64,000 nucleotides of DNA from positions 62,001 through 126,000 of the forward strand of contig CP133187.1 of assembly GCA_030913685.1 (NCBI GenBank), read 5' to 3'. This DNA comes from Oscillospiraceae bacterium MB24-C1. Lineage in GTDB: Bacteria > Bacillota > Clostridia > Oscillospirales > Ruminococcaceae. Shown here piece after piece: positions 1 to 64,000 of this stretch (position 1 is its first letter; every line of letters begins with the position of its first letter). The notes under the pieces were generated by a model. That model was not told the origin of the DNA, searched no databases, and worked only from the letters and a program-made list of their open reading frames with translations. The position numbers and the translations under genes are program-made.

Positions 1-2
1 TG

Positions 3-101
3 TTTTTATTGTTGCGTTTTGTGATTAATAAGCGCATAGTTCGAGTATATATTTATATGGCGAAAAAAGGGGATATGATGCAGAAATATGGTGTGGCGTA
101 A
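3..101 (+). CDS. Possible C-terminal end of a gene cut by the window edge
   Basis: One frame is open from the window edge to a TAA stop and gives 32 residues. It begins with a hydrophobic stretch (FLLLRFVI) and continues with a basic, amphipathic tail ending MMQKYGVA. That is compatible with the last part of a membrane protein, but 32 open codons can also arise by chance. No function can be assigned. The promoter of the next gene lies about 60 bases downstream, so a gene ending here would fit the layout. Confidence 0.3.
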   Translation, partial: FLLLRFVINKRIVRVYIYMAKKGDMMQKYGVA

Positions 102-160
102 CAGTGCAACTTTAAGCAAGATGATTTTTGGGTAATATTTTCATTATTTGTTTGAAAATG

Positions 161-188
161 TTGAAAAACTTTGATAAAATATTATAAT
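161..188 (+). promoter_or_regulatory. Sigma-A promoter of the RR-GGDEF-EAL gene
   Basis: TTGAAA at 161-166 and a perfect TATAAT at 183-188 are separated by 16 bases. Transcription would begin near 195, leaving a leader of about 150 nucleotides before the start codon at 347. Confidence 0.65.
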
Positions 189-346
189 ATAATAATTATG
201 AATTAAAAAATGGACAACTTGAAATGCTATCGTTTTAAGATGCAAAGGTATATTTTAAGAGCTTTCACCCTGAAATAAGCGACAATGGCCTAACCGGTCA
301 CCTTTGAGGTGGTTTGTGGAGGCTGCTGGTTAAGGGGAGGTTAAAT

Positions 347-2896
347 ATGACAGAACGCAAAAAAATTTTAATTGTTGACGACAGTAGCATCAACCGACAG
401 ATTCTTTGCAAAATTTTGAAGGATGATTATGATATTATACAAGCAGAGAATGGCAAAACAGCATTAGTACTCCTTGAACAGTACGGTGGGCGAATCGCTG
501 TTATTCTACTCGATATTTCCATGCCTGTCATGAATGGCTATGAGTTTTTAGATACGGTTCAGGCGTTGCCCCGATTTTCGGGAATACCAATTATTGTGAT
601 GACACAGCATGAGGGTGAAGAAACCGAGATAGCGGCTCTTTCTCTCGGCGCATCGGATTTTCTGACGAAGCCCTACCGCCCTACAATCATCCGACAAAGG
701 ATCGCCAATATTATCAAGCTGCGTGAAACAGCCTCGGTCGTCAACGCTGTCGAGCGTGATGCGATAACGGGCATCTATAATAGGGACGAGTTTTATCGGC
801 GTGCCGATGAGATGCTTTCAAAGGCGCCCGAAAGAAACTTTTACATTTTATCGGTAGATCTTGAACGGTTTAAGCTAGTCAACGACCTTTTTGGCGTGGA
901 TGAAGGCGATAAGCTGCTTAAATACGTTGCCAAGCTGTTACAGATGAGTATTCCCGAAGATGGCATTTGCGGTAAATTGAGCGGAGATATTTTCTTTGCA
1001 ATAATCCCCGAAGATCATTGTGAAGATATTGAGCATCATGTACTTGCCTTTTTGACCGATGCTATAAAGGATTATCCATTGAACATAAGCCTCTCGTTAA
1101 AATACGGCGTATATCGTGTCAAAAGCCGCGGTGTGCCCATCAATGTCATGTGCGATCGTGCAAAGCTGGCGGCCGATTCAATCAAGGGCAAGTATGATAT
1201 TGATTTTGCCTATTATGAGGAATCACTGCGGGATGTTTTGCTGGCGGAGCAACAGATCATCAATGATATGAAGACGGCGCTTCGTAAAAGAGAATTTGTG
1301 ATCTATTTTCAGCCGATATATAACCTGTCAACCGAAACAATGACCAGTGCGGAGGCGTTGGTCAGATGGGTTCATCCTCAAAAAGGGTTAATCTCTCCGA
1401 ATCAATTTATTCCGTTATTTGAAAAGAACGGTTTTATAACCGATCTGGATTTTTATGTGTGGGATTACACCTGTCGGGCCATTCGCGAGTGGATTGATAA
1501 TGGCTACGATGTTGTGCCAATAGCGGTTAATGTTTCGCGCATGGATATTTATGACCCCAACCTGCCCGATATTTTGATGGGAATCATCAATAAATATTCG
1601 TTGACACCACAGCACATCAATCTTGAAATCACTGAAACGGCCTACACCGAAAGCCCTGTTCAACTAATAAAAGCGGTGCATGCGCTCAACGAGCTGGGCT
1701 TTATCATCGAGATGGACGATTTTGGATCGGGATATTCCTCGCTGAATATGCTTAGTGAGCTGCCTCTGGATATACTTAAGATTGATATGCAGTTTTTGCA
1801 TAGCCACACAGAAGAGAACCGAAAGGGCAATATCCTTAACTTTATAATCAGCCTTGCCAAGTGGCTTGGGCTTTCAGTTGTAGCTGAGGGCATTGAAACG
1901 CATGCACAGATGATGTTTTTGCGCGGTATGGGCTGCAATTATGGGCAGGGTTACTATTTCTCAAAACCGTTGTCAGAGAAGGATTTCGGCAGTTTACTGT
2001 GCTTTGGGGTACGCGACCAAGGAATGAAGACGTCCGAATTTGTAGACTTGGTAAAACTCGAGGAAATTTGGAATCCGCTCTCTCAGTTCAATGTTATATT
2101 TAATAGTTGTATAGGCGCATTGGCTATTTTTGAATGCGTTGGCGAAAATGTCAAATTCATCCGCGGAAATGACTGCTTTTTTGAAGAGTTGGGCCTTAGC
2201 GGTGAGAGATTCACTGGAATCGCTTATAAGATTATAGAATATCTTCACCCCGAAGACAGGTCGGCATTTTTAATGCAGCTGGATCGCGCAAGAGGCGGTT
2301 GTTTCGATCAAGCATGCATCAGCCGATGGTATACCTCTAGTAGTCGTGTTGCTATGCGGTGGCTGAGCATTCGGGTCAAGGGCCTGCATAGTGCTCGGGA
2401 CAGAGCATTGCTTCTGCTTGCTGTCTCAGATGTAACGCTGTGCGTACAGCTTAAATCGCAAATAGCCGGGCAGGCATACGAGTCGTACAACCAGCGCATG
2501 CTTTTTCAAAAAAACTTTGATAATGTACCGACTGGCATGGCTCAGTTTGAATCCGACGCGTGTTTTGCTTTCATTAACGTAAATAAGGCAATGCTTAAAT
2601 TATTGGGATTTGAAGATGCCAACGCGTTTTTTGCCCATAAAAGATACTTTTTGGACTATGTTGCCCTACCTTGCAAGGATGAAGTTAAAGCGGAGTTATC
2701 GTGGCTGGCCAATCTGGGCGATGCTAGAGCTTCGGATATGGCATACCAACTCCTCACCTGTGATAATAGGAAGCTTTGGGTGAAGAATTTTGTTTGCATC
2801 ATTGACATTGGCACCACTCGGTTGATACAGTGTTCAGTGTCTCCGCTACCTCAGCCCGAGTATCAAGAAACCGAAGCTGCGGTCGCGTTGGTCTAA
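347..2896 (+). CDS. Response regulator with degenerate GGDEF, EAL phosphodiesterase and C-terminal PAS-like region
   Basis: Predicted cytoplasmic c-di-GMP phosphodiesterase of 849 residues. The receiver domain (about 6-125) keeps the acidic pair D11-D12, phosphoacceptor D56, T85 and K108. A GGDEF-type domain (about 135-295) has LSGDIFF at 211-217 in place of GG(D/E)EF and is probably inactive as a cyclase. The EAL domain (about 305-550) keeps EAL (336-338), the loop-6 DDFGSGYSS (457-465), KID (478-480) and AEGIET (513-518), so hydrolysis of c-di-GMP is likely. About 280 C-terminal residues look PAS-like. ATG 347 is preferred to an upstream TTG because AGGGGAGG lies seven bases before it. The gene is monocistronic, with a promoter upstream and a hairpin after the stop. 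No histidine kinase lies beside it. Confidence 0.9.
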   Translation: MTERKKILIVDDSSINRQILCKILKDDYDIIQAENGKTALVLLEQYGGRIAVILLDISMPVMNGYEFLDTVQALPRFSGIPIIVMTQHEGEETEIAALSLGASDFLTKPYRPTIIRQRIANIIKLRETASVVNAVERDAITGIYNRDEFYRRADEMLSKAPERNFYILSVDLERFKLVNDLFGVDEGDKLLKYVAKLLQMSIPEDGICGKLSGDIFFAIIPEDHCEDIEHHVLAFLTDAIKDYPLNISLSLKYGVYRVKSRGVPINVMCDRAKLAADSIKGKYDIDFAYYEESLRDVLLAEQQIINDMKTALRKREFVIYFQPIYNLSTETMTSAEALVRWVHPQKGLISPNQFIPLFEKNGFITDLDFYVWDYTCRAIREWIDNGYDVVPIAVNVSRMDIYDPNLPDILMGIINKYSLTPQHINLEITETAYTESPVQLIKAVHALNELGFIIEMDDFGSGYSSLNMLSELPLDILKIDMQFLHSHTEENRKGNILNFIISLAKWLGLSVVAEGIETHAQMMFLRGMGCNYGQGYYFSKPLSEKDFGSLLCFGVRDQGMKTSEFVDLVKLEEIWNPLSQFNVIFNSCIGALAIFECVGENVKFIRGNDCFFEELGLSGERFTGIAYKIIEYLHPEDRSAFLMQLDRARGGCFDQACISRWYTSSSRVAMRWLSIRVKGLHSARDRALLLLAVSDVTLCVQLKSQIAGQAYESYNQRMLFQKNFDNVPTGMAQFESDACFAFINVNKAMLKLLGFEDANAFFAHKRYFLDYVALPCKDEVKAELSWLANLGDARASDMAYQLLTCDNRKLWVKNFVCIIDIGTTRLIQCSVSPLPQPEYQETEAAVALV

Positions 2897-2903
2897 ACAT
2901 TAA

Positions 2904-2940
2904 AATGGCTGACAAAACGCTTTGCGCTTTGTCAGCCATT
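2904..2940 (+). terminator. Hairpin after the RR-GGDEF-EAL gene
   Basis: A 13-base stem (AATGGCTGACAAA with TTTGTCAGCCATT) starts eight bases after the stop codon. The T tract is weak (AGTCTCTT), so termination efficiency is uncertain. The 2941-3221 stretch that follows is AT-rich and I see no gene in it. Confidence 0.55.
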
Positions 2941-3221
2941 AGTCTCTTAGGCCACAGGTCCAGTTTAAAATAAAAACCTTATAAATGGCATTTTATAGGC
3001 ATATATAAGGTCTTTCTTTGCCAGAGAAGTCATATTCGAATATCATTCAATTTTCAAGTAAGGATTTAAAACTGTCACCCATAAGGCATTATGCTCATTT
3101 TCGTTATTAATCAAAACAGTAATGACAATAAGAAAAACAAACGCTATTGATATAGCACAATCGTGTCAATAAAGGTAAGCTAGTCCTTGAAAAGCGCCCG
3201 ATGCTTTAGCACAAACAAAAG

Positions 3222-3260
3222 AAAAGTCATGTTTGAGTTAAACCCTCATACATGACTTTT
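3222..3260 (-). terminator. Terminator of tRNA-Leu(CAG)
   Basis: Inverted repeat of AAAAGTCATGT-TTGAG with CTCAT-ACATGACTTTT (one mismatch) lies directly after the 3' end of the minus-strand tRNA and ends in T-rich sequence on that strand. Confidence 0.75.
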
Positions 3261-3268
3261 GGTATTAT

Positions 3269-3355
3269 TGGTGCGGATAAGAGGACTTGAACCTCCACCG
3301 AGTTGCCCCGACTAGAACCTGAATCTAGCGCGTCTGCCGATTCCGCCATATCCGC
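3269..3355 (-). tRNA. tRNA-Leu (anticodon CAG)
   Basis: The minus strand gives an 87-base class II tRNA with acceptor GCGGATA/TATCCGC, anticodon stem CTAGA/TCTAG and loop TTCAGGT (anticodon CAG). It has a long variable arm typical of tRNA-Leu, a GGTTCAAGTCC T-loop region and an encoded CCA. Confidence 0.95.
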
Positions 3356-3473
3356 ATTTAAAAAGCTATCTCATGTGACAGCTTATTTATAATATCATTG
3401 CAGTTGATATTTGTCAACAGTTTTTGCAAGGTTTTTTAGCGGATATGCTTGGGCGGGGGAAACCGGTTACGAA

Positions 3474-3728
3474 TCAGATGACGCAGATCAGGCGCATGAG
3501 TAGTAACCCCACGACACCTGGAATGCCCAAAAAAAGCGCAACAGCGATGGTAAATGCGTTTAATGTCAACAAGGCTGTACCCCATAGCGCCGAGAGATGT
3601 ACAGTAAGTAGGCTGAGCATGCCACCAAAAGCGGACGGCAGCAGTGTTTGCATTGCTCTCGCTCGCCCAAGTGTGCGCAGCATTACAATAATGGCGCAAC
3701 ACAATACAACAATAATATAGGTGGTCAT
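3474..3728 (-). CDS. bofA: Pro-sigmaK processing inhibitor BofA family protein
   Basis: An 84-residue integral membrane protein with a hydrophobic N-terminal helix and the family signature near the C-terminus: LNAFTI followed by LGIPGVVGLLL. In Bacillus, BofA sits in the outer forespore membrane and holds back SpoIVFB cleavage of pro-sigmaK. The ATG at 3728 has AAAGGGGG seven bases upstream. The gene lies 13 bases downstream of a DUF2508 (YaaL-like) gene, the same yaaL-bofA pairing known in Bacillus. The pair shares a sigma-E-like promoter. A second minus-strand frame over the same DNA (3436-3702) lacks these features. Presence of bofA points to a spore former. Confidence 0.85.
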   Translation of the reverse strand: MTTYIIVVLCCAIIVMLRTLGRARAMQTLLPSAFGGMLSLLTVHLSALWGTALLTLNAFTIAVALFLGIPGVVGLLLMRLICVI

Positions 3729-3741
3729 GACAAAGCCCCCT

Positions 3742-4005
3742 TTACATCGTCAGCACAGGAATATTGACCTTTTGAGTTTGTGCCTCATCATAGGCGCGAA
3801 TCAGGCGGAAAAGGTAGCTGTATCTAAATTCCAAAGCTGCCCGTTCGTGAATGGTATACGCGGTAATATCAAAGTCGTCCGTCATGTTAAACAACTGTTC
3901 ATTATTATCCAACTGTTGCTTTAGCAGCCATATTTCCTGCATCCATTGTTCTCGCATTCCTGCACTACTGTCCTCAGTGGGGACAGGATTGATTTGCAGC
4001 CTCAT
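3742..4005 (-). CDS. DUF2508 (YaaL-like) protein
   Basis: An 87-residue soluble protein rich in acidic and aromatic residues, with the family's central WLLKQQLDNNEQLFN stretch and a C-terminal helix containing FRYSYLFRLI. DUF2508 proteins are of unknown function and often lie directly before bofA, as here. The open frame extends to 4134, but the ATG at 4005 is chosen: a GGAGGG ribosome binding site lies about ten bases upstream, and the longer version would run through a sigma-E-like promoter and into the rnpB terminator. Probably made in the mother cell during sporulation, inferred from promoter and neighbour. Confidence 0.8.
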   Translation of the reverse strand: MRLQINPVPTEDSSAGMREQWMQEIWLLKQQLDNNEQLFNMTDDFDITAYTIHERAALEFRYSYLFRLIRAYDEAQTQKVNIPVLTM

Positions 4006-4028
4006 GCGGGCACCACCCTCCGTGACAT

Positions 4029-4058
4029 AATCTATGTCAGTATTGTGCCGTAATATTC
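4029..4058 (-). promoter_or_regulatory. Sigma-E-like promoter of the DUF2508-bofA operon
   Basis: On the minus strand GAATATT (4052-4058) and CATAGATT (4029-4036) are separated by 15 bases. They match the sigma-E consensus kmATATT / CATACAhT at all seven -35 positions and seven of eight -10 positions. The predicted transcript would begin about 15-20 bases before the start codon at 4005, leaving just enough room for the ribosome binding site. Confidence 0.55.
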
Positions 4059-4080
4059 CTATTTCTATACAATATTCGCA

Positions 4081-4123
4081 AAAAAAGTGGCAGAGCGCTG
4101 TGTCGCGCTTTGCCACTTTTTTT
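4081..4123 (-). terminator. Terminator of rnpB
   Basis: AAGTGGCA-GAGCGC pairs with GCGCTT-TGCCACTT, flanked by A and T runs. On the minus strand it lies immediately after the 3' end of the RNase P RNA and ends in a T run. Confidence 0.8.
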
Positions 4124-4130
4124 GAAACCT

Positions 4131-4482
4131 TCAACCGGACAATAAGCCGGGTTCTGTTTTAGACAACGATCTATCTTGGCTGCAGGTCGCCCTACAGCTC
4201 CAGCCACGCTTTCAAAGGCACGACGGGCCGCCGTATTGCCTTTTATCGGTGTTGCTCCGGATAGGGTTTGCAGGGCCGCTCCGTCTCCGGAACGCCGGTG
4301 AGCTCTTACCTCGCCTTTCCACCCTTACCTGCCAAAAGGCAGGCGGTATATCTCTGTTGCACTTTCCCTAAGGTCGCCCTCGGCTGCCGTTAGCAGCTAT
4401 CCCGCCCGATGGAGCCCGGACTTTCCTCATGCGGGCAAAGCCGCACGCCGCTGTCTCGTCCACTTGTCGATCTCGCTTATTA
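4131..4482 (-). ncRNA. rnpB: RNase P RNA (bacterial class A)
   Basis: The minus strand carries the conserved 5' core GAGGAAAGTCCGGGCTCC (about 4415-4432) and the 3' core ACAGAACCCGGCTTAT (about 4141-4156), separated by the usual distance. The conserved GAGGGCGACC and GAAAGTGCAACAGAGA elements lie between them. The catalytic RNA removes 5' leaders from tRNA precursors. The outer ends are estimated to within about ten bases. Confidence 0.93.
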
Positions 4483-4634
4483 ATATAACATATTGAGCCC
4501 AAAACTACAATGCCAAATAAAAGCACGGTGTAATCAGACGCAATTAACTGTATTATTTACCATTACAAAGCGCTTTAAGTTATGTTATGATGATATTACA
4601 GTTTGTCTAAAACGTTTAGAAAGGAAGTTTAGCT

Positions 4635-5153
4635 ATGTGGAATTTGGATAACAGGGTCGAGTTTTCGACTTGTATAAAAGATATTATCAATGACGAGGCG
4701 GTACAGTCGATGGACGACATTAAGCACCATGTACATAATGTAAGTTGCCTTGACCACTGTGTTTTTGTGGCTTATGTTAGCTTTGTGCTATGCAAAAAGT
4801 TTAAATTGAACCATGTTGCCGCTGCACGAGCCGGACTTCTGCATGATTTATATCTGTGCGACTGGAGCAAAACCAATGTCAGCCGATTTCGCCGCTGGTT
4901 AATTCATCCGTCCATGGCACTTAAAAATGCTGAAAAATTTACGCTTTCGAATCTGGAGCGCGATATTATTTTAAAGCACATGTGGCCGCTTACGCTTCGC
5001 CAGCTGCCAGGCTATCGTGAATCGGCTGTGGTGAATTTGGCCGACAAGTTTTGTGCTTGTGTCGAATTTCTGCGCCTCTACCATGTTTTTAAAGCTGGGC
5101 GCGTGCTGTCGGCTTTTAATCAGCGGCGTTGCGCGATATCTTTGACACAATAA
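4635..5153 (+). CDS. HD-domain phosphohydrolase
   Basis: A 172-residue cytoplasmic protein with the metal-dependent HD superfamily pattern: H41, H70-D71 (LLHDL), H91 (HPSMA), H115 (KHMWP) and D137 (LADK). The full ligand set suggests an active phosphohydrolase, substrate unknown. AAAGGAAG lies eight to ten bases before the ATG. It stands alone between rnpB (opposite strand) and the tRNA-Ser genes. The fold is well supported; the substrate could be a nucleotide or phosphorylated metabolite. Confidence 0.82.
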   Translation: MWNLDNRVEFSTCIKDIINDEAVQSMDDIKHHVHNVSCLDHCVFVAYVSFVLCKKFKLNHVAAARAGLLHDLYLCDWSKTNVSRFRRWLIHPSMALKNAEKFTLSNLERDIILKHMWPLTLRQLPGYRESAVVNLADKFCACVEFLRLYHVFKAGRVLSAFNQRRCAISLTQ

Positions 5154-5243
5154 AATTATATGAGGTTTCTATATTCATTTCGTATTGACGAGCCTTTTCC
5201 TTTGTGATATAATATCGTCGTTGCGGTTGTCGAAGCATCTTAC

Positions 5244-5330
5244 GGAGAGGTGTCCGAGTGGTTTAAGGAGCTGGTCTTGAAAACCAGTGACTCGCGAGAG
5301 CCGTGGGTTCGAATCCCACCCTCTCCGCCA
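5244..5330 (+). tRNA. tRNA-Ser (anticodon TGA)
   Basis: An 87-base class II tRNA with acceptor GGAGAGG/CCTCTCC, anticodon stem CTGGT/ACCAG, loop CTTGAAA (TGA), a long variable arm, GGTTCGAATCC and an encoded CCA. Confidence 0.96.
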
Positions 5331-5379
5331 TTTTAAAGTCGCGATGTCAAACTTAATAGATTAAGGCGATTACCAATAC

Positions 5380-5470
5380 GGAGATGTACTCAAGTTGGTG
5401 ACGAGGCGCCCCTGCTAAGGGCGTAGGTCGGGAAACCGGCGCGAGAGTTCGAGTCTCTCCATCTCCGCCA
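5380..5470 (+). tRNA. tRNA-Ser (anticodon GCT)
   Basis: A 91-base class II tRNA with acceptor GGAGATG/CATCTCC, anticodon stem CGCCC/GGGCG, loop CTGCTAA (GCT), a long variable arm, AGTTCGAGTCT and an encoded CCA. It probably shares a transcript with tRNA-Ser(TGA) 49 bases upstream. Confidence 0.96.
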
Positions 5471-5517
5471 AAAAACTCTATGCATGAGGATTTGAACTCA
5501 TACATAGAGTTTTTGTT
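5471..5517 (+). terminator. Terminator of the tRNA-Ser pair
   Basis: AAAACTCTATG-ATGAG pairs with CTCAT-CATAGAGTTTT and is followed by TTTTTG, immediately after the CCA end. Confidence 0.85.
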
Positions 5518-5604
5518 TTATCTGTGCTAGAATTAGGGGAAATACAATTATTTATATTAGCTTAATTTACATTTGGTTAATAAGGTAAACTATGGAGGAT
5601 GAAC

Positions 5605-5970
5605 ATGGAGATAATGAAAATAGAATTTAACTTTTCTGTATGCAAAGTAACCGATTTTTCAAAAGTAGATTTAAATAGTGAATATTGTTTTATAGGAAAA
5701 ACAAATGAAGAAAACTCGCTTGTTTGTATTAAGGAAAATATTCCTGACAATACAATTGAACGAGATGATGGGTGGAAAGCATTTAGAATTCAAGGTGTAT
5801 TGGACTTCTCCCTCATTGGTATTTTATCCAAGATATCAACATTGTTAGCTGAAAATCAAATTGGAATATTTGCTATTTCTACATATAACACAGATTATAT
5901 TTTAACAAAAGAAGAAAATTATCTTAAGGCATTAGAAGTACTATTAAATGCAGGTTATCAAATTATCTGA
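5605..5970 (+). CDS. ACT-domain (CASTOR/ACT_7-like) protein
   Basis: A 121-residue cytoplasmic protein. Its C-terminal half has the pattern of stand-alone ACT proteins: W-KAFRIQGVLDFSLIGILS, then a helix, then GIFAISTYNTDYIL and a final helix ending LLNAGY. Such proteins bind amino acids; the ligand here is unknown. ATG 5605 is chosen over 5599 because GGAGG (5594-5598) is then six bases away. The gene is clearly richer in A+T than its neighbours and is monocistronic, ended by a strong hairpin. Confidence 0.8.
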   Translation: MEIMKIEFNFSVCKVTDFSKVDLNSEYCFIGKTNEENSLVCIKENIPDNTIERDDGWKAFRIQGVLDFSLIGILSKISTLLAENQIGIFAISTYNTDYILTKEENYLKALEVLLNAGYQII

Positions 5971-6028
5971 ATTGTAACGTCTATTACGAATATATGATAT
6001 ATCCAGAATTGACATAGCATTCAGCAAG

Positions 6029-6062
6029 GCCCTCACACTTCTTATGCAGTGTGAGGGCTTTT
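6029..6062 (+). terminator. Terminator of the ACT-domain gene
   Basis: A perfect ten-base stem (GCCCTCACAC with GTGTGAGGGC) is followed by TTTTG. Confidence 0.85.
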
Positions 6063-6167
6063 GTTCGTTGTCGGTAGTTGTAAAATTTAAGGTTAGTTTT
6101 TCCAAAGGAGGAAAATGCCCCTCGTTTTTTATATTTGTTATTTTTGAAAAGTTATTCTATCGAACCT

Positions 6168-6202
6168 AAAAGCCCCATCCAACGGATAGGGCCTTAGTTT
6201 TT
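6168..6202 (+). terminator. Second terminator-like hairpin
   Basis: AAGCCC-ATCC pairs with GGAT-GGGC-TT around the loop AAC, followed by AGTTTTTG. No gene is visible between this hairpin and the preceding terminator. The 6203-6481 stretch holds only an unsupported open frame. Confidence 0.4.
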
Positions 6203-6481
6203 GCTTACCTTAGTATTTAGCTATTGCCTTTTAATTTTACGAACTATATCCATAAAGTATGATCTGTGCCCCAATATCCTATTTCCTGCATTTATGTTTG
6301 CAGTCACTTACATGACCAGTATATGTTTCTTTACAGGTTGTTGGAATTATTATCAGCATTCGAAAACACTTTTTAATCCTTACCATATATTCCTGAAATT
6401 AAGCCATAACACCTTTTTGCTGGTATACGGCTATTTTTCGTTATATTCCAAAGCAGCCCAATATTGGTATGGTATGTGTAG

Positions 6482-7594
6482 TTAATAGGTCAGTTTGCGG
6501 TTGCGGGCAGTGACCTCCCACCAATCCAAGATTCGGCCTTGCTGCACCACGGGGACGCTGGGGTACAGCGCGCTGGTGGGACAGATATGTGTGGGGATTG
6601 CATACAACAGCGTGCCCACAGGGGGGATGTCCTTGATGTACTCGGGGGGCACACGCACAACCCAGTGCTCCTCGTTTTGCAGCACCGTCTTGGCGTACTC
6701 CATGCCCACAATTTCGGCACGCTCGCCTGCCGGGTCAGCTGCGACCGCCTTGTAACCCAAATCCAGCGTAAAGGCATCCACGTCCGTGCGGCTGATCACG
6801 CGGGTGAGCAGGATGCCCCCAGGGGTAAAGTCCAGATCCTTGAAGTTGTCCCGGTAGCCCGCATCCTGAATAATACCGGTGCCCGGTGAGAGGAATTCCT
6901 TGGTGCCCTGTGCATGACACGGGAAGCTTGGCGTGCCGCCCATCACCAGCACGGAACAGTCGATACCCTGGGCTTGCAGTGCCTCCCTAATCTTCAGTAT
7001 CTTGGCGTTAGTTTCGGAAACGCCAGCATCCCGCTGGGCAAAGTCATTTTCGTGGCGGTTGCCGTCATAGCAGTGCATGCCTCTCATCTCAATGCCGGGT
7101 AACTTAGCCCACGATTCGTACATGGCTTGGGCTTTCTCCAGTGCCACACCGGTGCGGTGCATCCCCATGTCCATGTCCATCAAAAGGCGCACGCTACATC
7201 CCGCTGCTACGGCTTGCCGACTCAGTTCCAGCACCATCTCCGTGTCATCGTCGATGGCCCAAAAACGTACCGTCGGATAAGCGGTACTCAGCCGGAGGAA
7301 GCGGGTGATGTTGGGCCCGATCAGCGGGTAGGCTACCAGCGCGTCGCTGCAGCCGACCGCCGCTACCATCTCTGCTTCGGCAATGGTGGCGCACTTGAAA
7401 CGGGTAATGCCCATACTCATCTGTAGCTCTACCATTTTTGCCATCTTGTGGCTCTTCACATGAGGCCATAGCCGATCCACGCCCCCTGCAATTTGCGTAG
7501 TACGGCGGATGTTCGCCTCGATGATTTCTTTGTAATAAACTAGTTGTGGAGTTACCAGCTGCTCCGCGCCTTCAAACGAATATTTGTTGGCCAT
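6482..7594 (-). CDS. D-serine dehydratase / D-threonine aldolase-like fold-type III PLP enzyme
   Basis: A 370-residue cytoplasmic enzyme with an alanine racemase-like barrel. The PLP lysine is expected at K47 in PHVKSHK. The C-terminal metal site reads THIC (H336, C338). Known D-serine dehydratases of this family bind zinc with an H-x-C pair, whereas D-threonine aldolases use H-x-D, so beta-elimination of a D-3-hydroxyamino acid is the better guess. ATG 7594 has AAGGGGAA at a good distance; the frame extends 12 codons further without support. It is the last gene of the RidA-M20-TRAP cluster, 13 bases after ridA. RidA would take the enamine product, which supports dehydratase chemistry. Confidence 0.82.
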   Translation of the reverse strand: MANKYSFEGAEQLVTPQLVYYKEIIEANIRRTTQIAGGVDRLWPHVKSHKMAKMVELQMSMGITRFKCATIAEAEMVAAVGCSDALVAYPLIGPNITRFLRLSTAYPTVRFWAIDDDTEMVLELSRQAVAAGCSVRLLMDMDMGMHRTGVALEKAQAMYESWAKLPGIEMRGMHCYDGNRHENDFAQRDAGVSETNAKILKIREALQAQGIDCSVLVMGGTPSFPCHAQGTKEFLSPGTGIIQDAGYRDNFKDLDFTPGGILLTRVISRTDVDAFTLDLGYKAVAADPAGERAEIVGMEYAKTVLQNEEHWVVRVPPEYIKDIPPVGTLLYAIPTHICPTSALYPSVPVVQQGRILDWWEVTARNRKLTY

Positions 7595-7607
7595 TTCTAT
7601 TCCCCTT

Positions 7608-8072
7608 TCAATATTCCACCAGCGCTTCAATCTCCACCGCGATGTTGCCCGGGCAGGTATTCACACCCATGGCCGTACGGGCCGGGCAGCCAACTTCTTC
7701 GCCAAACAGTGACACCAGCAGGTTGGAGCCACCGTTAACCACTTGCGGTTGTTGATAAAAATCATCCGCACTATTTACAAACGCTAGCACCTTGACAAAG
7801 CGCTTGATTTTGTTTAGATCACCCAACTGTGCTTCTAAATTAGCTAGAAGGTTGAGCATGCAGTTATATGCCGCCTTTTGGCCCTGTTCCAATGTCAGAT
7901 CTTTGCCCAACTTACCCACAACAGTCTCTCCGTTGCCCAGATCCGGGCCGCAGCCGCTACAGTACAGCAGGTGATTACTAAACTCTTGTACCGGCGTATA
8001 AACCCCTCCCTTGGCCGGAGGCTTGGGCAGGGTGATATTGAGCTCTTTTAGCTTATCGTATACATTTGCCAT
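7608..8072 (-). CDS. RidA/YjgF family reactive enamine/imine deaminase
   Basis: A 154-residue trimeric-type Rid protein carrying the active-site arginine in CPARTAMGV (R132) and a late acidic residue in VEIEA (E147). Rid enzymes hydrolyse 2-aminoacrylate and related enamines/imines to 2-oxoacids. ATG 8072 is preceded by GGAGAAAA; the frame reaches 8159 but that stretch is not supported. At 154 residues it belongs to a longer Rid subgroup than classical RidA (about 125). It lies between the M20 peptidase and the D-serine dehydratase-like gene, exactly where an enamine-processing step would be needed. Confidence 0.85.
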   Translation of the reverse strand: MANVYDKLKELNITLPKPPAKGGVYTPVQEFSNHLLYCSGCGPDLGNGETVVGKLGKDLTLEQGQKAAYNCMLNLLANLEAQLGDLNKIKRFVKVLAFVNSADDFYQQPQVVNGGSNLLVSLFGEEVGCPARTAMGVNTCPGNIAVEIEALVEY

Positions 8073-8228
8073 AATTTTTTCTCCTTTTCCGTGCAGACTA
8101 GTTCGTCCGCGTGGATTTCTTTTGTCATAAATATAATGATAGGTGTGTCTCGGCCGCATAGGCTACCACCACAACCGCAATTGGGCTGTCGTACAGATTT
8201 ACAGCAGCGTGTGCAGTGTATTCACATC

Positions 8229-9383
8229 TCAAGCCAGTCCCTTCTGTGCTTCCAGAACAATCCGCTCGTATAGTGCCACCGCCTGCTCAAACTGTTCCTT
8301 TGAGACAAATTCGTCAACGGTGTGCGCTTGGTTCAGGCTCCCGGGCCCACATAGGATCGTTTCAAATCCGGCGGCGGTGAAACAACTCATATCACAGCAG
8401 GCACCAAAATAGGTGATCTGAGGCTCTGTCCCGAACAAATCATGGTAGGCCCGGGTCGTCGCCTGCACCAGTGGCGCGGTAGGTTCAGTCATGCCGGGTT
8501 TCACCTCAATAAAAGGCTCGATGCCCCAGCTCACCTCTGGCTGTCCCTGAAACAGACGGTGCAAAAGTTCGTCCATCTGCGCTACCAGACTTTGGGCCGT
8601 CTCACCGGGTACAGTGCGAAAGTCCAGCACCGTCTCGCAGCTACCGGGCACCACATTATCCTTGATACCGCCGTTTACGCGGGTAGCGGAAACGCTAGGC
8701 GGCGGCAGCACCTGCTGATGCAGACTCTGCTTTTCCTGGTTTACCCGGTCTACCGCCAGTAAAAAGCGCGCCATCATAGTATTCGCGTTGATACCCTTTT
8801 CCGGTTGTCCGGCGTGACACTGACGACCCGTCAGGGTAATGCGTAACCGTACTACGCCCCTGTGGGCCACATGCAACTGGTTTTCGGTACCCTCGCCAAT
8901 GATCACCCAATTGCGACTGCCCTTTTCAAAGCTGCGAACAAATGCTTTTGCCCCGGCACCGTCGATCTCTTCGTCTGCCACGAAAAGCAGTATTAACTCC
9001 TGCCCGCGCAGGGTGCCCTCCTGCTTGATTTTGATGGCGGCCGCCATCATAGCCGCTAGTGCACCTTTCATGTCGCAGGCGCCGCGACCATATAACAGAC
9101 CGTCCTCTTCAGTCAGTACAAAGGGGTCATGTTTCCAACCCTCTCCCGCGGGTACCACATCAAGGTGTCCGTTAAAAATTAGCTTATTGGGGCTGTTGCC
9201 CAACTGCACCAAAGCGTTGGCTCGTCCGGGGGCCACCGGCTGAACCTGTGTGTCAAAGCCGTAGGCTTTCATGGTGCTTGTCACATATTCTGCCAGCGGC
9301 TGCTCATTGCCGGGCGGATTCACCGTCTCAAAACGGATCATCTCTTCAAAAAAGCGCCGCGCCAAAGCCAGATATTGCTCCAT
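8229..9383 (-). CDS. M20 family metallopeptidase / deacylase (ArgE/DapE type)
   Basis: A 384-residue zinc hydrolase with FNGHLDVVP (H73, D75), GRGACDMKG (D104), ADEEID (E138, E139), the dimerisation-domain CHAGQP (H190) and a final zinc histidine in NQAHTVDEF. ArgE/DapE-type enzymes remove acyl groups from amino acids. In this operon it probably frees an N-acylated amino acid before the PLP enzyme acts; the acyl group and stereochemistry are unknown. The ATG at 9383 is kept. It lies 48 bases after dctM and 156 bases before ridA. Confidence 0.88.
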   Translation of the reverse strand: MEQYLALARRFFEEMIRFETVNPPGNEQPLAEYVTSTMKAYGFDTQVQPVAPGRANALVQLGNSPNKLIFNGHLDVVPAGEGWKHDPFVLTEEDGLLYGRGACDMKGALAAMMAAAIKIKQEGTLRGQELILLFVADEEIDGAGAKAFVRSFEKGSRNWVIIGEGTENQLHVAHRGVVRLRITLTGRQCHAGQPEKGINANTMMARFLLAVDRVNQEKQSLHQQVLPPPSVSATRVNGGIKDNVVPGSCETVLDFRTVPGETAQSLVAQMDELLHRLFQGQPEVSWGIEPFIEVKPGMTEPTAPLVQATTRAYHDLFGTEPQITYFGACCDMSCFTAAGFETILCGPGSLNQAHTVDEFVSKEQFEQAVALYERIVLEAQKGLA

Positions 9384-9431
9384 ATTTTTTCCTTTCTGCC
9401 TTTCGCAGCCGCATCATAGTTATCGGAAGGC

Positions 9432-10700
9432 TCACATCATGTTTGCGAGCCACATGGTCAGCGGCGGGTAATAGGCTACCAGTAAAATCACCACGGCGCC
9501 CGTGATGAAGAAGGGCACCAGATCCTTTGTGCATTCCTCAATGCTGATCTCCGCAATGTTACATGAGATGAACAGCGTGGTACCCACCGGTGGCGTGAAT
9601 AGGCCCAAGGCCAGCGCACATAGACAGACAATGCTCATCTGGATGGGGTCGACCCCAATGGCAGTAGCGATGGGCATGAAGATAGGCAGGAAAATGTACA
9701 GGTTTGGCACGTTGTCCATGACCATACCGGCAAAAAACAGAATAAGTACCATCACTAGCATTAGCAGGGAGTTAGGAAGATTCAGGCTGATTAGCGTCTT
9801 AGCAATCATGGTAGGAATGTTATTACTTACCAAAATCCACTGCATGATGGTGGCAGTGCAGACTACCATCATTACGACGGTGGTGCCAATAGCCGAAGCC
9901 TCCAGTGCCCTGAAAATTTTTTTCAGATTGAGGCTTCGATAGACAAACAAACCAAGGAACAGGGCGTACACCACGCAGATGGAGGCGGATTCAGTGGGGG
10001 TAGCGATGCCCAGTACGATGCTGCCAAGCATAAATACCGGGAACAGGATAGCCCAGGCGGCGTCCCTGCTGGCAGCCCAGATCTCGGGCCATTTGGCAGC
10101 TTCCTCACGGGGATAGTTGTTGCGCTTAGCCATCCAGACGGTGGTGGCCAAATAGCCCAGGCCGATTAGGATGCCGGGAATGGCACCCGCCAGAAACATC
10201 TTTGCTACAGACAAACCGGTGATGTAGGAGATGACGATCATAGTACTACTGGGTGGAATAATGATACCAACCACCGAACTGGTGGCATTGATAGCCGCCG
10301 AAAAGGACTTGGGGTAGCCGCGGTCATTCATTTCTGGGATCAGGATAGCGCCCACCGAGGAGGCATCCGCTACAGAAGAACCGGACATGCCTGCCATGAT
10401 CATGCTGGTAACTACCGACACACAGCCCAAACCGCCGGGCATTTGGCGCACCAAGACGCTGGCGAAGTTGATGAGTTTTTTTGCAATACCGGACTCCACC
10501 ATCAGGTTTCCGGCCAGTATAAAGAAGGGTACAGCGAGAAACGAAAAGGACTGGGTGTTGGAGAAAAATTTCTGTGCGGCGACCGCCACGCTTATCCCTT
10601 GCCCCTGCATAAAAACCATAGCTCCGGTACCCATACTGAACGCTATGGGAACGCCAATGGCCACCATCAATGCGAACACGATAAACATTACAGCAATCAT
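9432..10700 (-). CDS. dctM: TRAP transporter large permease (DctM)
   Basis: A 422-residue protein with about 12 membrane segments and the family features GVPIAFSMG near the N-terminus, GIIIPPSSTM in the middle and LFTPPVGTTLF late. It is the ion-coupled channel of a tripartite ATP-independent transporter. It overlaps dctQ by four bases, which implies translational coupling. It serves the small-molecule catabolic genes downstream on the same strand. Confidence 0.93.
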   Translation of the reverse strand: MIAVMFIVFALMVAIGVPIAFSMGTGAMVFMQGQGISVAVAAQKFFSNTQSFSFLAVPFFILAGNLMVESGIAKKLINFASVLVRQMPGGLGCVSVVTSMIMAGMSGSSVADASSVGAILIPEMNDRGYPKSFSAAINATSSVVGIIIPPSSTMIVISYITGLSVAKMFLAGAIPGILIGLGYLATTVWMAKRNNYPREEAAKWPEIWAASRDAAWAILFPVFMLGSIVLGIATPTESASICVVYALFLGLFVYRSLNLKKIFRALEASAIGTTVVMMVVCTATIMQWILVSNNIPTMIAKTLISLNLPNSLLMLVMVLILFFAGMVMDNVPNLYIFLPIFMPIATAIGVDPIQMSIVCLCALALGLFTPPVGTTLFISCNIAEISIEECTKDLVPFFITGAVVILLVAYYPPLTMWLANMM

Positions 10701-11206
10701 CTTGCTTCACCTCCTAATTTCAACACTTCCGTGTAGATGTACTTGATCAGGTTCCAGGTCACCACTAGGGTGATGCCCCCAAAACAGATGAGCATGGAGC
10801 CATAGACCGCAACCTTGCTGACCCGGGTCAGTGCTAAGATCTCACGACGCAGCTGATAGCACAGGAGCCATGCAGCTTTAGTCATCATGGTCGAAAAGTA
10901 TATCATCACCAGATAGACCAAAATCTCCAGACAGTGGCGAAATGCCCCGTGGAACTTCTCCTTAATAAAGGTAAGAGCGGTATTGCCATTGTTGCGGGCG
11001 ATGGACACCGCACTCAGCGCTACAATCCAGGGAAACAAGATGTTGGTCATTTCGTTTGAGATAACTACAGGAGTCTTGAAGATATAGCGGCAGGTCACGT
11101 CTACAAAAACGAAACAGGTCATCACGGCCATTAGAATTCCGCCTAAGCCGCTCAAAAGGCGGGTGAACTTCTCGATCACGCTGTCGATCGCAGTTACGAT
11201 GTTCAA
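10697..11206 (-). CDS. dctQ: TRAP transporter small permease (DctQ)
   Basis: A 169-residue protein with four membrane helices and the DctQ signature region (DVTCRYIFKTPV near residue 35, then NEMTNILFPWIVALSA). It scaffolds the large permease. The ATG at 11206 has AGGAGGCAAG upstream. A strong hairpin separates it from dctP. Confidence 0.9.
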   Translation of the reverse strand: MNIVTAIDSVIEKFTRLLSGLGGILMAVMTCFVFVDVTCRYIFKTPVVISNEMTNILFPWIVALSAVSIARNNGNTALTFIKEKFHGAFRHCLEILVYLVMIYFSTMMTKAAWLLCYQLRREILALTRVSKVAVYGSMLICFGGITLVVTWNLIKYIYTEVLKLGGEAR

Positions 11207-11279
11207 GACACTTGCCTCCTTTACTTATAAAATTTAATCATCTCACATTTTTATTGGCTGTCATCTGTTGTAACTTAAA

Positions 11280-11315
11280 TTTGGAGTTGGTGGGACCATC
11301 CTCACCAACTCCAAA
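11280..11315 (-). terminator. Intra-operon hairpin between dctP and dctQ
   Basis: A perfect 13-base stem (TTTGGAGTTGGTG with CACCAACTCCAAA) with a ten-base loop lies between the dctP stop and dctQ. It is not followed by a long T tract on the minus strand, so it may be a partial terminator or a 3' stabiliser giving more binding protein than permease. Confidence 0.65.
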
Positions 11316-11343
11316 CCGTTAAAGCTACATTTCAGAAATCAGC

Positions 11344-12396
11344 TTAGCCGCGGATGTCTTTGACAATCTCAACAATTTTGCTGTCCGCTGTCTCGGCAAA
11401 ATTATCGTACACACTGGAGACCTTCTCTGCGAAAGGTGCGGTATCCGGCGTTGTAATTTCCTTGAATTCGCCCTGCATTTTCTCTAAGTAAGTGGCATCT
11501 GCATTGGAAGCGTAGGCGCGGCCAGCCTCCTGAGCAGCGAGCGCTCCGTCCAGCAGAATCTTCTGGGTCTCCGCGTCGTAGCCGGCAAACTTTTCATCAT
11601 TCATAATAAAGTTAATGGCGTAGTAAAAGATGTTGGTGATGGCAAGATAATCCTGCACTTCGTAAAACTTCTGCTGATAGATGGCGTCCAGCGGGTTGAA
11701 CTGTCCATCCACAACGCCCTGACTCAGCCCCAGATACAGTTCGGAAAATGCAACGGTGGCCACAGAGCAGCCCATGCTCTCAAAGGTCTTGATGGAGGCC
11801 GCCTCGTTGGGGGAGCGCATCTTGATACCGGCCATGTCATCCACACTGTTGATGGCGCGTTTGTTGTTGGTGATTTGCGCCATACCCAGATCGCCGAAGG
11901 ACAGAATCTTGTAACCGTAATTCTGGGCTATCTCCTTGAAGCGATTACCCAGATTACCATCCAGCAGTGCATGACCCTCCTCAAAGTCCTTTACTAAGAA
12001 AGGAAGGCTGATAGCGGAGAAGGATGGATCGACTGTAGACATGTTTGAGATGCCGGGCAGGGAGAAATCCAGAGTACCCAGCTTGACCATCTCGGTCATC
12101 TCGGACTCGCTGCCCAGAGTTCCTGCAGAGAAGCAGTCCACCGTGATACGGCCGTTACTGGTTTTTTCCACATATTCCTTAAAGGTGTTGGCCATCACGC
12201 CGCGAACAGAATCCTCCACCGTGTTGTAGCCCAGCTGAAAATTGTAAGAGGGTAACTTCTCAGCAGCGGTGGATTCACCTGCACTGGTCTCACCTGCAGT
12301 GGAGGAGGCGGGAGTGCTGGTAGCCGTACCGCCGCAAGCGGTTAGCATCATGCCCAGCAGACTCATTACAAGAACAAGCGCGATAATCTTTTTCAT
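11344..12396 (-). CDS. dctP: TRAP transporter solute-binding lipoprotein (DctP)
   Basis: A 350-residue lipoprotein with signal MKKIIALVLVMSLLGMMLTA ending in the lipobox LTAC, then a Ser/Thr/Ala-rich linker. The binding domain contains GIKMRSPNEAASIKTFESMG and the QGVVDGQFNPLD segment typical of DctP. ATG 12396 follows GGAGTTAGAGTC; fourteen upstream codons in frame are not supported. First gene of the operon running dctP-dctQ-dctM-M20-ridA-PLP enzyme. The ligand is unknown; the neighbours suggest an N-acyl amino acid. Confidence 0.93.
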   Translation of the reverse strand: MKKIIALVLVMSLLGMMLTACGGTATSTPASSTAGETSAGESTAAEKLPSYNFQLGYNTVEDSVRGVMANTFKEYVEKTSNGRITVDCFSAGTLGSESEMTEMVKLGTLDFSLPGISNMSTVDPSFSAISLPFLVKDFEEGHALLDGNLGNRFKEIAQNYGYKILSFGDLGMAQITNNKRAINSVDDMAGIKMRSPNEAASIKTFESMGCSVATVAFSELYLGLSQGVVDGQFNPLDAIYQQKFYEVQDYLAITNIFYYAINFIMNDEKFAGYDAETQKILLDGALAAQEAGRAYASNADATYLEKMQGEFKEITTPDTAPFAEKVSSVYDNFAETADSKIVEIVKDIRG

Positions 12397-12653
12397 GACT
12401 CTAACTCCTTTTTCTTTTTCAGGCAAAGCAGTCCACACAGGGTAGCCTTGCTTGGTTTGAGTATATTAGTTAAAATAATTTTTTTCAATAGTTTTCTTAA
12501 TTTTTTGAACAAAAATTCTAATTTTCGACAATATGTTTAAAAATCTAATTCAAAACTGTTAAATTAGACAAATAAATTACGAAGTAATGAGCTAAATAAA
12601 GAATTTTTTTCTTGTTATTTTAAATGCAAATTTTAATTATTGAAATAATATTC

Positions 12654-12682
12654 TTTACTTCCTGAACCTGCTATGTTATGAT
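12654..12682 (+). promoter_or_regulatory. Probable promoter of the DauR-type regulator
   Basis: TTTACT and TATGAT are separated by 17 bases, about 40 bases before the start codon at 12720. The 323-base divergent region also has to hold the promoter of the TRAP operon; it is very AT-rich (12470-12660) and I could not fix that promoter with confidence. Confidence 0.4.
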
Positions 12683-12719
12683 GACATAAACATTTTTTCC
12701 AAAATTGGGAGGGAGCATA

Positions 12720-13376
12720 ATGGATAAGCTTCACAGAAATTTGGATATGTATCAGCGTTTACTAAAGATGCTAGCCGTACAGTTCGGCTCTACTTCCGAG
12801 ATCGTGCTGCACGATCTCACCGGAACCTACGAGCGTACAATTGTTGGCATCGAGAACGGTCACATCACTGGGCGCAAGGTGGGGGATTGTGGTAGCAACC
12901 TTGGGCTGGAGGTACTTAGGGCCGATCCGTGCAGATCCAAGCATGATACCTTTGGCTATCTAACTTACCTGAAGGACGGTCGTATCTTGCGCTCCTCTTC
13001 TATGTATATCAATGATGACGATGGGCGAATTGTTGGATGTCTGTGCATCAATACAGACATCACCGCTTTGCAGTCGGTTTCCTTTGTTCTAAGCGAGCTG
13101 ACCACCTCGAATGTGATAGAGAATCACCCTGAGGAAGTGTTTGCCCAAAACGTAGGTGAGTTGGTGGATTATCACATAGAGCGCTACCGGGAGCGCTCCC
13201 GCAAAGAGCCCTCGGAAATGGATAAGAGCGATAAACTGGATGCCATCCGCTATTTTGATGAGAAGGGTGTTTTTCTTATCTCTAAGTCCAGTACAAAAAT
13301 CTGCAAATTTCTGCACATCTCCAAGGGCACCCTCTACTCCTACCTAGAGATCGTGCGTAGCGAAGAGAGCAAATAA
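12720..13376 (+). CDS. DauR/YheO-type transcriptional regulator (PAS-like plus HTH)
   Basis: A 218-residue regulator. The N-terminal YheO-like PAS domain (about 5-120) contains EIVLHDLTGTYERTIVGIENGHI-type sequence and the closing GCLCINTDITAL. The C-terminal HTH (about 165-215) ends with FLHISKGTLYSYLEIVR. The best-known member, DauR, represses D-arginine utilisation genes and responds to a D-amino acid metabolite. ATG 12720 has GGGAGGGAGC upstream; five in-frame upstream codons are part of the ribosome binding site. It is divergent from the TRAP/PLP-enzyme operon and is very probably its regulator. Confidence 0.85.
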   Translation: MDKLHRNLDMYQRLLKMLAVQFGSTSEIVLHDLTGTYERTIVGIENGHITGRKVGDCGSNLGLEVLRADPCRSKHDTFGYLTYLKDGRILRSSSMYINDDDGRIVGCLCINTDITALQSVSFVLSELTTSNVIENHPEEVFAQNVGELVDYHIERYRERSRKEPSEMDKSDKLDAIRYFDEKGVFLISKSSTKICKFLHISKGTLYSYLEIVRSEESK

Positions 13377-13460
13377 TTGTACAATCAATTTAAAAGAGAA
13401 CTTGCAATTGGCAAGTTGTGAAATATTAATTGCTTAAATTGTAAGCGATAAACGTATAAT

Positions 13461-13482
13461 AGTAACCCCCGGCTATGCTGAA
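13461..13482 (+). repeat. IS left terminal inverted repeat
   Basis: The 22 bases from AGTAACCCCC to GCTGAA are the exact reverse complement of 14809-14830. Confidence 0.88.
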
Positions 13483-13517
13483 ATAGTCAATAGAAAGTAG
13501 ACAGAATAAAGCTCAAC

Positions 13518-14390
13518 TTAAACTGCCTGTTCAATTCTGAATTGGACAGGTGGTTTTCCGCTTAGTTTGCGGAGGGGACGAATGGTATTAAAATAAGCGA
13601 TTGCGTCTGTGATGACGGAAGAAAGGTCATCAGCAAGCCAGTAGTGAAACTGAAAACGCAAAACATCTTTGAACCTACCAAAGAAGCTTTCGATCACAGC
13701 GTTATCTCTGGGGTTGCCAGCCCTAGACATACTTTGGATCGCACCATATTTTTTAAGTAGAGTTTGGTATCCCGTGGAAATGTACTGGTTGCCCTGATCG
13801 CTGTGTAAAAGGATAGGGCAACCGGTACATTTAGCTTTTTCCAGGAGTCTGCGAGCGGCTTGGAGCACGAAAGTGTTGTCGAAGGATTTGCTCAGCTGCC
13901 ATTCGACAATTTCGTTGTTAAAAAGATCAAGGAAACAGACAAGATAAAACCATTGCCCTTTATGTTTAATATAGGTGATATCGGAACACACCTTTTTCAA
14001 GGGCAAATCGGAGCAAAATTCCCTGCTCAAAATATTTGGAACAAATTCATGCTCTTTTCCAGATTTAGTGCGGAACTTACCCCTACGCACGTATCCTTTG
14101 ATACCAAGCCGACGCATGGATTGCCAAACAGAAATATCACACACTTTCCAACCGGTTTGCAACAATAGGGTATCACGGATTTGCCTATAGCCCATAGACG
14201 GATAGTGAGCATGGATGTCGCGTACAAGCTGATCCAGATCTCTCTGTGATTTTTCATAGCGGTTAGGTCGATTGCCTCGTGCCAACCATTTGTAGTACCC
14301 TGAACGCGATACGCCGTTCATCTGACATAATTCCGTTATGGAGAGCTCTTTGCTTTTTTCCTGTATAAAACCATAGATTTGCTGTATCAC
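13518..14390 (-). CDS. IS3-family transposase OrfB (DDE integrase)
   Basis: A 290-residue protein with an N-terminal HTH_21-type region (MNGVSRSGYYKWLAR) and an rve integrase core. The three catalytic acidic residues are in CSDITYIKHKG (D), LLHSDQGNQY (D) and NAVIESFFGRFK (E), so it appears intact. It starts at GTG 14390, overlapping the orfA stop within GTGA. A run CAAAAAG just upstream resembles the slippery site used by this family to make an OrfAB fusion. Confidence 0.9.
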   Translation of the reverse strand: MIQQIYGFIQEKSKELSITELCQMNGVSRSGYYKWLARGNRPNRYEKSQRDLDQLVRDIHAHYPSMGYRQIRDTLLLQTGWKVCDISVWQSMRRLGIKGYVRRGKFRTKSGKEHEFVPNILSREFCSDLPLKKVCSDITYIKHKGQWFYLVCFLDLFNNEIVEWQLSKSFDNTFVLQAARRLLEKAKCTGCPILLHSDQGNQYISTGYQTLLKKYGAIQSMSRAGNPRDNAVIESFFGRFKDVLRFQFHYWLADDLSSVITDAIAYFNTIRPLRKLSGKPPVQFRIEQAV

Positions 14391-14733
14391 CTTCTTTTTG
14401 CACCGCCCCCTTTCAGTTCGATAGATTTTTTTAATCTTACTACATCAGCTTCTTTTTTCAACAATTCCCGTTTGAGTAATTCAACTTGATATTCCAATTC
14501 CTCTTCGCGGCTTAGTTCCTTTTTGCGGGTATATTTACTGAGTGGGTTACCAGGTTTCTTTTTAGGCTCCAGTACTTCCATGCCGTCTTTCAGATACTGC
14601 CCGCGCCATTCTTAATGCTGCTTGCGCTGATTCCTGTCTCCTTACTCAGTTTCCTGTAAGGTTCTCCTGCTATATAGCGCTTGACTATTGCCAGTTTTTC
14701 TGATGCGGTGTAGAACTTGTACCCTTTTGGCAT
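14387..14733 (-). pseudogene. IS3-family OrfA, frameshifted
   Basis: The first part starts at ATG 14733 (MPKGYKFYTASEKLAIVKRY, a helix-turn-helix protein) and runs to SASSIK. It then shifts into GAGSI-stop because one A appears to be missing near 14609-14611. In the other frame the protein resumes as RGQYLKDGMEVLEPKKKPG and a leucine-zipper-like coiled coil. Restoring one base gives a continuous OrfA of about 115 residues. OrfA normally binds the terminal repeats, so the element is probably immobile unless supplied in trans, or the deletion is a sequencing error. Confidence 0.8.
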
Positions 14734-14808
14734 TTTGAATCCCCTTTTAATGCTATATAAATAAAAGATAGTAGACACGCTTTTTTGTGTCTACTATCTT
14801 TTTACCAC

Positions 14809-14830
14809 TTCAGCATAGCCGGGGGTTACT
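14809..14830 (-). repeat. IS right terminal inverted repeat
   Basis: Exact reverse complement of 13461-13482; flanked outside by ATTTTTATAG. Confidence 0.88.
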
Positions 14831-14945
14831 ATTTTTATAGAACTAAATCACGCTTTAAATGCGTGGTATGCACCAGCCCTAAAAAGGTATATTACTGGCA
14901 ACCTCTCAAGAGGTACTGAAAGATTTGCCAACCGCATTACTTTTG

Positions 14946-14973
14946 CAGGCCGCCGCTAAAGCGGCCTGTTTTT
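14946..14973 (+). terminator. Orphan terminator after the IS element
   Basis: CAGGCCGC pairs with GCGGCCTG and is followed by TTTTT. It may be the original terminator of the dauR-type gene, now separated from it by the IS. The rest of 14831-15480 is AT-rich with no gene that I can support. Confidence 0.7.
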
Positions 14974-15559
14974 ATGCCTTTGTATTTGCTACTATCTAAT
15001 AATATTGAGTGATTGGCGGCTGGAGCGTCTTCTCTTGACTTTTTAATTAGAATTTTAATATAGGTACTGCGCATATTCTGCTGTGTTTTCCACCTAATAA
15101 ATTGTCATGTTTACAAGGTGGGCCAATGCTGTGCATTTGGTGTCTATCGGAAACAGTTTTGTGAATATTGTACAGCGCGTTCCAATAGCCACACAACTTG
15201 GCTGGTTTATGATTCATATGGTGTTTAAAATACATATTGGAGATCGATTATTACATGATTTAAGCTCGCAAAGGTGTTGAAACCGTATTTTAAAGCGATA
15301 AAATGAACAATACATTTTTTGTGGACAGCAATAACGGATTTCATTTTCCATGTGTGCCAGGAGTCCAATATTGGGCTTTTTCAAAGAAAATAAGGCTTAT
15401 TAATTTGTGCATAATGCTACAAAAAAGGTAACTAAACCCAATACTATTGCAAATTTCACCCAGTTATAGTAGTATATATTTTGACAATTTGAGCCAATAG
15501 AGACAAAATATTGAGCGCGGGCAAAGCCTCGTCGGTCAGAAGAGAGGGTACTTAACAGC

Positions 15560-17608
15560 ATGTTTAAAATCAAAGGCGCCAAGAAGACAGCTAAACGTGA
15601 AAAAGTCAAGCGGATTGCGGCTGAAAAAAAACCAAAACTTAAAAAAAGCAAAGGCAGGAGCATTGGCAGCAGACTCAACGTAATTTTTTCGCTTGGTCTG
15701 ATGGTTATGATGGCGGTAATAGTTGGTTTTGTCAGTGTATTTAACATGAATTTGTTAGAAAAAGATTTTTTGTCAAGTTGTAATTATAATATTAATGCCA
15801 TCATCGCATTGAAGGATGACAAAATTGGTGAAGCCACAAATATAACAGCAGAATTGTCGGGCTCGGCACCGTTGTCGAGCGCGCTGGCAAGTGGCGGGCC
15901 TTATGGTTATGTTCAGGCGGTTGCACCCTATCGCAAAAATAAGCCTATTGATGTTCTGATCGTCAGCTCTGACGGTAAGCAGGTTTATTCCTCCAGTGAA
16001 GCGATTAACAGCATAATAAACCAAGATTATGTTAAGCAGGCGCTTGACGGAACATTTAATAGTTTCGTGGATATTGTCAACGGAGATAATCTAGCGGCTA
16101 TTTCTTCGGTGCCTGTCTATAAGGGCAGTAAAGTGGTAGGTGCCATTATTGTGACAAACTCACTGCAGGATCAAGGTGAAATTGATGCCCTGAAGGCAAC
16201 AAGTGGTGCCGATTTTGAGGTGTTTTTAAATGATACACGAATTGCCACCACCATCGTTGTAGATAATGTGCGCCAAACCGGAACCCAGATGTCCCCGGAT
16301 ATCTATGAAGTTGTCAATAACCAAAGGGTAGGCTATTCAGGAAAAATCAATCTTATGGGCGCGCAATACATGGTCAATTATGAACCGCTGTTTAACCTGC
16401 AAGGTACTGTTGTCGGTTCGCTGTTCAGCGGCAGAAATCTTGTAAGCGTTAAACAGCAAAACCTGACCATAACAGTTGCAGCTGCAATTATCGGATTGAT
16501 TCTTTTTATTATAGCCGATCTATTGCTGTTGGCATTTGTTCGTCGCAGTATTGTCAAACCACTGACGCGTATTGTCGATTTGTCTGATCAGGTGGCCGGT
16601 GGCAATCTCGGCCTTTCAAATGTACTGGATGAGAACTACGCCTATACAAAAGATGATGAAATTGGCCGGGTATTCTTTGCACAGGTTGAAACTGTCAGTT
16701 CCCTCCGTGCCTATATTAGCGAAATTGATCGAATACTCAACGATTTAGCAGAGGGGAAACTGACAACTCAAACCCAGCAAAATTATAAAGGCGATTTTGT
16801 TAACATTAAGAACGTCCTGATTCAGGTGCAGAAAAAGCTGATTGATAACATGACAAGAATTAATCAGGCTGCTTCAATTCTTACCAACAGCGCCGGCGAA
16901 ATATCGGCCTCGTCTCAATCTTTGGCACAGGGCGCAACCGAGCAGGCCGGTTCGGTTGAGGAGCTTAACAGCACTATCGATGGCGTTTATCACAACGTTA
17001 AAAGCACGGCCGAACATGCACGTTCCGCCTCTGAAAAGTCTGAGCTTGTCGGACGTGAGGTTGCCTTGGGTGACCAGCGAGTGGACGAAATGATCAAGGC
17101 GATGAACGAGATTAGCGAAGCATCAGGCAAGATCGAAAAAATCAATCGTACCATTGAAGATATTGCCTTCCAGACTAATATCCTTGCGCTTAACGCAGCT
17201 GTTGAGGCTGCGCGAGCGGGTACTGCTGGTAAGGGGTTTGCTGTTGTAGCTGATGAGGTGCGCAATCTGGCGGGCAAGAGTGCCGAGGCGGCGCGCGACA
17301 CGACGGTACTGATACAAAATTCGCTGAACGCTATTGCAGCGGGTAGCGAGAAGGCGGATGAAACCGCTAAAGTCATGCGGCATGTAGTTACCGCTGTCAA
17401 CGAAGTGGTGACTACCATAGAGAGCATTTCTCAGGCAAACGAGGAGCAGGCCGTTGCCTTGGGCCAGATTCAGGGGGGCATGTCTCAGATTGCGAAAGTG
17501 GTCGGCACAACCTCTGCTTCGGCTGAGGAGAGCGCTGCCACAGCACAGGAGCTTTCAGCTCAGGCCAAGCTGCTCGAGGAATTGGTATCGACGTTTCAAC
17601 TGAACTGA
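15560..17608 (+). CDS. Methyl-accepting chemotaxis protein with Cache sensor
   Basis: A 682-residue transmembrane chemoreceptor. A very lysine-rich cytoplasmic N-terminus (about 1-36) precedes TM1 (about 37-60). A single Cache-type extracellular sensor (about 65-295) follows, then TM2 (about 298-325), a HAMP domain starting [15 protein letters not shown], and a long coiled-coil signalling domain. The hairpin tip reads [20 protein letters not shown] then [13 protein letters not shown], which binds CheA/CheW. The C-terminus (STFQLN) has no CheR-tethering pentapeptide. ATG 15560 has GAGAGGG about 13 bases upstream, slightly far. No che genes are nearby. The ligand is unknown. Confidence 0.93.
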
Positions 17609-17616
17609 TATTAAGG

Positions 17617-17657
17617 CAGGATGCTGCGGTTTTGTGCCGCTGCATCCTGTTTTTTTT
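17617..17657 (+). terminator. Terminator of the chemoreceptor gene
   Basis: CAGGATGC-GCGG pairs with CCGC-GCATCCTG, followed by eight T bases. Confidence 0.88.
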
Positions 17658-17868
17658 GTATAAAACCGCATTATAAAGCGAAAAATTGAATCTAAAATTA
17701 ACCGGTTTTATTTATTGTGAATATTTACCCGCCTATAATTCTTTGATTTATATAAAAACAACAATCGGAATCGCTATTAGTTAAAGAAACATAGCACAAA
17801 ATGACCATAAAATGTATTTTTATGACGGTGTTTTCTAGTTTAAATTTCAGTTAAAACTATGTGAAAAC

Positions 17869-17897
17869 TTGACAAAGAGTTACGAAATGAATAATAT
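17869..17897 (+). promoter_or_regulatory. Sigma-A promoter of the YabE-like gene
   Basis: TTGACA (17869-17874), 17-base spacer, TAATAT (17892-17897). Confidence 0.6.
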
Positions 17898-17959
17898 GGT
17901 AAAAGTTTAGGTACAATAAAACAAACTAAACCAAAATCTAAATGACAAAAGGTGAAACC

Positions 17960-19015
17960 ATGACAGACGTAAAACGACGACTACGCGAAGTTGTGCAAGT
18001 GTTGTGCGACAGTGCAAAAAGTCGTGCGCTGTGGAGCTGCCTATTGGCTATTTCACTCTCCATGATTATTCTGTTGATATCAAAACAGATGAAGGCAGTC
18101 TACATCAGGGATGGGGAAGTAACGACGCTAAAATATACACTGAGCCACGAGCCACAGAAAATTCTCAATGATAGTGGAATTGTTACAATGGCATGTGACA
18201 TTGTAGACTTTTCGGGCTTTGAAGGCAAAATGGGCGTCATTAACATCACTCGCGCTTTCCCTGTTACCATTCAGGTAGACGGCAAGGTCAGCGCGCTGAT
18301 GACCACCGACATCACGGTGGGGCAGTTGCTTCGGCAGCAGGATATTACGCTAGGTGAATTTGATGAGATTAATATTTCGCCTGTGCTTTATTTATCCCCA
18401 AACGACAATATTATCATCAAACGGGTGCAGCTGACCACAACAGTCGTGCACGAACCCATTCCCTATGAAGTGGAATACAAGGAGAATAGCCTGATCCGAA
18501 AGGGTCGATCCCGCACGCTGATTAATGGGCAGAACGGCGAACGCGCCATCACCTATGTTGACCGCATTGTAGACGGTGTTCTACATGCGCGTGAACAGCG
18601 TGAGATGGTTGTAACCCGTCAACCTGTCACGCAGCTGGTGCTGCGCGGAACTTCTGATCCAGTTTCTGATCTGGACTTTGGTATTCCGCTTGATGCCAAC
18701 GGTGTGCCGGTACGGTACAAAAAGGTGCTCACAAACCAGATATGTACCGGGTACAGCGCGGGAACTGGCGCTTATGGTGCCAGCATGATGACACTGTACG
18801 ATGGTTATGTCGCGGTGCGCGCTAACGAGATCCCCTACGGGACCAAAATGTATATCACTAGCCCAGATAACAGTTTTGTTTATGGGTATGCCATTGCAGC
18901 AGATACTGGAATAGGGCTGATGCAGAACGTCATAGACTTTGACCTGTTCTATGAGACCTATGTTGAAAGCTGCCTCAATGGGCGCAAATATCTCAACGTT
19001 TATATTTTGGAATAG
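17960..19015 (+). CDS. YabE-like protein: DUF348, G5 and 3D domains
   Basis: A 351-residue exported cell-wall protein. After a membrane segment (about 25-45) come ubiquitin-like DUF348 repeats (PVTIQVDGKVSALMTTDITV), a G5 domain (about 155-230, YEVEYKENSLIRKG) and a C-terminal 3D domain (about 260-350). Related Firmicute proteins (YabE, YuiC, YocH) cleave or remodel peptidoglycan. The 3D domain is named for three conserved aspartates: DTG and the late IDFDLF are present, but the first (normally VAVDP) reads VAVRAN. ATG 17960 follows AAAAGGTG. A hairpin ends the unit. Confidence 0.85.
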   Translation: MTDVKRRLREVVQVLCDSAKSRALWSCLLAISLSMIILLISKQMKAVYIRDGEVTTLKYTLSHEPQKILNDSGIVTMACDIVDFSGFEGKMGVINITRAFPVTIQVDGKVSALMTTDITVGQLLRQQDITLGEFDEINISPVLYLSPNDNIIIKRVQLTTTVVHEPIPYEVEYKENSLIRKGRSRTLINGQNGERAITYVDRIVDGVLHAREQREMVVTRQPVTQLVLRGTSDPVSDLDFGIPLDANGVPVRYKKVLTNQICTGYSAGTGAYGASMMTLYDGYVAVRANEIPYGTKMYITSPDNSFVYGYAIAADTGIGLMQNVIDFDLFYETYVESCLNGRKYLNVYILE

Positions 19016-19022
19016 CGACATG

Positions 19023-19050
19023 CCGCCCGGTTTTAAGTGCCGGGCGGTAA
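19023..19050 (+). terminator. Hairpin after the YabE-like gene
   Basis: CCGCCCGG pairs perfectly with CCGGGCGG around a nine-base loop; the following sequence (TAATTATTT) is only weakly T-rich. Confidence 0.6.
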
Positions 19051-19141
19051 TTATTTAAGAAAAGTCAAATAAAAAAACACATTGTTATCTGAATGGGCTT
19101 TGCAGCAGATATATATTCATAAATTTTATCAAAAATAGTCA

Positions 19142-19170
19142 TTGGTAAAAGGGTAGCATTGTGATAAAAT
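19142..19170 (+). promoter_or_regulatory. Probable promoter of the cyclophilin lipoprotein gene
   Basis: TTGGTA and TAAAAT separated by 17 bases, 38 bases before the ATG. Confidence 0.45.
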
Positions 19171-19207
19171 AACGACGGTTAAAATAACAATTTAAGGTGG
19201 TACGACG

Positions 19208-20155
19208 ATGAAATTTAAACGAATGACGGCACTAATGGCGGCGTTTTGTATAGTGCTTGCAGGCTGCGGCGGCGGATCTTCGAGTGAGGCGCAGCAGCCC
19301 TCTGATGCTGAATCTTCAGCGGCGGAAAGCAACGGCGACAATACGGGCATTTCTAATGTTGAAAACACATGGGAAGCCGGTTATTTGCCCCAGTTTGAAG
19401 CACCTGAGAGCGGCACACCTATTGTAACGCTACACACGTCGATGGGCGACATCAAGATGATGCTGTTCCCGCAGGCGGCTCCCAAGGCGGTGGAGAATTT
19501 TGTGCAGCACTGCAAGGACGGCTATTATGATGGTGTCACCTTTCACCGTGTCATCGAAGATTTCATGATTCAGGGTGGTGACCCCAAAGGGAATGGCACC
19601 GGTGGTGAGAGTATCTGGGGCGAAAGCTTTGAAGATGAATTTTCGGACAACCTTTATAATTTCCGCGGTGCTGTTTCGATGGCGAACGCCGGTTACAGCA
19701 CCAATGGTAGCCAATTTTTCATTGTGCAGGAGGACGCCACACAGTACCCCGACAGCGGTTATCGTGTCTCAGAAGAAAATGCCGAAGCAGTAATGCAGTA
19801 CATTCTGCAAAATTCTGAATTTTACAAGGCGAGCATGCTGATGATGGAGAAGCAAAAACAGCCCAACGTAACCGATGAAGAACTTCAGGCCTATATTGAA
19901 GAGCTTAATTCAAATCTTGCTGCTATCAGAGATAAGGGCGTCACCGATGAGGTGCGTGAGAGATTTGCTGTTGCGGTGGACAAGTATATAGAGGTTGGCG
20001 GCCTGCCGTCGCTGGATTATAAGCACACCGTTTTCGGACAAGTCCTATCAGGTATGGAGATTGTTGATGCCATCGCCCGTGTAGAAACCGGCGAAAACGA
20101 CAAGCCTGTAACCGACGTGGTGATTCAGTCAACATCGGTTGAAATCGCCGAATAA
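19208..20155 (+). CDS. Cyclophilin-type peptidyl-prolyl isomerase lipoprotein
   Basis: A 315-residue surface lipoprotein with signal and lipobox LAGC, a Ser/Glu-rich linker, then a cyclophilin domain (about 75-312). Active-site features include [16 protein letters not shown] (catalytic Arg), GSQFFIVQ and a late [17 protein letters not shown]. An insertion of about 75 mostly helical residues (about 185-260) splits the domain before the final strands, as in some clostridial PpiB-like proteins. It probably helps fold exported proteins. AAGGTGG precedes the ATG. Confidence 0.9.
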
Positions 20156-20208
20156 GTGTTAGAATAGCAATTAAAAGGCTTTTCGCCCGATGGTTGTGGG
20201 CGAATATC

Positions 20209-20250
20209 AAAAACTTCCGACTGCACACGATGCGCGGTCGGAAGTTTTTA
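20209..20250 (+). terminator. Terminator of the cyclophilin gene
   Basis: ACTTCCGAC-GC pairs with GC-GTCGGAAGT and is followed by TTTTTAATA; a shorter GCCC/GGGC hairpin lies just before it. Confidence 0.8.
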
Positions 20251-20412
20251 ATATAACGCGTAATAGCGGCCGTGCTCCAGAACTAGACGAATGGTGCGGA
20301 AAGGGAAGCACGTTACGGAAAAGCACGGGTGATTTGTGCGGCAATATGACGGCAAGGTCAAGGTATGATAAGGGTGTTTCTGATACGGTGAGGCAACTTT
20401 TTAGCGGCCAAT

Positions 20413-20455
20413 AAAACCCGACCGATTCCGCTAAACGGAGCCGGTCGGGTTTTTT
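20413..20455. terminator. Bidirectional terminator before the amidase gene end
   Basis: AAAACCCGACCG pairs with CGGTCGGGTTTT, with A and T runs at both ends. It can stop the convergent amidase transcript and anything from the left. The 20251-20412 stretch between the two terminators has no supported gene; it is G+C-richer than ordinary spacer and may encode a small RNA. Confidence 0.85.
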
Positions 20456-20479
20456 ATGTAACATTATTAAGGGGTATTC

Positions 20480-22261
20480 TCAAGCTTTTAACAGGTTTAA
20501 AACGCCGTCCCCAACTGCCTGTGCGGTCTGATAGACGCCTTCCTTGCTGCAAAGGCTATCGTAGTCAGAGGGGTTGGTCATATAACCCATTTCCATCAAT
20601 ACCGAGGGTGCAAGCGAGTTGAGCGTCACACGGAAAGCGTAGTATCTCACGCCGCGGTTTGCCCTGCCTGTGTATGCTGTCATCGTGGACATAAGGCTTT
20701 CGCCTAACTTTTTGCCGATACCTTCATAGTAGTAAAGCTCAATGCCGGTCGCGTTACCACCATTTGCGTTGGCTGCGGTGGCGTTGCAATGAAGCGAAAT
20801 GAACAGGTCGGCGCGCTCGCTGATGGCCGGCTGCATGCGCTCGTTAAAGCGGCTGTTGAGATCAAGCTGCGAGGGCAGTAATACAGTTGCGCCCATCGCC
20901 TCCAGCTGAATTTTGACAGCCTCGGCAGTGGCACGGTTGATCGCACTTTCAGTTGGCCCGGTCAGCTGCGCAATACCCAGCGCGCCCGGATCTACACTGC
21001 CGTGTCCGGCATCCAGAGCAACGGTGATTCCAGTAAGCGGCTTGTTCACGTCGCCGGACAGGACGGGGCGATATTTGCAGATGACCTGTATGCCCCCGTT
21101 AATATACTGCACGGCATGCCCCCAAAGTGTTGCGCCGGGCTTTAGCAGCAGTTCGATGGTGGTGGAGCCGTCAGCGTTTGCAGTAACGGTACTGCCGGAG
21201 AACAGTTTGCTTTCTGCTGTCGAAAATTCTGAAAGGCCGCTGGTGTTAAATAGCCTGACTACCAGTTTGTTGTCGGTCTGCCAACTCTGGGCGATGGCGC
21301 TGACGGGGCCGCTGAAGGTAAACACCTCCGACGTGCTTTCTGGCGTAAAGCTAACAGAGGAAATGGGGTTTTTGATGCTGTATTTGCCAACAAGAGGGGC
21401 GACGTTGGCGCGGCTGATCCAACCGCCCATTGAAAGTTGATAGTATGAATCATTGCCGCCGATAACGTTATCCACAGCGCCGAGTTTGGCAGTGGCGATA
21501 TAGGCCCCGTTGGGTTCCTTGATGACGGCTGCAGAAACCTGTGTGCACTGGACGGTCAGCGCGTCACCCACGCCGGTTGTAATCAGTTCACCGGCAGAAG
21601 TTTTGGTGACAGTTTTGCCTTGATATGTCATGGTATAGGTCACATTACCCAAGCTCACGGTACCGTCGGCGTCCGGCATGATATATTCGCCGCGAAAACG
21701 CGCCGCAATACCGGCCTGTGCCGTCGCTGCAACCTGTTTAAGGGTGATGGTACGGCTTTTTACAGTGGCTGTCACTGTGGCGCCCGACGGTGCTACACAT
21801 GAAAGTGAAACCTTATCGTTGACAAAATAGGCGTTATTATAAGAAGGGAACATACTTGAAACAGTGGTGGCCTGCGCCAAGGCAGACGGCGTATCGGAAC
21901 GGGTGATATACACACTCACAGTTTCGTTTCCCTGATTAAATTTTACGAGGTTTTTTCCATAGGCCAGCGCAACATAAACGCCAAAGCTGCCCTGCTTGCC
22001 GCGAGTAGTAATTTCATAGTTGTTATTACCCATGTAGAGCGGCTGGCCGGGGTCACTGCTGCCCATGATGTAATAATAAGGAGAAGAGACGGTGATATCC
22101 TCAGCAGGTTTTGTAATTTGCAGCGTCTGCGGCACTTTCAAATTGACATGGCTGGTGACCGCCTCAAAGCTGCTATAATCGGCCGCTGCGGGCAGCGCAA
22201 GAGAGAATACCAGCGCCATTGCGCAAGATGCTGCGAACGCGCGCCGAACAAAAGAATTCAT
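20480..22261 (-). CDS. N-acetylmuramoyl-L-alanine amidase (Amidase_3), exported
   Basis: A 593-residue secreted wall hydrolase. A signal peptide (about 1-27, ending PAAAD) is followed by a long beta-rich, AMIN/SH3-like region of about 370 residues and a C-terminal Amidase_3 domain (about 412-592). Zinc and catalytic residues are visible: DAGHG, the glutamate in GPTESAINRA, the histidine in SLHCNA and the glutamate in MEMGYMTN. It cleaves the bond between muramic acid and the stem peptide. The ATG at 22261 has GGAGCAACC upstream. It stands alone. Confidence 0.9.
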   Translation of the reverse strand: MNSFVRRAFAASCAMALVFSLALPAAADYSSFEAVTSHVNLKVPQTLQITKPAEDITVSSPYYYIMGSSDPGQPLYMGNNNYEITTRGKQGSFGVYVALAYGKNLVKFNQGNETVSVYITRSDTPSALAQATTVSSMFPSYNNAYFVNDKVSLSCVAPSGATVTATVKSRTITLKQVAATAQAGIAARFRGEYIMPDADGTVSLGNVTYTMTYQGKTVTKTSAGELITTGVGDALTVQCTQVSAAVIKEPNGAYIATAKLGAVDNVIGGNDSYYQLSMGGWISRANVAPLVGKYSIKNPISSVSFTPESTSEVFTFSGPVSAIAQSWQTDNKLVVRLFNTSGLSEFSTAESKLFSGSTVTANADGSTTIELLLKPGATLWGHAVQYINGGIQVICKYRPVLSGDVNKPLTGITVALDAGHGSVDPGALGIAQLTGPTESAINRATAEAVKIQLEAMGATVLLPSQLDLNSRFNERMQPAISERADLFISLHCNATAANANGGNATGIELYYYEGIGKKLGESLMSTMTAYTGRANRGVRYYAFRVTLNSLAPSVLMEMGYMTNPSDYDSLCSKEGVYQTAQAVGDGVLNLLKA

Positions 22262-22550
22262 TGGTTGCTCCTTTCATGCCTGTGGCAGAAACATAATATG
22301 GGTTTGCTTCTATATTATAGCGTCATTTTGCGACCATTTTATTGCATTAAGTAAAAATAAAGTTGAAAAATGTATTTTATTTGTATAGAGAGGGTGAGTT
22401 GTAGCGCTCTAATATAAGGTTGATTTAAGCATTCTCAAATTCCGCAATAAAAACCTATAATTCGGCATGAATATGTCTGCAATTTCTTTGACTGATATGC
22501 CATAAGGTGATACAATGATTTGATGAGTAATGAAAAAGGAAAAGAGTATC

Positions 22551-23477
22551 ATGAGAAGAGCAGCTATTCGCAGTGCCTTTAAAGATAGATGTGCCCATAT
22601 GGGTGTTTCTTCGATTGCTATAGGCTTCTTGTTGGTTTCAGCATTGGCGTTTGCCTTGATGAGTACTTTTGTCAGAATGTCCGGTGATCTACCGACGCTG
22701 CAAAAGGCATTTTTTCGCAACCTGGTTTCGGTTATAGTGGCCGTTTATATGCTGCGCAAAGGCGGTAATGGTTTTTCGGTACAAAAACGCAACCGTCTGC
22801 CGCTGTTTGTTCGGGCATTGTCTGGCACCACCGCTTTAGCAGCCTGCTACTATTCTTTTGACCACATGATAATTGCAGACGCAACTATTTTAACAAAGAT
22901 CGCACCGTTTTTCACTCTGCTATTTTCAGCGTGGCTGATGAAAGAAAAGGTGCGCCCTGTTGAGTGGGGGGCGCTAATGGTGGTTTTTGTGGGCTGCATT
23001 CTGGTGATTAAGCCCAGCTTCGATTTTGCAGCCATGACCCCTGCGCTGTTTGCCGCATTTAGTGGACTTGGAACCGGCGTTTCAGTGACGATGGTTCGTT
23101 TTTTGCAGTTGCGCGGAGAAAAGAGCGAAACCATTGTGCTGGCGTTTTCATCCTTTTCCTGTATGGTGTTTTTACCGTCGTTGCTTTTTGGCTATGTTCC
23201 GATGACTTGGGCGCAGTTCGCCTACCTGATGGGAGCGGGAACAGCGGCGACGATTGGACAGTTTTGTATGTCGGCTGCGTATAAGCGCGCGCCTTCACGT
23301 GTGCTTGCGGTGTTTGAATATTCTCAGGTATTGTTTTCTGCCGTGCTGGGCATGATCATGTTTGCACAGTACCCGGACGCTTATTCGCTGCTGGGGTATG
23401 CGATTGTCATCAGCGCTTCGGTTATGATGGCGGTGCAAAGCAAGCGCAATGGAGCGAATAAAACCGATCATGTTTAA
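22551..23477 (+). CDS. EamA/DMT superfamily transporter
   Basis: About 308 residues with ten membrane helices in two EamA repeats. The first has LVSALAFALMSTFVRMSGDLPTLQKAFFRN; the second contains FSGLGTGVSVTMVRFLQLRG. It is an exporter or importer of a small metabolite, substrate unknown. An ATG at 22530 is also in frame, but 22551 is better placed behind AAGGAAAAG; both remain possible. It ends just before the promoter of the T-box-controlled methionine transporter and is not part of it. Confidence 0.85.
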   Translation: MRRAAIRSAFKDRCAHMGVSSIAIGFLLVSALAFALMSTFVRMSGDLPTLQKAFFRNLVSVIVAVYMLRKGGNGFSVQKRNRLPLFVRALSGTTALAACYYSFDHMIIADATILTKIAPFFTLLFSAWLMKEKVRPVEWGALMVVFVGCILVIKPSFDFAAMTPALFAAFSGLGTGVSVTMVRFLQLRGEKSETIVLAFSSFSCMVFLPSLLFGYVPMTWAQFAYLMGAGTAATIGQFCMSAAYKRAPSRVLAVFEYSQVLFSAVLGMIMFAQYPDAYSLLGYAIVISASVMMAVQSKRNGANKTDHV

Positions 23478-23495
23478 AACAAAACAAAAAATCTA

Positions 23496-23523
23496 TTGAC
23501 AAGATGTAATTTCCGAGTATAAT
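23496..23523 (+). promoter_or_regulatory. Sigma-A promoter of the metNIQ T-box operon
   Basis: Perfect TTGACA (23496-23501) and TATAAT (23518-23523) with a 16-base spacer. Confidence 0.8.
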
Positions 23524-23529
23524 GATAGC

Positions 23530-23803
23530 ATATTAAAAAGACGATGATGAGGAGAGTACGCTTGAGGCGCCTTGCAGAGAGTTCTTGGTTGGTGCAAAAG
23601 AACAGGCAATACAGGCGGAACATGGCTTCTGAGTTGCGTGGGCGATATGTAGTCCATGACGGGTGCACCCGTTATAGTGCTGTGCTGTAAGCATTTTGCC
23701 GCAGCAGAGAAGGCTTATTGCGTGAGTAATAAGCGAACCAAGGTGGTACCACGGAGTTTTGCCGCTTCGTCCTTGCAGATGTTTTCTGCAAGGACTTTTT
23801 TTA
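23530..23803 (+). promoter_or_regulatory. T-box leader, methionine specificity
   Basis: A complete T-box. Stem I contains an AGAGAGTT element and a GGTTGGTG-type distal loop. Its 3' side reads GGAAC-ATG-GCTTCTGAG, placing an ATG (Met) specifier at 23622-23624. The T-box core AAGGTGGTACCACGG (about 23740-23754) is followed by the terminator stem GTCCTTGCAG/CTGCAAGGAC (23769-23795) and a T run. The variable base in TGGT would pair with the A discriminator expected for tRNA-Met. Uncharged tRNA-Met should prevent termination and switch on metNIQ. Confidence 0.92.
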
Positions 23804-23825
23804 TTGTGTAAGGAGCTTAGAACGT

Positions 23826-24569
23826 ATGATAGAGATCATTGACCTTTGCAAAACCTTTGATGAAGTGACGCCCCCTGTCACCGCACTGAAAAATATCAAT
23901 TTGCGGGTGAACAAGGGTGATATCTTTGGCGTTATCGGCATGAGCGGTGCGGGCAAAAGTACGCTGCTGCGCTGTCTTTCGATGCTTGAGGAGCCGACCT
24001 CGGGCGACATTTTGCTCAACGGCCGCAACACCGCGCATTTAAAAGGGCGCGAGTTGATTGAAGCTCGGCGCAGTATGGGGGTAGTTTTTCAGGGCTACAA
24101 CATGCTGATGCAGAAAAACGTCTATGAAAATGTGGCGTTTCCGCTGACGTTGAATAAAACACCTAAAGCGGAAATTGAGCATACCGTTACCCGATTGTTG
24201 GAGCTGGTTGGGCTGGCCGATAAGGCGAAAGCGTATCCGGCACAGCTCTCGGGTGGGCAGAAGCAGCGCGTCGCCATTGCCCGAGCGCTGGCGACAAATC
24301 CGCAGGTGCTGCTGTGCGATGAGCCGACTTCAGCGCTCGATAGTTTGACAACGCGGAGCATCTTACAGCTTTTGCGCGACATAAACCGTGAATTAAACGT
24401 CACCATCCTGATTATCACCCATGAGATGAGCGTGGTCAAGGCGCTTTGCAACCGTGTTGCCGTTATCGACGAGCAGCGTATTATCGAGAGTGGTAACACA
24501 CAGGATATTTTTGAGCAACCCAAAAGTGATATCACCAAACTGCTGCTGGGATATGAGGTACATATATGA
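23826..24569 (+). CDS. metN: Methionine ABC transporter ATP-binding protein, lacking the C-terminal regulatory domain
   Basis: A 247-residue ABC ATPase: Walker A GMSGAGKST (about residues 38-46), Q-loop VVFQGYN, signature LSGGQKQR, Walker B VLLCDEPTSALD and the H-loop histidine in ITHEM. It matches MetN through the nucleotide-binding domain but stops there. Typical MetN proteins are about 340 residues with a C-terminal NIL/ACT-like domain that binds methionine and shuts the transporter. AAGGAG precedes the ATG. First gene after the Met T-box; overlaps metI by four bases. Confidence 0.9.
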   Translation: MIEIIDLCKTFDEVTPPVTALKNINLRVNKGDIFGVIGMSGAGKSTLLRCLSMLEEPTSGDILLNGRNTAHLKGRELIEARRSMGVVFQGYNMLMQKNVYENVAFPLTLNKTPKAEIEHTVTRLLELVGLADKAKAYPAQLSGGQKQRVAIARALATNPQVLLCDEPTSALDSLTTRSILQLLRDINRELNVTILIITHEMSVVKALCNRVAVIDEQRIIESGNTQDIFEQPKSDITKLLLGYEVHI

Positions 24570-25234
24570 TTGATATGATAATAAAGTATTTTCCTCTGTT
24601 AGTAGAGGGGACAATTGACACCATCTATATGACGGTACTTTCCACGCTTTTTGCTTACATTCTGGGTTTGCCGATGGGAATTTTACTGTTTGTCAGCAAG
24701 CGGGGCGGCATCGCTGAAAGTCAGGGCTTTCACGCGGTTTTTGGCTGGATTATCAATATGCTGCGTAGCATTCCGTTCATCATTTTGCTCATGGCCATTT
24801 TTCCGTTCACCCGTCTACTGGTTGGCACTATTATCGGCAACAACGCGGCCATTGTTCCGCTGGTTGTCAGTGCGGCGCCCTTTGTTGCCCGAATGGTCGA
24901 GCAGTCACTTGAGGAGATTGATGTCGGCGTTATTGAGGCGGCGCGTTGTATGGGTGCGACCAATTTTCAGATTGTGACAAAAGTTTTGTTGGTTGAAAGC
25001 ATCCCCGGTATCATTCGTGGATTAAGCATCACTACGATTACCTTAATCGGCTACGGCGCTATGGCAGGGGCTGTGGGTGCCGGCGGATTGGGTAAAATCG
25101 GTTACAGTTACGGCTTTCAGCGCTTTAACCCCACCGTTATGTACATGACGGTTGTGCTGCTGGTGATTTTGGTTTGCATTATTCAGGCCATATTTAATTT
25201 TGCAGCCGCTAAAATGGATAAACGTAACAGATAA
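24566..25234 (+). CDS. metI: Methionine ABC transporter permease
   Basis: A 222-residue membrane protein with five helices, a short N-terminal outside segment, the EAA-type coupling loop (VGVIEAARCMGATNFQIVTKVL) and the MetI pattern GAMAGAVGAGGLG. Its start overlaps the metN stop in ATGA. A hairpin-rich spacer of 113 bases separates it from metQ. Confidence 0.93.
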   Translation: MIDMIIKYFPLLVEGTIDTIYMTVLSTLFAYILGLPMGILLFVSKRGGIAESQGFHAVFGWIINMLRSIPFIILLMAIFPFTRLLVGTIIGNNAAIVPLVVSAAPFVARMVEQSLEEIDVGVIEAARCMGATNFQIVTKVLLVESIPGIIRGLSITTITLIGYGAMAGAVGAGGLGKIGYSYGFQRFNPTVMYMTVVLLVILVCIIQAIFNFAAAKMDKRNR

Positions 25235-25347
25235 TTTCTGTTTACGATAGATAAAAAGCCCGATGACAAGAGGTGCACATCTTGCCTGAGAGCTGATCGG
25301 AAAAATTAATAGAAAAATGCAAGTGAACTTTAGAAGGAGAATAGAAT

Positions 25348-26211
25348 ATGAAAAAAATATTAACTGCTGTTGCAATCATACTGGCGCTTGCCGCCTGCTC
25401 TAACAGCGCTTCCAGTGCGCCTGCTGCATCCTCTTCCGAGGCTGCACCGTCTGAATCTGCTGCATCATCTGCGGCCGCCGCTGAAGCAACCGTGCTGAAA
25501 ATCGGTGCGACCGCAGCGCCTCATGCCGAGGTGCTGGAATTTGCCGCACCCTTGCTCGAAGAAAAGGGTATTACGCTTGAAATCACGATATTCGACGACT
25601 ACGTTCTGCCCAATACCGCGCTCGATCAGGGCGATCTGCATGCAAACTACTTCCAACACCAGCCCTATCTCGACTATTTTAATCAGCAGAACGGTACCGA
25701 GCTGGTCAGCGCCGGCAATATCCACTATGAGCCGCTGGGCGTCTATCCCGGAAAGTCCGCCGATCTTCCTGCAATTGCCGACGGTGCTCAGGTTGCTATT
25801 CCGAACGACGGCAGCAACGAAGCCCGCGCACTTTACCTGCTGGAAACGCAGGGTCTGATCAAAGTTGATCACAGCGTTGGCTATGAGGCAACCAAGCTTG
25901 ATGTTACTGAGAATCCCAAGAAGCTTGATTTGGTGGAGCTGGATGCCGATAAGATTCCCGCTGCCCTTCCAGATGTAGATTTCGCTGTTATCAACGGAAA
26001 CTACGCAATTGCTGCTGGTGTCAACGGCACGGTGCTGATTACTGAGGATCCAAACGGTGAGAGTGCGCTGACCTATGCCAATATCATCGCTGTCCGCCCC
26101 GAGAACAAGGACAACGCAGCGATCAAAACGCTGATTGATGTGCTGCACAGCAAGGAAGTCACCGACTTCATGCTCGAAAAGTATCAGGGCAGCGTTCAGC
26201 CCATCGCGTAA
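25348..26211 (+). CDS. metQ: Methionine-binding lipoprotein (MetQ/NlpA family)
   Basis: A 287-residue lipoprotein with lipobox LAAC and an Ala/Ser-rich linker. The NlpA domain contains KIGATAAPHAEVLEFAAPLL, NYFQHQPYLDYFN and AIPNDGSNEARALYLLE, all typical of MetQ. It delivers methionine to MetNI. AGAAGGAGAA precedes the ATG. A terminator follows. The spacer before it (25250-25295) contains an outer CCGAT/ATCGG pair enclosing CAAGA/TCTTG and may tune expression relative to metNI. Confidence 0.93.
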   Translation: MKKILTAVAIILALAACSNSASSAPAASSSEAAPSESAASSAAAAEATVLKIGATAAPHAEVLEFAAPLLEEKGITLEITIFDDYVLPNTALDQGDLHANYFQHQPYLDYFNQQNGTELVSAGNIHYEPLGVYPGKSADLPAIADGAQVAIPNDGSNEARALYLLETQGLIKVDHSVGYEATKLDVTENPKKLDLVELDADKIPAALPDVDFAVINGNYAIAAGVNGTVLITEDPNGESALTYANIIAVRPENKDNAAIKTLIDVLHSKEVTDFMLEKYQGSVQPIA

Positions 26212-26229
26212 ATATCAGCCTAAAATTAA

Positions 26230-26270
26230 AGCCCGCATCCGCCAAATCATAAGGCGGCTGCGGGTCTTTT
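26230..26270 (+). terminator. Terminator of metNIQ
   Basis: GCCCGCA-CGCC pairs with GGCG-TGCGGG(T), followed by CTTTTC. Confidence 0.85.
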
Positions 26271-26319
26271 CTATTTTTTGACCGAGCCGCATAACCATAA
26301 TTAGACGGGGGTGGCGCAG

Positions 26320-27153
26320 GTGAAGAGGAAACGACGTGCTTTAGCAGTAGTATTTCTGTCTGTTGCAGCGGTTCTGGCTTGTTTTTGGTGGCCTAAAAGT
26401 GAACGGCAAAGCACCCGGGTAATCATCGCCGGGTCCACCTGCATGGGGAAGATGCTGGATGCGTTGTGCGAGGATTATAACGAGACCCACAATGGATGGG
26501 TGCAGCCACAGCTGGGCGGTACCGAACTCGGTCTGCTTGCGCTACGGCGGGGCGTGTGCGATATTGCCAGCTGCTCGCGCGCATTGACGCCAAAGGAGGC
26601 TGCCGGAATCGATAGCCGTTTGGTGGCGCTGGACGCCATCGCGGTGGCGGTACATCCGTCTAATCCGATTGCCAATATTTCACTTCAAACACTTAAAGAC
26701 ATCTATTCGGGCAAAGTTACCGACTGGGCGCAGCTTGATGGCGTAAGAGGGCCGATTGTCGTGATTGGGCGCGAAGCGGGTTCGGGTACTCGAAGCGCGT
26801 TTGAGGCCGCTATAGGGCTGACAGAACCCGCCGTCCACAGCCAGGAACACAGCGAAACGGGAATGCTGCGCATAGCACTGGCAACAGCGCCCGGGGCAAT
26901 TGGCTATCTTTCGTTTGATTATGTAGACGAATCGATCAAACAGATTTCGGTTAACGGTGTAATGCCATGTGAAGAGAGTGTTCGTTTGGGTACTTACCCC
27001 ATTTCGCGCGGTTTCTGGCTTTGCACACTCGCGGGGGAAAGCCGGGGACAGGTGCTGGAGTTTTTAGACTATACCACTGGTGAAACGGGGCGGCGGGTAA
27101 TCGAGTCGCTGGGCATGCTTCCTGCCGAGCCGGTAACGGAGGCTCGGCTATGA
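26320..27153 (+). CDS. pstS: Phosphate-binding protein (PstS-like)
   Basis: A 277-residue exported binding protein. The N-terminus (KRKRRALAVVFLSVAAVLAC) is a signal or lipoprotein signal with a weak lipobox VLAC. The PBP-like domain has AGSTCMGKMLDAL, a phosphate-contacting segment DIASCSRALTPKE and GREAGSGTRSAFEAA. The GTG at 26320 is chosen because GGGGGTGG lies eight bases upstream; an earlier in-frame GTG at 26311 sits on that site. First gene of pstSCAB; overlaps pstC by four bases. Confidence 0.85.
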   Translation: MKRKRRALAVVFLSVAAVLACFWWPKSERQSTRVIIAGSTCMGKMLDALCEDYNETHNGWVQPQLGGTELGLLALRRGVCDIASCSRALTPKEAAGIDSRLVALDAIAVAVHPSNPIANISLQTLKDIYSGKVTDWAQLDGVRGPIVVIGREAGSGTRSAFEAAIGLTEPAVHSQEHSETGMLRIALATAPGAIGYLSFDYVDESIKQISVNGVMPCEESVRLGTYPISRGFWLCTLAGESRGQVLEFLDYTTGETGRRVIESLGMLPAEPVTEARL

Positions 27154-28016
27154 GGCGGCGCGAAAAGGGTCGCCATATAAAATCCAGATTATTTGACGCC
27201 ATGGTGCAGCTGTTTGCGTCATTGGGAATTGTAATGGCCGTAGCTCTCGTCGCCTTTCTGGTGATGGGTGCAATGCCCGCGCTGAGGCAGCTTGGAGCCG
27301 GTTTTATTTTTCAGGTTCGTTGGTCTCCCCAGAAGGAAGAATATGGCGTCATGGCGATGCTGGCCTGCTCGGCGGTGGCCTGCTGTGGTGCGGTGGCCTT
27401 GGCGTTGCCGATGGCGTTGCTTGGGGCGGCATGCACCAAAAATCTGTTCCCAAAGGGGCTTAGAAACGTGGTGCGCCAACTCGGAACGGTGCTGTGCGGT
27501 TTACCCTCGGTCATATTTGGGCTATTGGGGCTGACGGTACTCATGCCGTGGCTGTTAAAGCGGATGCCCCATCAGATGGCGCAAAGCGGCGGAGCTTCTC
27601 TGTTCACTGTCATTTTGGTGTTGGCGGCCATGCTGCTGCCAACGCTATTTATCGGCTGTCTTGACGCGCTGGAGCGGGCGGGGGAAAGGGTTGACGCCGC
27701 TTCGTTTGCATTGGGGGCCACTGTAACCCAAACGGTGTTTTGTGCCGAGCTGCCCGCTATCAGGCGCCAGATTATCAAAAATGGTACGGCCGGAATTCAG
27801 CGCGCCTTGTGTGAAGCGATGGCGGTGTTGCTGGTTTCGGGGAATGTGGTGCGAATGCCCGCGCTCTTTAAAAGCGCGCGGCTGCTGGCTTCCGGCATGG
27901 TGCTGGAAATGGGGTACGCAAGCGGGGTACATCGTGGGGCGTTGTTTGCTATCGGGCTAGTGCTGCTGGCTTTTGCACTGCTTTCAGAACGGCTGCTCAA
28001 ACATCTGGATTCATAG
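27150..28016 (+). CDS. pstC: Phosphate ABC transporter permease PstC
   Basis: A 288-residue inner-membrane protein with six helices. An early FQVRWSPQKEEYGVMAML matches the PstC segment before TM2. It has the loop GLPSVIFGLLGL and the coupling motif ASFALGATVTQTVFCAELP. It forms the channel with PstA. Its start overlaps pstS in ATGA. Confidence 0.9.
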   Translation: MRRREKGRHIKSRLFDAMVQLFASLGIVMAVALVAFLVMGAMPALRQLGAGFIFQVRWSPQKEEYGVMAMLACSAVACCGAVALALPMALLGAACTKNLFPKGLRNVVRQLGTVLCGLPSVIFGLLGLTVLMPWLLKRMPHQMAQSGGASLFTVILVLAAMLLPTLFIGCLDALERAGERVDAASFALGATVTQTVFCAELPAIRRQIIKNGTAGIQRALCEAMAVLLVSGNVVRMPALFKSARLLASGMVLEMGYASGVHRGALFAIGLVLLAFALLSERLLKHLDS

Positions 28017-28033
28017 AGTGCGGTGGTGACGAA

Positions 28034-28879
28034 ATGTTTAGGCAATTAGGCGAATTTATGCGTGGGCTGCTGCTCGTCCTCTGTGGTGCAGGCTGCTTTC
28101 TTTTGATGGCGGCTGTCGCCCTGTTGGTGTTGCGATTCGGTTTGCAGGCGCTAGCAGAACAGCTTATAAACGCGCTTCGCGGTCATGCAACAGTGTCGAT
28201 TGGTTTGACGGGGCTGCTACCGCAGATCATTAACACGGTGGTTATCTGTGGACTTTCACTGCTGCTAGCAATGCCGGCAGGCATCTTTTGCGCGGTCTAT
28301 CTGTTGTATTATAGCAGGGGAAGCCGCGCGGCAGCAGTTGTAGAAACCATGCTCGGCGCGCTTAGGGCTGTTCCATCGGCGGTGTATGGTCTATTTGGTT
28401 TTTTGGTGTTTTCACAACTTATGCGGCTGCGCTATTCGGTGCTTTCTGGCATCCTGACCATGGCGGTGATGCTGTTTGCGGTGGCGGCGGGCGCGGCGCA
28501 TTCGGCGCTGTCTGCCGTGGATGATAAGCTCTCGAAGGCAGCGCTGGCACTGGGGGCAACCAAGGCCGAAATGCTACTGGACATTGTCTTTTCCGCCGCA
28601 AAAAGCGGGTTGATGTCGGCGGCGGTGTTGTGTGTAGCCAAAACGGCGGGGGAGTCGGCGGCGCTTTTGCTCACAGCGGGCGTGGGCAAGGCGGTACCAA
28701 CCGACGGATGGCTTCGATATTTCACCTCGTCGGGCGCGACGCTTGCCGTGGGGCTGTACCAGTCGGTGTTGGAGGGTGAGATTTCAGCCGCTTTTGCGTC
28801 GGCACTGTTGCTGCTGTTGTTCACTGGACTTTGCAGCCTGTTGTCATGGTTGCTGACACGTAAAAAGGGGAGGGAGTGA
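28034..28879 (+). CDS. pstA: Phosphate ABC transporter permease PstA
   Basis: A 281-residue membrane protein with six helices, the PstA-type segment GLTGLLPQIINTVVICGLSLLLA-like followed by GIFCAVYLLYYS, RAVPSAVYGLFGF and the coupling loop LALGATKAEMLLDIVF. It lies 17 bases after pstC, with GGTGGTG before the ATG, and overlaps pstB. Confidence 0.9.
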   Translation: MFRQLGEFMRGLLLVLCGAGCFLLMAAVALLVLRFGLQALAEQLINALRGHATVSIGLTGLLPQIINTVVICGLSLLLAMPAGIFCAVYLLYYSRGSRAAAVVETMLGALRAVPSAVYGLFGFLVFSQLMRLRYSVLSGILTMAVMLFAVAAGAAHSALSAVDDKLSKAALALGATKAEMLLDIVFSAAKSGLMSAAVLCVAKTAGESAALLLTAGVGKAVPTDGWLRYFTSSGATLAVGLYQSVLEGEISAAFASALLLLLFTGLCSLLSWLLTRKKGRE

Positions 28880-29631
28880 ATGTCTTGGGGCTCTTGATCG
28901 ACACGCTGTCGCTTTGGCGGGGCGAACGACAGATTTTAAAGGATGTCTACCTGCACTTTTCGCCCAGTAGCGCCACAGCGTTGCTTGGACCCTCCGGCTG
29001 TGGAAAATCCACGCTACTAAAAGCCATCAACCGCCTGCATGAGCAGGAAAATGACCTGCGTGTCAGCGGCAGCGTCCGGCTGTATGGCAAAGAGCTGTTG
29101 GGTAGCAGGGTCAATCTGCCCGATGTACGCAGGCAAGTAGGGATGGTGTTTCAAACGCCGACCCCTTTCCCGATGAGTATTGCGCAAAACGTAGCCTATG
29201 GCATTCGCCTACATGAGCGGCTACACGAAGATGACCTAAATGCGCGGGTGCGCAATGCACTCAAAAGGGCGGCGCTTTGGAATGAGGTTGCCGATCGTCT
29301 TGATCAAAGCGCACTGTCGCTTTCCGGCGGGCAGCAGCAGCGGTTATGTATTGCCCGCGCGCTGGCGGTGGGTCCGCGTGTGTTGCTGCTCGATGAGCCG
29401 ACCAGTGCGCTTGACCCGCTTTCCACCCATAAAATAGAGCAGCTGATTATACAACTCAAGCGGGAGATTATCGTGGTCTTGGTGACACACAACCCAACAC
29501 AGGCGCTACGCTGCTGCAATGATGCCGCTGTGCTAATCAACGGGCAGGTTTGTGAACAGGGCAGGGTTGAGCAGGTGATCAGCGCACCGCGCAGCAAAGA
29601 AGCCCAGCAGTTTTTGCAGCAACGCACATAA
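28876..29631 (+). CDS. pstB: Phosphate ABC transporter ATP-binding protein PstB
   Basis: A 251-residue ABC ATPase with Walker A GPSGCGKST, the PstB-like INRLHEQENDL stretch, Q-loop MVFQTPTPFPMS, signature LSGGQQQR, Walker B VLLLDEPTSALD and the switch histidine in VTHNP. It starts at GTG 28876 behind AGGGGAGG, overlapping the pstA stop. The usual phoU gene does not follow. Confidence 0.92.
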   Translation: MNVLGLLIDTLSLWRGERQILKDVYLHFSPSSATALLGPSGCGKSTLLKAINRLHEQENDLRVSGSVRLYGKELLGSRVNLPDVRRQVGMVFQTPTPFPMSIAQNVAYGIRLHERLHEDDLNARVRNALKRAALWNEVADRLDQSALSLSGGQQQRLCIARALAVGPRVLLLDEPTSALDPLSTHKIEQLIIQLKREIIVVLVTHNPTQALRCCNDAAVLINGQVCEQGRVEQVISAPRSKEAQQFLQQRT

Positions 29632-29662
29632 TCCCAAATTAAACATGTTAATCTTGTAAAGT

Positions 29663-29710
29663 AGCGCGCCATCACAATACGTTTAAAACATATTGTAGTG
29701 GCGCGCTTAT
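29663..29710. terminator. Terminator of pstSCAB
   Basis: Long stem AGCGCGCCA-CACAATA with TATTGT-GTGGCGCGCT. It sits between the pst operon and the convergent unknown gene and can serve both. Confidence 0.75.
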
Positions 29711-29816
29711 CTAGCCTTGTTCCAATGTGGTATGCTTTTGGTGAACAACTGCCTTTATCATCGCTTGCGTGACGTATCTCAATTTAAGCCATCATCTTGG
29801 CAGCTTAAACGTACTG

Positions 29817-30713
29817 TCAGTGATATTCTGCTGAGGAATCGTACAGGACAACGCCGTTTTTATCGAGAATCACCATTTCATCCCACCAGTCCCTTTCCCC
29901 AAAGTCCGGAGAAGTGGCGTCTGCACCTATAATTTTGCGGTCAATAATGGTGCGATAAGTCAGGCCGTAGCTATCTGTAGCCACCACGGCGGTCTCATAG
30001 ATGTGGTTTGCTTCAAACATGATTTCTACCTTATAATCGACAGATTGGCTTTGCTGGGCTGGCTTTAGCGTAAGCTCCTGCAAAAGCGTGTCATTATCGG
30101 TGGTGACAATTTTAAGTGACGTCACGGCACTACTTTTAGGTGTTCTAATGTCGATATCCACCTTGCCGTTAAGGGTGTATTTACCGTTGTAGTGCTCAAA
30201 AGTGCTACTGCCGATATTTTGGGCATGCAGCGTTAAGAGCGCATCTTCAAAAGGCCACTGGTCAGTACTCAACCTCTGACTACGCTGGTTGCCTTCAGAT
30301 TCAAAGGTGATATAGGCCTCAAGGGAATTAAATAGATCAACAGGAATTTCACCGCTGAAATTGACACCATCACGAGTCATTGGCACGGATATGCCGTTGA
30401 CGGTGAGCGTGGCAATGGTGTCGGCATGAACTTCTTTAGGCACAACCGACGCCACAAGCAAAATAGTCATACTTTCTGGGTCAAGTGCTCCAAACGACCA
30501 ATTGGCGCCGTCAAAGATGCTGGCCTGCCTTTCCAGCGTGCTGGAAACATTGTAGCTGATGCTTCGAACATCATTTTGCATCTGGCTGAGATGGCTTGAC
30601 ATAGATGACCGCAAATTTTCAATGTTTTTTCCCAAAGCCATTGTGTTAGCCAATAAAATAAGGTTTAATAGTACCATTAACCCCAAGACGACAGCAGTTG
30701 CGTTTTTTTTCAT
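29817..30713 (-). CDS. Unknown membrane-anchored extracellular protein
   Basis: A 298-residue protein I do not recognise. An N-terminal hydrophobic helix (about 6-27, TAVVLGLMVLLNLILLANTM) has no cleavage or lipobox signal and probably anchors it with the rest outside. A short coiled coil (about 28-62, SSHLSQMQNDVRSISYNV) follows, then about 230 mostly beta-strand residues rich in Thr, Ser and Asp with phrases such as ATLTVNGISVPMTRDGVNFSGEIP that recall Ig-like domains. It has a good ribosome binding site (AAGGAG) and stands alone. It is not linked to any pathway here. Confidence 0.75.
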   Translation of the reverse strand: MKKNATAVVLGLMVLLNLILLANTMALGKNIENLRSSMSSHLSQMQNDVRSISYNVSSTLERQASIFDGANWSFGALDPESMTILLVASVVPKEVHADTIATLTVNGISVPMTRDGVNFSGEIPVDLFNSLEAYITFESEGNQRSQRLSTDQWPFEDALLTLHAQNIGSSTFEHYNGKYTLNGKVDIDIRTPKSSAVTSLKIVTTDNDTLLQELTLKPAQQSQSVDYKVEIMFEANHIYETAVVATDSYGLTYRTIIDRKIIGADATSPDFGERDWWDEMVILDKNGVVLYDSSAEYH

Positions 30714-30838
30714 TATAAACTCCTTAACAGCATTCCGTATTAGCGCCAGCCATGATGTTTGCCATTTATGAGGTGCTATCCCCAGGCAAAGTAACCGATT
30801 CGAGGTTATCTTATCATATAACGGTTATTTTTGCACGA

Positions 30839-30866
30839 AAAAAGCGACCCTTCGGCCGCTTTTTCC
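30839..30866 (-). terminator. Terminator of the VOR/KOR operon
   Basis: On the minus strand AGCGGCCGAAGGGTCGCT forms a short hairpin followed by six T bases. Confidence 0.7.
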
Positions 30867-30887
30867 GGATGTCATAAGGAGGGAGCA

Positions 30888-31424
30888 CTACTTAATGCAG
30901 GCAGCACCTGCGGACATGGCTTTAACATTGATATCGATTAGCTTTTGCTTAGGTCCATGGAAAATATGCCTGAGCATTTCATAAACCGTCTCGACCTTTA
31001 GCGCTTTCGTAGCCTCTAAGTAAGCGCCCAGCATGGCCATGTTGGACACCTTGGCGTTGCCTAGATCTGAGGCGATCTCCACGCAGGGGATATAGTAGGT
31101 CTTGACGTCGGATCGGGTGGTTTTAATATCCACAATAGAGCTGTTAATCAGAATAATGCCGTTAGGCTGTACCGCAGACTCAAATTTTAAAAGTGAGGGT
31201 TTGCTCATTGCAATGAGTTCGGTCGGGTTGATGACAACCGGTGAACCGACCGGCTTATCAGAAAGCACAACGCAGCAATTTGCCGTGCCGCCGCGCATTT
31301 CAGGCCCGTAAGAAGGCAACCAAGATACATGAAGATTTTCAGCAAGACCCGCCTCGGTCATGGTTTTGCCGATGGCCATAACGCCTTGGCCGCCGAATCC
31401 AGCGATAATAATTTCTCTGGTCAT
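30888..31424 (-). CDS. 2-oxoacid:ferredoxin oxidoreductase gamma subunit
   Basis: A 178-residue gamma (CoA-linked domain III) subunit with IIIAGFGGQGVMAIGKTMTEA, SYGPEMRGGTANC and a late SNMAMLGAYLEATK, all standard for KorC/VorC. It works with the alpha, beta and ferredoxin-like subunits in CoA-dependent oxidative decarboxylation of a 2-oxoacid. ATG 31424 overlaps the beta stop by four bases; the longer frame adds unsupported residues. Last gene of the operon. Confidence 0.9.
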   Translation of the reverse strand: MTREIIIAGFGGQGVMAIGKTMTEAGLAENLHVSWLPSYGPEMRGGTANCCVVLSDKPVGSPVVINPTELIAMSKPSLLKFESAVQPNGIILINSSIVDIKTTRSDVKTYYIPCVEIASDLGNAKVSNMAMLGAYLEATKALKVETVYEMLRHIFHGPKQKLIDINVKAMSAGAACIK

Positions 31425-32173
31425 ACCACAGCCACCTCCCGGATGTCCTTGACTACGCCGAGCGGATAGACAGGGATCATATTCTCCTCCAACCATTTGA
31501 CTGCTTCGAGCGGCGTTTTGCCCCAGTTGGTGGGACAGGCCGCAAGCACTTCAACAAAGGTGAAGCCGGCGTTTTGCATCTGCAGTTCAAACGCGGTTTT
31601 AATTGCCTTTTTTGCTTTGTTCAGGTTGGGGATATTATCAACCGCCACGCGGGCGACATAGGCGGCGCCGTCGAGTGTGCCGAGCATCTCGCTCATCCGA
31701 ATCGGCGAACCGCAGTGTGCTTTGTCACGCCCTAAGGGCGCGGTGGTCGCTTTTTGCCCGACAAGGGTGGTGGGGGCCATCTGGCCACCGGTCATGCCAT
31801 AAATGGCGTTGTTAATAAAGATGGTGGTGAACTTTTCGCCCCGCGCTGCTGCATGGACAATCTCAGCCATGCCGATGGAGGCAAGGTCGCCGTCACCCTG
31901 ATAGGTGAAGACGGCCGCTTCAGGCAGTACGCGCTTGATGCCGGTGGCAACCGCCGGGGCGCGCCCGTGTGAAGCCTCTTGCATGTCGCAAGCGAAATAG
32001 TCATAGGCGAAAACCGAGCAACCCACCGGGCTGATGCCCACCGCCTTTTCGGTTAGATTTAGCTCTTCCAGCACCTCGGCCACCAGCTTGTGCACAATAC
32101 CGTGGGAACATCCCGGGCAGTAGTGCAGCTCTTTGTCGGTTAAAGCCTTGGACTTTTCATAAATGATTGCCAT
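31421..32173 (-). CDS. 2-oxoacid:ferredoxin oxidoreductase beta subunit (TPP-binding)
   Basis: A 250-residue thiamine pyrophosphate-binding subunit with HYCPGCSHGIVHKL (cluster/TPP region), the TPP motif TYQGDGDLASIGMAE and NNAIYGMTGGQMAPTT. It matches KorB/VorA of the four-subunit 2-oxoglutarate and branched-chain 2-oxoacid enzymes. ATG 32173 is chosen: GGGGAGGTG lies upstream and overlaps an in-frame GTG. It begins five bases after the alpha subunit stop. Confidence 0.92.
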   Translation of the reverse strand: MAIIYEKSKALTDKELHYCPGCSHGIVHKLVAEVLEELNLTEKAVGISPVGCSVFAYDYFACDMQEASHGRAPAVATGIKRVLPEAAVFTYQGDGDLASIGMAEIVHAAARGEKFTTIFINNAIYGMTGGQMAPTTLVGQKATTAPLGRDKAHCGSPIRMSEMLGTLDGAAYVARVAVDNIPNLNKAKKAIKTAFELQMQNAGFTFVEVLAACPTNWGKTPLEAVKWLEENMIPVYPLGVVKDIREVAVV

Positions 32174-32178
32174 ACTGC

Positions 32179-33240
32179 TCACCTCCCCAGCGCTGCTTTT
32201 GCAGCGGCTGCAATCTCATGCTGTGTTGGTATGATGCCGCCGGACCGGCCGCAGAACGCAACGGGCTTTTTGCCGAGCGCCGCATAGCGAACATCCTCGA
32301 GCATTTGGCCCATGCTCATCTCGACGCAGAGCACAGCCTTAACCGATGGGCGTTCAACCGCCGCACGAAGCTGCGTCTCTGGGAACGGCCAGAGGGTGAT
32401 GGGTCTGAACAATCCTGCTTTGATGCCCTCCTGCGCCAGCAGGTCAACGGCGCTCATCGCAATACGTGACGGTGTACCGTAGGCCACGAGTAGTACCTCG
32501 GCATCTTCGGTGCCGATTTCTTCGTAGCGCAGCTCATTTTTAGTGATTTCCTGGAACTTTTCATCCAGACGCCGGTTGTGCTGTTCGCATAAAGCGGGGT
32601 CGATGAAAAGCGAGTTTACAATATTGTGCTCACGCTTACCCTTTGTGCCAGTTGTGGCCCAGCCTTTTTCGATCGGTGCTTTTTCGGTCTGTTCACGCCA
32701 TTCAATCGGTTCCATCATTTGACCGATCATGCCGTCAGCCAGCACCATGACAGGATTGCGATAACGGTCGGCTAGTTCAAATGCATCCTGCGTAAGATCC
32801 ACCGCCTCTTGAATGGTGTTGGGCGCTAGCACCAACGTGCGATAGTCGCCGTTACCGCCGCCTCGGGTGGCCTGAAAATAGTCGCCCTGCGCCGGTTGAA
32901 TGGTACCCAAACCCGGGCCGCCGCGCATGACGTTGACGATGACGGCGGGCAGCTCGGCACCGACCATGTATGTAATGCCCTCTTGCTTCAAGCTGATGCC
33001 GGGTGACGAGGATGAGGTCATCACACGCGCGCCCGCGCCAGCAGCACCGTACACCATGTTGATGGCGGCCAGTTCCGACTCGCTTTGTAAAAAACATCCG
33101 CCCACCTGTGGCAGACGCATCGACATGTACTCGGGAATCTCATTTTGCGGCGTGATGGGATACCCGAAAAAATAGCGGCAGCCGGCGCGCACCGCAGCTT
33201 CTGCGATGGCCTCGTTGCCTTTCCAAAGCTCCATTGCCAT
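32179..33240 (-). CDS. vorB: 2-oxoacid:ferredoxin oxidoreductase alpha subunit (VorB/KorA type)
   Basis: A 353-residue subunit starting MAMELWKGNEAIAEAAVRAG, with YPITPQNEIPE, the SSPGISLKQEGI segment and RGGPGLGTIQPAQGDYFQA. The size and sequence fit the type often called 3-methyl-2-oxobutanoate dehydrogenase VorB; 2-oxoglutarate specificity (KorA) cannot be excluded. ATG 33240 follows GGGGGAAG. In fermenters the complex oxidises 2-oxoacids from amino acids, or runs reductively, with ferredoxin as partner. Confidence 0.92.
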   Translation of the reverse strand: MAMELWKGNEAIAEAAVRAGCRYFFGYPITPQNEIPEYMSMRLPQVGGCFLQSESELAAINMVYGAAGAGARVMTSSSSPGISLKQEGITYMVGAELPAVIVNVMRGGPGLGTIQPAQGDYFQATRGGGNGDYRTLVLAPNTIQEAVDLTQDAFELADRYRNPVMVLADGMIGQMMEPIEWREQTEKAPIEKGWATTGTKGKREHNIVNSLFIDPALCEQHNRRLDEKFQEITKNELRYEEIGTEDAEVLLVAYGTPSRIAMSAVDLLAQEGIKAGLFRPITLWPFPETQLRAAVERPSVKAVLCVEMSMGQMLEDVRYAALGKKPVAFCGRSGGIIPTQHEIAAAAKAALGR

Positions 33241-33255
33241 AATTTCTTCCCCCAA

Positions 33256-33468
33256 TCAAAGTTTTTCGACGGTGATGATAGAATCCGGGCAGATTTTCGC
33301 GCAGCTCCCACAGGCGATGCACAGCGAGAGATCGGTCACGGTGGCGGGATGATACCCCTTCCGGTTGGTCACAGTGGTGTCGATGACGACAATGTGACGC
33401 GGACAAACGGCGGTACACAGCTCGCAGCCCTTACAGCGCTCTTGCGCAAAGGTGATTTTGGCAGCCAT
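33256..33468 (-). CDS. Ferredoxin-like 2x[4Fe-4S] subunit of the 2-oxoacid oxidoreductase
   Basis: A 70-residue protein with two cluster motifs, CKGCELCTAVCP and CIACGSCAKICP. It is the electron-transfer (delta) subunit. ATG 33468 follows GGGAGG; the open frame upstream to 33561 is not supported and overlaps the preceding gene. It lies 15 bases before the alpha subunit. Confidence 0.9.
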   Translation of the reverse strand: MAAKITFAQERCKGCELCTAVCPRHIVVIDTTVTNRKGYHPATVTDLSLCIACGSCAKICPDSIITVEKL

Positions 33469-33533
33469 AGCATCTGTTCCTCCCATTCTCATAATATCAA
33501 AGCACAAAACCGCTTTGTGCCACAAATACTTCT

Positions 33534-34217
33534 TTATGCCTCCCAGGGTTTTTTCATCCAAATATCTATCGGAAAAAGAACGCCCTCAATACCAACGGTA
33601 TTTCCACCCTCTTTTAGCGTGGCATTGGGAACCACATTGCAGACCAGCGGCAGGCCGGTCATCTGACAAAGCCGTACTGCCAGCACATTGCCACGGCGCA
33701 CCTCATCCAGCGTGGTCTGGCCGCAGAGATGGGTGTTGTTGACAATGCCGCTTACTTTCAGACGACTGGCCTGCTCTATCCGGTGCAGATAAGCCAACGC
33801 CTGCGCCGGGGCCCCGGTTTGCGGACGATTGGCGTTAACCACCAACCAAAGGTCATAGTCACTCTTCTCGAACTGAGGCTGATAACGCGACAGCACCCGT
33901 GCGCCCACGTCGTCGCCTCCGACATCTACAATATAGCTACTCGCGTTGTCAGAAAACATGCGGGCGACTTCCGGTGGTAGCGCGGGAACGTCGGCGCTAC
34001 GGCAGGCAGCCGACTGTGCAATCAGCTCAATGCCGCTCTGAGAAAGCTGTACTTCACGCTCGCGTGAACAGAAATAGGGATTGACAATATCAAGATCAAC
34101 CAGCGATACCCGCTTGCCAGAATCCGCTAGAGAAAAGGCAAAATTCACTGCAAATTCAGTTTTGCCGCTGCCATAGTGCCCCGCTATAACTGTAATATGC
34201 TTCGTTGATGACAGCAT
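33534..34217 (-). CDS. MinD/ParA-like P-loop NTPase of the VOR operon
   Basis: A 227-residue cytoplasmic NTPase. Its Walker A is GHYGSGKTEF (about residues 13-22), shifted from the usual deviant KGGxGKT. A switch region reads VDLDIVNPYFCSRE and Walker B-like SYIVDVGGDDVGARVL. Related NTPases turn up in anaerobes next to 2-oxoacid oxidoreductases, but their job is not known; cofactor insertion or assembly is a guess. ATG 34217 is preceded by GAGGTG. It is the first gene of the operon, 65 bases before the ferredoxin-like subunit. Confidence 0.82.
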   Translation of the reverse strand: MLSSTKHITVIAGHYGSGKTEFAVNFAFSLADSGKRVSLVDLDIVNPYFCSREREVQLSQSGIELIAQSAACRSADVPALPPEVARMFSDNASSYIVDVGGDDVGARVLSRYQPQFEKSDYDLWLVVNANRPQTGAPAQALAYLHRIEQASRLKVSGIVNNTHLCGQTTLDEVRRGNVLAVRLCQMTGLPLVCNVVPNATLKEGGNTVGIEGVLFPIDIWMKKPWEA

Positions 34218-34455
34218 AACGCACCTCACTTTCTCTGATTGAGTTGTCTGATGTCAGATTAATCCTTTTAAAAGCGAATGTCAATAAATTTAAGCAAAAT
34301 TTCTATAATGCTTAAACTTGGTATATTTTATTTGGTAATGATGTTTAGAACATTTCTTGACAATCTTATGATAGAGGTATAAAATTTAGACAAGTTTTTC
34401 AAAAAATAGCAAATTAACAGTTGTTTGACAGCTGATGGAATGGAGCGCTGAACAT

Positions 34456-35154
34456 ATGCGAGTTAAAACAAGCCTTTCTGAGAGAATTTCTGACGCGATC
34501 TATGAGCAGATAGTCACGCAGAAAAAATATGCACCGGGGGATAAGCTGCCCAATGAGAACGACCTTTCCAGCGAGTTTGGGGTCAGCCGTGCCACGCTGC
34601 GCGAAGCCATACGTGCTTTGGTCACGCAGGGGGTACTTGAAGTTTCCCACGGGCGGGGCACCTTTGTGTCTAAAGAAGTCAAACATTATCGCGATATTCA
34701 GTTCGGCGATTTGGGCAGGCTCCGAATGAAGCTAATTGACCTGTTTGAGCTGCGGCGTGTCGTCGAGACCGAAGCGGTGGCAATGGCCTGTGAGCGCGCT
34801 AGCGACGAAGAGATTGAGGCGATCCTTTCCTTTGGTCAACAGGTGGCTGAATGCATCACCGAGCGGGCTGGCAGAACCCCCGCCGACGAACAGTTTCACC
34901 AGGCGATAGCCGCGGCATCGCACAACGAGTTTATGGTGCATCTCGTTCCGATGATCTACCGCGCGGTGAGTGATACTCTTGTTAGGATGGGCACTGATGA
35001 GCTGTTCGCCAAAAACACTTTGCAGGACCATGCGCTGATTATGGAAGCGCTTTCGTGTCGCGACGCTGCCATGGCGCGCAATGCAATGGCTATCCATATG
35101 AGCCACGCCATCAAGTCTCTTAAGGCAGGGGACGATTCTGACAAGGTGGTGTGA
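34456..35154 (+). CDS. FadR-subfamily GntR transcriptional regulator
   Basis: A 232-residue regulator with an N-terminal winged helix (about 12-75): LSSEFGVSRATLREAIRALVTQG and GRGTFV. The C-terminal FCD effector domain (about 90-225) has ELRRVVETEAVAMA and metal-type histidines in FHQAIAAASHN and HALIMEAL. FCD regulators usually sense small carboxylates. It is divergent from the 2-oxoacid oxidoreductase operon and probably controls it. ATG 34456 is preferred (GGAG 12 bases upstream); 34435 is the alternative. Confidence 0.85.
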   Translation: MRVKTSLSERISDAIYEQIVTQKKYAPGDKLPNENDLSSEFGVSRATLREAIRALVTQGVLEVSHGRGTFVSKEVKHYRDIQFGDLGRLRMKLIDLFELRRVVETEAVAMACERASDEEIEAILSFGQQVAECITERAGRTPADEQFHQAIAAASHNEFMVHLVPMIYRAVSDTLVRMGTDELFAKNTLQDHALIMEALSCRDAAMARNAMAIHMSHAIKSLKAGDDSDKVV

Positions 35155-35280
35155 ACTCGCGGAAAATGCAGTCGCGATACGTTAAGCCGGTGATAAAAAG
35201 AGAACCGATGCGGCCGTAGACTGTCAATCAAGTACGATAGTATTCGCTTAGAAGGTATACGAAAAAGCCGTATGTACAAA

Positions 35281-35333
35281 AAAACACCCCGCAGAGTTAG
35301 GCACAAATAGCGCCGACTCTGCGGGGTGTTTTT
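35281..35333. terminator. Bidirectional terminator between fadR-type gene and RND operon
   Basis: ACACCCCGCAGAGT pairs perfectly with ACTCTGCGGGGTGT, flanked by A and T runs on both sides. Confidence 0.9.
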
Positions 35334-35356
35334 AATATTATCTAGGGATGTTTAAC

Positions 35357-38300
35357 TTAGTTTGAACCGCCATCTAGTGCAGCTCTTTTAGCAGCTTTCT
35401 TTGCTGCCTTCTTCTCCTTTTTAAGCTGCTTTTTACGCAGTCGCTCCTGCTTGTCAAAAAGCAGATAGAAGGTGGGCAGCAGTAGCAGCGTCAAGGTGGT
35501 GGACGCCACCAGACCGCCGATGATTACGAAAGCCATTCCCCGCATTAGGGCGGCATTTCCTCCGATGCCTATTGCCATAGGCACCATGGCGAGAACAGTC
35601 GTGAGGGTTGTCATAAATATTGGGCGCATACGAAGCATGCCCGAGGTAAGCAGCGCATCTTCCGCAGAAAGATTTCTTTCTACACGAAGGCTGTTTGTGG
35701 TATCAATAAACAGAATACCGTTATTTACAACAATACCAGCAAGCATTAAAAATCCGAGCAACGACGGCATACTGATAGTGCAGTCAAATATGAACAGACA
35801 CAAGAAAGAGCCGATAAGAGCAAACGGTATTGAGATCATAACAACAATTGAGAAGACTGGGGACTCAAACTGCATTGCCATGACCATGAACACCAGCAAA
35901 ACTGCTGTTAAAATTGCACGGATTAAAGCTGTGAATTCCTCTTGCATACGCTCAGAGTCAGCAGTTTTTGTCAGCTCTACGCCTTTAGGAAATTGCAAGC
36001 TTTCAGCCTGTGCATTAAGAGTCTTAGAAAGGTCATTAGGCGCACTAGAAGCAGGCTGACCGGACAACGTAATAATGTATCTGCCATTTTGGCGAGAGAT
36101 ACTCAGTGGGCTGTTGGAATACTCAATAGTCGCTATATCAAATAGCGGAACAGGCATACCAGCAGCGTTTGTGAGGTTAAAGGATGCCAAATCACTGACA
36201 GTTTGAAACTGGTCATTTGGGTATTCAACACGCACTTCGTATTCTCTGCCGTTTTCCATCAGCTTGCAGGCTTCGCTACCCTGCATAATTGAATAAATGG
36301 TTCCCATTACTTGCTTGGGGACGAGACCTTGGGCACTAGCCTTTACAGGGTCTATCTTAACTTCGGCCTGAGGTTTTCCTGAGGCAAGCGTAGAGGTAAC
36401 GTGCAGAATATGCGGGTTTTGACGCATCATCTCTTCCACTTTCAGAGCACCTTCTTTGAGGCTATCAAAATCAGTGGACTGCAAGTTTATAGAAACGTTA
36501 GTGCCGCCACCCATTTGCTCTGTCTGGCTTGAGGCAGCGATACTGATGTCACAATCTATTGGATCCTTGGTTTCGCTTCTCCACTGATCAACAAGATCCT
36601 TGGTAGAGGTTTTACGATCCTTCTTTAAGTAGGCTGTAATAGAAGCATCTGAATTATTACCCATAGCCATGGCGAATCCTGATTTTCCTGCAACCATTGA
36701 ATAATGCTCCACATCGGGGTGGTTTGTGACCATTTGCTCAAGTGGAGAAAGAAGTTCGTGGATTCTATCATTATTTGTTCCAGGACGAACCGAGAGAGAA
36801 ATGTTGATTACGCCATCGTCGGTTGCAGGTAAAAGCTCTACACCAATAAGCGGCACTAAAGCCAACGAGCCAACGAGCAAAATTACTGCTAAAGCCACTA
36901 CCGTCTTTTTGTGACGCAAGGTTAGAGGTAAAAAGTTCGCGTAGGAAGTAGATATTTTATCCATTATCCGCATTACGATTTTAGGTTCGTGTTCTACGGG
37001 CTTTAGGTGGTAAAATACCAGTGGCACAATCGCAAGAGCAGAGAGCAACGAGGCGATGAGCGAGAATACAATTGTAAAGCACAACTGACCAAACAACTGC
37101 CCCGACAGCCCCTTAATAAAAGCAATGGGCAAGAACACGACAACAGTGGTGGCAGTAGAGGCAATAATTGAGCTAGCAACTGCCTTAGTACCTTCTAATG
37201 CAGATTCATAGAATGATTGGTTCTTGGTCTTTAACCTGAAGCAACTTTCAATAACAACTATCGAGTTATCTACCATCATACCGACGCCTATGACCAGGCC
37301 GCTCAATGAGAGTGTATTGAAGGAGAACCCCATACCGCTCATGGCTATCATGGTTACAAGAAGTGATATGGGGATTGAAGAACCTACGATTAACGAGGCT
37401 CGCCAGTCGCCTAAAAAGATAAACAACACAATCATTGCCAGTACAACGCCGAGAGCAAGCGTTTCTGCAACCGCTACTACGGCGGAAATAATGCTTTTGC
37501 CCTTATCATCTACAATGTCGATTTGAATGCCCTTGTTGGAGGTGTTAATTTCCTCAACGACCTTCTTTACAGAATTTATCATAGCGATAGTAGAAGCACT
37601 CTGTCGCTTTGTGACTTCTAAAATAATATTTTCATTGCCATTGTAATAGCTGAGAGATTCTATTTCTTTGTTGGTATAGTTTACATTTGCGACATCAGAA
37701 AGATGAATAATGTCTCCGCTAGCTAAGGTGATGGGCAAATGACGTAAATCTTCGGCTGTACTATAACTTACACCGCCGCGAAGAGTAAGATCAAGGTTAC
37801 CTTGCTCTATAATGCCGGCAGGCAGTGAAAAGTCCGCAGCACCAATAACATCTGAAAGCGTACGAATGGTTAACCCATATTGTGAAAGCTTTTCTTGCAT
37901 GAGCTCAACCTTGATGTATTCCTCAGATCCGCCGTAAACGTTTACAGATGCGACTCCGCCAAGTTTTTCAATCTCGGGTACTATATCCTCCTCAACATAA
38001 TACTTGAGGTCCACGTCGCCGACAGCCGAAGCGGAAAGGGTGATGACAGGCATCATATCCATGTTCATCTCAAATATTGTAGGATTATCGGCATCATCCG
38101 GAAGCAGGTTCCGATACATATCGATGTTGTTTTTAAGATCGGAGTGCGCCTTATCCATGTTGGTGCCATATTCTATTTCCAGTACAACAAGCGAGGCATT
38201 TTCCATTGAAATAGATTCTATGTTTTTGACACCGCTCAGAGTAGAGGCGGCATCCTCAATATGTGAGGTTACCTGATTTTCGACGTCCTCCGGTGACGCA

Positions 38301-38461
38301 CCGGGGTAGACGGTGTAAACTATGAGCGCTGGCATTTCGATATCCGGCATAAGCTCAAGAGGTGTAGAAAAGGTGGTTCCTATACCGAAAATCAAAAGTG
38401 CCAGTACTACGATGCAAACAGAAACAGGACGTTTTAAAGCAACTTTTGTTAAACCTATCAC
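35357..38461 (-). CDS. RND efflux permease (AcrB/hydrophobe-amphiphile type)
   Basis: A 1034-residue proton-driven efflux pump with the two-fold pattern of 12 helices and two large extracellular loops. It starts VIGLTKVALKRPVSV, with LMPDIEMPALIVYTVYPGASPEDVE near the N-terminus, SGLVIGVGMMVDNSIVVIE in TM4 and GFLMLAGIVVNNGILFID in TM10. A basic C-terminal tail (KKEKKAAKKAAKRAA) follows. The GTG at 38461 is chosen because AGGAGG lies nine bases upstream, four bases after the adaptor stop; the frame runs 14 codons further. As a Gram-positive member it has no outer-membrane factor. Confidence 0.92.
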   Translation of the reverse strand: MIGLTKVALKRPVSVCIVVLALLIFGIGTTFSTPLELMPDIEMPALIVYTVYPGASPEDVENQVTSHIEDAASTLSGVKNIESISMENASLVVLEIEYGTNMDKAHSDLKNNIDMYRNLLPDDADNPTIFEMNMDMMPVITLSASAVGDVDLKYYVEEDIVPEIEKLGGVASVNVYGGSEEYIKVELMQEKLSQYGLTIRTLSDVIGAADFSLPAGIIEQGNLDLTLRGGVSYSTAEDLRHLPITLASGDIIHLSDVANVNYTNKEIESLSYYNGNENIILEVTKRQSASTIAMINSVKKVVEEINTSNKGIQIDIVDDKGKSIISAVVAVAETLALGVVLAMIVLFIFLGDWRASLIVGSSIPISLLVTMIAMSGMGFSFNTLSLSGLVIGVGMMVDNSIVVIESCFRLKTKNQSFYESALEGTKAVASSIIASTATTVVVFLPIAFIKGLSGQLFGQLCFTIVFSLIASLLSALAIVPLVFYHLKPVEHEPKIVMRIMDKISTSYANFLPLTLRHKKTVVALAVILLVGSLALVPLIGVELLPATDDGVINISLSVRPGTNNDRIHELLSPLEQMVTNHPDVEHYSMVAGKSGFAMAMGNNSDASITAYLKKDRKTSTKDLVDQWRSETKDPIDCDISIAASSQTEQMGGGTNVSINLQSTDFDSLKEGALKVEEMMRQNPHILHVTSTLASGKPQAEVKIDPVKASAQGLVPKQVMGTIYSIMQGSEACKLMENGREYEVRVEYPNDQFQTVSDLASFNLTNAAGMPVPLFDIATIEYSNSPLSISRQNGRYIITLSGQPASSAPNDLSKTLNAQAESLQFPKGVELTKTADSERMQEEFTALIRAILTAVLLVFMVMAMQFESPVFSIVVMISIPFALIGSFLCLFIFDCTISMPSLLGFLMLAGIVVNNGILFIDTTNSLRVERNLSAEDALLTSGMLRMRPIFMTTLTTVLAMVPMAIGIGGNAALMRGMAFVIIGGLVASTTLTLLLLPTFYLLFDKQERLRKKQLKKEKKAAKKAAKRAALDGGSN

Positions 38462-38465
38462 CGAA

Positions 38466-39833
38466 TTAAACCTCCTCGCTGGTTTCGACGGTTGCGCCAT
38501 CAATCAGGTTTGGATTCCAGGAGGTGATGATTTGTGAATTGTCATCGAGGCCTGAAGTAACCTCAGCAACGTCCTCTGATATTATTCCAATTTCAATGGG
38601 CGTTTTTACTGCAATATTCTCTTCAACGATGTACACGTAGGTAGCGCCGTCATCATAGTAAATTGCGGAAACAGGGATAAGAAGGCTATCTTGAGCCTTA
38701 TTGGTAATAGCAGTAAGCTTTACTGAAACGCCGGAGAGAATATCAGCCTTATCTACTAGGCGGGCTTTGATGGGGAGCAGCCCGTTTGACGCGCTAACCA
38801 TCGTACCTATTTCAGTAATTTCGGCGCGATAGGTTCTTTGGCCGCTTTCCACCGTTACCTCATCTCCGATAGTCATGGTTATGGCAATATCGGCAGAGAC
38901 AGCGAAATTAACGACAAGAATTTCTTTGTTAGAGACCACATATCCAGCCATCGAGGGCGCGTACTGGTCATTTGAGGTTACATTTTTTTGCTCAATTACG
39001 CCGCCGATGGGTGCATAAACTTTTAGGTTATCCATTGTCTGCTGCGCTGAATCGTAGGCCAGCTTTGCCTGCTGACGCTGCAGGTCATATGTCGTGTCGT
39101 TTTCACCGCTGGTGATGCCTTTGTAAATGTCGTACGCCTTGAGCGCGGCTTCATAATTGTCATAGGCGGTTTCAAACGCCGTGTAATAGTAATTGTATCT
39201 GGTACGATCACCATACTGCTCTAATTCGTTATAATAAGCACGTTCTGCGTTTTGTAATTCCTCCCATGTTTCGTCACTGACATTCTTATCGTATGCTTCC
39301 TGTGCCGCAAGCCATCTTTTGCGAGCTTTTTTATAGTCAGCCATACTGAAATCAGGATCATCAATCTGAATTTCGAGCTCTGCGCGTGCCTTTTCATAGA
39401 CATTTCGCGCGGTATCAATATCTGTTTTGTATTTCAGCTCGGTCAACTCATTGCCCGAACCGTTTTCAGCTGAATCAATACCATTGAGCGCCAGTTCATA
39501 GTTGATTTTTGACTGCTCGAGCGCAATTTGATAATCCTTAGGATCCAGCTCATACAGAAGCTGCCCCTTTTTGACTGTGTCGCCAACTTCAAAATAGGTT
39601 CTGAGCACCGTGCCAGAAGCTTTGCCATACACAGAAACCGAGTCATCGGGCATTACGCGCCCGGTAAAATCAGATTTTTGCGAGATACTGTCCCGAATGG
39701 GCATCTGTGTATGTACGCGTATTGCTGGAGCCTCGCTGACTGCGACTGTGTTGCCGCTGCAGCCGACCAAGCCCCAAAGCGCTAGAGAGGCACAAACGAC
39801 GGCTACTGTTTTGGTTGTTAATGTTTTTTTCAC
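38466..39833 (-). CDS. RND efflux adaptor lipoprotein (membrane fusion protein)
   Basis: A 455-residue lipoprotein with lipobox LVGC. The HlyD/biotinyl-lipoyl core is split around a long coiled-coil hairpin (about 110-255) rich in Lys, Glu and Tyr: YGKASGTVLRTYFEVGDTVKKGQ before it and KVYAPIGGVIEQKNV after it. C-terminal beta-barrel and membrane-proximal domains follow. It links the RND pump to the cell envelope. GTG 39833 has GGAGGTAA eight bases upstream. The hairpin is long for the family. Confidence 0.9.
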   Translation of the reverse strand: MKKTLTTKTVAVVCASLALWGLVGCSGNTVAVSEAPAIRVHTQMPIRDSISQKSDFTGRVMPDDSVSVYGKASGTVLRTYFEVGDTVKKGQLLYELDPKDYQIALEQSKINYELALNGIDSAENGSGNELTELKYKTDIDTARNVYEKARAELEIQIDDPDFSMADYKKARKRWLAAQEAYDKNVSDETWEELQNAERAYYNELEQYGDRTRYNYYYTAFETAYDNYEAALKAYDIYKGITSGENDTTYDLQRQQAKLAYDSAQQTMDNLKVYAPIGGVIEQKNVTSNDQYAPSMAGYVVSNKEILVVNFAVSADIAITMTIGDEVTVESGQRTYRAEITEIGTMVSASNGLLPIKARLVDKADILSGVSVKLTAITNKAQDSLLIPVSAIYYDDGATYVYIVEENIAVKTPIEIGIISEDVAEVTSGLDDNSQIITSWNPNLIDGATVETSEEV

Positions 39834-39983
39834 TCTAATTACCTCCGAAAAAGCGTCCGAAAATACTTGCAACCAGTATAAAACAAGGATATGGACAAAG
39901 CTTGAATAACATTAAAAATATTTACTTATTTTGTAAAATATGGATAATGGAGTGGAATATATTCAATTTTATAGCTTTCATCC

Positions 39984-40065
39984 AACACGATGTTGTGTTA
40001 CAATTGTCATATATTATGAAGCAACTTTTTTAAATAGTCAATAAACATTTCACGACATTGTGTCG
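39984..40065. promoter_or_regulatory. Two operator-like sites between RND operon and tetR
   Basis: AACAC-GATGTT-GTGTT (39984-39999) and CGACA-TTG-TGTCG (40053-40065) are inverted repeats that share the core CGAYRTTGTGTY. They lie in the 259-base divergent region, the second 27 bases before the tetR start. This is where a TetR-type repressor of the efflux operon would be expected to bind. Confidence 0.5.
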
Positions 40066-40092
40066 GATAATTGATAGAGTGGAGAAATTAGT

Positions 40093-40764
40093 ATGAAGAA
40101 ACGGGTTGCACAAACGCTTCAGACTAAAGAAAAACTGACAGACGCCTTTTGGATGTTGTATGAACAAAAGCCTTATGATCAAATAACAGTTCGGGAAATT
40201 ACCGATTTGGCAGGTTTTAATCGCAGTACGTTCTATACTTATTTTAAAGATGTCTATGATGTCCTTGAACAAACCGAAGAAGAAATATTTCGAATGTTTG
40301 CCAAGGGTTATGAAACTGAAGGATATGTTATTGATGAAAACCAGCTAAAAGAATCTATAAACTTTTGGAGCGATTATTTTGAGAAAAATCATACTCGGCT
40401 TGCACTATTGTTAGGGGAAAAAGGCGATGCCAAATTTGCATATCGCATATTGGATCAGATGCGAGAGAAAATGCGTGATTCTCTTAGAGAGATTTGTGAC
40501 CTAAGTGATAAAAAATTTGATTATGTAGTAGAATATATGTTGCATGCACATATTGGTCTGACTTTAACATGGTTTAAGAACGGTTGTGATATTCCTTTTC
40601 AAAGTATTGTAGAATTGAAGAATGATTTGATGATAGGTGGCATATTTTCTGCAATTGCGTGCGATACAACCTCTTTTGATGAAAAGTTATCGAATTATAT
40701 TAAGCAATTTGAAAAATTTTCAGAAAACTATTTAATTAAAACTAAAGGAGTTAGAAACGAATGA
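40093..40764 (+). CDS. TetR family transcriptional regulator
   Basis: A 223-residue regulator with the TetR N-terminal HTH (about 12-58): TKEKLTDAFWMLYEQKPYDQITVREITDLAGFNRSTF, shown here in part as REITDLAGFNRSTFYTYF, the usual recognition helix. The C-terminal ligand domain (TetR_C_33-like) is helical and divergent. GTGGAG precedes the ATG. It is divergent from the RND pair and overlaps the ketopantoate reductase-like gene by four bases. Confidence 0.88.
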   Translation: MKKRVAQTLQTKEKLTDAFWMLYEQKPYDQITVREITDLAGFNRSTFYTYFKDVYDVLEQTEEEIFRMFAKGYETEGYVIDENQLKESINFWSDYFEKNHTRLALLLGEKGDAKFAYRILDQMREKMRDSLREICDLSDKKFDYVVEYMLHAHIGLTLTWFKNGCDIPFQSIVELKNDLMIGGIFSAIACDTTSFDEKLSNYIKQFEKFSENYLIKTKGVRNE

Positions 40765-41672
40765 AGTATTTGATTATTGGGACTGGGGGAACCGGCGGTG
40801 CCGTTGGCGGTTTTCTAGCCGAGGCAGGTTATGACGTCACTTTTATTGCGCGTGGTGCACATCTCGCAGCCATGAAGGAGAAGGGGCTGGTGGTTAAATC
40901 CGGTATCAAAGGTGAGTTTTGCGTAGGAAACCCAAAAGTCTGCACTGCTGAGGAATATAGTGACACACCCGATGTGGCTTTTGTCTGTGTCAAGGGTTAT
41001 TCGCTGGACGATGCCGTGACGCTGCTGAGCCGCTGTGCCGATGAAAAAACGGTGATTATTCCGATACTCAACATCTTCGGGACCGGTGAAGCGCTACAGC
41101 GCCGCCTACCTAAGCTGCATGTGCTCGACGGCTGTATCTACATCACGTCGTATGTGTCGGCTCCCGGTGAGATCACCCAGGGCGGCAAGCTGTTCACGGT
41201 GGTGTTTGGAGAGCGGGACGGTCAGATAGGCCCTGAGCTTGAGCAAATTGCAAGAGAATTGGAAAAAAGCCAGATACGCCCCGATCTCACCGACGATATC
41301 CGCCGAAAGTGCTTCCAGAAATATGCGCTTATCAGTGCGATGGCCGCTGTGGGGGCTTATTATGATGCGACGACCGGCGTTGTGTCATCCACGCCCGAGA
41401 TGCGCGAGATGTTTGTCAACCTCTCTAAGGAAATTGACGCGCTTGCCAATGCGATGGACATTCCTTTTAAAGAGGATATTGTGGCAAAGAACCTGCACCT
41501 GATGGAAACGGCTGCTCCTGACACGACTGCTTCCATGCAAAAGGACCTCAAAAAAGGTAAAAACAGCGAAATTGACGGCCTTGTTTTTGAACCTGTTCGT
41601 TTGGGGAAACGCTTTAATGTTGAGACGCCCACATTTTTAATGGCAGCAAAAAAATTTGGATTCAAAGGATGA
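40761..41672 (+). CDS. 2-dehydropantoate 2-reductase (ketopantoate reductase) family protein
   Basis: A 303-residue NADPH-dependent enzyme with the N-terminal nucleotide motif GTGGTGGAVGG (about 7-17), FIARGAHLAAMKEKGL and the DVAFVCVKGYSLDDA segment. A C-terminal helical ApbA_C domain carries FQKYALISAMAAVGAYY and a late KKGKNSEIDGL. The family reduces ketopantoate to pantoate for coenzyme A synthesis. Co-transcription with tetR rather than panB/panC makes a different 2-ketoacid possible. AAAGGAGTTAG precedes the ATG. Confidence 0.85.
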   Translation: MKYLIIGTGGTGGAVGGFLAEAGYDVTFIARGAHLAAMKEKGLVVKSGIKGEFCVGNPKVCTAEEYSDTPDVAFVCVKGYSLDDAVTLLSRCADEKTVIIPILNIFGTGEALQRRLPKLHVLDGCIYITSYVSAPGEITQGGKLFTVVFGERDGQIGPELEQIARELEKSQIRPDLTDDIRRKCFQKYALISAMAAVGAYYDATTGVVSSTPEMREMFVNLSKEIDALANAMDIPFKEDIVAKNLHLMETAAPDTTASMQKDLKKGKNSEIDGLVFEPVRLGKRFNVETPTFLMAAKKFGFKG

Positions 41673-41695
41673 TTTTACAAGATACCAATGCTGCA

Positions 41696-41724
41696 TTGAC
41701 AAGTATATCATGTGGTGATATATT
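41696..41724 (+). promoter_or_regulatory. Promoter of the padR-nfeD operon
   Basis: TTGACA (41696-41701) and TATATT (41719-41724) with a 17-base spacer. The first operator-like repeat overlaps the spacer and -10 box. Confidence 0.75.
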
Positions 41725-41756
41725 TGATTTGAAAGTATATCGTTATTTGATATACT
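41702..41756 (+). promoter_or_regulatory. Tandem PadR-type operators
   Basis: Two inverted repeats of the same design: AGTATATC-N7-GATATATT (41702-41724) and AGTATATC-N7-GATATACT (41734-41756). The second is a perfect eight-base palindrome. The centres are 32 bases apart, about three helical turns. One covers the core promoter and one lies just downstream, which fits cooperative autorepression by the PadR protein encoded next. Confidence 0.7.
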
Positions 41757-41782
41757 AATGCCAATTGCAGGAGGGACTATTC

Positions 41783-42136
41783 ATGGACGAGATCACAGAA
41801 AAACTGATTTCAGACTACCTGCCCATGAGCGAGCAGAGCTTTTTGTTGCTTCTATGCCTCACTGAGCCCCGTCATGGCTACGGCATCATGCAGATGGTGC
41901 TGGAGCAGTCTCGTGGCAGGGTCAGTCTCGGACCCTCAACCGTTTATACAATTTTGTACAAGATGGAACAGGACGGTCTGATTGAGGTTGTTAAAGAAGT
42001 AGATCGACGCAAGGTTTACGCCATTACATATGCCGGGCGGCAGGTGCTGCAGGCGGAAGCTGACCGGGTTGCTGAACTTTCTCGGTATGCCCATCAGGTT
42101 TTGGCGCAAAGCAGCACGGCAGTAACGCTATTATGA
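41783..42136 (+). CDS. PadR family transcriptional regulator
   Basis: A 117-residue winged-helix repressor. It has the PadR pattern SEQSFLLLLCLTEPRHGYGIMQMV, a recognition helix with LGPSTVYTILYKMEQDGLIEVV and a wing RRKVYAITYAGRQVL. ATG 41783 follows GGAGGGAC; an earlier TTG frame start is not supported. It directly precedes an NfeD-type gene and probably controls itself and the downstream membrane genes through the paired palindromes in its promoter. Confidence 0.88.
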   Translation: MDEITEKLISDYLPMSEQSFLLLLCLTEPRHGYGIMQMVLEQSRGRVSLGPSTVYTILYKMEQDGLIEVVKEVDRRKVYAITYAGRQVLQAEADRVAELSRYAHQVLAQSSTAVTLL

Positions 42137-42152
42137 GGTGAAGGAGAATTAT

Positions 42153-42611
42153 ATGATGGGGATCCTAATAACACTTTCCCGGTTTATGCCTCTTACTTGG
42201 CTGCTTATCGCGATAGCGCTGGGTGTCATGGAGGCTGTGACAATTGATTTGGTTGCCATCTGGTTTGCGCTAGGTGCGTTGGTTACTATTATTCCGGCCG
42301 CTATGGGCCTTCCATTTTGGATGCAGCTAATTGTGTTTTTAGCGGTGAGCCTTGTCACGTTGTTTTTTACAAGGCCAATCGCGGCTAATGTGCTTCGGGT
42401 CAAAAAAGTTAGTACAAACGCTGACCGCATAATCGGCATGATCGGTGTGGTGACCCATCCCATTAACAACATTGCTGGAGAGGGCCGCGTACTGGTCAAC
42501 GGCCTGGAATGGTCCGCGCGCTCGGATGATGGTGCGCCAATTCCTGAAAAAGAGAACGTGCTTATTAAGGCGATTGAGGGTGTCAAGGTCATTGTAGAAC
42601 GAGTCGTTTAA
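42153..42611 (+). CDS. NfeD-family membrane protein (short form)
   Basis: A 152-residue protein with three or four membrane helices (about 12-90) followed by a C-terminal OB-fold domain: GMIGVVTHPINNIAGEGRVLVNGLEWSAR in pieces, ending KAIEGVKVIVERV. Short NfeD proteins pair with stomatin/SPFH proteins in membrane microdomains, and an SPFH gene lies 345 bases downstream. ATG 42153 follows AAGGAG by six bases; an in-frame GTG at 42138 lies before that site. Confidence 0.87.
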   Translation: MMGILITLSRFMPLTWLLIAIALGVMEAVTIDLVAIWFALGALVTIIPAAMGLPFWMQLIVFLAVSLVTLFFTRPIAANVLRVKKVSTNADRIIGMIGVVTHPINNIAGEGRVLVNGLEWSARSDDGAPIPEKENVLIKAIEGVKVIVERVV

Positions 42612-42621
42612 AGGAGAAAAA

Positions 42622-42726
42622 ATGGTTGCTACAAACATGTCAATTATTATGTTGCTCTGTGGTGCGTTTTTTGCAATAGCTGTGGGCTTTATTTTGGCGC
42701 TTGCTTTAAACGGGCGGAAAAAGTAA
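42622..42726 (+). CDS. 34-residue single-pass membrane protein
   Basis: A short open frame (MVATNMSIIMLLCGAFFAIA, then VGFILALALNGRKK) encodes one hydrophobic helix of about 22 residues with a basic C-terminal end, so N-out/C-in is likely. AAAGGAGAAAAA lies directly before the ATG, ten bases after the nfeD stop, which argues for real translation in the same operon. I know no family name. It may be a small subunit of the NfeD/SPFH complex; this is an inference from position. Confidence 0.65.
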   Translation: MVATNMSIIMLLCGAFFAIAVGFILALALNGRKK

Positions 42727-42956
42727 CCTATTGAAGATTGCACCTGTTATTTCATTTTCTACTGTTATATTTTTAGAAACTGCATAAAATAAACAGGGCA
42801 GATATACCCTGTCCACTCGCTGAGATTATTGCATATCGCTGCTACGTTTTTTGAGCCCGATCTTGTGTTGCTGCGTTTTATATGGCATACTATTCATATT
42901 ACGCGGTTTAGATATGGGATACAATATAAACAGAAAATAAGTTGGAGGGAAAATTT

Positions 42957-43898
42957 ATGCCACCTATCATTGGAACTATTATGCTACTCATCATCATTGT
43001 CGTGGCGCTCTACACTATTGCCAACTGCGTGCGCATTGTACCGCAGGCTACCGTTTATGTCATTGAGCGCCTTGGCACTTACCACATGACGTGGGAAACT
43101 GGCCTGCACATCAAGGTGCCGTTTTTTGACCGCGTTGCAAAAAAGGTTTCTATTAAAGAGCAGGTCGTTGATTTTAAGCCGCAGCCCGTTATCACCAAGG
43201 ATAACGTCACCATGCAGATAGACACTATTGTGTTTTTTCAGGTCACCGATGCTAAGCTTTATGCTTACGGCGTAGAGCGTCCGCTATCGGCTATTGAAAA
43301 TCTCACTGCCACGACGCTGAGAAATATTATTGGTGATATGGAGCTGGACAACACACTCACCTCGCGCGACATTATTAATACGCGTATCACTGCAATTCTT
43401 GATACTGCCACCGATAAGTGGGGCATCAAGGTCAACCGCGTCGAGCTGAAAAACATCATCCCTCCTGCGGAAATTCAGGATGCGATGGAGAAGCAGATGA
43501 AGGCCGAACGTCAGAAGCGTGAAAGTATTCTGCGTTCTGAGGGTGAGAAGGCGAGCAAGATACTGGTGGCTGAAGGCGACAAGGAGTCTCAGATTCTGCG
43601 CGCACAAGCCGAAAAAGAAGCCGCAATTCTGCGCGCCGATGCTGTTCGTGAGCAGAAAATCCGCGAGGCGCAGGGCGAGGCAGAAGCAGTTATAATGGTG
43701 CAAAAAGCGCTGGCTGATTCGCTCAAGATGCTCAACGCCGCATCGCCTACCGAGCAGGTTATTGCAATTAAGAGCCTTGAGGCATTTGCGAAAGCTGCCG
43801 ACGGCAAAGCCACTAAGATTATCATTCCATCCCAGATTCAGTCGCTGGCTGGCATGGTGACCTCGATTAAAGAGCTGACCACCGAGCCAAATCAATAA
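42957..43898 (+). CDS. SPFH (stomatin/prohibitin) family membrane protein
   Basis: A 313-residue protein with an N-terminal membrane helix (about 4-24), then ATVYVIERLGTYHMTWETGLH, KEQVVDFKPQPVITKDNV and TATTLRNIIGDMELDNTL, typical of slipins/QmcA. A long Ala/Glu/Arg-rich coiled coil (about 175-250) and a C-terminal oligomerisation segment follow. Such proteins build ring-like membrane scaffolds. ATG 42957 follows GGAGGGAAAA. The 230-base spacer before it has a small ACAGGG/CCCTGT hairpin and could hold its own promoter. Confidence 0.9.
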   Translation: MPPIIGTIMLLIIIVVALYTIANCVRIVPQATVYVIERLGTYHMTWETGLHIKVPFFDRVAKKVSIKEQVVDFKPQPVITKDNVTMQIDTIVFFQVTDAKLYAYGVERPLSAIENLTATTLRNIIGDMELDNTLTSRDIINTRITAILDTATDKWGIKVNRVELKNIIPPAEIQDAMEKQMKAERQKRESILRSEGEKASKILVAEGDKESQILRAQAEKEAAILRADAVREQKIREAQGEAEAVIMVQKALADSLKMLNAASPTEQVIAIKSLEAFAKAADGKATKIIIPSQIQSLAGMVTSIKELTTEPNQ

Positions 43899-43917
43899 GG
43901 TATCTAAAGAAGTAGGA

Positions 43918-43952
43918 GCCGCCCGAAAATTAATGTTTTCGGGCGGCATTTT
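43918..43952 (+). terminator. Terminator of the SPFH gene
   Basis: Perfect 12-base stem GCCGCCCGAAAA/TTTTCGGGCGGC followed by ATTTTAT. Confidence 0.9.
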
Positions 43953-44224
43953 ATGTTCTCTATGCCGCTCTCTCGGGCACCGTTATTGCTGACGGATTGC
44001 AGTTATATCTCTTTTAGAGCGTCGCGATGGTTTAAATGCAACAAGCGGATACTTAAGCGCAGGGGGCATTCTTCAACGTATGGCGTCCTTGCTTGATGCA
44101 CATGATATTATTAATGCATCATGGCGAGTTTATGTCATATTTACGTTAACTTTGTTGCTTTTTTAAAAAGTATAGGCTATACTGTTACAGGCATATCAGC
44201 AAAATATGTGTACGGAGGTACTCA

Positions 44225-45628
44225 ATGGAAACATTTCTCGAAAAAAAATTCAAGCTCTCAGCGAATAATACCAATGTCAAAACTGAAATTCTGGCAGGGT
44301 TGACAACCTTTATGGCAATGGCTTATATTCTAGCCAGCAATCCTAAAACCCTCGCCGATCCGGCTTATATCATAGGCGATGCGGCGTTGGCAGCACGTCT
44401 TGAAACCGGTGTATTTATTGCCACCTGTCTGGGCGCCTTCGTTGGCACTATGCTCATGGCGTTACTGGCCAACCTGCCTTTTGCATTGGCGCCAGGCCTT
44501 GGGCTTAATGCTACCTTTGCCTATACCATTATGTTGGACATGGGTTATTCCTATGCCGAGGGTCTGGCCATCGTTTTTATATCGGGTGTCCTGTTCCTTG
44601 TCATTTCGATTTTTGGTCTGCGCGAAGCCATCGTACGCGCGCTGCCACATAACCTCAAGGTAGCCATCTCGGTCGGTATCGGACTTTTTATTGCGTTTAT
44701 CGGCCTTGTCAACGGCGGTATTATCGTTAACAATGACGCGACGTTGGTTGGCATTGTCAATTTATCTGATTTTTCTGCAGGGGCAGGCGCACGTTATGCT
44801 TTAGTAACCGTCATCGGCCTTGTGATTATTGCTTTCTGCAACGCTAAAAGAATCAAAGGCGGCATGGTTGTTGCAATTTTGCTGGCGACGCTGGCGGGTA
44901 TTCCGCTTGGCGTAACGGTTATTCCCGAGACGCTCTCACTCAATCATGGGGCGATGTTCGCCGAGTATGCAGAATTCTCGCTAGGCGCTATGATCACGGG
45001 CTTCGGCACCATGTTTGCGGGCAAAAGTCTGCTGGCTGTGTTCTCTAAGATCTTCATTGTGGTCATTTCAATCTCGCTGATCGATATGTTTGATACCATC
45101 GGTACGCTGGTGGGAACTGCGCAGGGTGCCGGCATGCTTGATGAACAGGGTGAAGTTAAAAACATGCGTCAGGCACTGCTTTCCGACTCTATTGCGACTA
45201 TGGCGGGCGCGTTTTTTGGCACCTCCACCGTCACAACCTTTGTGGAGTCGGGTTCTGGTGTGGCTGAGGGCGGACGTACCGGTCTGGCCTCGGTGGTTAC
45301 CGCTCTGATGTTCTTGGTGTCGCTGCTGTTGGCGCCATTTATAGGTATCATTCCGCTCGCTGCCGCAGCACCAGCACTTATCTATGTTGGCGTTCTGATG
45401 GTTGGTTCCGCGCTCAAGAGCCTTGACTTCAGCGATCCGACCGAGGCGATCCCCGCCTTTTTGACGATAATTATGATGCCGCTTACCTATGGCATTTCAA
45501 ATGGTATTGCATTTGGTATCATGAGCTATGTGATCATCAAGGTCATCACTGGCAAAGCGAAGGACCTTAATCCTACGCTTACGATTTTGGGTATACTGTT
45601 TATTCTGCGCTACGCATTTATTGCATAG
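44225..45628 (+). CDS. NCS2 (AzgA-type) purine permease
   Basis: A 467-residue permease with about 12-14 membrane segments. The family marks are GLTTFMAMAYILASNP near residue 24, NLPFALAPGLGLNATFAYT, the QGAG-type LVGTAQGAGMLDEQGEV and the transporter motif TTFVESGSGVAEGGRTGL. AzgA-subfamily members import adenine, guanine or hypoxanthine with protons. GGAGGTACTCA precedes the ATG. I looked for a purine riboswitch in 43953-44224 and do not see one; that spacer holds only an inverted repeat TGATGCA/TGCATCA near 44093. Confidence 0.92.
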   Translation: METFLEKKFKLSANNTNVKTEILAGLTTFMAMAYILASNPKTLADPAYIIGDAALAARLETGVFIATCLGAFVGTMLMALLANLPFALAPGLGLNATFAYTIMLDMGYSYAEGLAIVFISGVLFLVISIFGLREAIVRALPHNLKVAISVGIGLFIAFIGLVNGGIIVNNDATLVGIVNLSDFSAGAGARYALVTVIGLVIIAFCNAKRIKGGMVVAILLATLAGIPLGVTVIPETLSLNHGAMFAEYAEFSLGAMITGFGTMFAGKSLLAVFSKIFIVVISISLIDMFDTIGTLVGTAQGAGMLDEQGEVKNMRQALLSDSIATMAGAFFGTSTVTTFVESGSGVAEGGRTGLASVVTALMFLVSLLLAPFIGIIPLAAAAPALIYVGVLMVGSALKSLDFSDPTEAIPAFLTIIMMPLTYGISNGIAFGIMSYVIIKVITGKAKDLNPTLTILGILFILRYAFIA

Positions 45629-45647
45629 CCATAACATCTGTTTTGCA

Positions 45648-45688
45648 AAAAAACCCTCCGCAAGCGGTTGCTTTGCGGAGGACTTTTT
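45648..45688. terminator. Bidirectional terminator
   Basis: CCTCCGCAA pairs with TTGCGGAGG, with an A run before and CTTTTT after; it serves the convergent NCS2 and lipoprotein genes. Confidence 0.85.
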
Positions 45689-45702
45689 GCATTTTTGAAT
45701 CA

Positions 45703-46320
45703 CTATTTTGCGTTAGAATAAGCTTTTTCAAGCGCGCGAAGTTGGTCGGTTACAGAAATGGTCACCGACGTTTTAAGGTCGGCCTCGTCCGGTACATGTT
45801 TGTGTTCCGCGTCACGCTCGGTGACCTTCATCGCCAAAACATCATCTACAGTTTTGCCGCGCATCCAGTCTTCAAGCGCTGCAATTTGCTCGTACCATTC
45901 TTTTTGGATTCCAGATGCCTTCTTCATACCATAGGCATCGCCAAGTTCTTTTTTGGTTTTAATTTCCGACGTCATGTCGCCGGTCAGCGCGCCGCTGATA
46001 TCAAAACCCACGCTCGCCTGCAGTGTATCAAACTTGACGTCCAAAATCTTGCCATCTGCATCCGTGCTGAGTGCGCAGACAGCCACATTAAATTTGGCAT
46101 TGCCGGCGGTTTCGGCACTGGCGGAGCTGGATTCCGATGTGGTGGACACGACACCTAAGCCAACCAGCACATCGCCGCTTGATTGTGATCCTGCAACTGA
46201 AGAAGACGACGACGGTTGGCTGCTAACAGAACCGCTTGGAGAGGTACTAGTTGAGGGAGAAGCGCACGCTGCTAAAAGGCAGCATGCTGCTACTACCGCC
46301 GTGATAGATAACCGTTTCAT
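45703..46320 (-). CDS. Lipoprotein of the FMN-binding-like type, opposite apbE
   Basis: A 205-residue lipoprotein with lipobox LAAC and a Ser/Thr-rich linker (about 20-55). The folded domain contains NAKFNVAVCALSTDADGKILDVKFD, split around residue 90, and KELGDAYGMKKASGIQKEWYEQIAALEDWM. Similar proteins occur in gut Clostridia, but I have no firm family name. It is divergent from apbE, whose product attaches FMN to Thr in exported flavoproteins, so a link to flavin chemistry is possible. I do not see a clear D-G-A-T-type flavinylation motif. ATG 46320 follows GGAGGAAATG. Confidence 0.75.
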   Translation of the reverse strand: MKRLSITAVVAACCLLAACASPSTSTSPSGSVSSQPSSSSSVAGSQSSGDVLVGLGVVSTTSESSSASAETAGNAKFNVAVCALSTDADGKILDVKFDTLQASVGFDISGALTGDMTSEIKTKKELGDAYGMKKASGIQKEWYEQIAALEDWMRGKTVDDVLAMKVTERDAEHKHVPDEADLKTSVTISVTDQLRALEKAYSNAK

Positions 46321-46427
46321 TACATTTCCTCCTGTTATTGTTTTTAGCATTTCTTTTGCCGAAAGTTTCTGCGATAAAAAATATCAGCATGGGAAAGCTA
46401 CAATTGGAGAGCGGATGAAGGTGTGTT

Positions 46428-47456
46428 ATGAAGCGATTTTTATTTATATTGACGATAATTTTAATGTTGTTGACTCGCCCCGAACGCAGCCCACGATACA
46501 CCGTGACGTTTTGGGGCGCTTTTGATTCCATGATTACCATCACCGCAAATGCAGAATCCAGACAGCAGTTCGATGCGTTAACCGAAACCGCTATAGCTAG
46601 GTTTACCGAGCTTAGCCACGATTATGACAGGTTTTTAGAACCGGGCACAATTGTCAATTTAGCCACGCTCAACCGAATGGCCGGACAGGGAGAAATTCAT
46701 GTTTCAAAAGCGCTTTTTGACCTGCTCTCCTTTGCGCAAGCCGGTGCGGCAAAAACGGATTCTTTGGTGATTCCCACCTTTGGCTCAGTGACCGAACTAT
46801 GGCGCAAACAGATTGTTTACGCCCAGAACGGCCCAGGTACACCGCCCGGCATAAAAGCGCTACAAGAGGCGGTGAAAAACACCGACGTGTCGCTACTGAA
46901 ATTAAATAAAAAAACCCAAAGTGCCGCTCTGCTTTCAAGCGGAGCTTTGCTGGATGTAGGCGCGGTTGCCAAAGGTTACGCCACAGAACTGGTGGGGCGT
47001 GAATTGGCAGCAAATGGGCTAACTCGGTTGGCGATATCAAGTGGTGGCAACATCCGGGTGTTTTCTCCGCCTGTGGGCAAAACCTGCTGGCGCATCGGGG
47101 TTCAAAACCCCGATGCAGCGATTTTGGGTGATGACGACACGCTGGGGACTTTGTTCATCAACGATATGGCGGTAGCCACCAGTGGGGATTATCAGCGCTT
47201 TTTTTGGTATCAGGATCAGCGGTACCATCACCTAATCGATCCGCAAACGCTTTTTCCCGCACGATATTATCGTAGCGTGACAGTGGCTTGTAACAACGCA
47301 GGTGAAGCTGATTTATTTTCTACGGCGCTGTTTTTGGCCGACTGGTCTCATAGTTATGACATCGCTGAACGTGAAAAAATAGCTGCACTCTGGGTAATGC
47401 CGGACGGCAGCGTCAAAACCAACGCACGAATGGATAAACTGATCAAAAACAAATAA
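46428..47456 (+). CDS. apbE: FAD:protein FMN transferase (ApbE family)
   Basis: A 342-residue exported enzyme with an N-terminal signal/anchor (about 1-20). The core has LLDVGAVAKGYATELVG, LAISSGGNIRVF, ATSGDYQRFFW and the catalytic/metal region HHLIDPQTLFPA followed by SVTVACNNAGEADLFSTALF. It transfers FMN from FAD to Thr or Ser of target proteins outside the membrane. GAAGGTG precedes the ATG. The only candidate partner nearby is the divergent lipoprotein. Confidence 0.9.
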   Translation: MKRFLFILTIILMLLTRPERSPRYTVTFWGAFDSMITITANAESRQQFDALTETAIARFTELSHDYDRFLEPGTIVNLATLNRMAGQGEIHVSKALFDLLSFAQAGAAKTDSLVIPTFGSVTELWRKQIVYAQNGPGTPPGIKALQEAVKNTDVSLLKLNKKTQSAALLSSGALLDVGAVAKGYATELVGRELAANGLTRLAISSGGNIRVFSPPVGKTCWRIGVQNPDAAILGDDDTLGTLFINDMAVATSGDYQRFFWYQDQRYHHLIDPQTLFPARYYRSVTVACNNAGEADLFSTALFLADWSHSYDIAEREKIAALWVMPDGSVKTNARMDKLIKNK

Positions 47457-47503
47457 AAAGATTCTTCGCAGTTACGCATTTATAACGGCGAAGAATCTTT
47501 TTA
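47457..47503. terminator. Bidirectional terminator between apbE and chromate transporter genes
   Basis: AAAGATTCTTCGC pairs with GCGAAGAATCTTT followed by TT; A/T runs on both sides. Confidence 0.88.
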
Positions 47504-47514
47504 ATTTTAAAGTA

Positions 47515-48078
47515 TTACAGTTTGAAAATAATGCCGATAGCTGCAGCGCCTGCAATATAAAATATCGGGTGTTTTTTGAAACGCACATAAAGATAATAGA
47601 TCACAGCAAACAAAATAATGGCCGGGATGTTCAGCACCGAAAGCAGGCTGTTAAAACCTGCAAAGCGGTCGGTGTACAGCAGCGTACTGCGCAATACAGA
47701 AAAACCTGCGGCAGCGATCATACCGGTGGCCGCTGGGCGTATGCCATAAAACACGGACTTGACGACTGGGCTGCTTGAAAATTTGGCAAGAAACTGCGCG
47801 ACGATCACAATGACGATATAAGACGGCAAAACGAGACCAAAGGTGGCGATCAGACCGCCCAACAAGCCGCCGGCGGTAAAACCGGCATAGGTTGCAACAT
47901 TAACTCCGATGGGCCCAGGCGTTGATTCCGCAACTGCAATCATGTCCACCAGCATGGCGCGGTCGAACCAGGGATAGCGCTCGGCCATGTCAAACAGAAA
48001 GGGCAGGGTAGCCAACCCACCGCCGATGGCGAACAGGCCGGTTTTAAAGAATTCCACAAATAAAAGAAGATAGGTCAT
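47515..48078 (-). CDS. Chromate transporter, half-size subunit (second)
   Basis: A 187-residue CHR-domain membrane protein with about six helices and the motifs FFKTGLFAIGGGLATLPF and AVAESTPGPIGVNVATYAGF. Short-chain CHR proteins work as pairs of opposite topology. It overlaps the partner gene upstream by four bases. GGGAGG precedes the ATG. Chromate efflux is the name-giving function; many anaerobes carry the pair without known chromate exposure. Confidence 0.88.
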   Translation of the reverse strand: MTYLLLFVEFFKTGLFAIGGGLATLPFLFDMAERYPWFDRAMLVDMIAVAESTPGPIGVNVATYAGFTAGGLLGGLIATFGLVLPSYIVIVIVAQFLAKFSSSPVVKSVFYGIRPAATGMIAAAGFSVLRSTLLYTDRFAGFNSLLSVLNIPAIILFAVIYYLYVRFKKHPIFYIAGAAAIGIIFKL

Positions 48079-48626
48079 GCTTTATCGCCTCCCTTTGAAA
48101 CCAATCGCTTTGCGAAAAAGCCGAGCAGACCGGCGATGATAACAATGGTAATAGGCGAGATATCAATCAGGATCATAGCAATAAAGGTGGCAACAAAAAT
48201 GACTGCGGTCAATTTATCTTTGACGCTGGGCTTAAACAGTTTGACAACCGCCGCAACAACCAATACACAGACCGCGATGCGGATTCCACCAAAAGCATGC
48301 GCTACAATTGCATTACCGGCGACGGCTTTAAGCGCCCCTGCAATGAGGGTGATGATAATAAACGACGGTGCCACAACACCTGCGGTACAGAAAAAAGCAC
48401 CCAGATAGCGCTTTTGCCGAAAACCAATCAGCGTTGCAACGTTAACCGCAATGATGCCGGGCGTACATTGTCCCACGGCGTAAAAATCGAGCAGCTCCTC
48501 AGAGGTCGTCCAATGGCGGCGGTCAACAATTTCGCGCTCCAGCATGGGCAGCATGGCATAGCCGCCACCGAAGGTTAGACCTCCAATGCAGAAAAAGGCC
48601 CAGAACATGTCCAAATAAACATTCAA
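48075..48626 (-). CDS. Chromate transporter, half-size subunit (first)
   Basis: About 183 residues with LDMFWAFFCIGGLTFGGGYAMLP split over TM1 and AVGQCTPGIIAVNVATLIGF, the CHR motif of the partner subunit. The frame opens at TTG 48665, overlapping the upstream gene's stop without a ribosome binding site. TTG 48626 has AAGGAG about ten bases upstream and is preferred, though an unusual start. Coupled to the second subunit by a four-base overlap. Confidence 0.83.
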   Translation of the reverse strand: MNVYLDMFWAFFCIGGLTFGGGYAMLPMLEREIVDRRHWTTSEELLDFYAVGQCTPGIIAVNVATLIGFRQKRYLGAFFCTAGVVAPSFIIITLIAGALKAVAGNAIVAHAFGGIRIAVCVLVVAAVVKLFKPSVKDKLTAVIFVATFIAMILIDISPITIVIIAGLLGFFAKRLVSKGGDKA

Positions 48627-48661
48627 AACCGTTTTACTCCTTTTCAAAATCTGTATTTCGA

Positions 48662-49585
48662 TCAATCCGATTGAGCATTTTTATTTAATAGACGCTTTAT
48701 TTCATCAAAATCCAATTGCACCAATATAACTGAAAACAAAATAATGCCGCCGCCCGCCAGCAGCATAATGGTGGGCTCGTCAAAGCCCCAAAGTACTGAA
48801 AGCAGGCTGCCGAACAGTCCCTCGGTCGAGAGAATAATCGCGGTGCCCGAGGCGGAAAACCGGCGCTGTGCCCAGCTTTGAACAAAATAGCAATAGCCGG
48901 TGGATAACAATGCAAGATATAATATGGCACCCATGCCAGATTTTAATGCTGCCGCCGAAAATAGCGGCCGCTCAAAAATTAGAAATGTTGCCAATGAGAG
49001 GGCAGACACCACCGCTAACTGAAAAAAACTTAAAACTGCAGCGCTGCGTATCCGCTTTGCCGAAACACCAAGGTAGGCGTAATGGCAAGCAAATAAAAAC
49101 GCGCACAACAGCGAAAGCCAATCGCCGATATTAAAGGTAAGCCCCACCCCCGGCGACCACGAGAGCACGGAGGCACCAACAAAACAGATGAAGGCACTCA
49201 CCGTTGAGCGCAATCCCGGCTTTTGTTTAAACAAAATCAGGCTTAAAAATGGCACCATAATCACGTTGGTGGCGGTCAAAAAAGCGTTGTTGGCCGGTGT
49301 GGTAAATTTGATACCATAAGTCTGACAGATAAATGCGACAAATAATATCGTACCCGCTATCAGGCCGAATTTCAAGTCTTCGAGGCTAGAAATGGCCAGC
49401 TCTTTGTTAAAAAGCACAGCCATGATCGCGGCGGGTATAAAAAAACGCAGTGTGAGCAACAGCGCCGGAGAGATGCCACACTGCACTGCAATGTTCGTGA
49501 AAATAAAGCCACCGCCCCAGATAAAAGCCACCGAAAGCAGCAGCATACTCGGCAGCAGGGGCGAGGTGGAAAGCTTGTGATACAT
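48662..49585 (-). CDS. EamA/DMT superfamily transporter
   Basis: A 307-residue protein with ten helices in two EamA repeats: SVAFIWGGGFIFTNIAVQ near the start and GTAIILSTEGLFGSLLSVLWG in the second half. Substrate unknown. Its stop adjoins the chromate transporter pair, so they may share a transcript. GAGG precedes the ATG. Confidence 0.86.
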   Translation of the reverse strand: MYHKLSTSPLLPSMLLLSVAFIWGGGFIFTNIAVQCGISPALLLTLRFFIPAAIMAVLFNKELAISSLEDLKFGLIAGTILFVAFICQTYGIKFTTPANNAFLTATNVIMVPFLSLILFKQKPGLRSTVSAFICFVGASVLSWSPGVGLTFNIGDWLSLLCAFLFACHYAYLGVSAKRIRSAAVLSFFQLAVVSALSLATFLIFERPLFSAAALKSGMGAILYLALLSTGYCYFVQSWAQRRFSASGTAIILSTEGLFGSLLSVLWGFDEPTIMLLAGGGIILFSVILVQLDFDEIKRLLNKNAQSD

Positions 49586-49676
49586 ATGGATATGGCCTCA
49601 TTTCTTGGCACCTGTGTCATAAAAACTTTAAAAATACAATTCAGGCGTCGAAAAATTTACTGATAATACGGGCTGC

Positions 49677-50378
49677 TTATAGATGTGCAGGAGCTTTAAG
49701 TAACGAAAGTAGTTCGTAAAGGTTTTGGATAGTATAGGTTGGTTTGGGTTCTTCCGGCACGGGCGCACCCTTGGGATTATACCAGCAGGTATCAAGGCCA
49801 AAACCGTTGCCACCCGCAATGTCTGCGGAAAGCGAATCGCCTACAACCAGTGCCTGAGCAGGATCAGTCACGCCAGAGCGTAAAAGCGCCTGTTCAAAAA
49901 AGACTGCGTCGGGCTTTTCAAAACCAATTTCCCCGGAAATGATAATATTTGAAAAGTAATGATCAAGCGCAGCGCCCGCCAAGCGGATTTTCTGCACCTC
50001 CGCAATGCCGTTTGTGATGATAACCAGCTGAAAATGCGGCTGGAGAGCCTGCAACACTGGAATAGCGCCCTCAATCAGGTTGAAACCATGCGAAAGACCC
50101 TGTGCGTAATGACGGCTAAAGGCAACCGGGTCGACGTCGGTTATGCCCACCTGATCAAAAAACAGTTGAAAACGCGTATCAATAAGCTGAGAGCGGGTGA
50201 TTTCCTTGCGTTCCAGCCGTTCCCACAACGATTGGTTAACTTTGTCATAGCGCTGTGCCAGCTCTGTATCGGCAACTATCTGAAACTGGGCACAGCTCGT
50301 CAAGAACGCTTGGTCCTGTGCCGCTGAAAAATCAAGCAGTGTTCCATCTGCATCAAATAGAATCGTTTTATAACGCAT
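49677..50378 (-). CDS. YjjG-type HAD phosphatase (noncanonical pyrimidine nucleotidase)
   Basis: A 233-residue HAD hydrolase: motif I LFDADGTLLDF (D9, D11), motif II VIITNG, motif III lysine in GFEKPDAVFFEQ and motif IV VVGDSLSADIAGG. The cap region and GTDTCWYNP-like ending (LDTCWYNPKG) fit YjjG, which removes phosphate from damaged pyrimidine nucleotides. GGAGGATAC precedes the ATG. Confidence 0.86.
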   Translation of the reverse strand: MRYKTILFDADGTLLDFSAAQDQAFLTSCAQFQIVADTELAQRYDKVNQSLWERLERKEITRSQLIDTRFQLFFDQVGITDVDPVAFSRHYAQGLSHGFNLIEGAIPVLQALQPHFQLVIITNGIAEVQKIRLAGAALDHYFSNIIISGEIGFEKPDAVFFEQALLRSGVTDPAQALVVGDSLSADIAGGNGFGLDTCWYNPKGAPVPEEPKPTYTIQNLYELLSLLKAPAHL

Positions 50379-50475
50379 GTATCCTCCGAATTAGAAACCG
50401 AAATTTCAATGTAAATTATGTATTTTCTGTTAATTTTTTTTAGGTTGCAATATATTGCAGCAACATATCCCACAT

Positions 50476-50766
50476 TTATATCGTACCGCCGACTTTAAGT
50501 GCCATCCAGACCAAAAGAGAGAACTGGACGAGCGTTGTTGAAACGGCGATAACCCAGAAATACCAGTGCTTTGTTTTGTGGCGGAAACAGAGCATTCCGC
50601 ACCAAAGTCCCGCACCGCCGCCGCACAGTGCCAATAAAAAGAAGCGTTTTTCAGGTATGCGCCGTCTCTCATGCCGAGCTGCATTTTTGTCGATGGCGCA
50701 CATCGCAAAGGTCAGAAGGGAAAAGGTCAAAAATAGGCATCCTAACGCGATTGAAAGCAATTTCAT
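50476..50766 (-). CDS. DUF1294 membrane protein
   Basis: A 96-residue membrane protein with the DUF1294 marks: AIDKNAARHERRRIPEKRFF, then a glycine-rich helix CGGGAGLWCGM and FRHKTKHWYFW. Function unknown. ATG 50766 sits nine bases after AAAGGA; an ATG two codons earlier (50772) is too close to it. Confidence 0.85.
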   Translation of the reverse strand: MKLLSIALGCLFLTFSLLTFAMCAIDKNAARHERRRIPEKRFFLLALCGGGAGLWCGMLCFRHKTKHWYFWVIAVSTTLVQFSLLVWMALKVGGTI

Positions 50767-50913
50767 TCTCATATATCCTTTCTTTGAGCGCTTTTTTCGA
50801 CAACCTTTAAACGAAAACCAGCTTTGTTTTTCAAATAGTAGCTGTGTTGTATTATCATAACACGAAGCGTCGTATTTTGCTATGACTTTTAATTTTTACG
50901 GCGTTTGTTTTAC

Positions 50914-50942
50914 TTGACAGGCAACCACCTTTTTATTAAACT
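50914..50942 (+). promoter_or_regulatory. Promoter of the sortase gene
   Basis: TTGACA (50914-50919), 17-base spacer, TAAACT (50937-50942). Confidence 0.55.
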
Positions 50943-51009
50943 GTTGTGTAGTGTTTTGATATGGGACAAGTAACTTAACAAATTTAAAAGAGAAAAAGAG
51001 GAATTACAG

Positions 51010-51843
51010 ATGAACAAAATGTTTTCCACAAAACTAATTGCTCTTATGTTGGTGCTGGCAATGGCGCTTACATTTACCGGCTGTGGAAAGAAGCCGTCTT
51101 CGTCCGAAGAACCCTCCTCCGAGCCGACGAGCTCATCCTCCACTGTTGAAGACGAGGATGATGACGCCGACGTGGTGCGTGTATTCCAGATTGAGAAGAT
51201 TGACGAGGGCATTAAGCGCAACGCCGATACCAAGGGCTGGCTTTACATTCCCAACACCGAGATTGATGATGCTGTAGTACAGGCCAAGGACAACGACTAT
51301 TATCTACGTCTGACTGAGGACAAGGAATATTCGATCTTTGGCTGCTATTATGCAGACTTCCGCAACAACCTGGGTGCCCGTGATGATCTGAGCAAGAACA
51401 CCATCATCTACGGCCACTCCGATTATAAGGACAACCCCGAAGGCAAAAAGTTCTCGCAGCTTTTCCACTACGCGAAGGATATTGATTTTGTCCGCAACAA
51501 CCCTTATATCTACTTCTCCACCACCGAGGATGATCTGGTTTGGCAGGTATTTGCGGTATTCTATACCCATATTGATTTTAATTATATTCAGGATAACCCC
51601 ACCGATCCCGAGTTTAAAAACATTATCAGCGAGGCGAAGGCCAGAAGCGAGTACATTATTGATGTACCGGTAGACGAGAACGACAAAATTCTTACTCTTT
51701 CTACCTGCACCGGTCTTTATAACGCCGCCGACAAGGACAACTACCGCATGGTTGTAATGGCGAAATTGATGCCCTCTAATGAAATTTCGACCAACAAGAT
51801 GACGATGGAAGTCAAGCCTAATCCTTCCCCCAAAAAGAGCTAA
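51010..51843 (+). CDS. Class B sortase with lipoprotein-like signal
   Basis: A 277-residue surface transpeptidase. The N-terminal signal ends in a lipobox-like FTGC, followed by a Ser/Glu-rich linker (about 27-55). The sortase barrel (about 60-255) has NTKGWLYIPNT-like DTKGWLYIPNTEID, the catalytic His in IIYGHSDYKD, the Cys in TLSTCTG and the Arg in NYRMVVMAK. Class B sortases attach specific proteins to the wall; no substrate gene with a sorting signal is nearby. GAGGAATTACAG precedes the ATG. Confidence 0.9.
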   Translation: MNKMFSTKLIALMLVLAMALTFTGCGKKPSSSEEPSSEPTSSSSTVEDEDDDADVVRVFQIEKIDEGIKRNADTKGWLYIPNTEIDDAVVQAKDNDYYLRLTEDKEYSIFGCYYADFRNNLGARDDLSKNTIIYGHSDYKDNPEGKKFSQLFHYAKDIDFVRNNPYIYFSTTEDDLVWQVFAVFYTHIDFNYIQDNPTDPEFKNIISEAKARSEYIIDVPVDENDKILTLSTCTGLYNAADKDNYRMVVMAKLMPSNEISTNKMTMEVKPNPSPKKS

Positions 51844-51858
51844 ATTTTAAAATCAAGC

Positions 51859-51912
51859 AAACGCTCCTATTGCAGGCCGCTTAACACGGCTTTTGCGATA
51901 GGAGCGTTTTCG
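51859..51912. terminator. Bidirectional terminator after the sortase gene
   Basis: AAACGCTCCTAT pairs with ATAGGAGCGTTT(T); it also lies at the 3' end of the convergent DUF1540 gene. Confidence 0.85.
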
Positions 51913-51923
51913 GTTAGACCGAC

Positions 51924-52091
51924 TTAAGATTGTAACTTAAAGGAATTACAGTCGGTACATTCAATCAGTGTAGGATTTGGCTCGTGGGTGCCCACATTGA
52001 TTTGCGGCAGAGAACAAAAGTTTTCAGACTTACAGTGATGTGCGCACTGAGAAACAGTACATCCAATATTTTTATTAGCGGATTTGTCCAT
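51924..52091 (-). CDS. DUF1540 cysteine-rich mini-protein
   Basis: A 55-residue open frame too short for most ORF filters. It reads MDKSANKNIGCTVSQCAHHC, then CSLPQINVG and IECTDCNSF near the end. This is the DUF1540 pattern (CTV..C..H....C....I.V....C..C..F), a probable metal-binding domain of clostridial proteins with unknown function. GAGGTG lies nine bases before the ATG. It is convergent with the sortase gene across the shared terminator. Confidence 0.82.
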   Translation of the reverse strand: MDKSANKNIGCTVSQCAHHCKSENFCSLPQINVGTHEPNPTLIECTDCNSFKLQS

Positions 52092-52356
52092 TGCATTTCA
52101 CCTCGCTTTTATTTGGGACTGTCATTATTATTTGTGTGCGTCTATTATTTATACCGGGTAACTTTTAGCTTTTCCAATTTTTAAAATATACTTTTTCTGG
52201 ATTTTTCCTCAATTCTAAAGAAATGATTGACAAAAGCGTCGAAAGCGCCCTAAGGGAAGATATTTACTGCGGAAATGGGATTGTAAATATGCTAGCATTG
52301 AACTGGAAAGGGGGACAAATATAGCATTAAAATAACGGAAAGGATAGGTAAAAATA

Positions 52357-53352
52357 TTGAAAAAATACCTAAAAACACTGTTTTTGGCAGCCGTTTTGGC
52401 TGCGTCACTGTCCGGATTTGCGGTGCAGTCCGCAGCGGCCGGAGCAGGGGCGACAGCGGGTGTTGTTAGCACCGTATCCAGTCCACTTATGGTCAGGACC
52501 GCAGCCTCTGTCGAATCTGCCATCGTAGCGACGCTCCCGAAGGACAGCACGGTTACGCTTCTATCAAAATCAGGTTCCTGGTGGTATGTCGAATATTCAA
52601 CGGGTAAGTTTGGATACTGTCACGCGAATTACATAACACAGATATCTTCAAGCCGCGCGGGCTATGTCGCTACTTCAAGCGGCGCACTCAATATCCGCAC
52701 GGGAGGAAGTACGGATTATTCGGTGGAGGCGCGGCTTCCCAAGGGAACAGGGCTGGTTGTACTTTCAGAAAACAACGGCTGGAGCCGGGTTCTCTATAAC
52801 GGAACGGCAATTGGTTATGCCAGCAGCGCATACGTTTCGGATTATGCGCTGACACAGGAGAATGCGCCCGTTACTTATAAGGCGATCACGCTGCCGGTAC
52901 CGGATTACAAACAGTATGACAGTCGGTGGGCCTCGTTAAAGGTTGGCAGATCGGGCAAAACGCTCAGCGCCATCGGATGTGTGACCACGGCGCTGGCTGA
53001 TACAGAAAGCTATCGCAAGGGCAGCAGTGCGGTAACCCCGGCCACCATGCTCAATCAGCTTTCTTACAATGCCTCAGGCGACGTTTACTGGCCAAGTCAC
53101 TATCAAAAGTACATCGGTTCTAATTACCTTTCGGTACTGTATCAGCAACTCAGTGTCGGTAAGCCGGTCATTTTAGGGGCAAAAACCTCGACGGGCCGCA
53201 TGCATTGGGTTGTGGTTAAAGGTTATACCGGTGGTAACACGCTGAGCACCTCGGGATTTCTGATCAACGACCCGGGTTCGAACTACCGCACAACATTGGC
53301 TACGTTAATGAAGGAGTACCCCTACTTCTATAAATTAGAATATTACTATTAA
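52357..53352 (+). CDS. Secreted SH3-domain protein with C39-like cysteine peptidase
   Basis: A 331-residue exported protein. A signal peptide (about 1-28, ending QSAAA) precedes two bacterial SH3 domains (about 38-95 and 100-160), each with an (I/V)R(T/S)-type LMVRTAASVES or LNIRTGGSTDY opening. The C-terminal peptidase_C39_2 domain (about 180-331) has the catalytic Cys in SAIGCVTTALA, His in RMHWVVVKGY and Asp in LINDPG. It probably acts on wall peptides. The start is TTG 52357, with AGGT seven bases upstream. Confidence 0.87.
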   Translation: MKKYLKTLFLAAVLAASLSGFAVQSAAAGAGATAGVVSTVSSPLMVRTAASVESAIVATLPKDSTVTLLSKSGSWWYVEYSTGKFGYCHANYITQISSSRAGYVATSSGALNIRTGGSTDYSVEARLPKGTGLVVLSENNGWSRVLYNGTAIGYASSAYVSDYALTQENAPVTYKAITLPVPDYKQYDSRWASLKVGRSGKTLSAIGCVTTALADTESYRKGSSAVTPATMLNQLSYNASGDVYWPSHYQKYIGSNYLSVLYQQLSVGKPVILGAKTSTGRMHWVVVKGYTGGNTLSTSGFLINDPGSNYRTTLATLMKEYPYFYKLEYYY

Positions 53353-53363
53353 TTTTGTTAACA

Positions 53364-53408
53364 GGGCGGTGAAATGCATGTCATTTTGCCGCCCGATTGC
53401 TTGTTTTT
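53364..53408 (+). terminator. Terminator of the SH3/C39 gene
   Basis: GGGCGG-GAAATG pairs with CATTTT-CCGCCC, followed by GATTGCTTGTTTTT. Confidence 0.75.
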
Positions 53409-53520
53409 AAGAAAACTTTATTCGTAAACGTAAGCATAAGCGAATAAAAGCGACATAAAGCGCAGATTGCGAGGGAAAAGCGCCTAAAATTCGTTAAAAT
53501 AAAGAAATTTGATTAGATCA

Positions 53521-53548
53521 TTGACAAACATCATGGATATGTTATAGT
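53521..53548 (+). promoter_or_regulatory. Promoter of the pot operon
   Basis: TTGACA (53521-53526) and TATAGT (53543-53548) with a 16-base spacer. Transcription would start near 53555 and leave a leader of about 185 nucleotides. Confidence 0.6.
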
Positions 53549-53740
53549 AATGATTGTATTTTAATGTAATATTTTCAACACAGTGTCGTATGTGCCGACC
53601 TACATTTCGCCCGGGCTTTCGCTTGTGCGGGATAGGAAAACCTTTTGCGGGTGGCGGCATGAAAAGGGCTGTGGGGTCATATGGCGACCGACTAAAAACG
53701 ACCGCCGCTAAGACTTTAATTCCGCAAAGGGGAAATGATC

Positions 53741-54823
53741 ATGGATAATTTAATCGTCCTTCGGGACATCGCTGTGTCGTATGACGGGGAACAGGTTTTA
53801 AACCACATCAACCTCGAAATTCGGGACAAAGAGTTCATCACACTATTAGGGCCTTCGGGGTGTGGAAAAACCACCACACTGCGAATCATCGGCGGTTTCG
53901 TCGAGGCCACTGAGGGTGATATTTTTTTTGACGGCGTGCGAATCAACGACCTGCCGCCTTACAAGCGCCCAGTCAACACTGTCTTTCAGCGCTATGCACT
54001 ATTCCCGCATCTCAATGTTTTTGAAAACGTTGAGTTCGGCCTTAAAATTAAAAAAATACCGCAACCTGAGCGCCGCGCCAAAGTTAAGGAAATGCTTGAA
54101 CTTGTGGGGCTTAAAGGTTTTGAGCGCCGCAATATTAATCAACTTTCAGGTGGTCAGCAGCAACGCATCGCTATTGCGAGAGCGTTGGTCAACCACCCCC
54201 GCGTGCTGCTGCTCGACGAGCCGCTTGGTGCGCTGGATCTAAAACTGCGCAAGGAGATGCAGATCGAGTTAAAGCGCATCCAGCAGTCAACTGGTATCAC
54301 GTTTGTATATGTCACCCACGATCAGGAAGAGGCGCTTACCATGAGTGATCGCGTGGTTGTTATGAAGAGTGGTAACATTTTGCAGATCGGCACACCGCAG
54401 GATATTTACAATGAGCCAGTCAGCGCCTTTGTCGCTGATTTTATTGGCGAGAGCAACATCATCCCCGGAATCATGCGCCGTGACTACTGCGTCGAGTTTG
54501 CCGGCAACAGCTTTCAATGTGTCGACGTGGGCTTTGACCCCGACCAGCTCGTCGACATTGTGGTGCGCCCAGAGGATATTAAGATTGTCGATGCTGAGCA
54601 GGGCATGCTGACGGGCGTGGTCGAGTCGGTCACCTTTAAGGGCGTGCATTATGAGATGCTCGTCGAGGGTGCGGGTACGCGCTGGCTGATTCAAAACACG
54701 TTGGCGGCCGAACCCGGCCAGCTGATTGGTATGAACATTCTGCCAAACGACATCCACATCATGGACCGTGAGGAGGATCAGCTGGCTCTGGATATGACGG
54801 AGGGCGGCAATGAAAAACAGTAA
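53741..54823 (+). CDS. potA: Spermidine/putrescine ABC transporter ATP-binding protein
   Basis: A 360-residue ABC ATPase: Walker [14 protein letters not shown]-loop [12 protein letters not shown], signature [15 protein letters not shown], Walker [12 protein letters not shown], switch [15 protein letters not shown]-terminal TOBE domain (about 270-350) has [13 protein letters not shown]. It powers polyamine uptake with PotBC and PotD. ATG 53741 follows AAAGGGGA by seven bases; the ATG six bases earlier is too close. Overlaps potB by 14 bases. Confidence 0.92.
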
Positions 54824-55625
54824 AATAACAGCCGTTCCTTACCTGATCTGGATTGTACTTTTCACCGTTGTACCGTTGATGCTCGTGACCTATTTTGCGT
54901 TCACTACTGAGGACGGTGCCTTTACCTTTGCCAACATTTCGGCGGTCAATGAATATGTTGCGGTGATCTTTCGCTCGATCTGGCTGGCGTTTATCGCCAC
55001 CATTATCTGTTTGATAATTGCCTATCCGCTCTCTTATATGATTTCGCGCATGGCACCCCGTCGCCAGAGAAGCTGTCTGATGCTGGTGATGCTGCCAATG
55101 TGGATGAACTTTTTGCTGCGCACCTACGCGTGGATGACCCTATTAGAGAATACTGGCATCATCAATAAGCTGATGGGCTTATTTGGTGTTGGCCCATTCG
55201 CAATGATCAACACACAGGGTGCAGTGGTGCTGGGCATGGTTTACAATTATTTGCCTTTTATGATTTTACCGCTTTATTCGGTGATGACCAAGATTGACAA
55301 CAGCTTGATTGAGGCCGCGCAGGATCTAGGCGCGTCGTCGCACACCGTATTTTCAGACGTGGTGCTACCACTGTCGATGCCCGGCATCATGACCGGAATC
55401 ACAATGGTGTTTGTGCCGGCTGTTTCGACCTTTATCATCTCCAGAATGCTGGGCGGTGGCTCCAATATGATGATTGGCGATCTCATTGAGCTGCAATTCT
55501 TGGGCAATGCCTATAACCCGAATTTGGGTGCGGCTATTTCGCTGGGTCTCATGATACTCATTTTGTTCTGCATGAGTATGCTCAACCAACTCAATGAAGA
55601 GGACAAGGAGGGCATGATTATATGA
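54810..55625 (+). CDS. potB: Spermidine/putrescine ABC transporter permease PotB
   Basis: A 271-residue membrane protein with six helices, [37 protein letters not shown] and the coupling loop [33 protein letters not shown] precedes the ATG inside the end of potA. Overlaps potC by four bases. Confidence 0.92.
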
Positions 55626-56434
55626 GACGTCGCAATTCGCTGCTGGGTCGCGGTTATCTTGGCCTGGTCATGGCTTTTCTGTATGCGCCGATTGCGGTAC
55701 TGATTGTTTTTTCGTTTAACTCCTCAAAGTCACGTGCGCTTTGGACAGGCTTTACACTGGACTGGTATAAAAAGATGTTCACCAACGAGTTGATTTTGTC
55801 CTCATTGGCCAACACTCTGATTATTGCGGTAATTTCCGCTGTTTTTGCGACGATTATTGGCACATTGGCGGCCATTGGTATCAACGCAATGAATCGCTGG
55901 GTCAAATCGCTGGTTTTAAACATTACCTATATGCCGATTATAAACCCCGAGATTGTCACCGGCGTTTCACTTATGTTGCTGTTCGTCTTTGCGCGCGACC
56001 GTTTTGGACTGCCAATTGAGATGGGTTTTCTGACGCTTGTTCTGGCGCACATCACTTTTTCGATTCCATACGTCATTTTAAACGTGCTGCCCAAGCTGCG
56101 TCAGATGGATAAAAACATCTACAATGCCGCACTGGACTTGGGGTGTAATCCGTCGATGGCGTTTACAAAGGTGGTCATCCCAGAGATTATGCCGGGCATT
56201 ATATCGGGTTTTCTGATGGCGTTTACCTTTTCGCTGGATGATTTCATTATCAGCTATTTTGTGTCCGGCACAACCTTTTCGACGTTGCCGATCACGATTT
56301 ATGCCATGACTCGCAAAAAGGTTTCGCCTGAGATCAATGCGCTTTCTACCGTGGTGTTCATTGTGGTTATGCTCATTCTGATCGCTTCTAATTACGTGGA
56401 TGCCAAGCGCGATGCTGAGAAAAAGCCATATTGA
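55622..56434 (+). CDS. potC: Spermidine/putrescine ABC transporter permease PotC
   Basis: A 270-residue membrane protein with six helices, FLYAPIAVLIVFSFNSSKS near the start, INPEIVTGVSLMLLF and the coupling loop YNAALDLGCNPSMAFTKVVIPE, then FSLDDFIISYFVSG. Translationally coupled to potB. A 208-base spacer with a GCGGGC-ACTA-GCCCGC hairpin (56531-56546) separates it from potD. Confidence 0.92.
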   Translation: MRRRNSLLGRGYLGLVMAFLYAPIAVLIVFSFNSSKSRALWTGFTLDWYKKMFTNELILSSLANTLIIAVISAVFATIIGTLAAIGINAMNRWVKSLVLNITYMPIINPEIVTGVSLMLLFVFARDRFGLPIEMGFLTLVLAHITFSIPYVILNVLPKLRQMDKNIYNAALDLGCNPSMAFTKVVIPEIMPGIISGFLMAFTFSLDDFIISYFVSGTTFSTLPITIYAMTRKKVSPEINALSTVVFIVVMLILIASNYVDAKRDAEKKPY

Positions 56435-56642
56435 CGTGAAACTGTAAATAATCGCTTGTGATACTGACAACCTACTAAATAGTTGATAACTTTGCAGCAG
56501 TTTTTCCGTTGTGCATCGTCTTTGTTGTCGGCGGGCACTAGCCCGCTGTCCTCATCGTTCTTGCGGGACAAAAAAGCTACTCGCCAATTATCGCCTTTTT
56601 AGTGGAATATCAGTTTAGCGACAAAGAAATGGAGATAGATAG

Positions 56643-57872
56643 ATGAAAAAAATTTTTGTGCTCATGCTTTCGCTGATGATGGTAGCGCTTTGCAACCTGT
56701 CTGTACTTGCCTATGATAATGCCGAGCTGTTTGCCGAACTGGACATGGATTATTACAGCCGCTTTAAGGGGCAGGAAATCAGCATCAATGTTTATAACTG
56801 GGGAGAGTATATTTCCGACGGAGCGGATGACTCACTCGACGTCAATGAGGCGTTTGAAGAACTCACCGGCATCAAGGTCAATTACACCTTTTATGCGACA
56901 AATGAAGAGCTTTACGCCAAGCTGCGTGCGGGTGGTTCGAGCTATGATGTGATCATTCCCTCCGAGTATATGATTGGCCGTATGGTCAAAGAGGATATGC
57001 TAGAAGAGATCAACAAGGATAACATCCCCAATTTGAAGAATATAGATCCCACGCTGCTTAATATGAATTTTGACCCGGACAACGCACATTCCGTCCCCTA
57101 TACCTGGGGTACGGTTGTGCTCATCTACAACACGGATCTGGTGTCCGCGGATACCGATGTTGAAACATGGGATTTGCTTTGGAACGAAAAGTATAAGGGT
57201 AACATTCTTATGTTCAATAACCCCCGCGACGCTTATGGCATCGCGCTTAAAAAACTGGACTTTGGCACCAATCCAGAGAATCAGGAGCAGATCGACAAGG
57301 CTACTGCATTGCTGAAGACTCAAAAGCCCATTGTTCAGGCTTATGTCATGGATGAAATCTTTGATAAGATGGGGGCAGGAGAGGCCGCTATTGCACCTTA
57401 TTATTCGGGTGATGCGATCACCATGATGGATGAAAATCCTGCGCTGGCCGCCGCCTTCCCTCGTGAGGGTACCAACATCTTTATTGATGGCATGTGTATT
57501 CCTAAGGGCGCCAAGCAGAAAGAAGCCGCCGAAATGTATATCAACTTTATGTGCGAACCCGCTGTGGGTGCCGCCAACTGTGAGTATATCGGTTATTCCA
57601 CCCCGAACCTTGCCGCGCTTGAGCTGCTCGACGATGAGATTAAATCCAATATGATAGCCTACCCGACCGAGGAGGTGCTTGCCAAGACTGCCTATTTTGT
57701 TCCGCTTGATGACACGCTGAACAAGGCGCTTGATGCCGGTTGGAAACAGCTTTTGGCGGACGATGAGAGCTTTACCTTCTGGCTGGTACCTGCGTTACTG
57801 TTGCTTGCGGTGGTCACCAGCATTGTGATTGTAGTGCGAAAGGCTGTTAGGAAAAAACGCGATAATTACTAA
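56643..57872 (+). CDS. potD: PotD-like polyamine-binding protein with C-terminal membrane anchor
   Basis: A 409-residue solute-binding protein. The N-terminus is an ordinary signal peptide (about 1-22, ending SVLA) with no lipobox. The PotD domain contains INVYNWGEYISDG, GGSSYDVIIPSEYMIGRMV, PYTWGTVVLIYNTD and NIFIDGMCIPKGAKQ. After residue about 375 comes a hydrophobic helix (FWLVPALLLLAVVTSIVIVV) and a basic tail (RKAVRKKRDNY). It is therefore probably held by a C-terminal anchor instead of a lipid. AAATGGAGATAGAT precedes the ATG. Confidence 0.9.
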   Translation: MKKIFVLMLSLMMVALCNLSVLAYDNAELFAELDMDYYSRFKGQEISINVYNWGEYISDGADDSLDVNEAFEELTGIKVNYTFYATNEELYAKLRAGGSSYDVIIPSEYMIGRMVKEDMLEEINKDNIPNLKNIDPTLLNMNFDPDNAHSVPYTWGTVVLIYNTDLVSADTDVETWDLLWNEKYKGNILMFNNPRDAYGIALKKLDFGTNPENQEQIDKATALLKTQKPIVQAYVMDEIFDKMGAGEAAIAPYYSGDAITMMDENPALAAAFPREGTNIFIDGMCIPKGAKQKEAAEMYINFMCEPAVGAANCEYIGYSTPNLAALELLDDEIKSNMIAYPTEEVLAKTAYFVPLDDTLNKALDAGWKQLLADDESFTFWLVPALLLLAVVTSIVIVVRKAVRKKRDNY

Positions 57873-57887
57873 GAACCAATAGTTACA

Positions 57888-57960
57888 GACGGTGGCATGC
57901 GACCGTCTGCTTGAAAACAGAGGGAGCCGTTGCTTTAGGCATCGACGCCCTCTTGTTTTT
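57888..57960 (+). terminator. Terminator region of the pot operon
   Basis: Two hairpins follow each other: CAGACGGT/ACCGTCTG, then AGAGGG...CCCTCT followed by TGTTTTT. Confidence 0.7.
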
Positions 57961-57997
57961 ACTTAATGCATGAGACTAGCTGATAGGAGTGGCGGAT

Positions 57998-58882
57998 TTG
58001 ATTACGATACCGGCTAAAACAATTGTAACCCGCAATAAAAGCACCGCGTGGTTTGGCAGCGAATATAATATGAATATTTACCGCGGATGCTCGCATGGCT
58101 GTATTTATTGCGATAGCCGCAGCGCCTGCTACGGAGACGACAATTTTGATACGGTAAAGGTTAAAGAAAATGCCCTTGAAATCATCAAAAACGATTTAAG
58201 GCGAAAGGTCAAAAGTGGGGTGGTTGCCACTGGCGCGATGAGTGATCCCTATAACCCCCTTGAAAGAGAGTTGCAATTGACCCGCCACGCGCTGGAGCTT
58301 TTGAGCGCTTATGGCTTTGGGGTGACAATCGCGACCAAAAGCGATTTGATTACCCGGGATATTGACGTTCTCAGCGAGATAAAAGAGAGTGCGCCGGTAT
58401 TATGTAAACTGACGGTGACAACCTGTAACGATAGCCTTGCCCAAAAGCTTGAACCACGCGCACCGGTCAGCTCATGTCGTTTTACCGCCATTGAAGCATT
58501 GTCACGGGCCGGTATTTTTACTGGTATTTTGTTGATGCCAGTGCTGCCGTTTTTGGAGGATTCAATTGAAAATATCGAAGGTATTGTCAACCGTGCGGCT
58601 GAGAGCGGCGCGCGCTTTATCTATCCTGCGTTTGGCGTGACGCTACGACAAAATCAGCGCGAATGGTATTTTGATGCACTGGAGCAGCTTTTCCCTGGGG
58701 CAGGGCTAAGGGTGCGATATACCCGGCGCTATGGCAACAGCTATGAGTGTCGCTGCCCTAATGCTGCTGCGCTTTGGCAACGTTTTACAATGCTTTGTGA
58801 CCAAAAAGGTATTCTTTATAACATGAAAGATATTATTCGCAGTTATCGCCAGCCCTATCAACAGCAAATGTCACTGTTTTAG
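57998..58882 (+). CDS. SPL-family radical SAM protein
   Basis: A 294-residue iron-sulfur enzyme of the spore photoproduct lyase-like COG1533 group. The radical SAM cysteines are in CSHGCIYC (C31, C35, C38). GAMSDPYNPLE and IATKSDLITRD match the family, and the C-terminal third is specific to it. It lacks evidence for being the DNA-repair lyase itself; the substrate is unknown. TTG 57998 has AGGAG eight bases upstream; the in-frame GTG at 57989 overlaps that site. Confidence 0.85.
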   Translation: MITIPAKTIVTRNKSTAWFGSEYNMNIYRGCSHGCIYCDSRSACYGDDNFDTVKVKENALEIIKNDLRRKVKSGVVATGAMSDPYNPLERELQLTRHALELLSAYGFGVTIATKSDLITRDIDVLSEIKESAPVLCKLTVTTCNDSLAQKLEPRAPVSSCRFTAIEALSRAGIFTGILLMPVLPFLEDSIENIEGIVNRAAESGARFIYPAFGVTLRQNQREWYFDALEQLFPGAGLRVRYTRRYGNSYECRCPNAAALWQRFTMLCDQKGILYNMKDIIRSYRQPYQQQMSLF

Positions 58883-58967
58883 TATAGGTTTGTTGCATTG
58901 TCGGTAAAAATATGATATATTACGAAGGTTAGCCTTTCTAAGAATATTGAAAGAAGGAGGTTTTACG

Positions 58968-59609
58968 GTGTTTGAAGGGATAAAACAAGATATCAGAGCT
59001 GTTAAGGAGCGCGATCCCGCAGCGAGAAATTCCATTGAAGTACTGCTGCTGTATTCCGGTATACACGCCATTATATTGCACAGGCCGGCGCACTGGCTTT
59101 ATAATCGCAAAATGTATTTTGCTGCGCGCTTTATTTCTCAGCTATCCCGTTTTTTGACCGGTGTTGAAATTCACCCCGGCGCAAAAATGGGACGTGGTAT
59201 TTTAATCGATCACGGTTCCGGTGTCGTCATTGGCGAGACGGCGGAGGTGGGAGATAACTGTACCATTTATCAGGGCGTCACCCTTGGCGGAACCGGCAAG
59301 GAAAAAGGCAAAAGACATCCCACAATTGGCTCTAACGTAATGATTGGAGCGGGCGCACGTGTGCTGGGCCCGTTGACGGTGGCAGACAACTGTAAAATTG
59401 CTGCTAACGCCGTACTCCTCCATGACTTGGCCGAATGCTCCACAGCAGTGGGCGTGCCCGCAAGAACAGTCCGAATTGCGGGGGAGAGGCTCGACCCCTC
59501 TAAGCTAGATCATACCCACACGCCGGATCCTATAGCTGCAGACCTGCAAAAGGCGCTTGAGCGTATTACACAACTTGAAAAGCGTATTGGCGAACTGGAA
59601 AAAATGTAG
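58968..59609 (+). CDS. cysE: Serine O-acetyltransferase
   Basis: A 213-residue left-handed beta-helix acetyltransferase. A helical N-terminal domain with PAARNSIEVLLLYSGIHAI is followed by hexapeptide repeats (about 60-170): GVEIHPGAKMGRGILIDHG, VIGETAEVGDNCTIYQGVTLGG and KRHPTIGSNVMIGAGA. It makes O-acetylserine, the precursor of cysteine. The C-terminus ends in a short coiled coil (ERITQLEKRIGELEKM) beyond the usual length. GTG 58968 follows AAGGAGG by about eight bases. No cysK lies beside it. Confidence 0.93.
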   Translation: MFEGIKQDIRAVKERDPAARNSIEVLLLYSGIHAIILHRPAHWLYNRKMYFAARFISQLSRFLTGVEIHPGAKMGRGILIDHGSGVVIGETAEVGDNCTIYQGVTLGGTGKEKGKRHPTIGSNVMIGAGARVLGPLTVADNCKIAANAVLLHDLAECSTAVGVPARTVRIAGERLDPSKLDHTHTPDPIAADLQKALERITQLEKRIGELEKM

Positions 59610-59795
59610 CGACCTGCTGGGGGTTTAACAACACTGCTTACTTGATTAAAATTGTATTGCCGGACGCACGTTCCTGTGTCCGGCAATTATTTCTTTTCAA
59701 ATAAAGTTTTGCTTGCAACTGAAGGCATTTTATTGTATAATACTATTCGTGCTGATGCGATCGAGAGGTTAATTCACCACCCAAATAGTTGGTGT

Positions 59796-59881
59796 GCCGG
59801 CGTGTCGGAATGGCAGACGAGGCGGACTCAAAATCCGTTGGCGGCGACGTCGTGTGGGTTCAAGTCCCACCGCCGGCACCA
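59796..59881 (+). tRNA. tRNA-Leu (anticodon CAA)
   Basis: An 86-base class II tRNA with acceptor GCCGGCG/CGCCGGC, anticodon stem GCGGA/TCCGT, loop CTCAAAA (CAA), a long variable arm, GGTTCAAGTCC and an encoded CCA. Confidence 0.95.
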
Positions 59882-59928
59882 AAAGAGACATATTTTCCAC
59901 TAAGGGGAAGGTATGTCTCTTTTTTTGT
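59882..59928 (+). terminator. Terminator of tRNA-Leu(CAA)
   Basis: AAAGAGACATA pairs with TATGTCTCTTT, followed by a T run, directly after the tRNA. Confidence 0.88.
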
Positions 59929-59985
59929 TGAAATTATGATATAATCATTTATATTTTGTGCGGAGCGCAATAAGGTGATAAAATC

Positions 59986-60290
59986 ATGACAGATAAAAGA
60001 ATTACAGTACAGTTTACGGTACTGACCTTTTGTATAGCCTATTGTGTCAGGTATTTTGATTTTCTTTAGTCAATTTGGATATAGGGTTTATAATTGAGTT
60101 AATACATTACAGCAATTTGGTATGAATATACCTTTTGCAATCTATATCTTATCTCCTGCGATTGCTTCATATATCGTTTAGAAGAAATTATAAAACAGCA
60201 GATTCTAAGGAATGGTTAAAAACTGTTTTCTACATTAAAAGTAACATATATCCACATTGGTTCGTTGTTGCAGGGTGTAACCGGCATAAT
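59986..60290 (+). pseudogene. Remnant of a CPBP-type intramembrane protease gene
   Basis: Starts with a plausible ATG behind AAGGTGAT and reads MTDKRITVQFTVLTFCIAYC, then shifts frame near 60050 into GILIFFSQFGY, meets an in-frame TGA, and continues as FGMNIPFAIYILSPAIASYIV before a TAG. The last part (about 60205-60275) reads EWLKTVFYIKSN in another frame. The ILSPAIASYI stretch resembles N-terminal parts of CPBP (Abi-like) proteases, so the family name is tentative. At least two frame changes and two stops show it is dead. Confidence 0.5.
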
Positions 60291-60319
60291 CTCCATCGAA
60301 GGGCAAATGACTATATAGC

Positions 60320-60445
60320 GGATTTTGGCTTGAAAAGCATCAGCTTACAATGGACGCCTATTCTCCTGAAGTATATTTTGATAGCTCTCCAGAAGGAACT
60401 TATATGGAGCTTTGGATGCCTGTTGAAAGGAGAATTCCGCGATGA
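60320..60445 (+). pseudogene. C-terminal remnant of a GyrI-like effector-domain gene
   Basis: An open stretch gives FWLEKHQLTMDAYSPEVYFD followed by GTYMELWMPVERR and a stop. This is the usual ending of GyrI-like/AraC effector-binding domains, without any N-terminal part or start. It directly follows the CPBP-like remnant, so two unrelated broken genes are fused by deletion. 60446-60606 holds nothing I can support. Confidence 0.55.
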
Positions 60446-60606
60446 AAATTAATTGGCAATATGGCGTGCACAAATGACTGAAAAAAAGCCCTTTGAGCAT
60501 ATCCATTTGAATGAGCGGTAAAACCTTGTAGGGGTGTAAGTTTTCCTTATGACACATCACCGTTTTCTTTCATGTGGCTGAAACGGCTCTCGTTGCTCAA
60601 ATAAGC

Positions 60607-60643
60607 GAATAATAAGGGTGGCAATAGCCACCCTTATTATTAT
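60607..60643 (-). terminator. Terminator of the glp cluster
   Basis: AATAATAAGGGTGGC pairs with GCCACCCTTATTATT around AATA; it is symmetric and lies 70 bases after the DUF1667 stop. Confidence 0.8.
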
Positions 60644-60712
60644 TCACCTTTGAAAACTGCAAATAGCCAGACTCGCAGTTTGAAATTTTGTTTATGGTTA
60701 CTGAAAAGAAAA

Positions 60713-61078
60713 TTAAAGCACGTTTTTAGTGGCGACTATATTTACACCGGTTTCGGCTACGTTTGTTTTAATTACATCACCAATTCGTATCGGAGCAGAA
60801 ACAGTGAGATTCTTTATATCTTTGATACAGTCAAATATCTTGTTTTTAGGAATATCCGAAGTTGTTTTTACAGAAACGGTACCGATGTAATTCTTGCTAC
60901 CTTTAACGCGCACTGTACTGGTTACAATTCGGGTGGGGTTGATGACCTCCTTACGGGCGTATGCGTCACCGCGGGGACAGGTGTGACCCTCAACCTTAAC
61001 AACGGCAGCGTCATCCATTGTAACCTGCAAGGGACAACCAAGCGGACAGCCGATGCAGGTGAGATTTTGTAATTTCAT
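60713..61078 (-). CDS. DUF1667 iron-sulfur-like protein
   Basis: A 121-residue protein of the COG3862 family. N-terminal cysteines lie in LTCIGCPLGCPL and CPRGD, a likely [Fe-S] or metal site; RIVTSTVRVKG follows. DUF1667 proteins accompany glycerol-3-phosphate dehydrogenase-type and FAD oxidoreductase genes in anaerobes and may pass electrons, but the role is unproven. It begins two bases after the FAD oxidoreductase stop. Confidence 0.88.
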   Translation of the reverse strand: MKLQNLTCIGCPLGCPLQVTMDDAAVVKVEGHTCPRGDAYARKEVINPTRIVTSTVRVKGSKNYIGTVSVKTTSDIPKNKIFDCIKDIKNLTVSAPIRIGDVIKTNVAETGVNIVATKNVL

Positions 61079-61080
61079 AT

Positions 61081-62346
61081 TTAGGCCTCCTCTACCCGAA
61101 TGGTAATTTTGGTGAGGTTAGGATGTCTGTCGAACATCTTTTTAGTAAGGTGCAGCTCCTCCATCTCACCCGGTGCCATCACAGGCCGCTTACGGTTCAT
61201 CACCTGATCATTATCGAAATAAACGTTGACAAAACGGTTTCTAATAATATTGCCGACGCGAAAACGAACTGTCAGCTGTTCGGGCATGTGAGCCGGATCA
61301 ATGGTGCTGGGTACCGAGTAGCGAGGGCCGTTCTCGCAGGATATAGGAACTTCATGACGCACTAACTTACATTCCCCAGCAGTCACATATGCCCAAGCAT
61401 TGCGGCCTGCGGCTGTCGCTTCCTCCGATACAAAGTCGACCAAATCATGAACATGAAGCACATTTCCAGCTGCAAATACACCAGGGATGTTTGTCTCGAG
61501 GCTTTCGTTAACGGTAGGGCCATTTGTGACCGGGTTTAGAGAAACACCCATTCCGCGGGAGAGCTCGTTTTCGGGGATGAGACCGCAGGAGAGAAGCAGG
61601 GTGTCGCAGTCGTAGTGTTCTTCGGTTCCTGGTATGGGTTTGTTGTGGCTATCCACTTTGGCAAGGGTGACGCCTGTCACGCGGTCTTTTCCTTCAATGT
61701 TAACCACGGTATGGCTGAGCTTTAAGGGAATGTCAAAATCGTTAAGACATTGTACAATGTTTCGTTTAAGGCCGCCTGAGTAAGGCATCAGCTCTGCCAC
61801 AACAAGAACTTTCGCACCTTCAAGCGTCATGCGGCGTGCCATAATAAGGCCAATGTCGCCCGAACCAAGTATGACGACACGTCTACCGGGCAAGAATCCC
61901 TCCATGTTAACAAGACGTTGCGCAGTGCCGGCGGAATAGATGCCTGCGGGACGGTATCCCGGAATATTGAGCGCGCCACGGCTACGCTCGCGGCAACCCA
62001 TTGCAAGAATAATGGCCTTTGCCTGAATCTCAAAGAGGCCATCTTCGCGGTTCATGGCGGTAATAACCTTATCTTTACTAATATCCATGACCATTGTTGT
62101 GAGCTTATATTCGATTTTCCGGTCAAGAACCTGCTTTATAAATCGAGTCGCGTATTCGGGGCCTGTAAGCTCTTCTTTAAATGTGTGCAGGCCAAAACCG
62201 TTATGTATACACTGGTTTAAGATACCCCCAAGTTGGTCATCACGCTCCAGTATGAGAATGCTGCGTGCGCCCGAATTATATGCTGAAACAGCAGCGGCAA
62301 GACCGGCAGGACCACCGCCAATAATAACAATATCGTAGTTCTCCAT
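61081..62346 (-). CDS. NAD(P)/FAD-dependent oxidoreductase of the glp cluster
   Basis: A 421-residue flavoprotein with an N-terminal FAD motif IGGGPAGLAAAVSAYNSGA, a second dinucleotide motif VVILGSGDIGLIMARRMTLEGA (about 155-177), an ATG/GG-type segment LAMGCRERSRGALNIPGYRP and a late VFAAGNVLHVHD. It resembles thioredoxin reductase-like pyridine nucleotide oxidoreductases that follow glpA-type genes. It probably carries electrons from glycerol 3-phosphate oxidation. It lies 15 bases after the glpA-like gene. Confidence 0.88.
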   Translation of the reverse strand: MENYDIVIIGGGPAGLAAAVSAYNSGARSILILERDDQLGGILNQCIHNGFGLHTFKEELTGPEYATRFIKQVLDRKIEYKLTTMVMDISKDKVITAMNREDGLFEIQAKAIILAMGCRERSRGALNIPGYRPAGIYSAGTAQRLVNMEGFLPGRRVVILGSGDIGLIMARRMTLEGAKVLVVAELMPYSGGLKRNIVQCLNDFDIPLKLSHTVVNIEGKDRVTGVTLAKVDSHNKPIPGTEEHYDCDTLLLSCGLIPENELSRGMGVSLNPVTNGPTVNESLETNIPGVFAAGNVLHVHDLVDFVSEEATAAGRNAWAYVTAGECKLVRHEVPISCENGPRYSVPSTIDPAHMPEQLTVRFRVGNIIRNRFVNVYFDNDQVMNRKRPVMAPGEMEELHLTKKMFDRHPNLTKITIRVEEA

Positions 62347-62361
62347 ATTTTATCCCCTTCT

Positions 62362-63801
62362 TTAAAGCCTGTCTTTGCTGGTGCCGACTATGAGCTTGGA
62401 GGCGCCTCCGCATTTGGTTATTTCACTCTGTGGCAATCCTAGCTCGCGGGACAGGATTTCGAGGGTGCGGGGGCTGCAGAAGCCAGCCTGACAGCGACCC
62501 ATTCCGGCACGGGTTCTGCGTTTAATGCCGTCCAGGCTTTTTGCCCCGAGCGGGCGATGGATTGCATCTAAAATCTCCCCTTCGGTTACGTTCTCACAGC
62601 GACAGATGATGTTACCGTAGGCCGGGTTCTCCTTGATGAGTTTTGCATACGCATCCTTCGAAAGGGTTTTGGGGTCTAAAACGCTTTTACGTTTGCCATT
62701 AAAGTTGGGATTAAGGTTAAGGTGCAGCTTTTTGCAAAGCAAATTACTTACCAAGATGCCGATGGCGGGAGCAGAGGAGAGACCGGGCGATTCTATTCCG
62801 GCGCAGTCAATAAAACGGGGCGCATCTTCTACCTCGCCGATAACAAACTCGTGGCCGTCCTCATGGGCGCGTAGGCCGGCAAAACTGGTGATGACCTGGC
62901 GAATGGGCAAATTATTCACCGTGATATTTGCCTTGTTTATTAGATCATTAATTCCTTCCGCCGTGGTATTTGTACCCTCGCGGTCTTGAATATCAATGGC
63001 GGTGGGGCCAACAATGGTGTTGCCGTGAATAGTGGGGCTGACCAGTACACCCTTGCCGTATTTATCAGGTAGTTGGAAAATGGTTTTTTCAACAAAACCG
63101 ACGGTGGATTTGTCGAGGAGGCAGTAATCGCCGCGCCGCGGCGTTATGTGAATTTTCTTGGCGGAAACCATATTATGTATGAAATCTGCGTAGACACCGG
63201 CTGCGTTAACCACATATTTAGTCTGAATTTTTCCATGGTTAGTCTCGATGCTCCATACGTTTTCATTATTAGACGCTAATCGCAAAACCTCAGTGTTAAA
63301 TTTAAATTCAACGCCATTTATATGCGCGTTTTCAGCCAGTGCAATTGTTAATCCAAAAGGACAAACGATGCCGCCGGTGGGAGCGTAGAGTGCAGCAACC
63401 GCATAGGGGCTTATATTTGGCTCTAGTGACCGCAATTCTTCTTTGCCGATAATACGAAGTTGCTCAACGCCATTGGCCAAACCGTTCTGGTAAAGTTCGT
63501 TGAGGTTGGGGAGTCCATCTTCACTCATGCAAACGACCAGCGAACCGTTGCGGCGGAAAGGAAAATCCAAGTCTTCGCTGAGCGAGCCCATAAGCCGATT
63601 CCCCTCAACGTTGAGTTTTGCCATAAGGCTGCCGGAGGCGGCGTCGTAGCCTGCATGTACAATGGCGCTATTAGCTTTAGATGTACCGCAGCAAACGTCC
63701 TCACATTTCTCAACCAAACAGATACTTGCGTTGTAGCGAGAAAGCTCACGAGCGATGGCACACCCGGTGACACCGGCGCCTATAATGACGATATCATACA
63801 C
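62362..63801 (-). CDS. GlpA-like FAD-dependent glycerol-3-phosphate dehydrogenase with BFD [2Fe-2S] domain
   Basis: A 479-residue flavoenzyme. An N-terminal FAD motif IGAGVTGCAIARELSRY and CGTSKANSAIVHAGYD fit GlpA/DAO oxidoreductases (about 1-365). A C-terminal BFD-like domain (about 395-455) carries CRCENVTEGEI and GRCQAGFC. It oxidises glycerol 3-phosphate to dihydroxyacetone phosphate in the anaerobic enzyme; a related 2-hydroxyacid substrate is possible. GTG 63801 has AAGGAG nine bases upstream. First gene of a three-gene unit. Confidence 0.88.
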   Translation of the reverse strand: MYDIVIIGAGVTGCAIARELSRYNASICLVEKCEDVCCGTSKANSAIVHAGYDAASGSLMAKLNVEGNRLMGSLSEDLDFPFRRNGSLVVCMSEDGLPNLNELYQNGLANGVEQLRIIGKEELRSLEPNISPYAVAALYAPTGGIVCPFGLTIALAENAHINGVEFKFNTEVLRLASNNENVWSIETNHGKIQTKYVVNAAGVYADFIHNMVSAKKIHITPRRGDYCLLDKSTVGFVEKTIFQLPDKYGKGVLVSPTIHGNTIVGPTAIDIQDREGTNTTAEGINDLINKANITVNNLPIRQVITSFAGLRAHEDGHEFVIGEVEDAPRFIDCAGIESPGLSSAPAIGILVSNLLCKKLHLNLNPNFNGKRKSVLDPKTLSKDAYAKLIKENPAYGNIICRCENVTEGEILDAIHRPLGAKSLDGIKRRTRAGMGRCQAGFCSPRTLEILSRELGLPQSEITKCGGASKLIVGTSKDRL

Positions 63802-63851
63802 AAACTGTCACTCCTTACAGTAGTTTAAAGGTGAATTGCAAAACTGTATTG

Positions 63852-63905
63852 TAAAATAAAAAGCCAGGCAGCCCCGTTAACACTTAAAACGGGACTGCCT
63901 GACTC
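63852..63905 (-). terminator. Terminator upstream of the glp cluster
   Basis: On the minus strand CAGGCAG-CCCGTT pairs with AACGGG-CTGCCTG and is followed by GCTTTTTATTTT. It ends a transcript coming from beyond the right edge, or acts as an attenuator in front of glpA. Confidence 0.8.
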
Positions 63906-64000
63906 ACAGCTTTCTCATACTCTGAATGAGAGTCAGAAACAAACAATATATAATTTTTAAAAATTCACATTTGCCAAACCTGTTGATTGGTTGTAGAAAT

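Follow-up and report, generated by a model that had tools for sequence, protein, structure and literature searches.

We propose that six genes in a 64-kb stretch of DNA (the window) form a catabolic operon resembling the ong operon of Pseudoalteromonas prydzensis, with both entry parts, the transporter and the deacylase, swapped; as an explanation of the whole gene set, we give this reading an even chance. The general scheme, in which an N-acyl D-3-hydroxy acid would be converted to a 2-oxoacid, is considered very probable, and the narrower proposal that the substrate is an N-acyl-2-amino-2-deoxy-aldonate could go either way. The features of the region are as follows.

6482-7594, minus strand: fold-type III PLP enzyme of the HxC type (PF01168 and PF14031, Ala_racemase_N and D-ser_dehydrat), predicted D-3-hydroxyamino acid (amino-aldonate) dehydratase/deaminase
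7608-8072, minus strand: Rid (YjgF/YER057c/UK114) protein (PF14588 and PF01042, YjgF_endoribonc/Ribonuc_L-PSP), predicted enamine/imine deaminase
8229-9383, minus strand: M20 family ArgE/DapE-type deacylase, predicted N-deacylase (PF01546 and PF07687, Peptidase_M20 and M20_dimer; TIGR01910)
9432-10700, minus strand: DctM, TRAP large permease (PF06808, 390 bits; TIGR00786 over its cut-off)
10697-11206, minus strand: DctQ, TRAP small permease, TTG start (PF04290, 70.3 bits)
11344-12396, minus strand: DctP, TRAP substrate-binding lipoprotein (PF03480, 251.7 bits; signal-peptide-like start with LTACGG in the translation)
12397-12719, no strand: AT-rich intergenic region between the divergent genes, with promoter-like sites on both strands
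12720-13376, plus strand: divergent PAS_6 and HTH_22 (YheO-like) transcription regulator (PF08348, 121.4 bits; PF13309, 57.1 bits)

In the proposed route, the TRAP system (DctP-DctQM) would import an N-acylated 2-amino-3-hydroxy acid that is D-configured at C2; the likeliest candidate is an N-acyl-2-amino-2-deoxy-aldonate, for example N-acetyl-glucosaminate or N-acetyl-galactosaminate. Deacylation by the M20 enzyme would be followed by elimination of the C3 hydroxyl on the HxC fold-type III PLP enzyme, giving an enamine that the Rid protein would hydrolyse, with a 2-keto-3-deoxy-aldonate and ammonia as products. The last steps could fall to a KDG-type kinase and a KDPG aldolase encoded at an unlinked site in the genome, and the divergent PAS_6/HTH_22 protein is predicted to regulate the operon.

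All seven ORFs were confirmed, and each matches its named family above the Pfam cut-offs; the arrangement described in an earlier note on this DNA, a single run of six minus-strand genes (DctP, DctQ, DctM, M20, Rid and PLP) with a divergent regulator, is thereby confirmed. An RBS-like stretch precedes the starts at 7594 (PLP enzyme), 8072 (Rid), 9383 (M20), 10700 (DctM), 11206 (DctQ, TTG), 12396 (DctP) and 12720 (regulator), and use of the longer ORF starts at 7630, 8159, 12438 and 12705 is unlikely. Counted from the RBS-supported starts, the gaps within the operon are 13 to 156 nt, and DctQ and DctM overlap by 4 nt. Promoter-like sites lie between DctP and the regulator at 12488-12460 (minus strand) and 12654-12682 (plus strand), such sites being slightly commoner than in shuffled sequences (19 versus a mean of 13.0, standard deviation 3.6). 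Inverted repeats occur within 12390-12725, but in so AT-rich a stretch none of them is claimed as an operator for the regulator.

The ong pathway (OngIT-OngB-OngC-OngD-KdgK-OngR) of P. prydzensis ACAM 620 catabolizes N-acetyl-glucosaminate (GlcNAc1A) by means of a symporter, a D-aminoacylase-like deacetylase, a PLP deaminase, a RidA-family protein and a KDG kinase, according to the text available of the report that describes it (PMC9537276). The window operon has four of these slots in common with it: an importer for N-acyl amino acid-like compounds, a deacylase, a fold-type III PLP deaminase and a RidA-family protein, the last two being encoded together as family members by the adjacent genes at 6482-7594 and 7608-8072. 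The importer is a TRAP system, whereas OngIT is an SSS symporter; the deacylase belongs to the M20 family, whereas OngB is D-aminoacylase-like; the regulator is of the PAS_6/HTH_22 type rather than MurR/RpiR; and the KDG kinase of the ong cluster has no counterpart in the window. OngD has 127 amino acids and the window Rid approximately 154. The earlier note knew of no named pathway with this set of genes; a named one with the same slots does exist in ong, although two of those slots hold other families here. Among the papers listed in literature searches on a clostridial version, on galactosaminate or glucosaminate catabolism, and on RidA with M20 and TRAP (in one case 10 of 658), two were relevant, both on ong; this is no proof of absence.

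Eleven loci, L002-L012, mostly of Lachnospiraceae, encode the closest PLP enzymes found (identity, 51-59%). All eleven gave tblastn matches (E 1e-8) within the fetched stretch to Rid, a symporter, a D-aminoacylase-like amidohydrolase, IlvD/Edd, a galactonate-dehydratase-like enzyme, Eda and PfkB, the queries having been taken from L004 and L012, themselves among the eleven; the Eda and PfkB matches are weak (29-38%) in L002, L011 and L012. ORFs in these neighbourhoods were named partly by eye, and representatives were checked against family models: the galactonate dehydratase model scored 641 bits (cut-off, 311), the eda model was over its cut-off, and the kinases were nearest to KDG/KDGal kinase models, below their cut-offs. 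A further locus, L017, combines Rid, the PLP enzyme and a PAS_6 regulator with a symporter, an aminoacylase-like enzyme and an HpcH/HpaI aldolase, and it bridges the window and the Lachnospiraceae type.

In a tree of 29 PLP enzymes (L047 and L048 excluded; profile A1 comprises 11 sequences, without L004 and L009), the window enzyme falls within a 14-row clade with support of 99/99. Twelve of the other 13 rows have Rid, aminoacylase and symporter; the remaining one, L015, has an aminoacylase without Rid. Twelve aminoacylase-linked enzymes (L002-L012 and L015) have 129 invariant positions in common, of which the window enzyme keeps 118 (91%), compared with 88-94% in four leave-one-out controls and 76% in L017. 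Because of this clade membership and these retained positions, a dehydratase-Rid core appears, from the sequences, to be common to the window and the related loci. TRAP and M20 were found in none of the 14 related loci L002-L013, L015 and L017 (tblastn, E 1e-8, fetched stretch), and neither the symporter nor the aminoacylase-like enzyme of L012, used as a query, matched the window at the same threshold. The symporter and the amidohydrolase appear to have been replaced by TRAP and M20 in the window, an order of events that hangs on a fork with support of 93/94, not starred.

In 11/11 loci L002-L012 the PLP gene is immediately preceded by the Rid gene, and in L017 the two are neighbours, a conserved adjacency that argues against chance pairing. 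In 12 loci Rid is 71-82% identical to the window protein, the PLP enzymes of the same loci being 45-59% identical, a pattern that release of a common intermediate would predict. Among solved structures, the best match is the uncharacterised 3d01 (E 2.7e-27), and the nearest named relatives are PA0814 (E 1.5e-17) and ACIAD3089 (E 2.2e-16) of the Rid1 subfamily, as assigned in the available text of PMC5619798. That text takes the equivalent of RidA Arg-105 as the criterion for Rid deaminases (RidA and Rid1-3), and the arginine is retained in the window protein, where PARTAMGV aligns with ARAAVGV of PA0814. The window Rid differs from Rid1 in that its best match is 3d01 and its gene is conservedly paired with one PLP enzyme.

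These observations support the outline and the gene roles given in the earlier note, namely import, deacylation, beta-elimination and hydrolysis by Rid, since relatives keep Rid and the PLP enzyme and draw their transporters and amide hydrolases from unrelated families. The exact six-gene set was found in none of the samples searched; this absence points towards the outcome that the note had named as refuting it, genes not occurring together in other genomes, though the two-gene core is conserved. The genome samples gave 2/148 for the family and 2/394 for the order at 1e-40, and 2/391 for the class and 1/368 for the phylum at 1e-60, with the own genome counted in each; for the family of G765, also at 1e-60, the count was 1/13, G765 itself. 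These samples overlap, so the counts are not summed, and the contig scan, by short peptide patterns, detects close relatives only. At E 1e-90, the M20 enzyme had relatives in 1/295 genomes of the order, the own genome itself; the best 15 of 30 plasmid records were 34-38% identical, and viral contigs scanned with DctP and M20 gave no relative.

The HxC metal site that the earlier note attributed to the PLP enzyme is borne out: with numbering from the TTG at 7630, residue 59, within PHVKSHK, is the PLP lysine and H348-x-C350 forms the metal-type pair, so that when aligned with chicken D-serine dehydratase (PDB 3anu) the enzyme has the PLP-binding lysine and the His-x-Cys pair of the HxC dehydratases. 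D-Threonine aldolases and BhcC instead have HxD (4v15, 7dib, 6qkb and 7yqa; printed alignments), and the window enzyme has cysteine at 350. The chicken enzyme and D-threo-3-hydroxyaspartate dehydratase (PDB 3wqc) also share with it fold-type III and a PHVKTHK-like PLP-lysine motif; they are 20-23% identical to it in structural alignments and score below the aldolases. For the dehydratase 3wqc, mutants H351A and metal-free C353A exist, according to structure titles. The predicted structure of the window enzyme (mean pLDDT, 68) shows the fold only, because aldolases and dehydratases are tied (Z, 20.4-21.1) and decarboxylases (20.3) and alanine racemases (20.1) are only slightly behind. Identity with BhcC was rejected (NF045642, 116.4 bits against a cut-off of 690, with HxD missing), as was a racemase or lysA-type enzyme, for which only domain-level matches were seen.

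It can be envisioned that the enzyme instead carries out retro-aldol cleavage, like D-threonine aldolase or BhcC, and that Rid either accompanies it for general detoxification or has no connection with it. Aldolases do give the top whole-sequence scores (D-threonine aldolases, 161 bits; BhcC, 131; D-serine dehydratase, 89; D-threo-3-hydroxyaspartate dehydratase, 75), and the best-matching solved structure and NCBIfam model are likewise of aldolases; the metal site, however, argues against this view, which we regard as improbable. So does the company that these enzymes keep: Rid was found in the fetched flank of 22/26 HxC rows but 0/5 HxD rows (tblastn, six Rid queries), a contrast that is statistically weak, since four of the five HxD rows belong to one clade (the fifth is outside the tree), eleven of the HxC rows are closely related and the flanks are unequal (4 to 9 kb). 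The 31 rows are the window, L002-L012 (11), L013, L015, L017, H1, H2, 12 plasmid rows picked for diversity from 40 listed of 470 records, H94, and H116, which was found with an aminoacylase query; L029, in which the match covered only the second half of the PLP gene, was omitted. The HxC rows without Rid are L013, L015, L040 and L041; Rid lies at approximately 4.7 kb in L036, where it is cut by the stretch end, and at approximately 2 kb in L042 and L046. The flanks were 4 kb for L037 (annotated as BhcC, without Rid), L039, L043 and L045, and 9 kb for L047, a Vibrio locus that was rejected as a source of OngC on account of its HxD enzyme and lack of Rid. L048, which came from an aminoacylase query, has a distant HxC enzyme that is again accompanied by Rid and an aminoacylase-like enzyme.

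Two other explanations were considered. Peptide or amide scavenging, with M20 as a dipeptidase or carbamoylase that handles D-Ser-containing dipeptides or N-carbamoyl-D-amino acids, would fit the dipeptidases among solved M20 relatives and the membrane dipeptidase that fills the same slot beside Rid and a 36% identical PLP enzyme on two Bacteroidota plasmids, one of which also has a GntP permease. We give it little credence: the M20 enzyme is above the curated ArgE/DapE deacylase cut-off (TIGR01910, 263.8 bits against 217.6), which makes it a candidate N-deacylase, the other 24 models among the 25 matches listed of 62 are all below their cut-offs and do not include a carbamoylase model, and TRAP systems generally import small acids rather than peptides. 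A small substrate is a more serious, though still doubtful, alternative; N-acyl-D-serine or -threonine would undergo the same chemistry to pyruvate or 2-oxobutanoate, much as in the N-acetyl-D-serine route mentioned in the available text on ong (PMC9537276). The same Bacteroidota plasmids would suit it, and these products need no sugar-acid genes, in keeping with an operon that itself lacks a kinase, an aldolase and a sugar-acid dehydratase; PfkB likewise had no match in the 64-kb window (tblastn, E 1e-8). Furthermore, OngC, which deaminates GlcN1A to KDG, also accepts D-Ser and D-Thr according to that text, so an OngC-like enzyme cannot fix the substrate. Against a small substrate, the nearest relatives found stand amid sugar-acid genes in 11/11 loci. 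These neighbourhoods shift the likelihood from the D-3-hydroxyamino acid named earlier towards an N-acyl amino-aldonate, short of proof. The relatives' own GlcNAc1A-type substrate is only inferred, because the L004 amidohydrolase, the sole one compared, scores lower against PpOngB (202 bits) than against D-aminoacylases (253 bits).

For an amino-aldonate, the own genome offers Eda and two PfkB kinases (G000:C1, 1397497 and 1398603) beside UxuA; the kinases are nearest to KDG/KDGal kinase models, with scores under the cut-offs. This module lies approximately 1.3 Mb from the operon, and the surrounding uronate genes explain it without this pathway. A 2-oxoacid:ferredoxin oxidoreductase in the window (30888-33255) was not linked to the pathway, being approximately 18 kb off with many genes between. 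Among solved chains, those nearest to DctP are sialic acid binding proteins, together with DctP proteins whose ligand is not named. Of the carboxylate residues given for DctP proteins in the available text of PMC11668362 (Arg152, Arg173 and Asn213, 4P47 numbering), equivalents of the last two are retained (IKMRSP and DGQFNPL), and that of Arg152 is alanine, compared with arginine in five printed alignments, all read by eye. A single-sequence structure prediction for DctP (mean pLDDT, 39) was set aside.

DauR combines PAS_6 with HTH_22, is linked to the D-arginine dehydrogenase genes dauBA and responds to D-Arg metabolites. The window regulator shares this architecture and has no NCBIfam match, and an FAD-dependent enzyme is absent among the seven operon and regulator genes (Pfam). 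To call it DauR-type and a sensor of D-amino acid metabolites, as had been done, goes beyond the evidence, whose sole support is a relative beside the same core in L017 (45% identity over 209 amino acids).

It may be that many bacteria have a modular core of Rid and HxC dehydratase with swappable front ends, in which Rid is an obligate pathway enzyme and not a housekeeping detoxifier; we put this forward tentatively. A change in both front-end parts with an unchanged core would then imply that the same amino-aldonate core carries a new acyl group. The window would represent a non-proteobacterial route for N-acylated aldonic amino sugars, unmatched in the literature searched, and the amino-sugar-acid route, complete so far in Gammaproteobacteria and one Achromobacter in the available ong text, would extend to Lachnospiraceae and kin. 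Deletion of OngD abolishes growth on GlcNAc1A, and its role is stated there to be unknown (PMC9537276), a question that such a core would answer. The constancy of Rid while transporter and hydrolase vary makes enamine hydrolysis by Rid directly testable. The HxC versus HxD motif would also separate dehydratases from aldolases within this family, where enzymes with HxC often carry the label "D-TA family."

The front ends seen with the Rid and HxC core comprise SSS, TRAP and GntP importers and D-aminoacylase-like, M20 and membrane-dipeptidase amide hydrolases. Marine chitin-eating bacteria are the setting of the known pathway that the window operon resembles.

The gene set claimed in the earlier note proved real, with six minus-strand genes and the divergent gene all matched to families. 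The window spans positions 62001-126000 of its source genome, a single contig of 2.95 Mb in which the PLP gene occurs once (search at E 0.001).

6482 to 12396, minus: six-gene run (Pfam families)
6482-7594, minus: PLP fold-type III enzyme (PF01168, PF14031); start with a ribosome-binding-site-like stretch
7608-8072, minus: Rid (PF14588, PF01042); start with a ribosome-binding-site-like stretch
within 6482-12396, minus: M20 (PF01546, PF07687)
within 6482-12396, minus: DctM, DctQ and DctP (Pfam)
12720-13376, opposite to the six-gene run: divergent PAS_6 and HTH_22 gene (Pfam)

With these starts, the PLP and Rid genes are spaced by 13 nt. An IS3-family transposase orfB (13518-14390, minus; NF033516 over its cut-off) lies immediately downstream of the regulator gene; because the orfA-like reading upstream of orfB is split over two ORFs (14387-14581 and 14590-14778, minus), this copy may be inactive. 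The next long ORF past the element (15560-17608, plus) encodes a methyl-accepting chemotaxis protein that contains an sCache_3 domain.

One scan of genome contigs for relatives returned 12 loci. In eleven of them (L002 to L012; by title mostly Lachnospiraceae, with one each from Eubacterium, [Clostridium] symbiosum, Petralouisia and an uncultured bacterium), the PLP enzyme is 51 to 59% identical to that of the window; in the twelfth, from Poribacterium, it is 43% identical. The enzyme is rare among the genomes sampled: counting the window's own genome, it was present in 2/148 genomes of the family and 2/394 of the order at 1e-40, and in 2/391 of the class and 1/368 of the phylum at 1e-60. Of the operon's genes, Rid and the PLP enzyme occur together elsewhere, with Rid directly upstream in all eleven loci; the window's M20, DctM and DctP had no tblastn match in L002 to L012. 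Further tblastn queries, taken from L004 and L012, both among the eleven loci, matched, around the Rid-PLP pair in 11/11, an SSS symporter, a D-aminoacylase-like amidohydrolase, an IlvD/Edd dehydratase, a galactonate-dehydratase-like enzyme, and an Eda-type aldolase and PfkB kinase (the last two weakly in L002, L011 and L012), as well as GntR in 10/11 and Fe-ADH in 8/11. Representative neighbor proteins were checked with Pfam and NCBIfam; for the kinases, KDG/KDGal kinase models were nearest, with scores below their cut-offs.

The sampled genomes contributed two further loci of use. L015 has an aminoacylase gene and a PLP gene, and Rid was not found there. At L017, from the same order as the window, Rid and the PLP gene share one strand, divergent from a symporter, a PAS_6 regulator (45% identity to the window's over 209 residues), an aminoacylase-like enzyme and an HpcH/HpaI aldolase. 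In a tree of 29 PLP enzymes, the window fell in a 14-row clade (99/99) with L015 and 12 rows linked to Rid, aminoacylase and symporter, and L017 branched outside the window and the rest (fork 93/94, not starred). Most simply interpreted, and with weight placed on that fork, the aminoacylase and symporter would be ancestral, and the window's line would have swapped both for M20 and a TRAP transporter. The window PLP enzyme keeps 118 of the 129 positions invariant in the 12 aminoacylase-linked enzymes (L002 to L012 and L015), within the range of four leave-one-out controls (88 to 94%; L017, 76%), and thus gives no sign of alteration at conserved positions; it deviates at positions 99, 191, 272 and 343, where L002 to L012, L015 and L017 agree. 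Across 12 loci, Rid shares 71 to 82% identity with the window Rid, compared with 45 to 59% for the PLP enzymes of the same loci. The recurring set is an importer, an amide hydrolase, Rid and the PLP enzyme, the first two slots being filled by nonhomologous parts.

The earlier note knew of no named pathway with this exact set; however, the ong pathway for N-acetyl-glucosaminate (GlcNAc1A) in Pseudoalteromonas has the same functional slots (PMC9537276). As reported there, it comprises the SSS importer OngIT, the D-aminoacylase-like OngB, the PLP deaminase OngC, the RidA-family OngD and a KDG kinase; complete pathways are described from Gammaproteobacteria and one Achromobacter, and OngC forms a separate clade. 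OngC converts glucosaminate (GlcN1A) to KDG and ammonia and also accepts D-Ser and D-Thr, and deletion of OngD, whose role is given as unknown, abolishes growth on GlcNAc1A (PMC9537276). Measured against that account, L002 to L012 have the same slots and the same broad families, whereas the window keeps two slots and holds other families in those of importer and deacylase; it is therefore ong-like in working but short of three defining features (importer family, deacetylase family and linked kinase). The most fitting interpretation of the gene set is an ong-like operon that has been rewired, and the route proposed earlier, of import, deacylation, beta-elimination and hydrolysis by Rid, is supported in outline. 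Its interest lies in a testable role for Rid and in the exchange of importer and deacylase as a pair.

On the reaction type, a profile of the PLP enzyme family scored 161 bits with D-threonine aldolases, 131 with BhcC and 89 with D-serine dehydratase, and this whole-sequence ranking weighs against a dehydratase. At its metal site the window enzyme has His-x-Cys, a pair it shares with chicken D-serine dehydratase and, judging by the titles of the mutants H351A and C353A (the latter metal-free), with D-threo-3-hydroxyaspartate dehydratase; His-x-Asp occupies this site in the aligned aldolases. A comparison of 31 rows placed Rid in the fetched flank of 22/26 His-x-Cys rows versus 0/5 His-x-Asp rows, which is support rather than proof because the rows are nonindependent, one was found via an aminoacylase query and flank lengths were unequal. 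The nearest named solved relatives of the window Rid are Rid1 proteins, and it retains an arginine taken to predict deaminase activity (PMC5619798).

For the substrate, we give an aldonate type roughly even chances; a D-Ser or D-Thr type seems less likely. The one amidohydrolase compared, that of L004, scored 202 bits with PpOngB (PMC12017989) versus 253 with D-aminoacylases, so it is gene context that suggests GlcNAc1A for the relatives; their galactonate-dehydratase-like neighbors point equally to N-acetyl-galactosaminate. Among solved chains, those closest to DctP (11344-12396, minus) belong to sialic acid binding proteins and to DctP proteins for which no ligand is named; the matches listed also include 7bbr, 4n8y and 4x8r, whose reported ligands are KDG, galacturonate and glucuronate (PMC11668362). 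Its pocket appears unusual in that Ala replaces the first of two canonical carboxylate arginines, which is Arg in the five solved relatives with alignments. About 1.3 Mb from the operon, the genome encodes Eda (over cut-off) and two KDG-type PfkB kinases (under cut-off) adjoining UxuA and tagaturonate reductase; these could serve the operon's pathway, yet uronate use alone explains them.

More distant PLP enzymes occur on plasmids. Rid, a D-threonine aldolase family PLP enzyme and a membrane dipeptidase stand in a row on two Bacteroidota plasmids (L033, 8524-11240, with a GntP permease upstream; L034, 7522-10184), and a Subdoligranulum plasmid (L048, 117-3329) has a compact run of a distant His-x-Cys PLP enzyme, an aminoacylase-like enzyme and Rid. 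In genome G765, the match (L029, 9304-9969) is confined to the latter half of the PLP gene, with a galactonate-dehydratase-like gene about 5 kb off. Elsewhere in the window are a three-gene 2-oxoacid:ferredoxin oxidoreductase (30888-33255, minus), whose alpha subunit exceeds the VorB model cut-off, and an AcrB-type RND efflux pump (35357-38503, minus; PF00873, 741 bits).
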